From: Bolinopsis microptera
Lineage: Eukaryota; Ctenophora; Tentaculata; Lobata; Bolinopsidae
DNA: 64,000 bases
Reading direction: 5' to 3'
Assembly (NCBI RefSeq): GCF_026151205.1
Contig: NC_087081.1
Location: 248,001-312,000 of the forward strand
This document shows positions 1-64,000 of the stretch, piece by piece. The position numbers and the translations under genes are program-made. How positions within the stretch are numbered: the stretch's first letter is position 1; the number at the start of each line of letters is the position of its first letter. The notes below the pieces were generated by a model that worked only from the letters and a program-made list of their open reading frames with translations, was not told the DNA's origin and did no database searches.

Positions 1-235
1 AATCACTTAGCTTTTGCCATTTTGTAAATCGGAAATATTATGAGATATTTCACCCTCACGTGAGGTCTGATAGTACTCGAATTTGGGTTGTTTTTGAAAA
101 AATTCAACAAATGAAAATATACGGCATGCGTGGCTTGAGCCGCGCCGCATAACATTTGGGGGATGAGTATAGGGGCTGGCGTTACGTTGTTATGATTAAT
201 GAATTGTTGCATTATAAATATTCAGGATTGACGAT
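1..235. other. No gene seen
   Basis: AT-rich sequence with no convincing ORF or repeat partner in this window. A short open frame on the minus strand has no recognisable domain. Confidence 0.5.
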
Positions 236-570
236 ATAATATGATCTATAGTAAATTTTACAAGCTGGCTTTTGGATTTAGGTAAGATTATCATTTATTT
301 ATTAAAAACACGGATAGTTTTACATTTATTCCTATTTGTGTATAATAATCATAAAACAAATTTAATTGTTTTTCAAGATCATCCCATGCGGCCGGCTTTT
401 GGCGGCCCAGTTATCTTGACTTATATCATAAAATTGAATTTTAAATAGAAATTTGAATATATTAATATTTAAAACTTTTCCAAACGGAGGCTTATAAATA
501 TTAATATATTATGATTGTAAAATAAAGGCTAAAATTTAAAATTTGTTTCACTAAAATTTGTTTCATTACT
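236..570 (+). repeat. LINE 3'-tail copy 1 (partner at 50.7 kb)
   Basis: About 335 bp that match 50718-51031 almost along their whole length, with small indels. Both copies share a GTAAATTTTACAA start, a GGAGGCTTATAAATATT block and a GATTGTAAAATAAAGG polyadenylation-like block. Both end in a doublet of about 15 bp (AAAATTTGTTTCACT then AAAATTTGTTTCATT). The shared abrupt ends and the AATAAA followed by a terminal doublet suggest the 5'-truncated 3' UTR of a non-LTR retrotransposon. No coding part remains. Confidence 0.6.
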
Positions 571-694
571 GAGGGGTACTAGAAAAACTGCCTTTTTCTC
601 TAGAAAACCACTTTTTTCAAGATTTTATGGGTGTATTCTCTAAAATCCACATATTGTTGTTAATTGTTCACATTTTAGGGAGGGGCACCACACA

Positions 695-731
<37 letters not shown>
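695..731. repeat. Poly(G) run of 37
   Basis: A homopolymer of 37 consecutive G on the plus strand lies between decayed repeats. It can form G-quadruplex DNA and its true length is probably uncertain in the assembly. Confidence 0.95.
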
Positions 732-734
<3 letters not shown>

Positions 735-779
735 CCACCCACTGTATGATGACTGGATAGCCTCGAAAACGTCAAAAGA

Positions 780-2880
780 ATGTAGTCCAGATGGAAATAT
801 GATCCTCACACAAAATTTTCAAACTATCGTCGATGTCTTGTCAAAGGTGTTAATAACAAAGTCAAAAAAGGAAATTTTAACTGTACTAAGTTTATGGATC
901 ATCAAGGAGACGCTGATGATGACGATAAGACAGCTGGGATCGTTATCACAGATTAGAGGAGGAAAATGCAAAAAAACCATTAAGGCCTTAATTCTGTGTC
1001 GACGGAGTACGCATACAGAACGTATTAGACCTCATAGCCAACACCTATTTTAATGAGTACTTTGCTCAATAGCGTCCGAAATTGAATGAACACAGATGAT
1101 GGGGAAATGGAAATGAGCCACATCCTTATTTGTTGAATTTTTACCAAAAATAAACCAAATTCGATGTACTTAACAGACTGCCACTGAGATTGGAAATATC
1201 TCTATCATATCAGAGCTACAAAAATGGGCAAAGCTAGTGGATTTCCCCATCAGTGTTCTTAAAAGGTCCTCACACATTTCTCAGCCCAGTGCTTACATAC
1301 CAATACAACAACCTTATGTCAACAGGGATGCCTTCGCATCTAAGATAGGTAAAATTGCCCATTCTAGCGGTATCAAACCGATACGAAGAAACTTAAAAAA
1401 TTAATCGCAATTTCCTCTCTCCCAATTTTCGTGTAAAATATTTTGAAAGGTTATTACTCACGGCTTTATGTTTTCTTCTCGAGTCAGGAATACTGCCCAC
1501 GATAGCCAGTTGGAGTTCGAAAGGGTCATCAACATTCACATGCACTCAACTACTCTATTCACACCATTCCAGAGTCACTCAAGCCGGTTAATCAAGTTTT
1601 TAGGAATTTTATCGACCTAAGTAAAGCATTTGATACAATAGCTCATCAATACTTCTCAAAAAATTAAACACATACGGATCAGAGGACGGCACACAAAACT
1701 CCTGGCCAGTTATCTTTCCGACGTAGACAATTAATGTTGGTGTGCTCAAAGTAATATCTGATACTTCTACCTGTGCTTTTTGGAGAGCCACAGGGAGCTG
1801 TTAGGGCCCCCTTCTGTTCTTAATCTTACATAAACGATCTTACAAACTCTGAAAAGAACTCTAATTTGTTCTATTTGTGATGACACAAATATTCTTTCGT
1901 CGCTGCAAAAAGGTAAAAACCTAGCATACAAAAAAAGCCAATGAAGCCTAAAATTCCGTACACCGCTACATGCTTGCCAATTAGACTTCACATAAACATG
2001 GCAAGAGCTGTTACCTTGAATTCTCACACTCTCGATCAACAAAGATGAAGATACACCCTCTGATCAAGAAATCAATATCAATGGCATACCCTTGGAGAGA
2101 GTCCATGAAACTAATTCTTAGGTGTAACAATCGATGAAGACCTAAACTGGAACGCACATAGAAGGAAATGCGCAAAACAACTGCCGTGCTGTTGATGCTA
2201 CATAGAATTAAAGATAACATTCCCACATACCCCATAAAGATCTATATCACACTCTGTTTGAAAGCTATCTTGCATATGGTATAACTGTTGGGGAGGGGCA
2301 TCTAACAAAAAACTTGAACCTTGTTCCAAAGCACAGAAAATGTGTGCCCGCATAATGTTTGGAGATAAAGAAGCATACTTGGTAATTTTTAAAACTAGTG
2401 CACGTGCAGACCCTTTCGGGGAGCAAATCTTGGGCAAGGAATTCTACAGAAAGGAGCATACAAAACCCCTCTTCAACACTCTGAAATCATGAATGTGCTT
2501 TAAACTGTACTTCTACCATTGTTATTAATGACATCTTCAAGGTCTTGAAATTTAGAACCCTATTCACTATACTCCCTCTTTGAAAACATTTTGGCAGACT
2601 TGGCAAATGGACCCTCATTCCCACCCTAACCATCAGACAGCTACATATTACAGAGCAGGGGGGAAAATATGGAATACAGTACGACAAAATCTCATGCTAA
2701 CTTCATTTTACCTGTTATAACCCAATCACCTCAAATCATCCATAAGAATCACCATCCTCACACTCAAAAAGGAAGGGAACCAAAAGACTGGAACTTAGCC
2801 TTAAACAGCGTTCGACAAAATTCAAAAACTTTAAAATTGACCTTGCCTAGATTTACTTAAGCTTGAAAAAGCGGTAATAT
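780..2880 (+). pseudogene. Decayed LINE (EN-RT linker to RT C-terminus)
   Basis: No frame is open for long, but conceptual reading across frames gives the order expected of a CR1/L2-like reverse transcriptase. A linker like LIANTYFNEYFAQ lies near 1030-1070. DLSKAFDT-IAH lies near 1613, a PQG..(L)GP-like stretch near 1790-1810, INDLTNSEKN near 1830 and DDTNIFSS near 1875. A GVTIDEDLNWNAH block lies near 2125-2160 and FYRKEHTKPLFN near 2440-2475. The same blocks occur in the same order in the intact LINE ORF at 42942-45746, so this is an old copy of that or a sister family, full of stops and frameshifts. The open frames inside it on either strand are shadows. Confidence 0.75.
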
Positions 2881-3222
2881 CTTAGCAAAATATAACTTGC
2901 AGCAGCCCCATTACCTTGCATGAACATAATATCGAAACTACCTCTGTGATCACATCTTTCTCTGGGTGCAAAATGAATTAATATATATAGGTTTATTAGT
3001 TTTATATTTAAATTTAAAAGTTTCTATAGAAAATTTATTATAAGGATTATAAACATTTTGTTTGTGTGTTTGGTTATGCATTTTTATACCCTATTTAGAA
3101 GAATTTTTATAGAATGTACAAGTGCAGTAGGTCAGTTCAGACGAATTAAGCATTAATGACATCATTGCCATGTCGAATGGTTTGTAATGGGCCTTGTTAG
3201 CCCCAGCGTTTTGTCCCTCATT
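2881..3222. other. No gene seen
   Basis: AT-rich stretch that follows the decayed LINE. I see no coding or repeat signal that I can name. Confidence 0.4.
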
Positions 3223-3404
3223 CCTGCCACTCCCGCATAACCTATGTAAAGTGAAATTTTTCTAAGATAATAGAGAAAAATGACCTTGTCTCACTAAATT
3301 TTTAACCCCTTACCATAATTAAAAACTAACAACCAAATAAAGTTTTTAAATAATTATATACAATCACCAAAAAATTTCCTCAAGTTTACTTTAGCTAACT
3401 AGCA
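3223..3404 (+). repeat. Direct repeat, left copy (partner 4209-4400)
   Basis: About 180 bp, from TCCTGCCACTC to TTAGCTAACTAG, matching 4209-4400 with scattered substitutions. Both copies carry ACCTTGTCTCA, AATAAAGTTTTT and TAATTATATACAA blocks. The pair brackets about 0.8 kb and could be LTR-like or simply a tandem duplication. I see no primer-binding site or polypurine tract. Confidence 0.65.
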
Positions 3405-3443
3405 GAACCTGGTTCCGAACATCGAGAGCGCTGACCGACGCAT

Positions 3444-3994
3444 TTGACCCAGGAGCAATTAAACGAACAATTGTCTCGAAGAATGTCCCATGCCAAACAG
3501 CCAACTCGTTCGGAGTTAGAACGAGAAATTGTTCCAAGAAAAGTGGAAAAAGCTCGACTGAAACCAAAAAGGCTTACTTTTCCTAACAACAGAAGTCAAA
3601 GCAGCTTTGGATTAGAACCATCCTGGTCTCTACCTATTCACGAAAAGAAAAACCCGATGTACCACATGGCTGAAGGACAAGCTCCCACAAACTTAATATC
3701 GAAACGGGCGATATGCTGGAAAAAACTCAAGCATCTTCTAGACAGAGTCTTGCCACTTCTGCTGCGCTCAGACAGAATCACCATAACCTCCTGAACGAGC
3801 TCACCGTTTTAGTGACATCATTAAAGAAGACCGAAGTCCATTTGCTTAAAGAATGTCCTGTCTACAAGGATTCAGACCATAAGAAACAGCTCAGAACCTC
3901 ACAACATACTCACAAAATAGTCAATTCAGTAAATTATTTAATGAAGGAATACATTTTAGGAGAGACCAAAATTTGTTTAGAATCTATTTCTTGA
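3444..3994 (+). CDS. Unrecognised reading frames between direct repeats, possibly a broken gene
   Basis: Two overlapping plus frames are open. The first (3444-3794) begins at a TTG, not an ATG, and has a stop shortly upstream, so it may be part of an exon. It contains LSRRMSH...PTRSELEREIV, which faintly resembles an actin-binding RPEL motif (P-T-x-x-E-L-x-x-x-I), but one weak motif is not enough to assign it. The second (3713-3994) reads a Leu/Ser/Gln-rich, possibly helical stretch. A frameshift near 3690-3715 would join them. Because the region sits between two direct repeats it may equally be cargo of a mobile element. Confidence 0.25.
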
Positions 3995-4208
3995 AAAGAT
4001 TTCCTAAAAGTAAGCTAATGACTTAGAAACCTTAATTTTCGTGCACACTTTCAAACCATTTAATTTCTTTATTTAAGATATTATGTTCTTTTTTAATGTT
4101 TGGTTGTATAACTTTCATTTAACTGATTGGGAAACTGCGACACATGTAATTTTATAATGATCTTTCTACATTTCTAATTCTAATTTTCTAAATTCTTTCA
4201 ATCTTTCT

Positions 4209-4400
4209 AAATCTTTCCTGCCACTCAGCACTTGCCTACTGTAAAGTAGAAATTTTTCTGAGACAAAAGAGAAAACTGACCTTGTCTCAACTAAATGTAA
4301 AAAACCACTCCCATAATAAAAATACCTTAACAAATAAAGTTTTTGAATAATTATATACAACCCACAAAGACTATTTCCTCAAGTTTAACTTCTAGTTAAC
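4209..4400 (+). repeat. Direct repeat, right copy (partner 3223-3404)
   Basis: This is the second copy of the pair described at 3223. It diverges by point changes and small indels and keeps the AATAAAGTTTTT-like block. Confidence 0.65.
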
Positions 4401-4451
4401 TAATTCGTGGTTTTAAGCTCATATTTTATTTTATGAAAGGAATGTAAAATA

Positions 4452-4487
4452 AAACTTTTTGTTTTCATGAAAACTTATTGTTTCATT
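4452..4487 (+). repeat. LINE-tail terminal doublet
   Basis: Two imperfect units, AAACTTTTTGTTTTCATG and AAAACTTATTGTTTCATTG, follow an AATGTAAAATA block. This is the same architecture as the other terminal doublets in the window. Confidence 0.5.
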
Positions 4488-4489
4488 GG

Positions 4490-5035
4490 CCATGGTGGGT
4501 TTGAAGTGTCTGGTAGCAGCAGCACTGGACCATGTTTATTATGTAATTTATTCGCTCCTCATATAAGATGTAATGATTAACAAAAGCACCATTTCCTCGT
4601 TCATATGCCTCACGTTTTGTTTTTGCCGACAACAAAATAATTGGTGTCATCAGCAAAGGTAACAAAAGATCCTAGTTTTAAGACTGTGTGCAAGATTTGC
4701 CCGTGAACGGTACATTTGGTTGTGCATGAACGTTCATTAACAAAACCGGTTGTCCGGTCATCCAACAGAATCAGAACATGCAGCGTATAATGCAGTCTTA
4801 TGCACCTTCAAAGACTTTCATTACAAGAATTTTAACGAGAATAAGGCCTGTAGTCTCAACCGAAGACTTAATCGCCCTTTTTGTGCAACTAGGTACTACA
4901 AGTGCCAGCTCCAATCAGGTGGTATGCATCCGCTTGAGAAAGACAGGTTAAATAAAACACTAAGTGGGTATGCAAAGGCTTTGGCACAGTTTTGAGGACT
5001 CTCCAAGAATCCCATCAGGGGCCAGGGCCTTGTTT
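4490..5035 (-). pseudogene. Decayed LINE reverse transcriptase fragment
   Basis: Reading the minus strand gives ALAPDGILGE, the NKA-x-GPDG-like RT motif, near 5035-5005. It then gives GSFVTFADDTNYFVVGK, with the catalytic F-A-D-D box, near 4675-4625. The distance between them is shorter than usual for a LINE RT, so an internal deletion is likely. Stops interrupt the frame after the FADD box. The 81-residue plus-strand frame at 4750-4995 is antisense to this relic. Confidence 0.6.
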
Positions 5036-5036
5036 T

Positions 5037-5545
5037 GCATTAACTTTTAATATATCGCTTTTCATTTTGTCTCCTCTAATTTTAAAACAATTCTGTCCAA
5101 CTGGTTTAAAAAATCAGAATCATAAATTGGCTATTCAAATTTCATGAAATTAGACTGAAAATAATTTTTTTTCTACAAGACCTCTTAAGTCTTAACTTAA
5201 TAAGTCCTCAATGTGAACTATAAATACCACAAAACCATTAATAACGGGAGCAATCCCAGGACTTTACCAAAAGTAACCATGTTGACATCTTCAAAGAAGG
5301 TGATGCGCCATTGAAGTATTCCCAAAACTAAAGTTGATGATATTATAACCAAAAGAAGTGAACATCTCGTTTTGAAAAAACGACACGAAATTCAAAATTT
5401 TTCGAGTAAGAATTTTGCCCAAAGATAATTCGATTCATGATTTTTTGGGCAAAATTGTTACTTAATTACCTAAAAATTTCGGGTTTTACCAGTGCAGTAA
5501 TCTAAGTCCTGCTTATTCTACTTCTCCTTTTTCTTCAGCCGATTA
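5037..5545 (+). repeat. Remnant 3' flank of an upstream neuropeptide-gene unit
   Basis: This block begins GCATTAACTTTTAATATATC. It matches the downstream flank of neuropeptide gene 1 (8173-8680) and the start of that of gene 2 (13604-13740) almost base for base. It therefore represents the right-hand end of a third copy of the duplicated unit, whose gene part is no longer adjacent. Confidence 0.8.
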
Positions 5546-6195
5546 AAATGTTGCTGGCGCTAAACACAACGTAATATCAACTAAACCGATAAAATGCCGT
5601 TCTAACAATTTTTGCACGTGCACGTGCGTGTAACAACCCTCGTTACCATGGTTACTATGCAATCTTTTGCTTTTTACCTAATAATAATATGCACGTGGGC
5701 GGTCGTACATACATTCTACATACGGAAATAATTCTTTGAATTATAATAATGACTAGAAAGCCTGTGGTAACAGGGATGAAGCTAGTAGTAGTAGTATTCT
5801 TTGGTAGTCAGTTTTACTTTTTATCGCATCAAAAAATATCTGTCACAGCCGAAGATACAGCCGATTAACTGCCTAGATTAAAATGTAGCCCGCACTAATA
5901 AGCTAATATAAACACAACGTAATTACTACAAAGCCGATCAAAATCTTAGCACGTGCGCGTTTCAAAACCGTTACCATGGTTACTATATTTTTCACCTAAT
6001 TTGCACGTGGGCGGTCGTACATACAGAAACAATTTTTTGAATTATAAGTAAGACTAGAAAACCCGTGGTCACAGGGAGGAAGCTAATAGTGTTTTTTGTT
6101 AATAAGTTTAAATCGCGTCAAAAAATATCCTACACAACCGAAGATACAGCCAATAAAAATATTGCTCGCACTAAACACTTAACGTAATATCAACA
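5541..6195 (+). repeat. About 310-bp tandem repeat, two copies plus the start of a third
   Basis: Related blocks begin near 5541, 5871 and 6149, each with GATTAAAATG-like then GC..GCACTAA..AACGTAAT. Each full copy holds GCACGTG, a GCACGTGGGCGGTCGTACAT block and a GACTAGAAA-CC-GTGGT-ACAGGGA hairpin-like block. Several CACGTG palindromes (E-box core) fall in these copies. The same array recurs at 10555-11220. Confidence 0.65.
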
Positions 6196-6464
6196 AAACA
6201 GGAGGTGTCGGATTGTGTGGGGTCTTTGTTCAAAAGGGTGTAGCTACCTGATGTCAAGTGATCATTCAATTTATTTATGTATTGTTCGTGGGTTAACAGT
6301 AACACCACAGTGGTGTTGCCCTTATCGGCTGGGAGAAATTTTAATTCTGATTTCTTAGATTTTAATGATTTGAGAGCAGTCCGTTGTTGCAGTACGTTGT
6401 TGGAGTACGTTGTTGGAGTGTAGCACAGTTTACCTACCATACTATAAGTTATATCTTGATGCAA
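6171..6464 (-). pseudogene. Penelope-like RT N-terminal fragment, copy 1
   Basis: The minus strand reads KSELKFLPADKGNTTVV, later HEQYINKLNDHL and YTLLNKDPTQ. The A-D-K-G-x-x-T-V-V then Y...L...Y-x-x-L-x-x-D-P-T arrangement is typical of the N-terminal part of Penelope-like element reverse transcriptases. Only about 90 residues remain, with no RT catalytic core and no GIY-YIG domain. The same fragment is present in the second duplicated unit, so it predates the duplication. Confidence 0.55.
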
Positions 6465-6830
6465 GCTAGTAAGGTATCTTGATGCAAGAAAACTACAGTT
6501 AAATTCTTTTTTGGACTGCCTGATTAAACTTCAACAGTGACAAATTTTATTTTAATTTAAATTTATCACATATCATAGTAACAGACTGAAGTGTAGCACA
6601 GTTTACCTACCATACTATAAGTTATATCTTGATGCAAGCTAGTAAGGTATCTTGATGCAAGCAAACTACAGTGAAATTCTTTTTCGGACTTAAATTTAAA
6701 TTTATCACAGTAGTTTAACTACACTTAAACTATAGTGAAACGGGGGTCACCACGTGATACAATGTATCCTGATACAAGTAAGCAGAAAAAAAAGAATGTT
6801 GAGACCAAATATTTTGAGCACAGCTGTCCT

Positions 6831-6870
6831 TATATAGCTGCTTCACTTCCAGTTCACCAACATTCAGTTC
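6831..6870 (+). promoter_or_regulatory. TATA box and initiator of neuropeptide gene 1
   Basis: TATATA at 6831-6836 is followed by TCAGTT (6864-6869), a fair initiator with the A about 35 bp downstream. The arrangement is conserved at 11680-11718 in the second unit. The start codon lies about 550 bp downstream, so an intron in the 5' UTR is likely. A pyrimidine-rich CCTTTTACCAG near 7260-7272 could be its acceptor. Confidence 0.55.
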
Positions 6871-7421
6871 TCTTTAAGTTGAAGTTCTAATTTGTTTAAG
6901 ACCATAGGACGATATTTCAACGAATCGTTTTTTCATGACTCTCGCCCAGACTGTATCAATTTAAGGCACCCGCTCTCTTCTTGGATTTACGATTATTATC
7001 GTGAAGAAAATTAGAGTCCGGTATCCAACAAATTTTAGATCTTTATTAACATGGTTTTTTAGACACCTAAATATGCCGATTTCCGGGTTTTTTCCAGCGT
7101 TAAATTTTAGCAGCCGGTTGCTTTTTTCCTTTTCTGCTTCAACAATATAATAGAATAGAATATTTTGATCTAACTTTTGAACGACTTCTGATACGACTGA
7201 TTTCTCCTTAGAACACGGTGGTATATTTGCTTTATCAGGGCTTTAACATTCAGTTTTGTTCCTTTTACCAGGTTTCAGTCTCACATAACTCCGCATTTAA
7301 TTTTTTTAAATCTTATTTTTATCTGGTATTGATTGATATTTGTAAAAAACGTTGAACTATTGAAGTATTGTCATATTCGTTTCCTTTTGTTTAAGCCTTA
7401 AAAAACACCAGACCCGCAGCA

Positions 7422-7763
7422 ATGACGAAAGTATTCTGTTTTCTACTAGTGCTAGGACTGATCGCTCTGACTCAGTGTCGGACTCCAATAAGACGATCAG
7501 CTGAACCCCAACAGAACGGTGAACCATTTGTTGATTTTGGAAAACGATCAGCTGAACCCCAGCAGAACGGTGAACCATTTGTTGATTTTGGAAAACGATC
7601 AGCTGAACCCCAGCAGAACGGTGAACCATTTGTTGATTTTGGAAAACGATCAGCTGAACCCCAGCAGAACGGTGAACCATTTGTTGATTTTGGAAAACGA
7701 TCAGCTGAACCCTCAGCAGAGATCGTCGCTGAGCACGCCGCTGAGGCTGCATTCTACGGATAA
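7422..7763 (+). CDS. Amidated neuropeptide precursor, 4-peptide copy
   Basis: A 113-residue secretory precursor. Residues 1-19 (MTKVFCFLLVLGLIALTQC) are a clear signal peptide. After a short R-R spacer come four exact copies of a 17-residue unit, SAEPQQNGEPFVDFGKR. Each is bounded by dibasic K-R, and the Gly before K-R is the usual donor for C-terminal amidation, so the expected product ends in FVDF-NH2. If dipeptidyl aminopeptidase removes Ser-Ala and Glu-Pro, as known for other invertebrate precursors, the mature form would begin with Gln that can cyclise: pGlu-QNGEPFVDF-NH2 (inference). The C-terminal piece SAEPSAEIVAEHAAEAAFYG ends in Gly at the stop and could also be amidated. The overlapping long frames in other phases are by-products of the 51-bp repeat. 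I do not recognise a named family. Confidence 0.9.
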   Translation: MTKVFCFLLVLGLIALTQCRTPIRRSAEPQQNGEPFVDFGKRSAEPQQNGEPFVDFGKRSAEPQQNGEPFVDFGKRSAEPQQNGEPFVDFGKRSAEPSAEIVAEHAAEAAFYG

Positions 7764-7998
7764 GTTCCTCAACCAATCTCCCGGACTGTTACAAGCGCAA
7801 GAGTTGTACAACGGTGTTGTCATGGTGACAACAGTGTTGTTGTCATAACGACGACAATATTGTCATAAAACCGACGACAGCGCTGTCAACTTTTGTTTGT
7901 TTTGGTTTTTACTCCTTTACGGACACGGACATCTCGTAATACCACTATATCGTCGTAGCGTTTCTCGGTAGCTCTTATGTAAAAACTTTAGATGATGG

Positions 7999-8046
7999 TT
8001 CTAGAATGTTCGATAATGTTCTAGAATGTTCGAGAATGTTCTAGAA
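7999..8046. promoter_or_regulatory. Extended heat-shock-element array, copy 1
   Basis: Ten consecutive 5-bp modules alternate TTC and GAA at fixed 5-bp spacing, TTC at 7999 to GAA ending 8046. One module is TAA instead of GAA (8014-8016). Three modules already make a functional HSF site; nine of ten is exceptional. It lies about 235 bp downstream of the neuropeptide stop codon and is repeated at 13421-13468. Confidence 0.75.
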
Positions 8047-8680
8047 CTTCAGTAGATGACAGTGCAGATTGTGCTTGTTGTAGTTTGTAGCTTAATTAGA
8101 CAGTTTGATGTTTTAAACAAGAAAATAATATGTTATGATGTACTGAAGTTCGCCCTGATTTCCCCTGATCTTGCATTAACTTTTAATATATCGCTTTTCA
8201 TTTTGTCTCCTCTAATTTTAAAACAATTCTGTCCAACTGGTTTAAAAAATCAGAATCATAAATTGGTTATTCAAATTTCATGAAATTAGACTGAAAATAA
8301 TTTTTTTCTACAAGACCTCTTAAGTCCTCAATGTGAACTATAATTATAAATACCACAAAACCATTAATAACGGGAGCAATCCCAGGACTTTACCAAAAGT
8401 AACCATGTTGACATCTTCAAAGAAGGTGATGCGCCATTGAAGCATTCCCAAGACTAAAGTTGATGATATTATAACCAAAAGAACTGAACATCTCGTTTTG
8501 AAAAAACGACACGAAATTCAAAATTTTTCGAGTAAGAATTTTGCCCAAAGATAATTCGATTCATGATTTTTTGGGCAAAATTGTTACTTAATTACCTAAA
8601 AATTTCGGGTTTAACCATTGCAGTAATCTAAGTCCTGCTCCTTCTGTTTATTCTACTTCTCCTTTTTCTTCAGCCGATTA

Positions 8681-10554
8681 CAGATACATGGAAGATAGAG
8701 AAGTGTCGACTGTTGCAATCCTATCAAACATCTAAGGATGACCTGATTAAAGCAGTCCAGCCCCAAGTTCGTTCTGGTAGAGTTTGGAGGCCTGAGACAG
8801 AACTGGAAGAGGCCAGAAGAGATTTGGTCTGTGAATCGGTGCGAGGGATGGTGCAACCTCAAAAAAGAGTTGGCATCGGTTTTGGTGACTGGAAAAAACC
8901 TTGGGAGAGGATGGATGAGCGGGAAAGAGAGAGGGAGGTTATGCTGAGAGTGAAGGAGAACATTGAAAGAGAGAGGTAGGTGCAAGTAGGTTCTCTGGAG
9001 ATGCAGAGCAGGTGGGGTGAGTGGAGAGAGCTCGTAATGAAGACGGATTTGAGCTGGCATACACTTAAGTATGGTGACTCACTTATTGGGTTCATGCTAA
9101 GTGCTGTGTACGGCACCCTCTTAACCCCCTCTATGGTTTCCAAGTGGAGTGAAGATGAGGATGGGAAGTGCAAGTTATGTGAGGAGAGGATGGGCACCAT
9201 TCAGCACATTTTGGCTGGGTGTAAGGTGGCCCTTAGTCAAGGAAGGTATAGATGGCGGCACGACAAGGTTCTGAAGCAGATCTCTGAACAGGTTGTCTTC
9301 CATTGTGATCGCCGAGTGAACACTTATAAGAACAAGGCCGGCGATGGAAGGCAGTTCATTGATTTTGTTCCTGCTGGGAAAAGAAAAGCAGGTACAGACG
9401 ACCGGAAGGAGAGTCGTGGTTTTGGGATCCTGAGTGGGTATCGGGATTGGATAGTGATGTCAGACCTTGAGGGGCAGCTTAAGTTTCCCAGTGAGATTGT
9501 GGAAACACGGCTGAGGCCGGACCTTGTGATATTCTCAAGGTCGGCAAAGACAGTTATTTGGTGGGAGCTAACAGTACCATCTGAAGAGCGGATCGCTGAA
9601 TCGCACGAGTACAAGCTCGACCGATACAGCGGTCTGCAGGCTGAGATTCAGGCGAAAGGTTGGTGCTGTTATAATGCCGCAGTCGAAGTTGGAGCTAGGG
9701 GAGTGGTTGCGCAGAGTTTGGAGAGAGCTGCGAGGAGGATTGGTTTTAGGGGAAGAGAGCTGAAGAAGCTGGTACGGGACAGCGGGAAAGAGGCAGCCCA
9801 CTGTTCCAGATGGATTTACTTGTTATCGAGAAAGAGGGAGTGGGAGTTCAGGAAGGTTGGAGCTTGAGAGTTCACTATAACATCTAGAGGTACCATAAAC
9901 GTTATCTCGTCGCCAATTGCGAGCTCTAACGGGTCTCCTCAAGTGACTCTCGGATCAGATGGTGGTTCAAGGGTGGACTGCTGGGGCGCCTGACAGGAAA
10001 CTGTATTGCGATTAAAGCCCCGAAACGGTGTCAGGTTGGTAACTGATGATTCTGATCCATGCTCCTGTGAGTTTGCTGTTGTATCTCAACTCGCTAAACT
10101 GAGGCATCTCCGCATCTTGGGTGAATATGCGTACATCTTCATACTAAACCCAGGTGTGGCATGTGTCAGTGAATACGGGCGAGCGGATGCAATAGCGAAG
10201 GTGGTGTGGCAAGGCCTAAAAGACACAGTCAGATAGTTGTCAGCTCGCTGACTGTAAGGGAGAAGGTATATCCGTATTTCGCTGCTACTGATGCAGTCCT
10301 TGGTCTGGCAATCAAGGCTTCTCTGTTTTTCGTCTAACTATGTACCGTTGGGCTTGTGGAACCCGTAGGGGGGACATACATAGGTTAGAATGGTTTTGTG
10401 CACCAAGAGGAGTGAGGGAATGAGGGTTGAAGAGAGAGAGCTAGAGAGTTGTTAGGGTGGTTAGGATCAGTAGGTGGAGTGTTTGGTTGGAGCGTTCTGT
10501 TTTTGCTGTATAGCATTTTAGTCACTCCGCAGTTTATTAACTGTGTCTCAACCC
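8681..10554 (+). mobile_element. REL-endonuclease LINE fragment inserted between the duplicated units
   Basis: Unit 1 reads CAGCCGATTAAAATGTTGCTGGC at 5536-5557. In the second unit the same sequence is broken at CAGCCGATTA (8671-8680) and resumes at TTGCTGGC (10555). The 1.87 kb between is a 5'-truncated retrotransposon: coding C-terminus to 9867, then about 690 bp of 3' UTR. The target AAATG is missing and no target-site duplication is obvious. Confidence 0.8.
8713..9867 (+). pseudogene. REL-type LINE C-terminus (zinc knuckle plus PD-(D/E)XK endonuclease)
   Basis: One plus frame runs from 8713 to 9867, interrupted by a single in-frame TAG at 8977-8979. The second part has a zinc-binding block CKLCEERMGTIQHILAGC, then GRYRWRHDKVL. 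A restriction-like endonuclease core follows, RPDLVIFS...VIWWELTVPSEE, with catalytic D, E and K-like positions (P-D...E-x-T...E). This order of CCHC then RPD..ELT is characteristic of R2/NeSL-like, site-selective non-LTR retrotransposons. The RT domain is missing through 5' truncation. A related fragment lies at 39549-40229 on the other strand. Confidence 0.75.
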
Positions 10555-11222
10555 TTGCTGGCGCTAAACACAACGTAATATCAACTAAACCGATAAAATG
10601 CCGTTCTAACAATTTTTGCACGTGCACGTGCGTGTAACAACCCTCGTTACCATCGTTACTATGCAATCTTTTGCTTTTTACCTAATAATAATATGCACGT
10701 GGGCGGTCGTACATACATTCTACATACGGAAATAATTCTTTGAATTATAATAATGACTAGAAAGCCTGTGGTAACAGGGATGAAGCTAGTAGTAGTAGTA
10801 TTCTTTGGTAGTCAGTTTTTATCGCATCAAAAAATATCTGTCACAGCCGAAGATACAGCCGATTAACTGCCTAGATTAAAATGTAGCCCGCACTAATAAG
10901 CTAATATAAACACAACGTAATTACTACAAAGCCGATCAAAATCTTTGCACGTGCGCGTTTCAACACCGTTACCATGGTTACTATGCAAATTCTTATTTTT
11001 CACCTAATTTGCACGTGGGCGGTCGTACATACAGAAACAATTTTTTGAATTATAAGTAAGAGACTAGAAAACCCGTGGTCACAGGGAGGAAGCTAATAGT
11101 GTTTTTTGTTAATAAGTTTAAATCGCGTCAAAAAATATCCTACACAACCGAAGATACTCATACAGCCAATAAAAATATTGCTCGCACTAAACACTTAACG
11201 TAATATCAACAAAACAGGAGGT

Positions 11223-11513
11223 CTAGGTGACGGATTGTGTGGGGTCTTTGTTCAAAAGGGTGTAGCTACCTGATGTCAAGTGATCATTAACTTTATTTAT
11301 GTATTGTTCGTGGGTTAACAGTAACACCACAGTGGCGTTGCCCTTATCGGCTGGGAGAAATTTTAATTCAGATTTCTTAGATTTTAATGATTTGAGAGCA
11401 GTCCGTTGTTGCAGTACGTTGTTGGAGTACGTTGTTGGAGTGTAGCACAGTTTACCTACCATACTATAAGTTATATCTTGATGCAAGCTAGTAAGGTATC
11501 TTGATGCAAGCAA
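11223..11513 (-). pseudogene. Penelope-like RT N-terminal fragment, copy 2
   Basis: Nearly the same fragment as at 6171-6464, with ADKGNATVV and YTLLNKDPTQ on the minus strand and a slightly longer N-terminal end. It carries no catalytic core and is part of the duplicated unit. Confidence 0.55.
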
Positions 11514-11679
11514 ACTACAGTGAAATTCTTTTTCGGACTTAAATTTAAATTTATCACAGTAGTTTAACTACACTTAAACTATAGTGAAACGGGGGTCACC
11601 ACGTGATACAATGTATCCTGATACAAGTAAGCAGAAAAAAAGGAATGTTGAGACCAAATATTTTGAGCACAGCTGTCCT

Positions 11680-11718
11680 TATATAGCTGCTTCACTTCCA
11701 GTTCACCAACATTCAGTT
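11680..11718 (+). promoter_or_regulatory. TATA box and initiator of neuropeptide gene 2
   Basis: TATATA at 11680-11685 and TCAGTT at 11713-11718 keep the spacing of the copy-1 promoter, in otherwise nearly identical flanks. Confidence 0.55.
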
Positions 11719-12284
11719 CTCTTTGAGTTGAAGTTCTAATTTGTTTAAGACCATGGGACGATATTTCAACGAATCGTTATTTTTTTCATGACTCTCGCCC
11801 AGACTGTATCAATTTAAGGCACCCGCTCCCTTCTTGGATTTACGATTATTATCGTGAAGAAAATTAGAGTCCGGTATCCAACAAATTTTAGATCTCTATT
11901 AACATGGTTTTTTAGACACCTAAATATGCCGATTTCCGGGTTTTTTCCAGCGTTAAATTTTAGCAGCTGGTTGCTTTTTTCCTTTTCTGCTTCAACAATA
12001 TAAATATAATAGAATAGAATATTTTGATCTAACTTTTGAACGACTTCTGATACGAATGATTTCTCCTTAGAACACGGTGGTATATTTGCTTTATCAGGGC
12101 TTTAACTTTCAGTTTTGTTCCTTTTACCAGGTTTCAGTCTCACGTAACTCCGCATTTAATTTTTTTTAAATCTCATTTTTATCTGATATCGATTGATATT
12201 TGTAAAAAACGTTGAACTATTTAAGTATTGTCATATTCATTACATCCTATTGTTTTAGCCTTAAAAAACACCAGACCCGCAGCA

Positions 12285-13187
12285 ATGACGAAAGTATTCT
12301 GTTTTCTACTAGTGCTAGGACTGATCGCTCTGACTCAGTGTCAGCCTCCAATAAGACGATCAGCTGAACCCCAACAGAACGGTGAACCATTTGTTGATTT
12401 TGGTAAACGATCAGCTGAACCCCAGCAGAACGGTGAACCATTTGTTGATTTTGGAAAACGATCAGCTGAACCCCAGCAGAACGGTGAACCATTTGTTGAT
12501 TTTGGAAAACGATCAGCTGAACCCCAGCAGAACGGTGAACCATTTGTTGATTTTGGAAAACGATCAGCTGAACCCCAGCAGAACGGTGAACCATTTGTTG
12601 ATTTTGGAAAACGATCAGCTGAACCCCAGCAGAACGGTGAACCATTTGTTGATTTTGGAAAACGATCAGCTGAACCCCAGCAGAACGGTGAACCATTTGT
12701 TGATTTTGGAAAACGATCAGCTGAACCCCAGCAGAACGGTGAACCATTTGTTGATTTTGGAAAACGATCAGCTGAACCCCAGCAGAACGGTGAACCATTT
12801 GTTGATTTTGGAAAACGATCAGCTGAACCCCAGCAGAACGGTGAACCATTTGTTGATTTTGGAAAACGATCAGCTGAACCCCAGCAGAACGGTGAACCAT
12901 TTGTTGATTTTGGAAAACGATCAGCTGAACCCCAGCAGAACGGTGAACCATTTGTTGATTTTGGAAAACGATCAGCTGAACCCCAACAGAACGGTGAACC
13001 ATTTGTTGATTTTGGAAAACGATCAGCTGAACCCCAACAGAACGGTGAACCATTTGTTGATTTTGGAAAACGATCAGCTGAACCCCAGCAGAACGGTGAA
13101 CCATTTGTTGATTTTGGAAAACGATCAGCTGAACCCTCAGCAGAGATCGTCGCTGAGCACGCCGCTGAGAGTGCATTCTACGGATAA
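12285..13187 (+). CDS. Amidated neuropeptide precursor, 15-peptide copy
   Basis: A 300-residue paralogue of the precursor at 7422, starting at the same ATG context (AGCAATGACGAAAG). The frame is open further upstream, but the signal peptide and the match to copy 1 place the start at 12285. The signal peptide is identical, then QPPIRR replaces RTPIRR. Fifteen exact copies of SAEPQQNGEPFVDFGKR follow (12357-13121, 51 bp each), so one precursor could yield fifteen identical FVDF-amide peptides. Units differ only at silent sites: CAA for CAG in units 1, 13 and 14, and GGT for GGA in unit 1. The C-terminal peptide SAEPSAEIVAEHAAESAFYG is conserved apart from one Ala to Ser change. Long antisense and frame-shifted ORFs here are repeat artefacts. 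Confidence 0.92.
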   Translation: MTKVFCFLLVLGLIALTQCQPPIRRSAEPQQNGEPFVDFGKRSAEPQQNGEPFVDFGKRSAEPQQNGEPFVDFGKRSAEPQQNGEPFVDFGKRSAEPQQNGEPFVDFGKRSAEPQQNGEPFVDFGKRSAEPQQNGEPFVDFGKRSAEPQQNGEPFVDFGKRSAEPQQNGEPFVDFGKRSAEPQQNGEPFVDFGKRSAEPQQNGEPFVDFGKRSAEPQQNGEPFVDFGKRSAEPQQNGEPFVDFGKRSAEPQQNGEPFVDFGKRSAEPQQNGEPFVDFGKRSAEPSAEIVAEHAAESAFYG

Positions 13188-13420
13188 GTTCCTCAACCAA
13201 TCCCCCGGACTGTTACAAGCACAAGAGTTGTACAACGGTGTTGTCATGGTGACAACAGTGTTGTTGTCATAACGACGACAATATTGTCATAAAACCGACG
13301 ACAGCGCTGTCAACTTTTGTGTGTTTTGGTTTTTACTCCTTTACGGACACGGACATCTCGTAACCACTATATCGTCGTAGCGTTTCTCGGTAGCTCTTAT
13401 GTAAAAACTTTAGATGATGG

Positions 13421-13468
13421 TTCTAGAATGTTCGATAATGTTCTAGAATGTTCGAGAATGTTCTAGAA
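13421..13468. promoter_or_regulatory. Extended heat-shock-element array, copy 2
   Basis: The array is the same ten-module TTC/GAA ladder as at 7999-8046, including the single TAA module. It lies about 235 bp after the neuropeptide-2 stop. Confidence 0.75.
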
Positions 13469-13866
13469 CTTCAGTAGATGACAGTGCAGATTGTGCTTGT
13501 TGTGGTTTGTAGCTTAATTAGACAGTTTGATGTTTTAAACAAGAAAATAATATGTTTTAGAGTTATGATGTACTGAAGTTCGCCCTGATTTCCCCTGATC
13601 TTGCATTAACTTTTAATATATCGCTTTTCATTTTGTCTCCTCTAATTTTAAAACAATTCTGTCCAACTGGTTTAAAAATCAGAATGGGATCAGAATCATA
13701 AATTGGTTATTCAAATTTCATGAAATTAGACTGAAAATAATACCTGGGTACAGGAACACATGGGGAAGCCAGTGGAACATCGTTGGGAATTCTAAGGAAC
13801 ATAACCTTAAAGGTAAGGCTATTTAAGATGTAAAGACTTAATAAATATGGTCTCTATAAAGTGTAC

Positions 13867-14055
13867 CTGGACATTGTTGAGTAGAACAAGCTTCTGTAAC
13901 CACTCCACCCTGATCCCCACCACAATCAGCTCCACCAAGTGCAGGGACAGGATCAGTGCAAGTTCTGGTTTTGTACCGTGTTCCTCCACCACATGTTACT
14001 GTGCACACTGACCAGTCTGTCCACCCGGTCCACCCACCATTAACTAAATCGGTTA
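13867..14055 (-). CDS. TSP1-domain exon (exon 3 of a type II membrane protein gene)
   Basis: A 63-codon exon between acceptor AACAG (14060-14056) and donor CAG|GTACAC (13867/13866), phase 1 on both sides. It encodes a complete thrombospondin type-1 repeat: WTGWTDWSVCTVTCGGGTRY, the paired Trp residues and the C-x-x-T-C-G-G-G motif. The later Cys residues are in TRTC, GADCGG, EAC and QQC, six in all. The Trp residues are candidate C-mannosylation sites and the CTVTCGG Thr an O-fucosylation site by family knowledge. Joined to the upstream TM exon it places the TSP1 domain outside the cell. If the donor is not used, the frame reads ten more residues and stops at 13838. The next exon was not found. 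Confidence 0.8.
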
Positions 14056-14226
14056 CTGTTACAATAATGTAACTGAAATACAACCACTTAATCGGTTACT
14101 GTTACAATAATGTTACTGAAATACAACCACGATTTGGTATGATATGGAAGCATGTATAGTAGGGTGACCTGGAATTAACTGAATTTGTAGACTGATTTTC
14201 GACGAATGTGCTAGATTTAAACTTAC

Positions 14227-14301
14227 CCCTTACTGCGAAGATTATCACAAGAGTTATAGCTGCAATTTTAACTGCTACTAGAATCAACCAAAACGTCCAA
14301 C
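14227..14301 (-). CDS. Transmembrane exon (exon 2) of the TSP1 protein
   Basis: A 75-nt exon, acceptor TTTTTCAG|G and donor GGG|GTAAGT, phase 1 at each end. Spliced to either upstream exon it reads GWTFWLILVAVKIAAITLVI then IFAVR, a single strongly hydrophobic helix. There is no signal peptide upstream, so the helix probably acts as a signal anchor (type II topology, N-terminus in the cytoplasm, TSP1 outside). Confidence 0.75.
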
Positions 14302-14420
14302 CTGAAAAATTTTATTGTGAAACTCGATGCTGATCGTTTCATATGGTACTAAACTCCGAATTTATTTATAAGACAAAAATGTTAAGATTAGGACATTCGG
14401 TCAATAATAGTAATACGAAC

Positions 14421-14577
14421 CAGCTAAAGTACGTATAGGACATTTAAAGATTGAATGATAATCTGCAGCTAATTCTTGGAACCCTCTTTCTTCACCAACG
14501 GTAGAAGATACAACAGTCTCACGACCATTAGCTTCAGCATCATGAACATCTTCAATTTTATTAAAGCGATCAAACAT
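14421..14577 (-). CDS. Proximal alternative first exon (exon 1b) of the TSP1 protein
   Basis: The ATG at 14577-14575 opens 52 codons, ending phase 1 at donor GCTG|GTTCGT. The tail is acidic (DVHDAEANGRE) and finishes HSIFKCPIRTLAG just before the membrane exon. The distal exon 1a ends in the closely similar RSILKCPPRTLSG with the same phase. They are therefore duplicated, mutually exclusive starts of one gene, or two tandem paralogues sharing downstream exons. Confidence 0.65.
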
Positions 14578-15143
14578 GATAACAATTGTTGAGACCACAC
14601 ATAGTCATAGTACGAGTGTTCGAAAGAAAAGAATTGAAACAAAGAAAAAATCGAAGATAATTATCCATTTTTGATTTTAGATACACAATCTCGGTGATAT
14701 CGTGCTTGTATTATAGTTGTATTATATTATGCTTGTGAATGTTAGCACTTGTAAATCTTTTAACTCTGGATAAAACAGTAATTCTCTCGGGGAGATGATT
14801 CACTTAAAGAAATTAGTTGCTTGGAGATCAAAGGCTTAAAACACTTTAAATTGGGTATGTATAATTTAAATTTATATGGTATAAAAAATGATATGTATAA
14901 AGTCTACAATGGGAAGAAGGGTAAAAACGTGTTCAATAAAAAAGTAAACAATTTAATAAATTTCCATATAATTATATATATATAGTCTCAAGTCTATTGT
15001 GGGTGGCTATTTGTAAAGTCTCAAGTGGTACACGTAAGTATCACGGTGGTTGATTAAATTATGAAAAGTGAAAACGACGGACAAAAACAAATGACTGTTA
15101 TTAACAACGCTGCAGAGAATAAGCTTATAGTATGACAACAAAC

Positions 15144-15396
15144 CTGATAATGTACGAGGTGGACATTTTAAAATAGAGCGACACCACCCAGTCTCTTCAG
15201 CAACTTTAGTTTGCTGACCATCGTCTACTGTTACTGTTACATTTTCATTAGGTTGTCCATCATTGTCGGACAAATCAGGCGGTGGTTCACCGTTTAGTGC
15301 ATTAGAACCTGGAGCTTCGAGTTGTTGAAAATCATCAGCTGCAACATTCACAATCACATTTTGCGATTCACATTCGTTATTCGGAGTGACCTCCAT
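15144..15396 (-). CDS. Distal alternative first exon (exon 1a) of the TSP1 protein
   Basis: From MEVTPNNECES (ATG 15396-15394) the frame gives 84 codons of acidic, Pro/Asn-rich sequence. It ends RSILKCPPRTLSG and donor CAG|GTTTGT in phase 1, which fits exon 2 exactly. The frame stays open upstream to a candidate acceptor near 15466 (TTCTTCAGGCAG), so more N-terminal coding sequence may exist. No TM exon of its own was found between 15.1 and 14.6 kb. Confidence 0.6.
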
Positions 15397-15479
15397 AGCA
15401 CTTGTAATACAAGTGCTGTATTCAAGTGTTGTATTTGTTGCGGAAAACGATTTGCTCAGCTGCACTGCCTGAAGAACAG

Positions 15480-16401
15480 TTCATAAGTAAGCTGTCCTAA
15501 TTAAACCAATTAGCAAAATAGTTCAACTAACAATATAGTGCTCAATTAACAAAACAATCACAACTGGCAACAGCAGACTTTACCTTAATGTTAATGATGA
15601 TAAACAATGCAAATACCCAGCGCAATAATGTGTAAGTAAACTGTGTATAAATTCTCCCTCACAGAGATTCTCCGTGTAACAATATGATCGGTTTCGTACG
15701 TGACCCAGTATAAGTGTAACTCTACACTCAGAAGTAAGAATGTTTAGTTAAGTAATCATATAAAGAAAAGTACTAGGAACTTGTTTTGAACGAGTGTGCT
15801 GTTTGTGGACATATAAGAATATATATATTAATGCTTTTCATGCAAACAAGTTAAAACAAATTCTTTATGTCGTGCATCCTGGGTTTGGACAGGATATGCC
15901 CGCTTAAAATACTTCCATCGCGTTACATTACATAATTCTCAAAAAATGTAATAGATTTGTAGTATTGTAATTAGTTTATATATATTATATTCGTCACTTC
16001 TGATCGCGACAATACAAACAGTTTAAAACCAACAATTTTGACAAAGCCACAACTCAGCTTCCCAACAACCGATTTGCAGAATTCAAAAAGGGAGATTTTT
16101 AAAAGAAATTGCTGAATTTTGGTTGCTCGGTAAGAATTTTGCCAATTTCTGCTCTTGCGCATACATGCATGCATTGCCACTGCACATTGGCAGACCCCGA
16201 AATAAGGGGTTTTGTCGCGATCCTTTGAATTTGACAATATTTATGACGGAGCACATTTTTATTGTAACCTCATGGTGAATTTAGGTCCAACTTAATATTG
16301 AAATCAACCCAACTTTGAAACGAGATTTCTTTGCAGTTCAAAAACTATTTTCAGCGAAATTTGGAGGGAAGCAAGACCAATTGAAAATAATGTATTCGTT
16401 A
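15480..16401. other. Intergenic, no gene seen
   Basis: About 0.9 kb of AT-rich sequence upstream of the TSP1 gene. It should contain that gene's promoter, but I see no convincing TATA/initiator pair on the minus strand. The small ORFs have no recognisable features. Confidence 0.4.
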
Positions 16402-16585
16402 TCTTATTATATTAATATATAATAATAAAGCGAGACGATAGTTATCCGTGCCATTTTACTGACACCACGGCATCAACTTTAACGCGACTTTCCGCAAAAA
16501 CTGTAAAAGATATACAACTGAAACTTTTTTGACTGGGTCAAATGCTTTAATGGCCTCCAAATCAGCATGAACAAATAAAAAATTG

Positions 16586-19466
16586 GGTATATGACACAAG
16601 GGCGGAAGACGCGTGGGCGGAGGTCGCGTAGGCGGAAGACTTGAGGGCGGAGGACGCAAGGGCGGAAGTTTCCTAAAAGGTTGGACACGAGGGCGGAGGT
16701 CGCGAGGGCGGAGGTCGATCCCATGATTTGGGCGGAAGACTCGTAAAACGATCACATGTCCTAAATGCTCGACTGGTAATACTACAAAACCGGAAACATC
16801 ACACAACGTACTTCAAATTGTATAAATTATATAAGTTATATTCAATCAAAGTTATATTCAATCATTTTAGTGGTACTGATTTCGAATTCTTTGTAACTTT
16901 ACAAACAAAATACACAGGGTTATACTTATAGAGAACGCTTAACGGTAATATAAATCACAATGTAATCAATCAATTTTGTCAAACCCGAATAGAATAATAT
17001 CACAATAACATAAACATTTCACATAGCACAACATCATCCTCGTACGAATGGTAGTTCTGAACTATGCTGAAGATTCTTCTATCCTTGTCGCTATTGGCCT
17101 TCCTCCTCTTAGGCTGCTGCTTCTTCAAGCGAATTCGCTAAGGTCTTCTTGTCTGTCGAGGACTGTTCCATCTGGACTAGGAGATTCTGACGTTGTGACT
17201 CAAGTTGTTCGTTTCACTGTGCAATCTTTTCGTGTGAAAACTGTTGATCATATCCCAGAAGCCCTTGTGTCATGTGACTCAAACTATCGAATCGAGTCAC
17301 GTGATACATAACTTCGACTCACGTCATGAATCACCATGGTCATGATCTCATATAACACAACGGTATGTGAGGACATCACAACATCACGAGCGATCTGGGA
17401 TCTGATCTGGCATCTGTAAACTGATCTGGGATATGATCAACTGTTTTCACACGAAGAGATTGCACAGTGAAACGAACAACTTGAGTCACAACGTAGACGA
17501 CTCGAGAGACAACTAGTATATTTAAGACCGATGTTGGGAATAGAAGTATCTTATTATTTAGTTCCAGCTACATCTCAACTACTACAATAACAACCATGTA
17601 CGATGAGGATACAGTAAAGATTATCAGAGGAAGGACTCCTACCAGTCAGAATCTCCTACACGGTGGTTTCCGCTACTCTAAGGATGGAAAGCTTACCACC
17701 GATGGACGCCAAGCCTGGAGATGTGTGAGGAAGAAAGACTGTTGCCGTGGTCGTCTGTATACCCTGAACGAATCCTTGGTGAAAGTGACACAGATACATA
17801 ACCACGACGCTGATATCGCTGACTGTGAATTGAAAGAAGTCCTCGCTAAAGTCCAGGATCTGGCTGCTACGACGATGACTACTAACCACAACATCGTTTG
17901 CTCCGTTACTGGTCCCATGTCTCAGGATGCACGTGCCCGCCTCCCCAACGAACAAGCGGTGAAGAAGAGGGCACAGAGAGCCCGCTGATACGGAAACCCT
18001 AGACCTAGAGCGCCTACATCCCTCGCAACTGGAAGAGGACGACTGCAGATCCCTCTCCGGTGAACCTATGCTTCAATACGACAACAACCTGGACGATCGA
18101 CGTGTCATCATCTTCGCAACAAAAAACAACCTGACAGCCCTAGAGCAGAGCAGCAGCTGGTATATCGACGCAACCTTCTCATCCTCACCGCAGCGGTTCT
18201 ATCAGTTACTGACTGTCCACGCGGAGATGGTGAACTTCACGGAGGATTCAACCTGGTGCTTCCCTTGCGTCTACATTCTCCTGACCCACAAGGACACTCC
18301 CATCTACATGGAAGCGTTCGGCGCCCTCAAAAACCTTGGTTCCTTTTCTCCAGACCGAATCATGGTGGACTTTGAGCTCGCCCTGAGGAACGCCCTATCG
18401 TCTACATTCGAGTCAGCCCAAGTGGATGGGTGCTTCTTTCATATCTGCCAGGCTGTCATGAGAGCTGTCGGGAGGCTTGGATACAAGGAGGAGTATGAAA
18501 AAGTCCTGACAGATCCCTCATCTGGCCAGAAGAACTACACCCCTACACGAATCTGGATACGGAGACTGATGCTCCTAGCCTTTATCCCCACCGAGGACGT
18601 CATCGAAGCGTTTTTCAGAATCCTGGATGATATACCGATAGGCCTCGACATTGACGATCTCCTGGCATACTTCCAGACCACTTGGATCCAGGGACTAACG
18701 ACTGCCTCCGGCACCGGACGAGCTAAATTCCCTCCGTCCACGTGGAATGCCTATGAACGCAGCCACTTCAACATGAACCGGACAAACAACGTGGTGGAGT
18801 CCTGGAACAAGAAGTTCTCTGCTCTAGTCGGACACGCAAACCCGACCATCTACAATTTCATTGCAGCAGTCCAGATGGAACAGTCCTCGACAGACAAGAA
18901 GATCTTAGCGAATTCGCTTGGAGAGCAGCCGCCTAAGAGGAAGAAGGCCAACAGCGACAAGGATAGAAGAAACCTCAGCATAGTTCAGAACTACCATTCG
19001 TACGAGGATGATGTTTTAACCTATATTGATTTGCTAAAGAGTGCTATGTGAAATGTTTATGTTATTGCATGATATTATTCTATTCGGGTTTTGACAAAAT
19101 TGATTGATTACATTGTGATTTATATTACCTTTAAGCGTTCTCTATAACCCTGTGTATTTTGTTTTTAAAGTTACAAAGAATTCGAAATCAGTACCACTAA
19201 AATGATTGAATATAACTTATATAATTTATACAATTTGAAGTACGTTGTGTGATGTTTCAGGTTTTGTAGTATTACCAGTCGAGCATTTAGGACATGTGAT
19301 CGTTTTACGAGACTTCCGCCCAAATCATGGGATCGACCTCCGCCCTCGCGACCTCCGCCCTCGTGTCCAACCTTTTAGGAAACTTCCGCCCTTGCGTCCT
19401 CCGCCCTCAAGTCTTCCGCCTACGCGACCTCCGCCCACGCGTCTTCCGCCCTCCTGACTGGTTCCC
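16586..19466 (+). mobile_element. FLYWCH-MULE DNA transposon, near-complete
   Basis: A 2.88-kb element with ends GGG...CCC and a 9-bp target-site duplication AAAAAATTG (16577-16585 and 19467-19475). The duplication size is typical of Mutator-like elements. Long terminal inverted repeats cover 16586-17178 and 18868-19466. The outer part of each TIR is a cluster of GGCGGAAG/GGCGGAGG motifs. The inner part of the left TIR is an inverted copy of the 3' end of the transposase gene. A second inverted pair (about 17189-17259 and 17429-17499) precedes the gene. The Pro/Arg-rich ORFs in both TIRs are artefacts of the GC-rich motif. Confidence 0.85.
17596..19051 (+). pseudogene. FLYWCH zinc-finger MULE transposase, one frameshift
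   Basis: The ATG at 17596 opens 130 residues with a FLYWCH-type zinc finger: GGFRYSKDG..AWRCVRKKDCCRGRLYT...IHNHD, with the W-R-C, C-x-G-R and H-N-H residues. A one-base shift near 17960-17990 moves the frame to ADTETLDLERLHPS and on through 18068-19051. That part is a MULE DDE domain: first Asp in WYIDATF, second in IMVDFE, then the C-x-x-H of CFFHICQ and Glu in NNVVESW. A TATA-like TATTTAAG lies near 17518. Without the shift the protein would be about 485 residues, a normal length. The element is otherwise well preserved, so loss of function is recent, or the shift is a sequencing error. Confidence 0.85.
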
Positions 19467-19607
19467 AAAAAATTGGCCAAGGAATAGTGATTTTAGAGCC
19501 CAAAATTTGGACCCCAAGTGGTGTCAAAAACGCGAATTAAATAGGTAATAATTATTTTAGTCTCTTGAGTCTTGACACCACTTTAGGGTTATACGGGTTC
19601 CTGCTAG

Positions 19608-20290
19608 TATTTATAATATAAACTGATAACATCCATCTCACAGTCACAGTCAGAGACGCGATGATTTTTCCATATTTATAGGTCGAATATTGTGCACCCC
19701 TTTATTTATAATTATATATAATAATTAGGAAGTTGGTATAATTTCTCCGTTCTCGGGTTTGCTAAATCACCAATCAGTTTACACTAGAACTTCGAGATGT
19801 TTCTACTTTAGTCAGTTAGTTGATGATTCATGATGGTATGAAACCAAATGGAGGTACTGGAAGTCAAAATGCCAAAGAAAATTGAAAAATCATATTGTCG
19901 AATTTTCTGTTCCATTTTCAGTTTTTGAAGATGAAATTTCCAGGATCGAAATTTTATAGTTTTAATGGACGGACTTGCAAGACCTCTTTGTCTTGCATGT
20001 CCCAGGAACGATCATATAGTTTAAAGTTTATGGCAGGATCACTGCCGAAAGCTGCATCCTGTCCAAAATTCTGTTAGCAGATGAGTATTAATGGCGAACA
20101 TTTTGCCGTATAAGGCGAACATTTTTTGAAGATTTTGCTTGTGCAAAAGGGCTAGCGCCTAGCTGATCAATTTGGAACTAGAGATCATTTTCAAACACAG
20201 TTTTAAGAACGATTAAAATAATACGGTTCAGTTTTAATACTTTCAACACTACTATATAACAAATAAAAAAATAAAAAAAATTTAGGCATG
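19608..20290. other. No gene seen; short dispersed repeat
   Basis: AT-rich. The 34 bp around 20232-20265 (TTTTAATACTTTCAACACTA and following) recur at 62490-62523 inside an intron, so this is part of a dispersed repeat. Confidence 0.5.
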
Positions 20291-20692
20291 TACAATGGCA
20301 TGACAGGCTAGGAAGTACAGCCGATCTCCTGGTATGCGGGTGCGCTGGGGTTCCTGAAGTTCGCCTCCTGAGTTAGGCTCCTCTCGCCCAGTGCTTGCAC
20401 TGGGCAACAACACCTTAAACACGATGTAAGTTTCTCTTTTACTTCTTTCTCAATGATAGCTTATTTTGAATGTGAATTTTTACATCTCTGATATTGCCCC
20501 TCTTATCCTTACTCTAGCTATATTTTCACTGGCAAATTTAACTTTACTCCCGACCAGCAGTTTCATTACACATTTTCTCGTGCCATTTTCCTTCCAGGTC
20601 GTGTTTAGTGTTGTGGGAGGTTGCCTACTCTGAGGTGTTACGGATGGTTCCCTGGCAAACTTTGCTGCCAGACTCGACAATCTCTGACAACA

Positions 20693-22063
20693 ATGATAAA
20701 CCTTCAAGAGATTTTCGACTATGTCAAAGCTGCCTCAGTTGAGGATCTACGTCATATCCTTAACTCTGTTCAAAACGAGCTGCCAAAGCGTGAGGGAAAG
20801 GTGGACAATTTTGTGTTACATATAGAGGACTTCTGCGATGATGAGGTTCTCCGTGATGCGGTATGGGTTGAATGTGAGTCCCTGCAGAAACTGAACACCG
20901 AGGGAAGACACAAGGCAACAACAGCTTGGTTGTGCTCACAGGATGCACCCTATATTTACACTGACACAAATCCAGTGCACCCACCACAGGATATCAGTGG
21001 TTTCCCTAATATCAAAAGACTCCTGAGTCTTGTAAACTTGAGTACGGAGATAACTGGACCTCTGGACTCATGTCTGGTCATCAAGTATGGAAACAACCAA
21101 GCGAGTACTTCAATACACAATGACGGTGAGGAACTAATGGACCAGGAGAAATCGATTTGCTCTTTCTCACTGGGATGTGAACGGACGCTTGAGTTTTACG
21201 AGGGCACAACTGGGAAACCTAATTGTGTCAAGACGATAAGGATGAAGAACAACAGTCTTGTTGTAATGCGGCCTGGGACACAGCAGAATCTGAGGCATGC
21301 TGTGCGAGCAGAGCCGGCCACAAAGGGAGAGCCTCTAAAGAAATCGGAGCAAGTAAGATACTCCCTGTCATTTCGAGCTATTGTGAAATCTGGTGGCCAA
21401 GTCAGCTCTCAGAATATCAGCACAGAGACTAGTACACCAGCTTCTGGCACCAAAGCCCAAGTACCTGCGCAAAGAGTCACGTTGGTTGCTGGAGACTCTT
21501 ATGCTCAAAGATTGGACTCCGCAAAGCTGGGAAAAGGGAAAGTCACAGTCGTAAATGTTGCAGAAGGCGGAGCAAAAATGGACAAAGTCCAGAAACAGTT
21601 GGAGGACTACTGCACGGCACATCCTGATGTCCACGTTGAGAAGCTTCTGATCAGCGTAGGCACAAACGATATTAGGCGTGTGGGGGATATTGGTATTTTG
21701 AGGGGACCAGTAAAGCAACTTTTTGGTAAGATAGGCCTATTATTTCCCAACTGTAAGGTATATGTTCAATCTCTATTGCCATAAACTTTACAGAATGATA
21801 ACGATAAATTAACTAACAAGAGGGTAATGGATTTTAATAGGATTTTATACAATGAGTGTGTATTTAGGAGGTTCTTTTTCATGGATGTGTTTTATCCCTT
21901 TACAAAGTTTAAGAGAGCTCTAAGTGAGCCTGTTAAGAGATTTGATCCCTTATTTGAGAACAAAGGCATTCACCCCAATCCTCAGAAAGGTATGGGTGTG
22001 TTGGCCAGATTTTATATTCGTGCCATCCACAGTAGATATTTTAATCCTTATATCTATCAGTAG
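20693..22063 (+). pseudogene. LINE ORF1: AlkB-like 2OG-Fe(II) oxygenase fused to SGNH esterase, one in-frame stop
   Basis: The best start is the ATG at 20693 (MINLQEIFDYVK). An earlier in-frame ATG is at 20621; residue numbers here count from that one. Residues 140-255 carry the AlkB fingerprint: H166-x-D168 in SIHNDGEE, the second His H226 in NLRHAV, and R246/R252 in VRYSLSFRAI for 2-oxoglutarate and substrate. Residues 285-387 begin an SGNH/GDSL hydrolase: nucleophile block VAGDSYAQRL (S293), Gly block EGG and GTND (N349). A TAA at 21782 interrupts the frame. The same frame continues TLQNDNDKLTNKRVMDFN... to the catalytic-His block GIHPNPQKG and ends at 22063. Esterase ORF1s are known in CR1-like LINEs; the oxygenase could repair alkylated RNA or DNA, but that role is inference. 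Confidence 0.8.
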
Positions 22064-22145
22064 TTCTTTTGTGCTGTCTTCTGAACCTTGTTAAGCTAGT
22101 GATATGCAGTTGTAGTCTGGCAAGTATACTCACCTGTAAAACACC

Positions 22146-25100
22146 ATGATCGATTTAGTAACATACAGATTTAGAGTTGGAGTGTTTAGTGGAAATTCTT
22201 TTGCAAAATCCATCAAACATCAGAACCGTAGACGTGGTACAGGTAGTATTTTTGATTATTTAGACAGCTGCATTGATTCTCGCTTATTATTTTATATTTT
22301 TTATGTTATATTTATATGTCACTTTTCGCTAATCACTATCACATATGTCGGGGTAAGTGGGTTGGCTTTTTCTAGGGTCACTTATGAATGCCGAGCCTTT
22401 GTACCAACATACCCAGTTCCTAACTTGTGCCGATGCTTTACAGTTTATTTCTTTTTATATTTAGCAAATATGTATTATCTGAGGAATAATTACAGTTTCG
22501 ATGGTTTATATAGATTTTGCCAGATTTCAATCCATAAGAACTTAAATTGCATATTTACTGGTAGAACCGGCAATACACTCACGGGATGCATAATTTGGTT
22601 GTTTTTGATGAATGGTTTTTTGATAGTTTTAGTAAACCCTGGAATTGTAAACCCAGGGCCGTCTCCCATAGGTGTTAGAGTTGGGAATGGTAATAAATTG
22701 AATGTTTACTTTCAGAATGTTCAAGGTCTCATCCCTTTTGGTGAACTGAACAATGCCCACCCAATGATTGATACCACTAAATGTCTTGAAGTGTCGACTT
22801 ATCTTAATGAGGCTAAGATAGATATTGCAATACTTAACGAAACCTGGTTTAAGAGTTCTATTGCTGATAGTGAATTTCTGCACCCTGACAGATATAAGAT
22901 ATTTCGCTCTGATAGATCGAAGAAAACTCATCCACCAGATCCTTCTAATCCAACCCGGTTTAGGAGGAATGGTGGAGGGGTCATGATTGCAGTGAGAGCA
23001 GACCTTGATCTAACTTCAAAGGAAGTTCGTCTCAAGTATGGTGCAGAAATTCTTGCTGTGGAATTTAAGACCTCCACTGGAATTAAGTTTGTTGTATGCA
23101 CATGTTATCGTGTTGGTACACTGGGCTCCGCAAATCATGAAAAAATTGTTGAGTCTTTGAATTTGAAAACTCTTCTCAGAAGAAGAGGACTGAGTAAAGT
23201 CTTCATACTAGGAGATTTTAACCTGACCGGAGTTTCCTGGTCTACCCTGGCCAGCTCCTGTCCTATTGAGCAATCTTTTGTTGAATCTTTTGTTGATCTA
23301 GGCCTTCAACAATGTGTGTTAACACCTACCCACTGCAAAGGCAAAACACTTGACCTATTGCTCACAAATTCTGTGTCAAATATTAATGACCTAATGGTAG
23401 GTGAGAGAGATAGTGCTTGCAAGTCTGACCACTTCCCCATCAATTTTAAGATCAACGTTAAAGTTGGTAGGAAGAAGCCAGTCAGGCGTATGTGCTATAA
23501 CTTTAAGACTGCGAACTGGGAGAGGCTAAACCATGAACTCCGACACACGAATTGGGATGCATTGCTCAATGGCACAGAACCTGAAATTGGATGGAAAAAA
23601 TTTAAGGACAAACTTTTTAATGTCACAGATAAATTTGTTAAAAAATGCTCTGTCAAGACTGATGGCCAAGATCCATGGTTTGACTCGGAGTGTTATGATG
23701 CATGGCGTAAGAAAGTGAGATTACATAAAGAAAGGCATAAAAGTGATAGAGCTGAAATTGCATTCTCCCTTGCTAGGAAAAATTTCAAAAATGTGGTTGC
23801 TCAAAAAATGAGGGAAACGTTAAATGAATCTGATGATAGTGCTTTAATAACAAAAAAATTTTGGTCCTATGTCAAATCGAAGACAGCTAGTCAGCGGATC
23901 CCTGAGTTTGTAAGCCACAAAGGCACTGTCCGCAACTGCCCTGAAGACCAGGCCAACCTATTTAATGACTTTTTCTTCGAGCAGTTCTCTGAGGCATCAA
24001 CTTATGACATAGATATAGATTACTCTAATGATTGGCGCTTTGATATTGAATTTGACCACAGAAGGGTTCGCAAAATCCTTTCCAATATTAATGCTAATAA
24101 AGCTTATGGACCTGATGGTATCCATGGGAAACTTTTGAAAAACTGTGCGGTTGGGCTCGCATACCCTATATCAATACTTTTTCATTCATGCTACAACATT
24201 GGGACACTACCAAGGGAGTGGAAACTGGGGCACATTGTACCAATATTCAAGAAAGGGGATAAACATGAGGTTTCAAATTATAGGCCAATTTCTCTTACAT
24301 GCTTAATCACAAAAGTTCTTGAACGCATAATAAGAGATGAGTTATTGGCACTTACTAATGGAATGATCAATGACAAACAGCATGGTTTCCGAGCTGAGAG
24401 ATCTTGTGCAACTAATCTTGTAGGACTGTGCGACAGCCTAGCGCTCTCACTGAATGAAAATATGAGAACAGATGTAGTCTACTTTGATTTTGCCAAAGCA
24501 TTTGACTCGGTTAACCATGATCTTATATTATTTAAGCTAAAGAGCAAATTTGGTATTGATGGGAGGCTACTGAAATTCATCACTGATTATCTAAGAGACA
24601 GGCAACAACAGGTCTTGATAAGTGGCAAGTTTTCTTCTATAAGAAACGCCCAGTCTGGTGTACCACAAGGGTCAATTTTGGGACCATTGCTGTTCATTAT
24701 GTTCATTGATGATATATCAGTGGGGATTTCACCAGGCACACAACTGTCACTGTATGCCGATGATACTAAAATTTGGCGTAAGATTGTTTCGGAGTCTGAT
24801 ATCCTGCGACTGCAGAAGGACATTGATTATCTCCATGACTGGTCACTTTCTAATAAAATGAGATTTCATCCCGACAAATGTAAGGTCCTCACCGTCGCAG
24901 GAAGGATATCCGAAACAGTTTCCCTCCTTAGTGTCCTACCACTCTTTAACTTTGTATACTCCATGGGAAGAATCACACTTGACTATGTTGATCATGAAAA
25001 GGATCTGGGTGTAATTGTGACATCAAATCTCGATTGGAAAGATCAGTGCTCCAAAGTCCTTTCTAAGGCAAACCAAAAATTAGGCATGGCGAGAAGAAAT

Positions 25101-25682
25101 TGTTATTTTGTCCAAGACGTAAATCGCCGTAGAGTACTGTATCTCACTTTAGTGAGGAGCCTATTTGAGCATTGCTCGGTTATATGGAGACCAGTCACAA
25201 AATCCCAGATAAGCAAGCTGGAGGGCCTCCAAAAGCGTGCTATTAAGTGGATTCTTCACGAGGAGTATATGAGTTATCCACCATCCACATACATTCAAAA
25301 ATGCAGACAGCTGAAGATTATGCCGATTGAAGACCGCTTTGACTTCTTGGATCTCATCTTCTTCTTTAAAATTGTGAAGCAACATATACCTGTCACTTTA
25401 CCCTCATATTTGCAACCATTTCAAGGCCACTCAAGGCTCAGAAATAGTCACATGGACTCTCTATGTTTTGTAAGCTCTATCTCACCTCGAGCTAGCTCCA
25501 ACGCTTTTGCCAAGAATTTCTTCTATAGGACCCACACTAAGTGGAATCACATTCCTCTAGATATCCGTGAGATAGAGAGTATCACTGATTTTAAAAGTAA
25601 ACTTTCCACTTACATGTGGGGGAAAATTATCCCGGTGGATTCGGACTGTGAACTTGACTATTCAATAGAAACAAATCCGTAA
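22146..25682 (+). CDS. LINE ORF2: EEP endonuclease and reverse transcriptase
   Basis: An intact frame of 1178 codons. Residues about 1-170 are unusually hydrophobic, with several Phe/Tyr/Ile-rich stretches, and the start codon is uncertain within them. The EEP endonuclease follows: YFQNVQGL, ILNETW, NGGGVMIAV, GDFN (about 355) and KSDHFPINF (about 426). The RT shows YGPDGIHG, FKKGDKHEVSNYRPISL, YFDFAKAFDSVNHD (about 780), SGVPQGSILGPLLF and the catalytic YADDTK (about 870). All core residues are present, so the enzyme could be active. There is no RNase H domain, as usual for CR1-like elements. It lies 82 bp downstream of ORF1. Confidence 0.92.
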   Translation: MIDLVTYRFRVGVFSGNSFAKSIKHQNRRRGTGSIFDYLDSCIDSRLLFYIFYVIFICHFSLITITYVGVSGLAFSRVTYECRAFVPTYPVPNLCRCFTVYFFLYLANMYYLRNNYSFDGLYRFCQISIHKNLNCIFTGRTGNTLTGCIIWLFLMNGFLIVLVNPGIVNPGPSPIGVRVGNGNKLNVYFQNVQGLIPFGELNNAHPMIDTTKCLEVSTYLNEAKIDIAILNETWFKSSIADSEFLHPDRYKIFRSDRSKKTHPPDPSNPTRFRRNGGGVMIAVRADLDLTSKEVRLKYGAEILAVEFKTSTGIKFVVCTCYRVGTLGSANHEKIVESLNLKTLLRRRGLSKVFILGDFNLTGVSWSTLASSCPIEQSFVESFVDLGLQQCVLTPTHCKGKTLDLLLTNSVSNINDLMVGERDSACKSDHFPINFKINVKVGRKKPVRRMCYNFKTANWERLNHELRHTNWDALLNGTEPEIGWKKFKDKLFNVTDKFVKKCSVKTDGQDPWFDSECYDAWRKKVRLHKERHKSDRAEIAFSLARKNFKNVVAQKMRETLNESDDSALITKKFWSYVKSKTASQRIPEFVSHKGTVRNCPEDQANLFNDFFFEQFSEASTYDIDIDYSNDWRFDIEFDHRRVRKILSNINANKAYGPDGIHGKLLKNCAVGLAYPISILFHSCYNIGTLPREWKLGHIVPIFKKGDKHEVSNYRPISLTCLITKVLERIIRDELLALTNGMINDKQHGFRAERSCATNLVGLCDSLALSLNENMRTDVVYFDFAKAFDSVNHDLILFKLKSKFGIDGRLLKFITDYLRDRQQQVLISGKFSSIRNAQSGVPQGSILGPLLFIMFIDDISVGISPGTQLSLYADDTKIWRKIVSESDILRLQKDIDYLHDWSLSNKMRFHPDKCKVLTVAGRISETVSLLSVLPLFNFVYSMGRITLDYVDHEKDLGVIVTSNLDWKDQCSKVLSKANQKLGMARRNCYFVQDVNRRRVLYLTLVRSLFEHCSVIWRPVTKSQISKLEGLQKRAIKWILHEEYMSYPPSTYIQKCRQLKIMPIEDRFDFLDLIFFFKIVKQHIPVTLPSYLQPFQGHSRLRNSHMDSLCFVSSISPRASSNAFAKNFFYRTHTKWNHIPLDIREIESITDFKSKLSTYMWGKIIPVDSDCELDYSIETNP

Positions 25683-26012
25683 AATAGTTTATTCAAGATT
25701 ATCTATTCTTGCTGTCTGCATTCACATATTTCTCAATTTCATCTCACAGCACAATATTTTATGAATTGATTGAATGGGTGTGTGATTTTGTTTAAAGTAA
25801 CTTATTACAATTTTATAAGGGCCCATGCTTGTGCAGGAGCTGCATTTGCACTCAATATCTGTGTTTTGGTGACCCTCAGGTCCTTTGGTTACATACATTT
25901 TGTCCGAGACAATTTCAACTTTGACATCCATTAGAGGACAATATTATATTTAACTAATTCATTGTGTAAACTTGTATGTAATCGACTGATTTGAAAGATT
26001 TCAATAAAAATT

Positions 26013-26304
26013 AAAAAAATGCATATTAGAGCCTGCCAGCAGCTCTTGCCAAATAAGTGTGGTTCGAAAAAAGGGATGCATATTGTATTCTTTCAAGAAA
26101 TAATTTCAGGAAGCTAAAAGCTTGGTTTCAGGATTGAAATCTAGCAATGTGAAATGATAAATCCAGCAAAATTTTGTGTTGGCTCATTGGTTAAAATTAT
26201 GAAGGATTTCACGCTAGGAAATTACTGAAAACTGGTCAAAATGGGGACCCGTGGAAAAACTTAGCTCATGATATTACTATTGGCCAGCGCCCAGCTAGCT
26301 AGCA
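26013..26304. other. No gene seen
   Basis: About 290 bp between the LINE 3' end and the left end of the foldback element, with no feature that I can support. Confidence 0.4.
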
Positions 26305-26639
26305 TGATTATAATGGGGACACCTAAACATAAATGCGGTATCATTTCGCGCGGCTATATAGCACGTGGGTACTTGCACGCGCACCAACTCTTTCATATTA
26401 TGGTCGTTTGTCGGCCGCGCTCAGCATACTATACTAGAACTTTTAATGGCAACAGGACTAATATGACAGAAGACGTTTCCCTGAAATGTGTATGCGATTT
26501 TGTATGCGATTTGCGCGCCGCACGTACGTTAAAATAATTATATTTGTAGAATTTATGACGGTAACTCTTCAAAAGTCAAAATAAACTGCTCGTATATTTA
26601 TAGACACTATGATATGAATAACTAAATAACACCTTGAAC

Positions 26640-28558
26640 CCAACTTGGAACCACATCCAAGGGCCGCACCGACCCCAGAAAAGCTATAATTCAAGTCAAA
26701 AATCTTTACTCGGCCCTGTATGTGATTTGTGTTCCGGGGTAGGTGACAGATGTTTTAGTGGTTGAATAGCTAGTACCTATCCCAAACCATCATAAAAACC
26801 AAGTTTTGTCTCTCAACCCACTCAGGCCACTCCCAGGGGCCACACATACCCAAAATAGCTGAAATCCAGCTAAAATCCAGACTTTAAAATCTTTACCCCC
26901 GTATGCGATTTATGTTCCGGGGTAGGTGGCCATGTTTTAGTATAAAAATGGGTACTACCTATCCCAAACCATCATAAAAACCAAGTTTCGACCTCTCAAC
27001 CCACTCAGGCCACTCCCAGGGGCCACGCCCATCCCAAAATAGCTGAAATCCAGGTCAAATCCCATACAAATCAGACTGAGAATCTTTACCCCCGTATGCG
27101 ATTTATGTTCCGGGGTAGGTGGCCCATGTTTTAGTATAAAAATGGGTACTAGCCTATCCCAAACCATCATAAAAACCAAGTTTCGACCTCTCAACCCACT
27201 CAGGCCACTCCCAGGGGCCACGCCCATCCCAAAATTACTGAAATCCAGCTAAAATCCAGACTTTAAAATCTTTACCCCCGTATGCGATTTATGTTCCGGG
27301 GTAGGTGGCCCATATTTTGGTAAAAAAATGGGTACTGCCTATCCCAAACCATCATAAAAACCAAGTTTCGACCTCTCAACCCACTCAGGCCACTCCCAGG
27401 GGCTACGCCCATCCCAAAATTACTGAAATCCAGCTAAAATCCAGACTTTAAAATCTTTACCCCCGTATGCGATTTATGTTCCGGGGTAGGTGGCCCATGT
27501 TCTAGTATAAAAATGGGTACTGCCTATCCCAAACCATCATAAAAACCAAGTTTCGACCTCTCAACCCACTCAGGCCACTCCCAGGGGCCACGCCCATCCC
27601 AAAATAGCTGAAATCCTGGTCAAATCCCATACAAATTCAGACTAAGAATCTTTACCCCCGTATGCGATTTATGTTCCGGGGTAGGTGGCCCATATTTTGG
27701 TATAAAAATGGGTACTACCTATCCCAAACCATCATAAAAACCAAGTTTCGACCTCTCAAACCACTCAGGCCACTCCCAGGAGCCACGCCCATCCCAAAAT
27801 AGATGAAATCCAGCTGAAATCCCATACGAATTCAGACTGAGAATCTTTACCCCCGTATGCGATTTATGTTCCGGGGTAGGTGGCCCATGATCTAGTATAA
27901 AAATGGGTACTGCCTATCCCAAACCATCATAAAAACCAAGTTTCGACCTCTCAACCCACTCAGGCCACTCCCAAGGGCCGCACCCATCCCAAAATTACTG
28001 AAATCCAGCTAAAATCCAGACTTTAAAATCTTTACCCCCGTATGCGATTTATGTTCCAGGGTAGGTGGCCCATGTTTTAGTATAAAAATGGGTACTGCCT
28101 ATCCCAAACCATCATAAAAATCAAGTTTCGACCTCCCAACCCACTCAGGCCACGCCCATCCCAAAATAGCTGAAATCCAGGTAAAATCAAGATTGAAAAT
28201 CTTTACCCCCGTATGCGATTTATGTTCCGGGGTAGGTGGCCCATGTTTTAGTATAAAAATGGATACTGACTATCCCAAACCATCATAAAAACCAAGTTTC
28301 GACCTCTCAAACCACTCAGGCCACTCCCAGGGGCCACGCCCATCCCAAAATAGCTGAAATCCAGGTCAAATCCCATACAAATCCAGACTGAGAATCTTTA
28401 CCCCCGTATGCGATTTATGTTCCGGGGTAGGTGGCCCATGTTTTAATGTAAAAATGGGTTCTACCTATCCCAAACCAACATAAAAACCAAGTTTCGTCCT
28501 CTCAAACCACTCAGGCCACTCCCAGGGGCCACGCCTAACCCAGAAAAGCTACAGGGGG
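26640..28558 (+). repeat. Satellite array, left arm (about 190 bp x 10)
   Basis: Each unit contains TATGCGATTTATGTTCCGGG, then GTAGGTGGCCCATG, AAAATGGGTACT, ATCATAAAAACCAAGTTTCG and CCACTCAGGCCACTCCCAGG. Units alternate between a longer and a shorter linker (with or without CAAATCCCATACAAAT), which suggests a two-unit higher order. Short ORFs here are incidental. Confidence 0.9.
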
Positions 28559-29194
28559 TGGGGCAAAACTAACGTTACATATGTTGGGTCTTACACCACC
28601 ACCGTGTTTCATATTATGGACCTGTAACTTTGCAGATGGCATGCTGTAACTACTCATTCGAGGATTCCGTCGCCAATGTTTGAAAATTTGAATATTTAGA
28701 CTACGGCCTACGTCCATATAATATTAAATCACCTATATTGTTCTTTCCAGACATACTAGACGCCCATTTATTTCAGATTACTGTAGATATTTAATTGTTG
28801 CATCTGATCTGAAAAATTGAGGTCAATCGGAGTTGAAATGACGCATTGAATGTATCTCGTTAACAAAATTGATTGGGTGATTATGTGATAGGACACCTTG
28901 ATTGGGTTCCCTTGCAATTTAACGGGGCCATCTAATCACCTGAGCAGGTAATCCAATCACCTGATCACACGTAATGAATAAACTCGTTATGCCTCGTATC
29001 TCGGACATCTGAGAAGCTACAACTCTCATTTTTTCAGATCGAACGTAATTTGAATGGCTAAATACAATCCTATAAAATTTGGCTCGATCTGATTATCAAA
29101 ACTATTTAAAAAATGCGATAATGAACCTTCATTCGAAAAAAATGAACATGAATATTCTTTGATTTAACATATTCCTCGAATGAGTGGTGATAGT
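28559..29194. other. Foldback spacer, no gene
   Basis: This is the single-copy loop of the palindrome. It holds no ORF with recognisable domains. Two AATCACCTGA copies occur near 28935 and 28955. Nothing suggests a transposase. Confidence 0.6.
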
Positions 29195-30950
29195 AAGTCA
29201 TACCAAAAAGAATACCCCGGAACTTAAATCCCCTACAGGTGTAAAGATTCTCATTCTTGATTTGACCTGAATTTCAGCTATTTTGGGATAGGCGTGGCCC
29301 CTGGGAGTGGCCTGAGTGAGTTGAGAGGTCGAAAATTGGTTTTTATGATGGTTTGGGATAGGCAGTACCCATTTTTATACTAAAACATGGGCCACCTACC
29401 CCGGAACATAAATCGCATACGGGGGTAAAGATTCTCAGTCTGGATTTTAGCTGGATTTCAGTAATTTTGGGATGGGCGTGGCCCCTGGGAGTGGCCCTGA
29501 GTGGTTTGAGAGGTCGAAACTTGGTTTTTATGATGGTTTGGGATAGGTAGTACCCATTTTTATACTAAAACATGGGCCACCTACCCCGGAACATAAATCG
29601 CATACGGGGGTAAAGATTCTCAGTCTGGATTTGTATGGGATTTGACCTGGATTTCAGCTATTTTGGGATGGGCGTGGCCCCTGGGAGTGGCCTGAGTGGT
29701 TTGAGAGGTCGAAACTTGGTTTTTATGATGGTTTGGGATAGGCAGTACCCATTTTTATACTAAAACATGGGCCACCTACCCCGGAACATAAATCGCATAC
29801 GGGGGTAAAGATTCTCAGTCTGATTGTATGGATTTGACCTGATTTCAGCTATTTTGGGATGGGCGTGGCCCCTGGGAGTGGCCTGAGTGGTTTGAGAGGT
29901 CGAAACTTGGTTTTTATGATGGTTTGGGATAGGCAGTACCCATTTTTATACTAAAACATGGGCCACCTACCCCGGAACATAAATCGCATACGGGGGTAAA
30001 GATTTTCAATCTTGATTTTACCTGGATTTCAGCTATTTTGGGATGGGCGTGGCCCCTGGGAGTGGCCTGAGTGGGTTGGGAGGTCGAAACTTGATTTTTT
30101 TGATGGTTTGGGATAGGCAGTACCCATTTTTATACTAAAACATGGGCCACCTACCCCGGAACATAAATCGCATACGGGGGTAAAGATTCTCAGTCTGGAT
30201 TTGTATGGGATTTGACCTGGATTTGAGCTATTTTGGGATGGGTGTGGCCCCTGGGAGTGGCCTGAGTGGTTTGCGAGGTCGAAACTTGGTTTTTATGATG
30301 GTTTGGGATAGGCAGTACCCATTTTTATACTAAAACATGGGCCACCTACCCCGGAACATAAATCGCATACGGGGGTAAAGATTCTCAGTCTCGATTTGTA
30401 TGGGATTTGACCTGAATTTCAGCTATTTTGGGATGGGCGTGGCCCCTGGGAGTGGCCTGAGTGGTTTGAGAGGTCGAAACTTAGTTTTTATGATGGTTTG
30501 GGATAGGCAGTACCCATTTTTATACTAAAACATGGGCCACCTACCCCGGAACATAAATCGCATACGGGGGTAAAGATTTTCAATCTTGATTTTACCTGGA
30601 TTTCAGCTATTTTGGGATGGGCGTGGCCCCTGGGAGTGGCCTGAGTGGGTTGGGAGGTCGAAACTTGGTTTTTATGATGGTTTGGGATAGGCAGTACCCA
30701 TTTTTATACTAAAACATGGGCCACCTACCCCGGAACATAAATCGCATACGGGGGTAAAGATTTTCGATCTTGATTTTACCAGGATTTCAGCTATTTTGGG
30801 ATGGGCGTGGCCCCTGGGAGTGGCCTGAGTGGGTTGGGAGGTCGAAACTTGATTTTTATGATGGTTTGGGACAGGTACTAACTATTTAAAACCCTAAACC
30901 TGTTCCAAATACCCCGGAACACAAATCGCATACAGGGGTGAAATCGCATA
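29195..30950 (-). repeat. Satellite array, right arm (inverted)
   Basis: This is the reverse-complement array of the left arm, for example CCCCGGAACATAAATCGCAT and GGGAGTGGCCTGAGTGG. It has about nine units, the outermost degenerate. Confidence 0.9.
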
Positions 30951-31226
30951 CAAATCGCATACACAAATCAAGGAAACGTGCTCTCTAATATGATCAGTCT
31001 CAAGCTGAAGACTTAAAGTGGATACTTCATAAATCATACTTGCGATGACTTGACTTATTTCTTAAATTAAAATGTACTATTTACACTAAATTTCGCTAAT
31101 TTCAGTAAGTGTAACTCAATTCATATCTTAATATGGTAAAATAACGGATACTCCGGCCTGGCAGTCAAATACGATGTGAGCCGAAATGATACCACATTTA
31201 TGTTTAGGTGTCCCTTATTATAATCA

Positions 31227-31640
31227 GAAACACTGTGTTATTTCAGTTAAGGTGCTCCTTGTTATATTTTGAAGTCTTAAGTCGCGAGAGGGCAAATATG
31301 CCACCCACTGTTTCAAATACTGTTAAGTATTCTGAAACGTTAAATTGTACAGGCTCGAGAGTCTCGATTTTTTTGTGACACATGGCAGCCATTTTAGGGT
31401 TTGAATAGTCGAATCTGATTGGTTAAGTTCTGTCACGTGTCAAAAGATATGCTTCACCTCACCCCAGAATTCACATTATGCACGTATGCGGTACGATGTT
31501 TTGAATGTTTTGTGATATAATGATTTTTTAAATTTGGTATTATGTTCCCGTTATGTTAATTACCAACAGCTTAGGCCAGCAACTCTGTTGTCATGAGCAA
31601 TTGTGCAGCCAGGGTGGTCGATGTTGTATTGTTTCACTGC
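31227..31640. other. No gene seen
   Basis: About 400 bp between the foldback element and the 3' end of the zinc-finger/hAT-like gene. I see no feature. Confidence 0.4.
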
Positions 31641-31645
31641 ATCTT

Positions 31646-34299
31646 TTAAGAATACCCTCCATGAGATGTTGGTTGGGACTTTTTAGTGAACATCTCCCGC
31701 TGATACCGTCCGTCATCATTGTCAGTGTAACAGGTAGATCTCTGGAACATTGTCTCCATTACAGAGCCATACGACTCAATAATGGCCTCAGAAGCACAGG
31801 CGACTAGGCATTTTAGAAAGAGGAGAAGGGGTCCAGGCTGGCATTTCCTCCAAAACCTGTCACAGGTGAACAGTGCTCTTGCTGCTAAATCAATTGTCTG
31901 CACTGCCTTGTCCTTTATCCACACACAGGCTTCTTGAAACACATCTCTAACCCTCTCTATCTCCACCGTTGACAGCTGCGATCTCCAAGGTTGAATAACC
32001 AAATACTCCATGATGTCAAGATTAAAGATGGTGTTCACTTTGAACTCTGGCACCAGCTCTTCAATCTCTTCGAAATCTAAAAATTGGTTCACGCCAAAGA
32101 TAGCAGGGGTTACCTGCACAGATCGGCCAGCGATGAAGTTGATCAAAGCAGCAGCGTTTTGGATGAGAGGAACATCTTGCTTACGCTTGTTATAGAGTTT
32201 ATTTGAACCACCCATCCAAAAGTAGGAGCTGTACTGCACCTGCAGCTGGTCAAGAAGGTTTTTACCAAGACCCAGGATCCTCTCCATCCTGACCTCTGGC
32301 TCCTCCGTGTCCATCTCCCTCCTGTCCTGCTTGTCCTTGTTTCTCTCTGATCGGGTCCTTCCTTCGTCTGGGGCAAAGTAGCCAGGGATTCCCAGTTCAC
32401 ATTTTGCAAAGAATTCCCGAAGGTGGTACAACATGATGGGAGTGGGGAATGTTTCAAACTTCAGCTTTGACAGAGCCTCTCTCCCTAGGTCTACCAGATT
32501 TACATATTCAGCTATATTTATATGTTTGGACTGTCCTGCCAAACTGAACTTTGAAACAAACTGAATGGTGTTGTTTATTAAAGCCAGTTTGGGCACAAAG
32601 TCTTTGTGCTGAAGCATTTTCGATACCTTGAGAAGCTTGTCCCTCGTTTGTTTCAGAACAAGCTTCACATCTGCTGCTGCCTTAGCCTTTTCCTCCTCTC
32701 TCTTCTCCTCCTCAGACTGAACCGGTTCCTCTGTCCCTGTGGTGCTTTTCTTTTGTTTCACTGGCCCTGGTGTAACTATTTCGTTTTCTTCAGTTTCACC
32801 ATTTCATGTTGGATCACACCGAGGATCACTTTAAAATGGTTCATAAATTTTGTGAACTGCTGCTCGACATGTTTTACGAACTTGAGCTTTTTCAAAGCAG
32901 AAGGCTGTGGCATCCTGATCTTATCGGCCATGCATGCAGCATGGTAAGTCTCGTACCAGGAGTTAGCCAGATTATTAATTATGGCGTTCACCCCGTCAAT
33001 GATCCTAACTATCTCAGGGCACTTCGAGACAGCATTCGACCACATCAGCTCCCACATGTGAGCTATGTCCCAAAGATTGAATAGACCCTCTAGGCAGTTT
33101 TGCTCCTCTATGTTCCGAAGCACATTATTGTTCAGATATTGTCCATCCCCGCACAGCCCTACAACATTTTTCATTGAAGAAATAGTTGTCCCACATTTCT
33201 CAAGCTCACTGAAAATAAGTCTGGCCAAGCCTGATCCAGTGACGTCAATGGCGGAGGGGTGGCTGAAATACAGGAACTGTATAAACTTCGGGAGGCAAAC
33301 CAGGTCCTCCAGTTTAGGGTTGGGGTTGCCGAAGTCAGCGAGCTTCAACCCTAGTACCTGCTTAGCTCGGTGTTTCACCGTATCCTTATCAGCACTCACT
33401 GCAAAAAGAGTAAGGACTGATCAGCCTATTGATCAGAACTTTGTAGAACACGTCTACCCACATGGTTTTAAAATCCCACGTTCACACCTGCTGAAATGTT
33501 AAGGACGATTCTCATGGGGTACGAGTTAAAACTGTCCTCCAGATGTATGCCCATGAGGACTAATCCAGCGCAATTCGTCATGGCCTCCTCGTTGTTCCTC
33601 CTTATCTTCTCTCTGTCAACCCCGTTTTTTGCCCGCCAGTGTCTGGTGTTTTTCTCCGACCAAATGTTTTGAAAATGTCTGCTTTTTAGCGTGAAAATCA
33701 CTTGTTAGTTTCCCATTTTCACTAACACTGACCTTCTTGAAGCACTTGGTCGTAGACTTCCTTGTCCAATACCTTAACGTTCCTGAAAGTTGACTGTTAA
33801 GCAGAGTTACAATCAGCCTTTTACTGTAAAAGTTTTACATGATGCATTGTGCATTTATCTATTTATTATGTAAATTGAAGGTTTATTAACGATTAAGCTG
33901 TGATAATACGGACATAAAATTAACTTGTTTGCACTTACTTTAGCTTCCTGCTGATCAGGATATGCTTTTTGGACTTCTCGTGGATCTTTTTTCCAGTCTC
34001 GTGATAGGGTCTGTTGCAGAACGAGCAGTGCCAGCTAGCACGAGAGCTCGATGAGCCTTGCTTAGCATACAGGAATAGTCTTTAGAAATTAGAAGTCAAA
34101 ATGTTATGGTCTAATAATCTAATTATCCAATTAACATTGAACTTGGCTGACAATTTCACACCCACTATTTAGTATTTACGTCTGGGCAGTGGGCTTGTCT
34201 TACCTTTTTGGGAGCAGACCCTGGGGAGCCAGCACGATTTCTCTTCACCCCTTGACCTCCAGGATTGTGATATACGGGGGCACTCTCACTCTCACAGTC
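31646..34299 (-). pseudogene. Multi-exon zinc-finger/hAT-like gene, one apparent frameshift
   Basis: Five exons join with consistent phase: 34299-34204, 34060-33939, 33782-33733, 33700-33488, and 33398 down to 31646. Exon 2 encodes a Cys2-His2 finger, WHCSFCNRPYHETGKKIHEK then SKKH. Exon 4 includes EEAMTNCAGLV. The large exon has a block resembling hAT/KIAA1586-type transposase cores: VVGLCGDGQYLNNN, then LFNLWDIAHMWEL with a long charged helical tail. A shift near 32770-32790 separates the two long frames (VIQHEMVKLKKTK-stop, then GETEENEIVTPGPV), so the gene is either broken or misread there. Introns and lack of visible TIRs favour a domesticated or captured gene over a plain transposon. 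The family assignment is tentative; the 5' end is not identified. Confidence 0.55.
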
Positions 34300-34975
34300 C
34301 TGTGGAAAGGTTATGTCAGCAATCTGCAACTAATAAAAAGTTTCTGGCGATAGAATTAGAAATGTGGAAATTCTGGCGATAGAAATGAAGTCATTTATGT
34401 GACCGTGCACGGTGCACGGTGCAGTGTATATTGACCTCCACTTTTCTAGTGCTGCAATTTGATTGTATCATTTATCAACTCAGTAGATGCTCAAACTAAA
34501 AATGGATTGTTTAAAAAACCAATGACTATAAATTCGTGGATCGTAAAAGTATTGAAATAAAGAAGTAGCAGTCATTTATTACAGCTTTAAAGTTCCTGGG
34601 CAATAATATTTTCAACAACTTCATTTAAGTCACCATTGTTGTTGTGATCATGCTGTGGCTTGAAAGGAAATAGTGTCTATCTACTTTATTATCTTCCATA
34701 AGCTCGTTCTAGCTGTCCATTAAGTAATATCACCCTGAGAGTAGAAATGTTAATCACTAATAACCAATTAAGACTTATAAACTGTTGATGGAAGTGTTTA
34801 GCCATCATTTTTATCCAAGTGTGGGAATCTATATCGTGTAAATTTATTTTGTACAATGTAAAATGTACATTCATCTTGATGATAACAGATTTTAATAAAG
34901 CATATATATCCTATTTATTCTAAGATTCTATGTAAATCTGTAAAATCCTACCTTATCATTAGTAGGTCTATGATT
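34300..34975. other. No gene seen
   Basis: Presumably the promoter or further 5' introns of the minus-strand zinc-finger gene. A short GTGCACGGTGCACGGTGCA direct/inverted repeat lies near 34405. No coding exon is recognised. Confidence 0.35.
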
Positions 34976-34979
34976 CCAT

Positions 34980-35484
34980 CTAAATTGGCGTTTCTGCGAC
35001 GATATCCTCGTTTGCTCTTACTTGCGATGCTCCCTCTATTTGATCTCCCATTTCTACAGCAGTAACTTGCAATCTTAAACAAGTAGCGCCTCTTAAACAT
35101 CTAGCAGCAAAATTTCTGAAAGCTTCACCAAACAACTCTCTGAGAGTGTTATCATATAGCAAAGGGTTGATGACCGAATTGAGGGGTAAAACTATCATAG
35201 TGAAGGTGACGTACCAATCTGTAGCGTCGATTGTTTTGAGATTGTGGAGCCCACTGATTATCATAAATGGAACCCAACAGGCGAAATCTGTGGCCTGTGC
35301 CCTGTATTGCTCGGTTTCTGCGGACAGCATCTGGATTGCTGTTTTGCCCAGAATTCCTGGATGATCGTTCTAGATATAATGTTGATCATCAAATAGGACA
35401 CGGTTATCACCACAAAGCAGAAAAGGTTGACGCCCAACATAAGCCAAACTATCATATTTCCTTTCACGTCGATCATTTCCGTTT
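34980..35484 (-). pseudogene. LGR-like class A GPCR fragment (TM5-TM7)
   Basis: An acceptor at 35486-35485 starts an exon reading GNMIVWLMLGVNLFCFVVIT, a TM5 helix, then ISRTIIQEFWAKQQ. The frame must shift before TDFACWVPFMIISGLHN (TM6) and PLNSVINPLLYD (TM7 with N-P-x-x-Y), followed by a cytoplasmic helix and tail ending at 34980. The T-D-F-x-C-W-x-P and N-x-x-x-N-P-x-L-Y pattern resembles leucine-rich-repeat receptors of the relaxin/glycoprotein-hormone type. TM1-4 and any LRR ectodomain are absent from the flanking DNA seen. Either a frameshifted relic or two exons with an unrecognised small intron. Confidence 0.55.
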
Positions 35485-35489
35485 CTAAA

Positions 35490-36280
35490 TCCGATGTTTT
35501 CCGCCGGCTTATGCTTAATTACGGGATCAGATTTGATCTCTAATCAGTGATAGTGATTAGGCAACATAATATAACATAATAATAGGCAGCATAATATTAG
35601 AATAATATATCCTGATTTAACACTTTGTTTAAATTGGGATGGTTATGTCTTATATACTATATTGATACTTTTATCAAGTATAAACTGGGTTAAAAACCTC
35701 AATTAGGTATAATTCGGGAATTAAACACAATTAGAAGACTGTGCATATGATTAAATTTTTTCTGTTTGAGATTTGAATAACGTTACTGTAATGTTCCAAA
35801 TTATATTTTAAAATGTTAATATCATGTAAAAATACCTTGAAGGTTGGAGTAAAGAAACTATTTTCAAACGCTTAACAGTATATTGTGTCATCATTATCGA
35901 ACGAGCGAAACAAACTGGAAATCATGCCAATAGGGATATTATTTTTTTAAAGATGTGATGTAATAGGTGTACTATACCAACTATACATGTAGGTATAGTA
36001 ACTCAATCCAAGGATGATAATAATTTTGCCAGCTTTGGCATGATCACACTGCATGAAAATAAATGCTCAGATATTGATTAAAACAGAAAACTTTTTAACA
36101 ATTTTAAGCATGGTATCTATTATATATAATAATATTAATATAATTATAATAATATATTATGTTTAACGGCAACTTAAGATAAATAAAATTTGCAGTTTAA
36201 ATTGTTAACAAATTTAAATTTAATAAATGAAAAATCAGGCCCACTTAATCAATATGTTTGAGTTCAAATACTTTTTTTTG
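35490..36280. other. AT-rich, no gene seen
   Basis: A very AT-rich stretch, with ATTATATATAATAATATTAA runs near 36120. Upstream GPCR exons were looked for and not found. Confidence 0.4.
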
Positions 36281-36948
36281 TCAGATCAGTAAAGAATGAA
36301 GCTGTAAGTCAATTTTAGTTTCTTCAATTACTTGGTCTTGAGTAAGTTCGTGGTTGCTAGCATTATACCTCTTATAACATTTGCCTTCTTCTGAGGTGAA
36401 ATATGGCCATACCTTAAATCCTTGGCTGTCTTTACTGGAGTCCCACATGTTAATTCTAACATGAATGACATAGAGGGGCGGATATTTGTTGCTTCTTTTG
36501 TGGTCCAGTATCTCTTTCTCACACCAGCACACATTAGGCTGCTCAAGCAGTTTATGTTTCTGTTTGATAGTGAGACCAGGAACATTAGGATATACAACTG
36601 CTCCATGTGCTGCTTCAATCTCTATGTAGTTCACTTCATAACGGTATTTGTCAACAGGAGGATCAAATTTTTGGCCTAAGAGCAAATCTAAAGCTTGCTT
36701 GAAATGCTCCATCTGGGCCCTGAATAGGTGGTGTCCAATAACTGTTCCATCATCTTTTATGCCTAGATACAAGTTACATTCTCGATTTATGTTTAAAAAA
36801 GCACAAATAGTTCGAGAAGATGGTTGAAATAGGCGGTCATCAATTTCTCTAGCTGTCATCTGAGTGGACCCCAATCGATCATGAGCCTTGAATTCAACCG
36901 TTTTGCTTTCTTCTTCATTGAATTCTTCGTTCTCCTTTAGTTTAACCA
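36281..36948 (-). CDS. Schlafen AlbA_2-domain protein (SLFNL1-like)
   Basis: The exon starts after acceptor GTGTTTTAG; the first ATG of the exon gives MVKLKENEEFNEEESKTVEF, 221 residues to the stop. The AlbA_2 (Schlafen) fold is seen in ESKTVEFKA, then ICAFLNINRECNLYLGIKDD and GTVIGH, the usual E-x-K...E/F-K...N...G-x-x-L-G-I-x-D-x-G pattern. A conserved-looking C-terminal half follows, with YPPLYVIHVRI and a W-P-Y-F segment. The family includes Schlafen-like proteins with RNA/nuclease roles; whether the catalytic acidic residues are functional here is not clear. It is a compact protein without a helicase. The gene may have 5' non-coding exons upstream. Confidence 0.75.
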
Positions 36949-37276
36949 TTCTAAAACACATAGGTAATATTTTTTATTTTGTAAAGAATCGTATAATACA
37001 TCTACGGGATGAAAAGCTAATATGGTTCAGTGAAACACAAATTGTCAATAATATCAAACTAAAACTACTTTAATAATATCTACCAGTTTCGAAAATCAGG
37101 GTCCTCACTTTCAAAGTCAAACGATTCCAGTCATGCTAGAATGAAGTTACCCAACTATAGTTTAAATCAACATGTCAACATTTGATCTTATGCAAACAGC
37201 TCAGAATCGGACACGAAACCAAAAACGTCATAAATAATCTCGTTATGGCGACAGTCAACGGTGTGACTAACTTCGA

Positions 37277-37693
37277 ATGCCCTGCAGAAATATAAGCATT
37301 GTCTACCACGCCCTTGATTGTAAATTAGGTGGATACGTTTCCATGCGCCACAATGCCATAAGAGACACTGCAGCTTTCTTCCTTCAAAAAGCAAAGTGTA
37401 AGGATGTAGGGATTGAACCTACACTCCTGAGTCCTGCCTGTAAACTTCATTCTCCAGGAATACCAACACCCAGGATGAACCCTGTCTTGATGTAGCAGCT
37501 GTTGAACTGTGTGTGCACCCTTTCCCTACATTGGTGTGCTTCCTAGAATCCTCTATCAGGTCATCAGAGTTGCTGACCACCCGGACAGCAAGGTTGCTGC
37601 CTTTATTCTACTCCAATCCAGTAACGAGTTTCCATTTCGACAGCTGTATACTGCCACTGGAGGCTCATCCGGGAATGATTTCACAAACGTTGT
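37277..37693 (+). pseudogene. Relic of a mobile-element C-terminal domain
   Basis: The frames read GGYVSMRHNAIRDTAAFF and CKDVGIEPTLLSP, then in a shifted frame EFPFRQLYTATGGSSGNDFT. They match the order G-G-Y-x-x-x-R-H-N...R-D...I-E-P-x-L...F-x-P-L-x-F-x-x-x-G-G of the longer copy at 52992-53830. The Helitron-like copy 2 is inserted directly after it. Confidence 0.55.
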
Positions 37694-37698
37694 AAGCA

Positions 37699-38021
37699 TC
37701 TTACTATATTATATAAAGCGAGACGATATATATTATATGTTTATATATCCAAACCATTTTACTGACACAACGGCATCAACTTTAACACAACTTTCCGCAA
37801 AAACCGTAAATGATATACAACTTAAACTTTTTTGACTGGTTCAAATGCTTTAATGGCCTTTAAATCAGCATGAAAAAATGAAAAATTGGCAAAAGAATAA
37901 GAATTTTAGTGCCCAAAATGTGGACCCCCAAGTGGTGTCAAAAACGCGACTTAAATAGATAATGATTATTTTAGTCTCTCGAGTCTTGACACCACTATAA
38001 GGTTAGACGGGTTCTTGCTAG
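37699..38021 (+). mobile_element. Helitron-like non-autonomous element, copy 2 (intact, 323 bp)
   Basis: It starts A|TCTTACTATATT and ends TGCTAG|T, matching copy 1 along its length but without the MULE. It therefore gives the unoccupied sequence for the MULE target. The AGTGGTGTCAA/TTGACACCACT inverted pair is present. It has no coding capacity. Confidence 0.65.
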
Positions 38022-38119
38022 TTTCTTTAAAGTGCACAGGGATCTTCGATAGTATGCATGTTGGGAGGGATTAAGTTCCACAATCAAGGTCCGATAACTG
38101 CAAACCAGTGATGTTCATA

Positions 38120-38345
38120 CACTTTTATGATACGAGAAGTGAGAGCAACTGGCCTGTAATTCGCAGCTCTGGCTCTGCCACCTTTTTTGAAGAGAGGAGT
38201 AATATGTGTTTCCTTGTAGAAATTTGATACTGTAACGCACTCAAAAGATTCCTCCCAGATTATTCTGATTGGGCAGCATAACTCCTTTGCACAGTTCTTG
38301 AGGAGAATTGAAGGTAGCTCATTCAGTCCACTGGCAAAAATGATG
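38120..38345 (-). pseudogene. LINE RT relic
   Basis: The minus strand reads GLNELPSILLKNCAKELCCP, then ITPLFKKGGRARAANYRPVA and LTSRIIK. This is the RT segment from the P-S-x-L-L-K helix through F-K-K-G...N-Y-R-P-V-(A/S)-L-T. Both ends are truncated. Confidence 0.7.
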
Positions 38346-38347
38346 TA

Positions 38348-38469
38348 CCTTACTCGGGAATATTATGACTGAGATAAAGTGGTGGATTTTAGAAAAATTC
38401 CGCCATATTTTTCCCGGTCATTAATTTTCCCAGTCATAAATTAACCCGCTATAATGTTCCCGAGTAAGG
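38348..38469. mobile_element. 122-bp MITE with TA target duplication
   Basis: Terminal inverted repeats CCTTACTCGGGAA(T)ATTAT and ATAAT(G)TTCCCGAGTAAGG are flanked by TA on both sides (38346-38347, 38470-38471). The related sequence at 42.43 kb (minus strand) has ATGATGTAAAGTTT with no element, an exact empty site. This fits a Tc1/mariner-type MITE. Confidence 0.85.
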
Positions 38470-38589
38470 TAAAGTTTTTAATATAACATAGAATTAAAGC
38501 TATTTCCGTACAGCCTAAGTATGCTCCCTTGAGAAACTATGAACATGCAAGCTTTCTTTATTTTGTTAGTCGGCCGACTTCTTGGGTTG

Positions 38590-39345
38590 AAAACAATCCC
38601 CTTCAACAAATGTAATCCAGCGTTCTCACTTCTCGGCCCACAGGTTCCTCCTATTAAAAAATTTTTGATTTTGGTAAATGTGTGCTGACTCCACCACCTA
38701 TGTATTTAACCTAATATTTAGTGTATTACAGGTAGACATTGACTTAGGTAGGTATTTTTCTCTTAAGGTAGATATTAAGAATTTGGTAAATTTCTTAATT
38801 GTATGACTATTTCCATTATTGAGACGTTTTAAATATTTGATTTAAGAGGTTTTTTTTTATAGGACTGGTTCACAGTGTGAACAGATTCCAGATTTATATA
38901 TTTTTTAAGTGATATTTAATAAATGATTAAAAGAACCAATTTTAAAGTTGCCATAGTAAAGCCTCTAGGTCCAAAAATATACCCATTATGCTCACGTAAA
39001 AACAACTCTAAATCAGTAGGCTGTCACTCTATTAATGCACCACACCGCTTCCTCCACTGCACTAAAAGTTATACAATAAATTCTACAATCCTAATTTTGT
39101 ATCGTGATGGAGACCGGTGTCCATACAAAAATTTTACTAGGTTGCCGTTTGGTGTGAGCAATAGCGAACAGCACGAACACTCCTTTGCCCCGTCAACCTA
39201 TATCTAATCTATTTAAAGAGTGACAACCATACTACACATTGAATTAGGATTCCTTTAAATATCAAATTGATTTATTGTAAACTTGTTTACTCTGTAATAA
39301 ATGGCATAAAATTGAATTTTTGTTTAACTGAATTTTTGTTTAACT
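38590..39345 (+). mobile_element. LINE-type 3'-tail insertion with terminal doublet
   Basis: It is defined by the interruption of element R (CTTGGGTTG | GTACTGG). It ends in two exact copies of GAATTTTTGTTTAACT (39314-39345) after GGCATAAAATT. The short ORF inside has no recognisable domain, so it is probably a 5'-truncated 3' UTR. Confidence 0.65.
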
Positions 39346-39396
39346 GTACTGGACCTAACAAGTTTATTATCGGTTGTCTACTTATATTTATTATGA

Positions 39397-40216
39397 GACC
39401 AAACCAACTATATTTACTTCAATTCTCTAGTCTTTTCAGACGCAGAATCTTCTACACTCTCTGACTTCTTCTGATGTCTGGGACTTACGACCCCAGATGT
39501 AGCTTTCAACGACGTTTTAAGGGCCCAACGTTCAGCTGTTCATCAGGGTTAAACTGGGCAGGGTCTTTCAGCCAGCTGCCAGTTGTCACTCCAGGTCTTG
39601 TTGTAGCGACTAAGCCAGATAGTGTAGGAACCTTTCAGGGACACCACCGCTGTTGTGTTAAGTGCCCTCTTCTTCTTTGCCCGGGTGATGTTAAGGAAGT
39701 TGAAAATTCGGGGTAATGTGTGGTGGTAGAATCCACGACATCCAACTTCTACTGTAAAGAGATATCCTTCCCAGCCTGCGGTCTCGATCTCCACCATTAG
39801 CTCTTCGTATCTCTTCTCTTTCCGGGATCTCTGGTCCTCAAAGTTCTCCTCGTTTCCACAGGTCAGCTCTATCAGGATGACTTTCCTGAGTGTGTTAGAG
39901 TATATTACCACATCAGGTCTGAGAGCTGTGTTGACAATATGTTGGGGGAATTGTCTTGTCCTTTCGTCCTCATCAAACACTAGTTTCCAGTCGTTACCTT
40001 CCTCTAGAAGATGAGGTTCTTCTGTAAGCCATACTTCGGGTTTCCTGTAGGTTCCTTTTCCGGATACGAACTTCCTCCACTCTCTCTTTACTTCTCTCTT
40101 TGGGGTAGCACTGTTTATCTCCCTCAGCTTCTCTGCAATTGGTTGCACGATTACCCTGAGCACCTGATCATGTCTCCAATTATACCTTCCTTGTTTAAGC
40201 GACACTGGGCAACACG
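39397..40216 (-). mobile_element. REL-endonuclease LINE fragment
   Basis: A 5'-truncated insertion into element R. The coding part (about 40210-39549, minus) reads GRYNWRHDQVLRVIVQPIAE, then the endonuclease core RPDVVIYSNTLRKVILIELT, then ETAGWEGYLFTVEVGCRGFY. It is related to the fragment at 8713-9867: the same GRY-x-W-R-H-D block, R-P-D...E-L-T and G-W...V-E-V-G-x-R-G. No RT is left. The final 150 bp are 3' UTR. Confidence 0.75.
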
Positions 40217-40282
40217 TATCATTATTCATTGTAATGGCAATAAAATTTAAATTTTGTTTTACTTAAAATTTTGTTTTACTTA

Positions 40283-40890
40283 ATTTGGGAGAGCGATTTA
40301 GTGAAAGGAATATACCTCATATATGCCCAAGAAACCTTACTGGTAGGGTTTTTTAAAAATCTAATTTGAGAATGAAGTTTAAAGAAATTTTAATTAGCAC
40401 TGTATAGTTTAAGATATTTATAGCTTATTATAACCATTGATACAAAGGCCATAATCTTTCGCCAGCTCTCCAATATCCACCTTGAAAGCTTGAAGCTGCA
40501 TTTTATATCCTTGAACTACACATAACAATATAAACTAAAGAATGTTTTAGTGTAGACTTTTTGTCACAACAAGACTGCCATGCAACCTATAATAACAACT
40601 ATAAACAGAACCCCTAATGTCTGCTTACAATTTTTCTTCTATCTGAGCCTTGTCTCTATAAACTTAACTGAACTAGCGTTTCGGTGGACGGTATGTGCAA
40701 AAGCTTCCAGGCACGCGCATTCCTTGCCCCGTTAGTTACCTGTCCTTCCAAAACTAAACTAGCAGTCAAGGACAAAAAGTCATACACCAAATGGGCATTA
40801 TATTTTATGAATTGTTTTACATCTTTTTATTCTGTAAAAATGTGCTAAAATTAAATTTCTTGTCTCATTGAAAATTTCTTGTTTCATTGA
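40283..40890 (+). mobile_element. Probable LINE 3' tail with terminal doublet
   Basis: A non-coding stretch between the end of element R and the doublet AAATTTCTTGTCTCATTG / AAAATTTCTTGTTTCATTGA (40853-40890). It is interpreted as another tail by analogy with 38590-39345. Confidence 0.45.
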
Positions 40891-41311
40891 CAGCGGGTCA
40901 TACAACGTATGACAAAGTTTCTCCGCGTTCGGTTAAAATTGCAAATTTTAAATCATAAATCCAGCCGCGCAAAATGTTGATTGGGAATCGAGCGGTTTAC
41001 TCGATTAATGTTTACTCAAAATTATAATACAAACAGTAATAGATATAAAATAGAAGAAAATTAAAGAATTCTTTTTAAAACAAACCCTCTGGAAAGGGCA
41101 CTGCACACTGTTATCAAAAAGTACACTGTGATCATGAAGTACTATGAACTACAGATTAAAAAACACGACGCTTCACGCTACACATGATATTACACATCCA
41201 TAATATCGATCCTATCGGTTAAGAAGTTTAGACTTGCACTGAACAGCTTGGACTATTGTTTTTAAAATTTTGTGCAAAATTTTACCATCAGTGATTAATG
41301 ATATTATAAGT
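40891..41311. other. No gene; probable 3' UTR of the minus-strand LINE
   Basis: About 420 bp downstream (on the minus strand) of the LINE ORF ending at 41312. No other signal is seen. Confidence 0.4.
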
Positions 41312-42164
41312 TTAAATTTCACGTCTAGACTGTCTTAGGCCAGGAACATTGTGCAGTAGGAATGGTTGCCACTCGTTAACATCACCATCACTTTGAAGAT
41401 TAAGTAGCATTTTCTTGGCACTAGTCTTGAACAGATTTATCGAAAATAATGTCGGAAGTGTAGTAACGTCTGCTTTGTCTGCGAAGACAGAGAGCAGTGG
41501 TCCCTTGTAGTAAATACTGTTTTGAAAGTGTCTTTTCCCGTATAACTGGAGCCAGGAGCAGGCTGACGTGTGATCAGAAAGTTTTGTGGGTATGTCGGCG
41601 GGAAAAGCTTGAGAGATGTTTTTGGGGACTAATTGTGGCATGTTTTTAACTTTATGCATCAAGATAATTGAGTTGTAAACGATAAGACCATGCACAGTGA
41701 GAATTTCATGTTCACTGAAAAATGGCTTTGTGTGTTGTGGTAAGGCACCTTCCTTAAAGTAGTAGTTTACGAAGCCAGGCATAATAGCCCTTATTCCTTG
41801 CTTCTGTTTGCTGAATAAAGCATCTATATGGCTTTTTGCAGCAAAACCCCATATCAATGAACGATAGTTTATATGAGACTGTACAAAGCTTTGGTATATC
41901 TGGAGTCTAACTTTAATCGGCAGCCGACTTTTTATTTTGTACATAATACCAATATACCGCATCATTTTCGCTTTAAGAGCAGTAATGTGACTGGTCCAAG
42001 TCAATTTTTCGTCAACAATTACGCCAAGAAATCGGGCCTCAGTTTTTCGCTCAATAGTGGTGCCTGCAATTTGAATATTTACGTCAGGTGTTGAGGTTCT
42101 GTTGGGTGAGAGGAGCATGTAGCACGTTTTCTTAAGGTTTAACGAAAGACCATTTTGATCTACC
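41312..42164 (-). pseudogene. 5'-truncated LINE, RT C-terminal part
   Basis: An open minus frame begins WVDQNGLSLNLKKTCYMLLS. This is the segment just after the YADD box, with N-x-x-K-(C/T)-x-x-M. It continues TEARFLGVIVDEKLTWTSHI, KSRLPIKVRLQIYQSFVQSH and a C-terminal FSINLFKTSAKKMLL. The frame has no stops, but endonuclease and RT catalytic core are missing. Its 5' truncation point abuts the doublet end of the minus copy of element R. Confidence 0.75.
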
Positions 42165-42170
42165 CAGTTA

Positions 42171-42447
42171 AGTAAAACAAAATTTAAGTAAAACAAAATT
42201 TAAATTTTATTGCCATTACAATGAATAATGATATCATAATAAATATAAGTAGACATCCGATAATAAACTTGTTACATCCAGTACAACCCAAGATGTCAGC
42301 CGACGCGACTTACAAAAATAAAGAAAGCTAGCATGTTATGTTCATTGTTCATAGTTTTTCTAACGAGCATGCTTAGCACTTAGGCTGTACGGAAATAGCT
42401 TTAATTCTACGTCATATTAAAAACTTTACATCATTTTTGAGATACAA
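42171..42447 (-). repeat. Element R, minus copy (uninterrupted)
   Basis: A contiguous copy of R. In the minus direction it contains GATGTAAAGTTTTTAATATG, TAGAATTAAAGCTATTTCCG, the CTTGGGTTGTACTGG join, TTATTATGATATCATTATTC and the terminal doublet (TAAATTTTGTTTTACT twice, 42202-42171). It serves as the empty-site reference for the three insertions in the plus copy. Confidence 0.75.
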
Positions 42448-42649
42448 AAATAAATTTTAAAATAAATAACTCTTTTGCTGTTTAGGCGCGGCACCGCGCT
42501 TGACCCACATGCTATACAGTGTGTATAGTAGCAACACAGCGCTGAAAACAGAGGCTGAATGAGCTATAACATATAAGCGGTGCGTGCGCCGCGCCTAAAC
42601 CTAAAACCATAAACTTTAAATATTGTCAAGATATTAAACGAGTTTTGCA

Positions 42650-45600
42650 AAATAATATAGCATGCTGACTTCGTAGGATATTACAATTATACCAGTGCCA
42701 GTTCCAAATGTGAGTCAGCGCTTAAACCAAAAGCAGTTGGCAAAAGGAGCCAGTTGCCTGCAAGAGCTTTACTAGCACCCGATTTACCACTTTTGGAGCA
42801 CAAACTCAAACCTAAAACCGGCCAAGCACAAAAATATGTTATCGCCACGATTGGGTGGATTGATTCCCAGACCATCTTGAGGGGTACAATTGTTTCTATC
42901 AGGATAAACATATCAATAAAGCGAAGGGAAGTGGAGTAGCATTGTACTTAAAGGACGAACTTAATGGAGTTGTAAACGAAGAATTATCATGGGTAACCAA
43001 AAATCTTGAAACCCTATTTATTACTATTCAACATGATGAACCTGTACATGTAGGAGTACTGTACCGTCCTCCTAGTGGGGACTCCTCAGAGGCACTAAAT
43101 GAACTTAGAAAAATTATTGAATCATGCCCAAAAAAGAATGCTTACATACTAGGTGACTTTAACATTAATCTCCATGATGAAAACAGTAAACTTGTTCAAG
43201 ACTTTGAAAACCTTATTCTAGGTCTAGGTTTATCACCACTTATTTCTACTTCCACGCATCATAAACCAGGATGTAACGAATCGTGTATTGACAACATACT
43301 CACCAACAACATAGAAAACTCTATCTGCTCTGGAACAATTAGTACCTGCATCAGTCACCATCATGCTGTATTCCATATATTCAACTCACCCCTAGTCAGT
43401 ACTGAGGTTCATGAACAAAACTATTTCCAGTACTATGACTACTGTGCAAAAAATGTGGACAAATTTGTGGAAGTACTAGACAATGAATTAACTAGTGATC
43501 CACCAGAAGACTTCAGTAATTTTTTCACTGTATTTAATCATCAACTAGACAGTGCATGTAAACTAAGCCAGCCTAAGTGTTCTAAACGTACTGCTAAGAA
43601 TAATCCATGGATTACATCTGGCCTGATTGCCTCTATAAATAGAAAACATGAGCTTTATGACCTGTGGAAAAAGGCAGTTAAGAAGAAATGCCTCAACGCC
43701 TCTTCAACCAACCATGCAGACTGTCTTACCCTTTGTTTTAATTGTACAAATAAAGTAACACGTCATGAAGAATTTAAGGCACACCGGAAGTTATTAAACC
43801 ACCTTATTAATTCTGCAAAACGTAAGTATCATGGTGTTAAGATTACAGAATGCGCTGGAGATAGTAAGAAAACTTGGCAGATAATTAATGAACTGCGTGG
43901 TAAGAAGAGACGTGAGATTAAACCTAACTTTGTGATAAATAACGAGCGTGTGATTAATCGGCGTGTAATTGCAAATGAGTTCAATAAATACTTTGCCTCT
44001 ATTGCAGCTAACTTGAACGAAGCATACTCTGGTGACTTCTTAAGAATAAATTCCCTGCCGTCATTTACTGATTACCTGCCCACATCAGTTACGTCCAGTA
44101 TTTTTCTTTGTGATTGTGACTGTATTGAGATTAAAGAGATCATAAACGAACTAAAAAACGGGAAATCTAGTGACATACCTATTCATGTGATCAAGAAGTC
44201 GTGTCAAATTACTGCACCGTACTTAGCTAGATACTTTAATAAATGCATGCAAGAAGGCCACTTTCCCGATGAATTAAAAACTGGGAGAATCAGCCCCATT
44301 TACAAAAAAGAAGATGAACAGCTTTTAGAAAACTATAGACCAGTATCAACTCTACCTGTATTCGGGAAAATTCTAGAAAAGTTAATATATAAGCGGCTCT
44401 ATAGTTTCCTTACTTCCAAGGGTATAATACATGAAAACCAGTTCGGCTTTAGAAAAGGACACTCCACCAGCCATGCACTGAACTACTCTGTAGAACATAT
44501 AGAATCGTTAATTAGTAAAAAGCAACATGTCCTAGGGGTCTTTATCGATCTCTCAAAAGCCTTTGACACTCTAGACCACTGTAAACTAACTACAAAATTA
44601 AACAACTATGGCATAAGAGGAAATGCTCTGAATCTTATCTCTAGTTATTTGTCTAATAGGAAACAATTTGTAAACGTTTTGGATACCAAATCTGATGAAT
44701 TACCGGTTGAATTCGGGGTCCCTCAGGGTAGTGTATTAGGACCTCTACTTTTCCTACTGTACATCAATGACATATGCAATATAACTAAAAAGGGTAAATT
44801 TGTCTTATTTGCAGACGATACTAATATATTTGTCGCTGCCGATTTGAGAAATAAAGCATATGAATTGGCTAATGAAGTACTACAGGCCGTAAACAAGTAT
44901 ATGGGAGTTAACCTACTGCACATTAATGTAAAGAAGTGTTGTTACATGTATTTTTCTCCCTCTAAACGTAATAATAACGAATTAGATGCCGATATAGATA
45001 GCCAAAACTTGTCCATTAATAACAAAATAATTAAACGTGTAAGTCAGACAAAGTTTCTCGGAGTAATCATGGATGATAAATTGAGCTGGAAACCACATAT
45101 ATCATCCCTCAACAAGAAACTAAGAAGTGCTTGTGGACGTATCTACCGTATTAAGAAATGCTTACCAGAATCACTATATAAACAAATATATTATTCTCTC
45201 TTTGAATCACACCTAGGTTATGCTATTTCTGTATGGGGAGGTATTCCCAATAATCAGTTAAAACCACTATTTATTACTCAAAAGAAGTGTATCAGGATTC
45301 TATTTGGAGACTATGAAGCTTATGTAGACAAATTCAAGACATGTGCTAGAGCAAGACCAATTAATTCTCAACGTCTAGGACCTGAATTCTATGTTAAAGA
45401 GTCCACTAAGCCTCTATTCACAAAACATGAATTACTTGTTACAGAGAACCTGTACCGATACCGTTGTTTAATGGAACTTTTTAAGATCATTAAGTCACGA
45501 GTACCAATTTCGTTATACTACTTATTCAACATATCAAATAGGAAAGATAATCTGTTCATTACACCCTCTCCAACTAATCAATTTATTTATAAATCTGCAT

Positions 45601-45782
45601 GGCTGTGGAACGAATTCCGTAAAGTTGGCCCGTTAAATTTCACCTCCACATGCGGATCTGTCAAGAATTTACTTAAACAGTCACTTCTAAGAGCTCAAAA
45701 CCGGTATGGAACTGAGTGGTGTGACAGAAATTTCACTGAATTCTGATTATGAAGTAATAAAACAAAAGTTAAAACAAAAGTT
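42650..45782 (+). mobile_element. CR1/L2-like LINE, 5'-truncated, with terminal doublet
   Basis: The reading frame can be followed upstream of the ATG at 42942 (GYNCFYQDKHINKAKGSGVALYL) with stops. A degenerate EN N-terminus therefore lies at about 42840-42942. Seven bases after the stop codon come AATAAAACAAAAGTT and a second AAAACAAAAGTT (45759-45782). This ties the terminal doublet directly to a LINE with a recognisable RT. A 34-bp match (GGYAAAAGGANCCAGTTGCC and following) occurs at 42739-42772 and 46087-46120. Confidence 0.75.
42942..45746 (+). CDS. LINE ORF2: partial EEP endonuclease plus reverse transcriptase
   Basis: A 934-codon open frame. The endonuclease lacks its first strands but keeps GVLYRPPSGD, AYILGDFNINLHD and ISHHHAVFHI (the S-D/H-H end). 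The RT has GKSSDIPIHVIKK, YKKEDEQLLENYRPVSTLPV, FIDLSKAFDTLDH (about 534), FGVPQGSVLGPLLF and the catalytic FADDTN (about 623). It ends with FLGVIMDDKLSWKPHI and GPEFYVKESTKPLF. The RT looks intact, so the element decayed only at its 5' end. The relic at 780-2880 shares these blocks. Confidence 0.9.
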   Translation: MYLKDELNGVVNEELSWVTKNLETLFITIQHDEPVHVGVLYRPPSGDSSEALNELRKIIESCPKKNAYILGDFNINLHDENSKLVQDFENLILGLGLSPLISTSTHHKPGCNESCIDNILTNNIENSICSGTISTCISHHHAVFHIFNSPLVSTEVHEQNYFQYYDYCAKNVDKFVEVLDNELTSDPPEDFSNFFTVFNHQLDSACKLSQPKCSKRTAKNNPWITSGLIASINRKHELYDLWKKAVKKKCLNASSTNHADCLTLCFNCTNKVTRHEEFKAHRKLLNHLINSAKRKYHGVKITECAGDSKKTWQIINELRGKKRREIKPNFVINNERVINRRVIANEFNKYFASIAANLNEAYSGDFLRINSLPSFTDYLPTSVTSSIFLCDCDCIEIKEIINELKNGKSSDIPIHVIKKSCQITAPYLARYFNKCMQEGHFPDELKTGRISPIYKKEDEQLLENYRPVSTLPVFGKILEKLIYKRLYSFLTSKGIIHENQFGFRKGHSTSHALNYSVEHIESLISKKQHVLGVFIDLSKAFDTLDHCKLTTKLNNYGIRGNALNLISSYLSNRKQFVNVLDTKSDELPVEFGVPQGSVLGPLLFLLYINDICNITKKGKFVLFADDTNIFVAADLRNKAYELANEVLQAVNKYMGVNLLHINVKKCCYMYFSPSKRNNNELDADIDSQNLSINNKIIKRVSQTKFLGVIMDDKLSWKPHISSLNKKLRSACGRIYRIKKCLPESLYKQIYYSLFESHLGYAISVWGGIPNNQLKPLFITQKKCIRILFGDYEAYVDKFKTCARARPINSQRLGPEFYVKESTKPLFTKHELLVTENLYRYRCLMELFKIIKSRVPISLYYLFNISNRKDNLFITPSPTNQFIYKSAWLWNEFRKVGPLNFTSTCGSVKNLLKQSLLRAQNRYGTEWCDRNFTEF

Positions 45783-48489
45783 AAATTTATTACCAATTAT
45801 TCAATCAATACATATCATAAATTCTAATATTGGAAACACAATGCAAAATGGATGTCTTAAACTATAATTTTGTTGTGACTAATAATCTATTGACTTTCAA
45901 AGTTGAATTTTAGTTAAGTATGAAATGCCACCACATCATAGTTAGGGTTAAATGTTATTTTTAAATTTTAAAATTGAGAAGATTGCTCTATGGCTTAAAG
46001 TTTAAAATTCTAGCAAAAGATATCTTATTTTTAAATAGTTGGTTACAGTTTATGACAGTACTGGCATGACTAGTTTTATTGTGGCTGGTAAAAGGACCCA
46101 GTTGCCTGTAAGGGCTTTACCGAACCCCAGGGGACCACAATGTGATAAGATCAGGCCAGATGTTTCTATGTAGAGCAATTTATTTATTTTGGAGCTATGG
46201 TTATATGATATTGCTGGTGGTCATGTTTAAAGGTCAGTTTATCCTTGTGTGCTAATTATCCATCCAGATGCTTAGTGATGTGGGTAAATCATGCCCTTCT
46301 ACGATATATAATGTTTGACCATAAATTTGTTTTTACCACATAAACTGTGGCACTAATGTCAATTAACAATATTTACATTCATTGATATTTAAAGCGTGTT
46401 TTTTCCCCAGTACTACTACACAACAAAAACCTGTCGGCCCACCGAGGAAACACGGTCGCAGAACAAAGAGCCCAATTGTGCTCTTCTATTCTGTGATCGT
46501 GTGTATCTACTATAAACTAGCTAAATGTACTAAGAAAATTTAATGGAATCATTACAGTCGTTTGATAAGTTCACGTGTCAAAGTAATGTTCATGGTGATC
46601 ATATTTTTGGATCCCCGGTGGGCAAACACTCGTCCCAAAGGTTAAGGCAAACCTGTCGATGTTTCACCATACGAAGTAAGGCGATTTGAGTGTGATATTC
46701 ATTTGCCTGTTATTCCCACTTAAGCACTTACTGACTGACAAGCTTATCTATGAATACCATGCTTGAATTTAGGTAAACAACATACAACTCATTCCCAGTA
46801 ACGCTGAGCGCAACCGCCGAATGACACAGTCTAGTAATATGAGACCGCGCATAGCATTGCGCGCCCATGCTGTGCGCGTTGTCGGCCGAAACTTGGGAAG
46901 TTCCCGCTCTAATATTCAGACGACAGTGATGACTCATTAAGAGCACTAATCTCGACCACTTTCCCGGTCGAGCCATACCAAATCAAACTAATTGACCCAC
47001 GTGTATAGCCAATGTCCTGGCGGTGCTGAGCCGATGTAAAACTCTTCTGTAAACTCTTTTGTCTCTTGTAACTTGTTTATATTTTATATTTTAGTTATAC
47101 TGTGTACTGTGTACAATAGTTATAGCGTATAGTGTGTGTAGTGTGTAGTGGGTATTTTGTTGTGACGTGTCACTTTATACTTTGCTACCAACGTCAGCCT
47201 TGACTTACCATTTATTGTAATTGGTACAGCATATATCAAAACTAAAACACTGTTTTCGATCTGACGGGTGATGGGCTCTCTCTGATGGGACACAGTTCTA
47301 GGGGGTACCCGGGGTACGAGTTAACGAATAGTGTTCGTGTCCTTCCACAATCCCCTCTCATTGTGTTTTTGACGGAGGAGAAGCCTAGTTCATCCGTCTG
47401 CATCGCTTAATCGAGTTGAAAATTTAGCCAATAACAAACTAAATTACATGTTAGACTGATAGCAGGTGTAGAGTTTATAACATACAAATTCTAAATTTTT
47501 GACGGCTGACGATGGTAAGTCGCTACGTTTAATTCGGGACTTTTATAGTCTTAAGTCTTGGAGCTCAAAATGTCTCGTGCTGTGGGCCGTACAAACGGCG
47601 CACACCACCGCCCCGCCTTACTTCACGGTTGCGGGGCGGAGCTGGTGCCGTTTGTCTCGGCCTCAAGTGGCGAGTGCTTGCCCATCGAATACACGATTGA
47701 AACACTAATTATTTATTGGAATTCTACAGTTTCCAAAACGAAGTACGAAGATATATTAACTTTGAGCTTTGTTTTGGCGACTGCTTCATCGATGGGCGAG
47801 TAGGTATTTGTTGTTTAGCAGTGTTGAATATTGGAGCAATTATATAATGTATATCTCCATCATAATATAGGCTAGTGTAAAGATATATAATCAAGAATAC
47901 AAACAAACGCGAACGGTATTAGTAACTCGCTAGATTATAGATGTTATTTAAACACATATGTTTACGTCAATTATTACTAAAATTAATATTCTTTTTGCTT
48001 TAATATAATTACATTGTACATGTCACATGGATTAATGGATTAGTTGAATGAAACGTGTGCTACAAATATCTACGCCTCACGCAGAACTGCGTACCGCTCA
48101 GTACTAATTCATGCTTGAGCGGTACTGCTGTTCACAGTGGCGCGCACTCAATTTAATCACAATAAATAACGAGCGCGCGGTTTTTTTGGAATCTCTCCAT
48201 TATTATATTAATTAGATCGCAGTGCTCACGGCCTGTACTGCGTGAACGACAGAAATATCTTTTAAATTATTTTGCTTCTGAAATTTTGGCTCTAGTAATT
48301 AAGAAATGTGACATGTAATTGTAAGTTAACAATTAAATAGATCCTGTGCGCGGCGCCTACAGCTGACCTACGAATTTCTGAACAATTTTAAATTGTGGCT
48401 GTGTGCGCGGCGTACTGTATATGTGTTTGAAATTGAAATTTGAATTTATTTATGAATATAACATTATGTATTGATTATTTGTGGTAAAT
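45783..48489. other. Gene-poor stretch, repeats only
   Basis: About 2.7 kb with no convincing gene. The frame at 47570-47803 (MSRAVGRTNGAHHRPALLHG onward) has a small GC-richer patch but no domain that I recognise. Near 48091-48125 a 10-bp inverted pair, GTACCGCTCA and TGAGCGGTAC, forms a hairpin. The right end is a terminal doublet (48490-48523), so part of this DNA is probably LINE tail. Confidence 0.4.
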
Positions 48490-48523
48490 AAAAATTTTTC
48501 TTTCCTAAAAATTTTTCTTTCCT
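48490..48523 (+). repeat. LINE-tail terminal doublet, framed by inverted GGTAAATA/TATTTACC
   Basis: Two exact 17-bp units AAAAATTTTTCTTTCCT follow GGTAAATA, and TATTTACC overlaps the end. It belongs to the doublet series described elsewhere. Confidence 0.6.
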
Positions 48524-48972
48524 ATTTACCAGCACGCGGCACTAATCATATATGAAGTTCATTATCGAATTTTAGATATGCCCTGGATCGTTTATAACAT
48601 ATATATAAAAGGTTATTAAAGAATAATTAATGTTTGGTTCGTATATAAATCGATATTAATCAATTATTTAAAATAGTATTTGTGTTTGTTATTATTAACT
48701 ATTGAGTTGCGTTCTATTTAAATATTAAATATTAAAACACTACTACAATACATTTCACAAAACAAAACGACGGGGACACAGAAAGGAGAAGGACGACACA
48801 TCACACGGACGGAAACTGCTGCTGTTGACGAGTATCTGATTATATTAATTATGGGTCTTTTGTTCATTAAAATAAGTGTGATCATACTTCTAGAGTGTAT
48901 TGGGCTGACACAGTTGCTGCAAGGTTAACATTGGGGTCCAAAACCGGGAGTGTGATACAACTTAATTTCGCG

Positions 48973-50510
48973 TTACGTAGTAAGAGATACAAAATATAAA
49001 ATATAAGTCAAATATAAGTTTATCAATAAAGGAGAAAATTCTGTCATCTTTTGTAGTATTTCTTGATGATTTTTACCAGATATAATTATGTTTGCGTCGT
49101 CAGCATATAAAACAAATTTAGCGTACGATTTGATTTTTGGCATGTCATTGATATATATTATGAAAAGTAAAGGTCCTAGAATACTGCCTTGCGGCACTCC
49201 GTGTCTCATAGACTGTGAGGAAGAATTTGTGCCCCCTATTGAAACATACTGACTCCTGGAACTTAGATAAGACTTGAACCATTGGTGTGCTAGTCCTCTT
49301 ATACCATAATGATACAGTTTGTCTAAGAGAATATCGTGAGAAATTACATCAAACGCTTTGCTAAAATCAAGTAGGAGGAGAAGAGAGACCTCTTTTTTGG
49401 AGAGGTTGTGTCTAATCGTGTTGGTTGCATCAAGGAGCGCATGTTTCTGTTGTGACGGTCTAGGCTTAATAGTACCGAATCAAGTAAAGCTATGAACTTA
49501 TCGGGGTCACGTGATGGAGACCTATAAACGTCAACAATTAGTTTGGTTTTGTTGAGTCCTTTACAGTTGTTAATTTTCACTAACATGAATTCACCTGCCG
49601 ATTTGGTGATCTCATCTACGTCCCGGAGATTAGGAATAAATTGTTCAATATTCTCAAACTCACACACTCGCTTACTGATATAAATTGCAAGACCACCACC
49701 CCGACCCGAAGTTCTGTTTGGGCCCTTAAGTAGAGGTCCATGGAAACCCTCGAGTAAAATATCAGTTACGCCATTGGGCAAATTGGATTCAATGAGATTG
49801 GTTTCGTTCAGACATAGGACATCGTACTTGCAGTATGTTTCTATGTTTTCTCGCAGGTGTTCAATATTCTTGATCAGCGATCGAATATTCAGTGAAAATA
49901 ATTTCAGCTCGTTTGCTCCTGAGTTCTGTACGTGCTTCTGTTCCTTATATCTACATTCTACCAGTATATTTGAAATTTCATCAAAGTACTCTCTGTCCTG
50001 TTCATCATCAAGTTGATTACCTATTTCATTTGAAATGTTTTCTCTATCATATGGATTAAAAAATAAGTCATGTAGGTGGCTGTAATCATCAAGTAGATGG
50101 TGTGGTTCGTAGTTGAAACCAGGAATCATAGATTCACAACATGTTTTACAACCTAACTCGTGTTTCATACACTGGGAATGTATACTTTTTCCACACCAGT
50201 TACAATATCTTAGGTTTTTTGGTGAATAGCACCATCCTGCACAGGAATTGCATTTAACTTTGAATACAGGCCCGAATGCAGGCTTCTCGACTGGTGAATG
50301 GCACGCATTGATAGGGAGGGCACTAGCTAAACAATCGTAACAGGTCCAAGAAAAGCCTGAAGATATTATGTGCAGGGAATCAGATTTCGAGAGTCTCATA
50401 CATTTAGGATGCTTGGTGTCGTTGCAAAGTGAGCAAGTAAGCAGAGGCGTGTTTTTTGGAATACGTTTGTTACATTTATCACAAACTTTCGCTTTAGGTA
50501 AGCTTGACAT
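48973..50510 (-). pseudogene. LINE with PHD-like zinc domain and endonuclease, internal RT deletion
   Basis: The minus frame from 50510 starts MSSLPKAKVCDKCNKRIPKN. It has two Cys/His-rich PHD-like modules: CDKC..LLTCSLC..TKHPKCM...WTCYDC, and CNSC..YCNWCGKSIHSQC...CKTC. The EEP endonuclease follows: LFSLNIRSL, CLNETNL, GRGGGLAIYI, VDVYRSPS. Sequence then jumps to late-linker/RT sequence and changes frame to SKAFDVISHDILL. The final frame (49209-48973) has GVPQGSILGPLLFIIYINDM and catalytic YADDAN, then ends. Endonuclease C-terminus and RT N-terminus are deleted. PHD modules in CR1-like ORFs are known. Confidence 0.75.
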
Positions 50511-50717
50511 TTAAAGATTACAATTACCGAGATTCACCGATAAGTATTTATACCTGCGGTCTCTATATATAGATATACCGAGAGAAAGAAAAAGGAGGAG
50601 GAGAAAAAAGAGGAAGAAGTAAGAAAAATAAGAAAATTAATTTGATAAATCTAACGAGAACTTTCAGTTCTGTGTGAGAGATTATCGTCAAAAATGAAAA
50701 ATTGATTGAATTGAGTT

Positions 50718-51031
50718 ATGATCTAATAGTAAATTTTACAAAGCTCGCTTTGGATTTAGGTAAGATTATAATTTATTTTTAAAAACCACGGATAGTTTTA
50801 AATTTATTTCTATTTGTCGTATAATCAAAAACAATTTTATTCTGTTTTCAAGAATGCGTGGCTTTGGCGGCCAGTTATTGACTTATACATTACATTGAAT
50901 TTTAAATAGAAATGTGAATATATTAAAATTTAAAACTTTCAAATCGGAGGCTTATAAATATTATTATATTATGATTGTAAAATAAAGGATAAAATTTTAA
51001 ATTTGTTTCACTAAAAATTTGTTTCATTAGT
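50718..51031 (+). repeat. LINE 3'-tail copy 2 (partner at 236-570)
   Basis: The second copy of the repeat described at 236, ending in the doublet AAATTTGTTTCACTA / AAAATTTGTTTCATTA (50998-51029). Confidence 0.6.
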
Positions 51032-51655
51032 TAGAGCTATAATATATGATTTTAGCGAGAGAACGTGCGCTGCACAGTAACGCATCACTCTACAATCAAA
51101 ATGTAAGCTTTTTATTTTGCTCGTATTTCCATAATTTTAGTACTTTGATGACATTTTATGAACAAATTTTCAACCATAAATTTTATAGAAAGGATTAATT
51201 TGAATAATTAAATTTTTAATTATGCCTAAAAACTTATTTTAAATTGAAATAAAACTTTTTGGCGCACCGCGCGGCGCATATTTTCGACAATTTACTGTAG
51301 TATAAATCGTGAATGTTAAATTAAACGCTGAATAGCGAATACTGTCATATTTTTACCAAAGCACCTTATGATTTGAGTATACTTGAGTACTGTTATTGTT
51401 TTATTTCAGAACACCCAACATAGTATGCCTTTAGGATTAATTATTGTTTCAATGTTTAATTTGATAATTACTTAGGGCCAATAAATTTGGTTCACAATAA
51501 ATTTGGTTACCATAATTTTGGTTACCATAATTTTAGTCCAAGATTTCGCAAATATTTAGTCTGCAACAATTTTAGTTACATTTTTTGACTTTTGGGGACC
51601 ATGCCATTCCATTTATTTGAAAATGAGAAAAAGCGATGTTACAACGCAAGGGTTC
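51032..51655. other. No gene; short tandem motif
   Basis: AT-rich. Near 51480-51538 there are four related units of about 16 bp (ATAAATTTGGTT twice, then ATAATTTTGGTTACC-like twice). Otherwise I see nothing. Confidence 0.4.
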
Positions 51656-51660
51656 TATAA

Positions 51661-51930
51661 GTGGAGAAAGGAAGCTTCACACCTTTAGTTTTCTCGACTT
51701 CTGGTGGAATGGGTGGTGAAGCTGAAAGACTGGTTAAGAAGCTGGCCAGTAAGATGAAGTACCACACTGGCCAGAGGTACTCGGATGCTGTAGGATACAT
51801 TAAAAAGCGCCTTCGCTTTGAAATCCTAAGGACAACAGTGATTTCTCTCCGTGGAGACAGAGGTGCGAGAAAAAACATTGTTGATATAAACAGTCTAGAT
51901 CTTAACTTGGAGCCACAAGGCCAAGGGTAA
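51661..51930 (+). pseudogene. Relic of a mobile-element C-terminal domain
   Basis: The frame reads EKGSFTPLVFSTSGGMGGEA, KYHTGQRYSDAVGYIKKRLR and VISLRGDRG. It matches the last part of the relic at 52992-53830 (EKGSFVPLVFNTTGGM...Y...R-x-R-L...R). The upstream half is lost. Confidence 0.6.
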
Positions 51931-52085
51931 TTTTTGATTGTTTAGGAAACTTTTTTAATTCTTAGAGGGTAGATTTTATATAGGGTCATTGCTATATTAT
52001 GTGTATATTATTTGAATAATTTTATAAATATTTTATTTGATTTTTCCGTTATTTAGCTAGTTTTTTTTCGATTTTGCATATATAT

Positions 52086-52440
52086 TTTAACGGCTTAGTG
52101 GCTCCGTTGGTTAATCTGCCTGGCATTGCTTGATTTCCGACTCTGTCACTAGCCGTGGGGTGAGTGTCCTTGACGCTCAGCTAAGGATCCCGAGTGGTCT
52201 ATACAAGCCCCCGGTCCACTCAGCCAAATACTCGAGAAATCGGGTGTGAGGGTTAAATGAGGAGCTGCCCATTGCAGCAAAGTCTCGGGCAAAGAAAGTA
52301 CTACCTTAACCGTCACTGGCCTAATGTATAATTGAATCCTTCGGCTTGTAATTGGCTGGTTACACACGTACTTGTGTAACATTGTGGCTGTTGCAATGTC
52401 CGAAGTAAAATAAGTGTTGAGAAAAATAAAGTCATACTTT
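52086..52440 (+). mobile_element. Possible tRNA-derived SINE
   Basis: GTGGCTCCGTTGG at 52098-52110 resembles a tRNA A box. A weaker B-box-like GATTTCCGACTC lies about 35 bp later (52132). A GC-richer body then ends in GAGAAAAATAAAGTCATA. The spacing suits a Pol III promoter, but the B box departs from consensus and no second copy is in the window. Confidence 0.4.
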
Positions 52441-52449
52441 AGTTTAACG

Positions 52450-52746
52450 TTAGGCATGTTGATTTAACATGGGGGAGGAAAGGTCGGAAAATTTACTAGA
52501 GCCAGGGACCATGACATTGTTTTCATTAGGAGTGCATTTGTCGAATATTTTATCACCCAAACTGTTCCATATAGTCGTACCTTTGAAGACAAAATTGCGT
52601 TTAGAAATGTCAAGTTTGTGTCGGGGGACCCGCATAGTTTGGCTACATGTTCTGGAACTTGTCTGAACAGGTCTTTCACTAAAAACAAAAATGTGTTTAA
52701 AGAATGTTATTTGCCATTCAAGAGCATTAATGAACTTGACATACAC
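52450..52746 (-). pseudogene. LINE RT C-terminal fragment
   Basis: The minus frame reads HKLDISKRNFVFKGTTIWNS, then LGDKIFD. This is the F-x-x-(R/K)-G-x-x-x-W-N-x-L segment at the very C-terminus of LINE RTs. It is truncated at both ends. Confidence 0.6.
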
Positions 52747-52832
52747 TTACTATTTAGAGTACTAAATCAGCCAACGTGGAAAGATTTCTCCTGATATACA
52801 GCTTCCAGGTAGTGGCTTAACGTTGCATGTTG

Positions 52833-52847
52833 CCCCCCCCCCCCCCC
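52833..52847. repeat. Poly(C) run of 15
   Basis: A homopolymer of 15 C on the plus strand. Confidence 0.9.
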
Positions 52848-52991
52848 TGCCGAAAAAAAGCGCCCGCCTATTGGCACAGTGGCACCCCCTGGACCCTTTT
52901 AGTGGACGGCAGAAAAGCTCCTTCAAAAATCTTCCAAAATCTCTTTGAGAACCTAAATCGTGTCTTGTGCCATCCTCAGTGACCTTATAAG

Positions 52992-53830
52992 ATGGTCATT
53001 CAAGAAAAATTTAGTCAAAACAGTGAGCATGGGTCAGAAGCTTGGCTGACATGTCTCCCCATTCAACAGCTAGGGTATACTTACAGCAAGCAAGACTTCA
53101 GAGATGCTGTTAATCTCTGGTATGGTTGGGACATCCCTAACATCCCAAAATTCTGCGATTGTGGAGCCAAGAATGATCACAATCATATCCTCAACTGTAA
53201 GAGAGGGTGCCGGGTATGTGAACTACCGTCATAACAACGTGAGAGACTCAGTAGCTGAATACCTTAGGCTGGTGACCAAGGATGTGAGGATTGAGCCCCT
53301 GTTTACACCTATAGAATCAGCCAACTTCCTATAAAAGGGCAACAATGCTGATAAGGCTAGGTTGGATATATCAGCAAGAGGAGTGTGGAGCACATTTGAT
53401 AGGACTTTCTTTGATGTGGGCATTTTCAATCCCAAATTGCCCTGAACATATCAAGGAAAGACCATGCCAAAGTTCTACACTCTGCACGAGAATGAGAAAA
53501 AGAACCAGTACATGAACAAAGTGCTACAATTGGAGAAAGGGTCATTCGTCCCCCTTGTATTTAACACTACAGGAGGAATGGTACCTGAGGCCAAGCGTTT
53601 CATAAGGAGACTTGCTGTGTTGATAGCCACCAAGACAAAGGAGGACTACAGCCAGGTGATGTGTAACATCAGGACACGCCTGAGCATGGATATATTGAGG
53701 AGTGTGCTAGTAGCAGTTAGACTTTAGAGGTGTACGTGAGAAGGCAAAAAAGGCATGGACTGCCCCTATATCCAATGTCTCCTTCAACCTGATACCTGAG
53801 GAGAAGAGCTACGAGGGATAGATGATATTT
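52992..53830 (+). pseudogene. Mobile-element C-terminal domain, frameshifted
   Basis: Reading across frames gives WLTCLPIQQLGYTYSKQDFR, FCDCGAKNDHNHILNCKRG, then (shift) GYVNYRHNNVRDSVAEYL and VRIEPLF. ISARGVWSTFDRTFFDVGIF and LEKGSFVPLVFNTTGGM follow, then Y-S-Q-V-M..IRTRLS. This zinc-knuckle, G-G-Y..R-H-N..R-D, D-V-(R/G)-(V/I)-F and P-L-V-F-x-x-x-G-G-M order recurs in cnidarian and other invertebrate mobile elements. The D-V-x-x-F could be part of a nuclease core (inference). A 35-bp block (GGCAGAAAAGCTCCT and following) is repeated at about 52907 and 54061, bracketing it. Confidence 0.6.
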
Positions 53831-53987
53831 ATTTCTCTGGATTTACGATTGTGCTCTGCCAATTGCATCACTTGATTTAATTTATTGTATATAATATATA
53901 ATACTGTTTGACATTATATATATACTATGGTTTTAAGAATTTTATGACATTGAGTTAAAACAGTGAAATTTCGGCCGTTGAAAGCAG

Positions 53988-54027
53988 AAATTTGAATATG
54001 TCCTACCGGAAGGACATATTCAAAATT
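53988..54027. repeat. Strong hairpin
   Basis: AAATTTGAATATGTCC and GGACATATTCAAAATTT flank TACCGGAA, an almost perfect 16-bp stem about 165 bp before the first exon of the downstream gene. Confidence 0.7.
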
Positions 54028-54192
54028 TTCATTGCATCAAAGTTTTCTCCGGATATGCAGAACGGCAGAAAAGCTCCTCTTCAAAAATCTTCCAATCTGA
54101 TCAAAAATGTGATGGTCTTTCCTCCCTGATAATTTATTGAATACTGAAACAAAAATTATATTTCAACATTATTGACATACAAATTATTTTAG

Positions 54193-57100
54193 TTTGAATG
54201 TGATGCCAGGGAGACACAATCTACTCGAGGCAAATGATGACATGGGGTCTGAAGATGGATATTACGAAGATGATTACTTACCAAAGTAAGATGATTTCTT
54301 AAGTTACTGAACATTGATTTTTAAAGACCCTTGCTATGAGTAATTTGATTTACAATTATATGTGATACTGAAAAGATTCCACCATTCACAATTATTTTAA
54401 AATAACTTTTTTGTATTTCAGGGTAGATAATCTCCGAGCAGATGGTTACGAGGAGGAGTTTAAGAAAGCTATTTCAGTTCTTGAACAGAAGCACAAACAC
54501 CCCAGAAATGGAGAAGTTCACAACATTTGGTGAGAAATGAGCAAATAAATACAGAAATTGTACAGTTATACAGTATTATACGTACAATATAGCCTGAAAT
54601 CTAGTCATGACAGCTCATCGTAAAAAACCTTAAAGTTGTGATGTTTTGTTTTACACATAAAAGAAGTCCATGTTTATGAAGGAGCATGCGCAATGCACAT
54701 GCAGATATATTTACATATGTTGGCTTCAGAATCATGCGATAGTTATATATAAATATAGAATATGTTATATAAAATAGTTAGCTGATGTTTGATATAAAAT
54801 GAACGAGTAATTGTTATTAATTATTATTCAGCTGTTATTACTTATGTAAATAAGTAATAACATATAATTTTACCGTATAAACTAGCAACCTACTTAAATT
54901 TAAAGTAGAATGTTAGAGTGCAGACAATTCTAGTCAAAGCAACATTCATTACCCGAAGTACGTCTCTCTGTATCCTAGGATGGAAAAGATTAGTAATAAC
55001 ATTTAGTTTACAAAGGATAAATGTAATGCATTATAAATTATACATAAATCACAACGCTATATGCACACTGCATTTAATGTAGGTGCGTGTGTATGTTTTG
55101 ACTACTTCCTTGTGTACAGAAATATAACAAAGACCAAGGTATTTCACTCTACTACTACAACGCATGTTTATAAACAAGCGTTGTATAATTTGTTTATAAT
55201 TCGTTTATAATTATAATTTGTTTATCGTCTAGTACCATGTAAAATGTAAACTGCCTCAACTTTGCCTTGATTTATACTAGACTCTCCTTCAACAGGAAAT
55301 ACCTATATTTTGCAGATCCTTTAGTGATGAGATGATATAACATTATACATAGTGCTCTGCAAACACACTAACCTAGGATCTGTCTAAAACAGCAAACTTT
55401 AACCTTTAATATCTCTTATTAAACTTGGTAGTGTTTAGTAGGTCCGAGCATCACAAGTCACAACTCTCGACAGACAAAGTGAAACAAGCAAATGACTGGT
55501 GGAAAATAAATGAATTATAATCGACGTTTCGGCACTCATTGGCCTTTTACTAAGATTACTGATTATAAGTTACGAGGGTCTCGCTTAGGTAGGCGAGCCC
55601 AATTATAGGAACTAAACAAGTAAGTAAGGTGGACCCCAACTAAACAGTAGTTTAAATAATATGCAGCTCTATAAAAAATAATGCATCCAAACAAGAGCTT
55701 ACAATATCAAGTCAATTATTTCATTTAGGTTTCACCAGTCATTTGGCTTGTTTCACTTTGTCTGTCGAGTGCAGTGATGCTCGCTACTAAACACTACAAT
55801 GTAAATTAGTTAGTTACATCTTATACAATGTCCTTGTCGCATAGGAGCGGGGGTAGTGAATACTGTGTTTCGTTCAGTTGAAGTCTGCAAATAATCAAAG
55901 TCATGACACGGAAAAATCTCTTTTACAGGCAAGTAAAACTAGACAGAATAAGGAATAAGTAAAACTAGACGATTAGCACACTAACCACTATCAACCAAAT
56001 GCCACATTTTTCACTGCGCATTCACTGTCATATTGATAGCACTATACTATCGACTCTGCACTGCCCACTAATCGTTAATCCAACACAAGTAGCTTATAAA
56101 ATAGTGCGTGTGATCATCTGTCGTATCAAATCAAATTATTTTTTACTATGTTTTTCACTATTTTTCACTATGTAGGACTAACCCCCCTACAGCTAGTATA
56201 ATAGCGGCTCGGCACAGAGTGGCTTAGGGTTACTGAAAAGGAGATAAGCACCTCAGGCCATCCCAACGTTCGGGAGAGACCTTGTTGTATTGTATTGTAT
56301 GTTAATAAATCATGATATGCAAGTTTTAATTTTTAAAGTTTAAAAAAAAAATGAATAAGCGTACGTATATCATAATTTTAAATTCTCATATTTACGTATA
56401 TTAAATACAATTATATTGTTATGTATCATATGATTTTTTAATCATTGGCCGGTGTACCAAAAACCGGTCCCCAAACAAACAAAGTACACACCACGCTCTC
56501 TTATAAGTTTTTCAAAGCATCTTAATTAAATTCTAAAATTTTGCAACTCGAATGAAATAAATATTCAATAAATTAGATATAGAAAATGGTGCTTGATAGG
56601 AAATAGAAAGTATCTTCCAGCATCAGTAACTTAATGTGCGGATAGTAGGATGCAGATAGTAGGATGTAGGATGCGGATAGTAGGATGCAGATAGTAGGAT
56701 GTAGGATGTGGATAGTAGGATGTAGGATGCAGATAGTAGGATGTAGGATGCGGATAGTAGGATGCAGATAGTAGGATGTAGGATGTGGATAGTAGGATGT
56801 AGGATGCGGATAGTAGGATGTAGGATGTGGATAGTAGGATGCAGATAGTAGGATGTAGGATGCGGATAGTAGGATGCAGATAGTAGGATGTAGGATGTGG
56901 ATAGTAGGATGTAGGATGCGGATAGTAGGATGTAGGATGCGGATAGTAGGATGTAGGATGTGGATAGTAGGATGTAGGATGTGGATAGTAGGATGCAGAT
57001 AGTAGGATGTAGGATGCGGATAGTAGGATGCAGATAGTAGGATGTAGGATGTGGATAGTAGGATGTAGGATGCGGATAGTAGGATGTAGGATGTGGATAG

Positions 57101-60100
57101 TAGGATGTAGGATGTGGATAGTAGGATGTAGGATGCGGATAGTAGGATGTAGGATGTGGATAGTAGGATGTAGGATGCGGATAGTAGGATGCGGATAGTA
57201 GGATATAGGATGCAGATAGTAGGATGTAGGATGTGGATAGTAGGATGTAGGATGCAGATAGTAGGATGTAGGATGTGGATAGTAGGATGTAGGATGCGGA
57301 TAGTAGGATGTAGGATGTGGATAGTAGGATGTAGGATGCAGATAGTAGGATGTAGGATGTGGATAGTAGGATGTAGGATGCGGATAGTAGGATGTAGGAT
57401 GCGGATAGTAGGATGTAGGATGTGGATAGTAGGATGTAGGATGCAGATAGTAGGATGCGGATAGTAGGATGTAGGATGCAGATAGTAGGATGTAGGATGT
57501 GGATAGTAGGATGTAGGATGCGGATAGTAGGATGTAGGATGCGGATAGTAGGATGTAGGATGTGGATAGTAGGATGTGGATAGTAGGATGTAGGATGCGG
57601 ATAGTAGGATGTAGGATGCGGATAGTAGGATGCAGATAGTAGGATGTAGGATGTGGATAGTAGGATGCGGATAGTAGGATGCGGATAGTAGGATGCGGAT
57701 AGTAGGATGTAGGATGCGGATAGTAGGATGTGGATAGTAGGATGTAGGATGCGGATAGTAGGATGTAGGATGCGGATAGTAGGATGTAGGATGTGGATAG
57801 TAGGATGTGGATAGTAGGATGTAGGATGTGGATAGTAGGATGTAGGATGTGGATAGTAGGATGTAGGATGTAGGATGTGGATATTAAATCCAGCCCTTCT
57901 CGCTGGCTAATATAGGTCACGTTATCTATCAAGTGACTGTACCTCGTGACTGCGTCACTCGGTTACCACGTGTTCGACAATCCGACCATACATCAGGTAA
58001 TAACAGCACTGTGTTCAGTTATTACTCTGTGGAGTTCTAGAGTTTAATAAGATCTATTTTGTGGAAAGATGATGTCACACTTGCCGAATATTCTCGAATG
58101 GTAAACACATAAGATTCAACAAAATGACTATGAACTATTTTAAATGAGTTACAGATAGCCACTTTTAATTTGTTGTACGTGAAATTGAATTTGGTTTTGC
58201 AAATTGTGAGATTATAGCAGTACTCCTGTAGGCTGCATTCCTGGGGATTATAGCAGTACTCCTGTAGGCTGCATTCCTGGGGATTATAGCAGTACTCCTG
58301 TAGGCTGCATTCCTGGGGATTATAGCAGTACTCCTGTAGGCTGCATTCCTGGGGATTATAGCAGTACTCCTGTAGGCTGCATTCCTGGGGATTACATTCC
58401 TGAGAATAACCACTTAAAACTTTACTGACACACTTGCTACACTCAAAAGCTTTTAAAAGCAGCATGAATAAGATCATGTCTTAATATAATATTTAACTCC
58501 AGGTATCATTACGTTGTGAAACTTAAAGTAGCTTAAGTTTTGAATTTTATTGCATTGTGAGGGTGAAATAAAGGAAAGATTTTAATGGCGATCAATTTCA
58601 TCGCATTATTCTAATATATATTTCGTAAAAGCTTTCAACTTGCAGTTTGCAGATAGTGTCAATTTAAAGCTTACGTTATATTTAGAAAGCGAAAACAGCT
58701 CTAGCTAGCATATTCCACAAAGAAGTCAGGACAAGAATAGCAACATTAAACAGCAAAATTATTGATTGAATCATAGTGGTTTATGCTTTACCACAAACAT
58801 ACATATAACAAGAAATGCGGCCGCTTTTTTTTGTGCATGGCCGCTCAATTTCCCGATCCGTGATGGCGTATTTTATCATTTTCTATACAACCTGAGGACC
58901 CCAGTTTTTACTGTTTATAAGTATGCAGATATGGCGAAGTGACAGGCCGAGCGCCACCAAGTTAATATAATTCCATATTGAATTTGAAAATCGTGTATAT
59001 TTTTAAAAACCATATGCTTATTGTTTATTATATATGCAACCTGACACCCGACACGGATGTGTGCAAAATAGTATAAGTAACCCAAAATAATAATAGTATG
59101 CTATCAATTAGTGCCTAGTGGGATATGTACATGGTGAAATTAACAATGTACTTGGTCAGTTCAGCGCCGCGCGCCAACAATTAGCTGATTCGGATTATTC
59201 AGCAAAATAACTTTGCGCAGGTAGTCACGTGGGCGATTACAGTGTACGTGTGCGCTGCAGGCAGGTACGGTCGCTCGCAGGTACGGTCGCAAAGCTACCA
59301 TATACAAAAAAAAAACCTCGTTCGCTAACCCTTGTCCTTGACTCTTTTGTGCCTTCGGCACTTTGAGTCATGGATCGGGAAAAAATAAATATGAACGTAA
59401 AGACGGATTACGACTGTTTCTGAATGATAAGAAATACTCTGAATTGATTAGGTTATAGTGCAGTAGTAAAGTGCCCCCCCCCCCCCTTAGTGAGGGGGCG
59501 TGTCTCCCCCCCCCCCCCCCTTAGTGAGGGGGCGTGTCTCCCCCCCCCCTTAGTGAGGGGGCGTGTCTCCGACTTTTACACATCGCGTCCAGGGAGCTTT
59601 TATATTGTATAATCAAGAGGCTTACATATGAACATATTGACATGGGTGTAGAGTTGAGCCTGTACGGAACCTAGTAGTTTCAGTTCCTTGTATAACTTGC
59701 AGATTTGCACTTTTACACATTTTCACAGTATTTAGTACTTATTATTGGTGTTCCCAAATACCTCATTTGGGCAGTAAGACTGGTATTCCATTTCATTAAC
59801 TGTCATTCACTGTTTCAGTGATACTCAAGTTAAGGAAAACGAAGACGAGTTGTATTTAAAGAAGGTATGTATTTTGTTCCAATGTAAATATCCCAAATAT
59901 TTCAAATATCTGTGCTAACGGATCAGGAATTAATGAATAAGACAGACAATGGCTGACCATGAATAGAGCGTATATTTGCATTCGGGAGATTTTAATTCAC
60001 TAATTGCATTGATGAATCGTCTTAAAAGGTTGATAGATTATTGATTGATTAATTAACAACTCATTAACAACTCATTAACAATTCATTAACAACTCATTAA

Positions 60101-63061
60101 CAACTCATTAACAACTCAATAATAATTAATGGTTTGCAGGTTAGTTTGTACAGATCCGTGGCTAACAGACAAAGCATGACTCGACGCAGTATTGACAGTG
60201 ATCTTGACAAACTGTCTTCTTCTCTTATCTCCAGCAAGGAGAGGTAGGAGCTTGATAACATGAATATTTGAGAGAATAATAATATTTGATAATTATGCGA
60301 TAAAATGGTTTAATGAAATTACTTTGTCCAGTCTCCCAAGAGGGTTTACAATGATAACAACCGACTATTTAAGTTCGAACAGTCACGTGGTATTTGTATT
60401 AATCCGTTAATTCATCATGTTTTGATACTTGATACTCTATTTACCGCAAACCCCGATTTACCATAATATATCTTATATAATAATTGGTTTGCATTTTGCA
60501 ATAGAGGCAAAGACTTACCTACCAACAAAATAACCTGACTAAGTTAAAATTAAGTGGAAAAACATCCGGACAGACAGACAGACAGACAAAATACAGACAT
60601 ACAGTATCACTGAGCAGCAGTAACAGATACCACACCGACAATACAGTATCACTGAGCAGCAGTAACAGATACCACACCGACAATACAGTATCACTGAGCA
60701 GCAGTAACAGATACCACACCTACAATACAGTATCACTGAGCAGCAGTAACAGATACCACACCTACAATACAGTATCACTGAGCAGCAGTAACAGATACCA
60801 CACCCACAATACAGTATCACTGAGCAGCAGTAACAGATACCACACCGACAATACAGTATCACTGAGCAGCAGTAACAGATACCACACCGACAATACAGTA
60901 TCACTGAGCAGCAGTAACAGATACCACACCGACAATACAGTATCACTGAGCAGCAGTAACAGATACCACACCGACAATACAGTATCACTGAGCAGCAGTA
61001 ACAGATACCACACCGACAATACAGTATCACTGAGCAGCAGTAACAGATACCACACCTACAATACAGTATCACTGAGCAGCAGTAACAGATACCACACCGA
61101 CAATACAGTATCACTGAGCAGCAGTAACAGATACCACACCTACAATACAGTATCACTGAGCAGCAGTAACAGATACCACACCGACAATACAGTATCACTG
61201 AGCAGCAGTAACAGATACCACACCGACAATACAGTATCACTGAGCAGCAGTAACAGATACCACACCTACAATACAGTATCACTGAGCAGCAGTAACAGAT
61301 ACCACACCGACAATACAGTATCACTGAGCAGCAGTAACAGATACCACACCGACAATACAGTATCACTGAGCAGCAGTAACAGATACCACACCTACAATAC
61401 AGTATCACTGAGCAGCAGTAACAGATACCACACCGACAATACAGTATCACTGAGCAGCAGTAACAGATACCACACCGACAATACAGTATCACTGAGCAGC
61501 AGTAACAGATACCACACCGACAATACAGTATCACTGAGCAGCAGTAACAGATACCACACCGACAATACAGTATCACTGAGCAGCAGTAACAGATACCACA
61601 CCGACAATACAGTATCACTGAGCAGCAGTAACAGATACCACACCTACAATACAGTATCACTGAGCAGCAGTAACAGATACCACACCGACAATACAGTATC
61701 ACTGAGCAGCAGTAACAGATACCACACCGACAATACAGTATCACTGAGCAGCAGTAACAGATACCACACCTACAATACAGTATCACTGAGCAGCAGTAAC
61801 AGATACCACACCTACAATACAGTATCACTGAGCAGCAGTAACAGATACCACACCGACAATTTTACCAGACTTGTTAATTGGTAGTGTGAACAGATTAAAT
61901 AGAGATATTTCATATTAATTGTTATAGGTAGATCTTTTAGCTCTGTGAATTAAATTAACCTTGAACCAAAATGTTAAACTTTAATAGAGGCATTCTATTT
62001 AGAACCTTAAACTCACGAAATCGCACCAGTCAAAGATTTGCAAAGAGGTAGAATTGAATCTCATGAACTTGAATGGGGATTAAACTGCACCACATGTAAA
62101 TTACAAAAGTTGTCATTAAATCTGGGCTATGAATACGTTGTAACTCATTGTGTTGTTACTAACATTATGTTTCGTCAGGTGGTCTTCACAGACAGATGTA
62201 AACGATGACGTCAGCGATTTTACTGTTCAAGTTAATGGTGAAGTTAATGGTGAAGTTACTGGTGAAGTTAATGGTGAAGTTAATGATTTTAACGACGTCA
62301 CAGTTGATGGTGATGGTGACGTCACAGTTGATATTAATGGTGACTTCACTGTTGATGTTAATGGTGAGTACGTAAGTTTACAAGCTCCTGAAATGGAAGA
62401 TAACAAGGAAACAAGTCAGTGTTCTCTGCAAGTTCACAACAGTCCTATCAGATCTTCTCACAGTTCTAACAGGTTTTTAGGTTTTTAGGTTTTAATACTT
62501 TCAACACTACTATATAACAAATAATTTGAGGAGGTTCTCTCAAGATGATTTTTAATTCGTAGATTTCAAGAGCCTAAACTGTGTATGATTCGCCTCTCCA
62601 AACAAATCTAAGGTTTTTAGTGTTTTTTGTGATAATTTGCAAAGCCCCTTGTAACAGCCACATAGCCAGTTGTTCAGTAAAAAAGGGACAAGTCTGAAGC
62701 CCCTAGTAGTAGTACCATGCTCATTCAATTATACCAGTTACATTTTCTAGTTAATTAAATAATGTTTGAAAATTGGTGCTATATTTGATGATCTTAACGG
62801 AAATAAATTAAATTAAGTAAAAACTCTGACATCACATCATCACACAAAGCATAACATCCGCAGCTGCTGTTCCATGTCCTAAACTAACATAATATTTCAG
62901 CATATTTTCAACATATTTAACATATTTCAGTTTACAATCAGACAACCGTAAGCTGAGCGACAACAAACTGAACGGTAGCTCAGTGTCACTCCCTCTGAAC
63001 AGGACTCTCAGCAACCTCAGCCTCCAAGCTAAACATCTGAACAAGAGCAATTCCTCTGTCG
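54193..63061 (+). CDS. Six-exon gene of unknown function (continues past the window)
   Basis: Exons 54193-54285, 54422-54529, 59819-59864, 60140-60243, 62179-62472 and 62931-63061 all have AG/GT borders and join without a phase conflict (2, 2, 0, 2, 2, 1 at their ends). The first ATG is in exon 1 (54203); the exon follows an acceptor, so a 5' UTR or coding exon lies upstream. The protein is hydrophilic and acidic: an N-terminal EDGYYEDDY stretch, a helical EEEFKKAISVLEQKHKH segment, Ser/Arg-rich SVANRQSMTRRSIDSDLDKL (possible phosphosites), then low-complexity V-N-G-E-V repeats and an S/N-rich region. There is no signal peptide or TM helix. Introns hold minisatellites at 56.6, 58.2 and 60.6 kb. 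I do not recognise the family; it looks like a cytoplasmic or cytoskeletal protein, which is only a guess. Confidence 0.7.
54530..56640. other. Intron 2, first part: MITE and unassigned DNA
   Basis: Apart from the MITE at 55428-55797 I see no gene. Near 56200-56320 a GC-richer stretch ending TTGTTGTATTGTATTGTATG and ATAAATC looks like the 3' end of a SINE or LINE but cannot be assigned. Confidence 0.45.
55428..55797. mobile_element. 370-bp MITE
   Basis: Terminal inverted repeats of about 70 bp begin GTAGTGTTTAGTAG and contain CTCGACAGACAAAGTGAAAC on both sides. The interior is non-coding. A clean target-site duplication is not visible. Confidence 0.75.
56641..57884. repeat. 7/14/21-bp minisatellite
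   Basis: About 1.24 kb built from 7-mers (GGATGTA, GGATGYG/GGATGCA, GATAGTA) combined as 21-bp and 14-bp units in irregular order. All are multiples of 7, and the common 21-bp unit is also a multiple of 3, which keeps long meaningless ORFs open on both strands. Confidence 0.95.
57885..58209. other. Intron, no gene
   Basis: About 325 bp between two minisatellites; nothing recognised. Confidence 0.4.
58210..58389. repeat. 36-bp minisatellite, 5 copies
   Basis: Five identical 36-bp units (GATTATAGCAGTACTCCTGT and 16 more) followed by a partial unit. Confidence 0.95.
58390..59473. other. Intron, no gene
   Basis: About 1.1 kb of AT-rich intron. The GC-richer patch at 59160-59360 has a short minus ORF with no domain. 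Confidence 0.4.
59474..59567. repeat. Three poly(C)-headed repeats
   Basis: Three units of a C-run (9-16 C) followed by TTAGTGAGGGGGCGTGTCTC. The unit length varies only in the C-run, so replication slippage is probable. Confidence 0.9.
60049..60118. repeat. 11-bp tandem repeat
   Basis: About six to seven units of CATTAACAACT, with one AATT variant, immediately upstream of the exon-4 acceptor. Confidence 0.85.
60601..61860. repeat. 42-bp minisatellite, exactly 30 copies
   Basis: 1260 bp equal 30 units of 42 bp (ACAGTATCACTGAGCAGCAG, then TAACAGATACCACACC-GACAAT). Nearly all variation is one position (CACACC-G/T/C-ACAAT, positions 37 of the unit). The 429-residue antisense ORF is an artefact of the multiple-of-3 period. 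Confidence 0.97.
61861..62178. other. Intron, no gene
   Basis: End of intron 4; nothing recognised apart from the exon-5 acceptor. Confidence 0.4.
62473..62930. other. Intron 5 with a dispersed 34-bp repeat
   Basis: Positions 62490-62523 (TTTTAATACTTTCAACACTA and following) repeat the sequence at 20232-20265 next to the AlkB LINE. Nothing else is recognised. Confidence 0.5.
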
Positions 63062-64000
63062 GTATGTGAAATATGTAACCTGGTAACATACACTTTGTTG
63101 TATCATCTTTAGATGGAGTGTAATCGATTGATTTATCAATGATGTGATTTGTGTCAGATTGAATCCACCGTCATACACACATGTAACTCAATGAAAACCG
63201 AAGCTAACTTATTTGATGAAAGTTCTTGACTTGGTAAGCAGTCTAGGCGCAGTGGTGTGATGTTTATCTGAACTTCTAAAATGTAACATGCGGCACTTAG
63301 TTCCAACAAAATGTGCTCGAAATACTTGGTATTTTTGGAACGCGCGGTCACCTTGAAATCAGCTAAAGCGAGTGCACGCGTGTTCTAGCTGTTGATTTGA
63401 GAATATAACATCAAGATTTTAAATCTACATGTGAATGTCTGTGATTGAATTATCTCTGCTAGCTATTTCCCATCGGACCATTCTGCACTGTTATTGAGAG
63501 TGCCTGGTATTGTACTTGTGATGTGACACACAATAGTCTCATCATCTTTTCCTCCAATTCTCTATTATTAGTTGTGATCTATGGGTCAAAGCGGGTTATA
63601 GATCAAAGACTTTCTTTGTTCATATCATCTGTCAGATTATAATTTGAGTGATAATAACCCCTTTTACCTCACTCAGAGCTAAATTTACGGATTTAATATC
63701 CGATCTAGAGATTAAATCATGAGATTCATGACAGTTGAAGCCAATCGAATCTATCTAATTTTCACCGACACCGTGGCGGCCAAATCACTATGATTATTAG
63801 ACAATAACCTGTATGCTTACAATATATCCCAACAAAATACATAAATATTATACACACATACTCGTGATACAAGTTATTTTATATTTTATACATATTTATT
63901 CATATTAAACATATTTTATCGTGCATTCAGACAAGCGCTGAAGTGTTAGGAATTCAAAAAAACATTATAATAGGATTTAAAACGCTTTCATTTGCACATC
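63062..64000. other. Intron 6, open at the window end
   Basis: No further exon with a matching phase-1 acceptor was identified before the window ends. Confidence 0.4.

What the first reader, a model, noticed from the sequence alone, without database searches (positions are those of the whole stretch)
7422..13187. Two paralogous precursors of an FVDF-amide neuropeptide, possibly an undescribed peptide family
Both genes have a clean signal peptide, exact 17-residue units with G-K-R amidation/cleavage sites, and TATA promoters. The Ser-Ala-Glu-Pro start of each unit suits stepwise dipeptidyl aminopeptidase trimming to an N-terminal Gln (pyroglutamate). The predicted product, pGlu-QNGEPFVDF-NH2, has an acidic D-F-amide end that I cannot match to a known family.
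Basis: partly seen in the sequence, partly recalled or inferred. Interest (0 to 1): 0.82.

Follow-up and report, generated by a model that had tools for sequence, protein, structure and literature searches.

The report
Comb-jelly amidated-peptide precursor gene family
Two neighbouring comb-jelly genes encode many identical copies of a short peptide predicted to be secreted, and they belong to a scattered family whose members keep the same secretion signal but carry very different peptides, some ending like the gut hormone cholecystokinin.

Summary
Window 7422-7763 and 12285-13187 (+) encode a signal-peptide-like leader and then 4 and 15 identical 17-residue units, SAEP-QQNGEPFVDF-G-KR; the genes lie in a 2.8-3.2 kb segmental duplication. 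The genome is a ctenophore's: a photoprotein matches berovin/mnemiopsin and no Hox-like homeodomain was seen; Bolinopsis is inferred. The leader is nearly invariant, silent sites included. The mature parts differ: FVDF, PGL, SDY, LNI, PSM, GMGV, SAW and SFQ, each before an amidation glycine. Some members place the same peptide (QPPGL-G-RR) directly after the leader and also after SAEP, which supports SAEP as a removable spacer and Gln as the mature N-terminus: pGlu-QNGEPFVDF-NH2. The end resembles cholecystokinin/caerulein, but membership is not supported: the Pfam gastrin hit vanishes for a single unit. I found no report of it in the open papers searched. Neuropeptide or exocrine arsenal is open; no expression data were available.

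The parts
7422..7763 (+). W1: precursor gene, 113 aa, leader + RTPIRR + 4 units + tail
7422..7478 (+). W1 signal peptide MTKVFCFLLVLGLIALTQC
   Evidence: read by eye; 14 of 19 codons invariant at DNA level in 18 loci
7497..7700 (+). W1 4 units SAEPQQNGEPFVDFGKR (51 bp each)
7701..7760 (+). W1 tail SAEPSAEIVAEHAAEAAFYG
12285..13187 (+). W2: precursor gene, 300 aa, leader + QPPIRR + 15 units + tail
12285..12341 (+). W2 signal peptide
   Evidence: read by eye
12360..13124 (+). W2 15 units SAEPQQNGEPFVDFGKR
13125..13184 (+). W2 tail SAEPSAEIVAEHAAESAFYG
7372..7478 (+). W1 universal leader block (about -50 to +57), the only 5' stretch shared by both flank classes of the family; has a T-rich tract and CAG just before CAATG, a possible cis- or trans-splice acceptor (inference)
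12235..12341 (+). W2 universal leader block
6762..7024 (+). distal 5' flank of W1, part of a repeat with copies elsewhere without the gene; one such copy carries a sub-cut-off reverse-transcriptase match (Penelope-like by recalled motif)
5551..8301 (+). first copy of the segmental duplication (96-97% identical in the three long aligned pieces)
10555..13741 (+). second copy of the segmental duplication

Best explanation
These genes are prepropeptide genes of a ctenophore. The product enters the secretory pathway through the shared leader, which is cut after Cys19. Prohormone convertases cut after K-R/R-R, and the basic residues are trimmed. The exposed Gly is turned into a C-terminal amide by peptidylglycine alpha-amidating monooxygenase. 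Dipeptidyl peptidase removes Ser-Ala and then Glu-Pro, and the new N-terminal Gln cyclises. The result is 4 (W1) or 15 (W2) copies of pGlu-Gln-Asn-Gly-Glu-Pro-Phe-Val-Asp-Phe-NH2, released as an extracellular messenger, most likely a neuropeptide-type signal acting on a G-protein-coupled receptor. Shown: gene structure, identical units, cleavage and amidation motifs, family-wide reuse of the Q-start/G-end frame, and PHM-like and DPPIV-like exons in the genome. Inferred: every processing step (the signal-peptidase site included), release, and the receptor.
For: Two intact ORFs with leader, identical units and G-KR. In L012, L014, L015 and L018 the leader is followed directly by QPPGLG-RR, and the same QPPGLG-RR recurs behind SAEP or SAEL in L012, L014 and L018, so SAEP looks dispensable and Q the mature start. 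In 10 loci with alignable units, Ser-Ala, Asn-Gly, Asp, Gly and the final Arg are invariant while other positions change. FVDF or FLDF before Gly lies in the leader's own ORF in 10 of the 18 open loci (W1, W2, L009, L010, L013, L015, L018, L021, L022, L023); L012 and L014 carry FVDF units further down in another frame. PHM-like exons on C4, 3 matches over cut-off, two of them with stops inside; DPPIV_N-like on C2 and C11, 4 matches over cut-off, one with stops inside. Published: ctenophore PAM genes, N-terminal pyroglutamate, basic and acidic cleavage sites in Bolinopsis mikado peptides (PMC9525235, passages).
Against: No transcript, peptide or receptor evidence was available. The main-text passages of the B. 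mikado mass-spectrometry paper name 10 of its 13 precursors and none is FVDFa, although 15 copies in one gene should make the peptide easy to see; its supplements could not be read. Rapid change of the amidated C-terminus among close paralogues is unusual for neuropeptides. The substitution test in arrays gave no clear coding signal: in eight arrays 12 of 34 changes were synonymous in the reading frame against 13 of 34 in one antisense frame; in two broken arrays 9 of 25 in the reading frame against 4-6 of 25 in the other five. SAEL and SADS spacers (L018, L023) fit dipeptidyl-peptidase trimming poorly.
Confidence: 0.5

Rival explanations
1. Exocrine peptide arsenal: the same processing, but the peptides are made in gland or tentacle cells and released outward for defence or prey capture. 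The conserved leader, 5' block and 3' flank act as an expression cassette; the mature part changes quickly, as in frog skin secretions.
For: Leader pN 0.010 / pS 0.035 against unit pN 0.097 / pS 0.053 in the same 10 loci. Several unrelated amidated C-termini among 13 of 18 loci whose 3' flanks are still related, about 78-99.7% in aligned pieces. The frog case has purifying selection on signal peptide and cleavage sites, tandem peptide exons with near-zero divergence, and a CCK-like member (PMC3731216, passages). Ctenophore tentacle and colloblast gene sets are enriched in signal peptides, and one tentacle gene resembles a pore-forming toxin (PMC6278862, passages). Part of the 5' flank also lies upstream of tectonin-domain genes.
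Against: No expression data. The pN/pS contrast rests on few sites and was not significance-tested. FVDF/FLDF is retained in the leader ORF of 10 of 18 open loci, as a receptor-bound signal would be. The predicted FVDF peptides are acidic, not the usual cationic antimicrobial type (knowledge). PMC6278862 found no significant overlap of its gene sets with toxin-database domains (passage). Tectonin genes may share the flank only because a repeat was duplicated with them.
Confidence: 0.33
2. True member of the cholecystokinin/gastrin/sulfakinin family outside Bilateria.
For: C-terminal F-V-D-F-amide against W-M-D-F-amide; 10 residues with pGlu-Gln at the start, like caerulein (both known sequences recalled, not from a call). 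Pfam Gastrin PF00918 scores 31.7 and 90.6 bits, over its 22.2 cut-off.
Against: The Pfam hit covers 9 of 127 profile positions with no stretch passing alone, and disappears for one unit or for leader + one unit + tail. No tyrosine for sulphation. Paralogues carry SDY, LNI or PGL instead. [quoted passage not shown]
Confidence: 0.03
3. Mostly non-functional: minisatellite-like arrays and transposon-linked duplicates of a once useful gene, little expressed.
For: Broken or leader-less copies L011, L016, L017, L030, L031, L032; the large FVDF arrays of L012 (48 units) and L014 (22 units) are out of frame with their leaders; mobile-element flanks; no clear coding signal in the array substitution test.
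Against: 18 of 20 leaders are open, with 14 of 19 codons identical at DNA level across the 18; Q-start and G-[K/R]-R frame kept through peptide change; W1 and W2 are intact.
Confidence: 0.1

Closest known systems
Multi-copy amidated neuropeptide precursors of ctenophores (Bolinopsis mikado: VWYa, NPWa, FGLa, RWFa, WTGa, NVFa/NIFa, TFQa, LNSa, PARa; PMC9525235, passages)
   Same: Signal peptide, basic cleavage sites, Gly amide donor, pyroglutamate as a feature of mature peptides.
   Different: None of the ten precursor names seen in the main text is FVDFa; the words paralog- and duplicat- do not occur in its main text. The TFQa name resembles the QSFQ-G-RR units of the leader-less array L032, a possible link I could not test because supplements were closed.
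Cholecystokinin/gastrin/sulfakinin
   Same: D-F-amide end after an aromatic and an aliphatic residue.
   Different: No W-M, no sulphatable Tyr, multi-copy array, different motifs in paralogues; Pfam hit is repeat-inflated.
Pipid frog skin peptide arsenal, including caerulein (PMC3731216, passages)
   Same: Conserved signal peptide and cleavage sites, tandem near-identical peptide units, several unrelated peptides in one gene lineage, a CCK-like end in one of them.
   Different: Different phylum, no shared ancestry shown, uninterrupted ORF after the leader rather than separate peptide exons, dispersed over 8 contigs, no evidence of gland expression.
Conotoxin-type families (recalled)
   Same: Hyperconserved leader with changing mature part.
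   Different: No cysteine framework seen in the predicted peptides; short linear amidated peptides, in some members in identical tandem copies.

Membership tests
Secreted multi-copy amidated peptide precursor | N-terminal signal peptide | tested here: inconclusive
   By eye: K near the start, hydrophobic core, polar end, in the 18 open loci; no predictor available
Secreted multi-copy amidated peptide precursor | Repeated units bounded by dibasic sites with preceding Gly | tested here: met
   W1 4 of 4, W2 15 of 15; 15 of 18 open loci have at least one internal G-[K/R]-R in the leader ORF; L024, L026 and L029 do not
Secreted multi-copy amidated peptide precursor | Processing enzymes in the genome | tested here: met
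   PHM-like, 3 matches over cut-off; DPPIV_N-like, 4 matches over cut-off; convertase and glutaminyl cyclase not tested
Neuropeptide | Expression in neurons; released peptide; receptor | not testable with these tools
   No transcriptome, peptidome or assay
CCK/gastrin/sulfakinin | Family profile match independent of repeat number | tested here: not met
   0 families up to E 10 for one unit or for leader + one unit + tail
CCK/gastrin/sulfakinin | Sulphatable Tyr before the W-M-D-F or M-R-F core (recalled) | tested here: not met
   No Tyr in QQNGEPFVDF
CCK/gastrin/sulfakinin | Orthologous CCK-type receptor | not tested
   No receptor search was run
Frog-skin-like peptide arsenal (works like) | Conserved leader, diversified mature peptides | tested here: met
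   the pN/pS contrast itself is a trend without a significance test
Frog-skin-like peptide arsenal (works like) | Exocrine gland expression and biological activity | not testable with these tools
   No expression or activity data

The most novel reading that the evidence does not exclude
A ctenophore evolved, independently of vertebrates and cone snails, a leader-cassette peptide arsenal: one nearly frozen 107-bp leader block heads a scattered set of genes whose amidated peptides are replaced quickly, and one of them has converged on the cholecystokinin/caerulein D-F-amide end.
Probability: 0.3. Interest if true: 0.8.

Novelty: new variant of a known kind. Interest (0 to 1): 0.62.

Why it matters
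Ctenophores are candidates for the sister group of all other animals, and their peptide signalling is used to argue for one or several origins of nervous systems. A large family of amidated-peptide genes, if confirmed, would widen that repertoire, show how new peptides arise (fixed leader, fixed cleavage frame, interchangeable core), and give a clear test of whether a D-F-amide signal outside Bilateria is homologous to or convergent with cholecystokinin. It is directly testable by peptidomics, because each precursor predicts exact masses.

Tried and rejected
CCK homology: rejected as an effect of repeat number. Cnidarian origin, my first guess: rejected because none of the 19 homeodomain matches exceeds 55% identity and a photoprotein matches berovin and mnemiopsin. 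GFP search in the genome: nothing, and nothing in 14 controls, so uninformative. Selection test on array units: mixed, no clear coding signal. Relatives in viral contigs: 5 stretches matched a pattern, none confirmed. More family members: two further protein searches gave no new leader locus. Rfam on the window: 0 matches. TATA promoter claim: not supported. L015 as a third 5'-flank class: dropped on re-check, because its family flank lies about 0.9 kb further up. A structure prediction was not run; a short linear peptide precursor would tell little. Other ctenophore genomes are not held here, so phylogenetic depth is unknown. Resemblance of QPPGF in L023, L024 and L029 to bradykinin's PPGF is recalled, four residues long, and was not pursued. 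A Nematostella receptor paper (PMC11087051, passages) holds no DFamide, FVDF or DYamide.
Full report
THE OBSERVATION. W1 (7422-7763, 113 aa) reads MTKVFCFLLVLGLIALTQC-RTPIRR-[SAEPQQNGEPFVDFGKR]x4-SAEPSAEIVAEHAAEAAFYG. W2 (12285-13187, 300 aa) reads the same leader, QPPIRR, 15 units, and the same tail with one change. Tandem Repeats Finder finds both 51-bp arrays without being told. The two genes sit in a segmental duplication, window about 5551-8301 and 10555-13741, 96-97% identical in the three long aligned pieces, with retroelement remnants between (a zf-RVT match of 24.7 bits, below the 27.5 cut-off).

WHICH ANIMAL. The window is G000:C10:248001-312000 of a 264.65-Mb assembly in 232 contigs. 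An Antennapedia homeodomain probe finds 19 matches, none above 55% identity, so no Hox-type gene as in cnidarians or bilaterians was seen (the search runs exon by exon). An aequorin probe finds 55 matches, many in tandem; the one I tested matches berovin at 355 bits and mnemiopsin 1 at 351 bits over 174 residues, against 69 bits for obelin. All 20 leader copies lie on contigs numbered 13 or lower; the contig lengths I saw, for 11 of C1-C13, are 15-26 Mb. Bolinopsis microptera has 13 chromosome-scale scaffolds and a k-mer genome size of about 254 Mb (PMC10232365, passages). I conclude ctenophore with high confidence and Bolinopsis by inference.

THE FAMILY. The W1 protein gives 60 matches in the genome, many of them overlapping pieces of one array. 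The 91-nt leader region gives 20 copies at 87-100% identity, on C1, C2, C5, C7, C10, C11, C12 and C13. I read the leader of all 20: 18 are open, and L030 and L031 are frame-broken. Four more loci have units or arrays without a leader: L011, L016, L017 and L032; a further leader-less piece lies about 2.9 kb upstream of the L009 leader. Two further protein searches found no additional leader locus. The tool says its counts are lower bounds.

WHAT VARIES AND WHAT DOES NOT. Across the 18 open leaders, 14 of 19 codons are identical at DNA level. Mean synonymous difference in the leader is 0.040 against a p-distance of 0.215 for the flank at -300 to -40 (136 of 153 pairs; 17 pairs dropped for having under 150 aligned columns). 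That flank figure is inflated, because in the stretches aligned L015, L018, L023 and L029 are not homologous to the rest there. The stretch shared by all runs from about -50 to +57. L018, L023 and L029 share a different upstream flank. L015 matches the rest for only about 60 bp, but its family flank lies about 0.9 kb further up (C2:19810526-19810966), so it looks like an insertion. The block has a T-rich tract and CAG before ATG, so it may be the end of an intron or outron plus the leader exon (inference). After the first stop codon, 13 of 18 loci have related 3' flanks; W1 and W2 match only each other, L024 has one 45-bp match, L012 matches only through its array and L014 has none. The peptide region changes. 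By a rule that splits at dibasic sites, drops the spacer and turns Gly into amide, the open loci predict EPFVDF, EEFVDF, KPFLDF, PPGL, PPGS, PDPGL, GGAYSDY, DLNLLNI, TPFM, PDPSM, LHGMGV and KSAW amides among others, and the leader-less L032 array would give QSFQ amide. In the 10 loci with alignable 17-codon units, unit pN is 0.097 and pS 0.053, while the same loci have leader pN 0.010 and pS 0.035. This is a trend on few sites, not a tested result.

PROCESSING. The best evidence on the N-terminus comes from paralogues. In L012, L014, L015 and L018 the leader ends ...ALTQC and the next residues are QPPGLG-RR. In L012, L014 and L018 the same QPPGLG-RR recurs behind RSAEP or RSAEL. One peptide is thus framed once by the presumed signal-peptidase cut and once by the spacer, so the mature peptide should begin at Gln. 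Ser-Ala and Glu-Pro are classic dipeptidyl-peptidase-IV pairs (general knowledge), and DPPIV_N-like exons are present (4 matches, one with stops inside), as are PHM-like exons of the amidating enzyme (3 matches, two with stops inside). The SAEL of L018 and SADS of L023 fit less well. Pyroglutamate and amidation are reported for ctenophore peptides (PMC9525235, passages). The predicted product of W1 and W2 is pGlu-QNGEPFVDF-NH2.

CCK RESEMBLANCE. Pfam reports Gastrin PF00918 for W1 (31.7 bits) and W2 (90.6 bits), but over 9 of 127 profile positions and with no stretch passing alone. One unit, or leader + one unit + tail, gives no family at all. There is no tyrosine, and paralogues carry other motifs. 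[quoted passage not shown] I treat the D-F-amide end as convergence. It is built like an amidated peptide of that shape; it is not shown to be a CCK, and no receptor search was run.

FUNCTION. I put neuropeptide-type signalling at 0.5 and an exocrine arsenal at 0.33. For signalling: FVDF or FLDF before Gly is kept in the leader ORF of 10 of 18 open loci, and the sequence hallmarks of peptide prohormones are there. For an arsenal: the leader is nearly frozen while amidated ends change among close paralogues, and frog skin genes show the same pattern, including a CCK-like member (PMC3731216, passages). The largest arrays, 48 FVDF units at L012 and 22 at L014, lie out of frame with their leaders, so they do not count for either. 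Against strong claims of translation, the substitution test was mixed: in eight arrays (W1, W2, L009, L011, L012, L013, L014, L018; L010 and L015 left out) 12 of 34 changes were synonymous in the reading frame and 13 of 34 in one antisense frame; in two broken arrays 9 of 25 in the reading frame and 4-6 of 25 in the other five.

MOBILE DNA. The distal 5' flank (window 6762-7024) belongs to a repeat found at many other places (47 matches to the 659-bp query, 40 of 77 candidates scored). Six copies without a leader were fetched (L038-L043) and share a longer element; one carries an ORF with RdRP and RVT matches below cut-off (19.7 and 17.7 bits). I call it Penelope-like only by recalled motif. 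The stretch 7061-7246 is also found about 1.0-1.3 kb upstream of tectonin-domain ORFs in L034. Whether this flank drives expression is unknown.

LITERATURE. Full-text searches for FVDFamide, VDFamide, FVDFG, GEPFVDF and PFVDF (3 papers, unrelated by title), for six unit and leader strings (1 paper, unrelated by title), and for FVDFa and ctenophore peptide names (4 papers, none with FVDFa) found no paper on this peptide. Subscription papers and all supplements were not readable; of the 2021 Mnemiopsis neuropeptide paper I saw only its reference entry. 'Undescribed' holds only for the open text searched.

Noticed in passing
G000, e.g. C1:21999412-22006929, C5:17012730-17026401, C13:11082451-11094340: Ctenophore photoprotein genes in long tandem arrays; 55 matches to an aequorin probe, one tested against the PDB.
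   Followed up: partly
window 7998-8046 and 13420-13468: Heat-shock-element-like alternating GAA/TTC runs downstream of each gene, within the duplicated segment (seen).
   Followed up: no
window 6171-6718, 6762-7024 and L038-L043: Pieces of a repeat element (Penelope-like by recalled motif) form the distal 5' flank of many family members.
   Followed up: partly
L033 1550-2224; L034 2043-2357, 2361-2717 and 5573-6034: Tectonin-domain ORFs (174 bits for L033 and 99.8 bits for L034 5573-6034; the others by eye), part of the same 5' flank upstream in L034.
   Followed up: partly
L032 (G000:C10:12021000-12023400): Family array of SADLQSFQGRRGKR-type units whose leader is missing; possible link to the TFQa peptide named for B. 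mikado.
   Followed up: partly
window 22140-25682 and 42864-45746: Open LINE-type reverse transcriptase ORFs of 1180 and 960 aa (RVT_1 103 and 130.6 bits).
   Followed up: partly
window 17963-19051: MULE transposase domain ORF, 362 aa (42.3 bits).
   Followed up: no
window 20609-21784: ORF with a 2OG-Fe(II) oxygenase match (60.8 bits) and a sub-cut-off GDSL lipase match; a reverse-strand ORF of L037 looks similar by eye.
   Followed up: no
window 26699-28550 and 29213-30939: Two large arrays of a roughly 184-195 bp repeat, apparently in opposite orientation.
   Followed up: no
window 60599-61860 and 56640-57882: 42-bp array (30 copies, 98%) and 21/77-bp array.
   Followed up: no
window 34980-35369 (-): C-terminal part of a rhodopsin-type GPCR; Pfam 7tm_1 20.9 bits, below cut-off; best PDB match relaxin receptor 1, E 8.9e-05.
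   Followed up: partly
window 13838-14095 (-): Thrombospondin type 1 domain ORF (40 bits) just downstream of W2.
   Followed up: no
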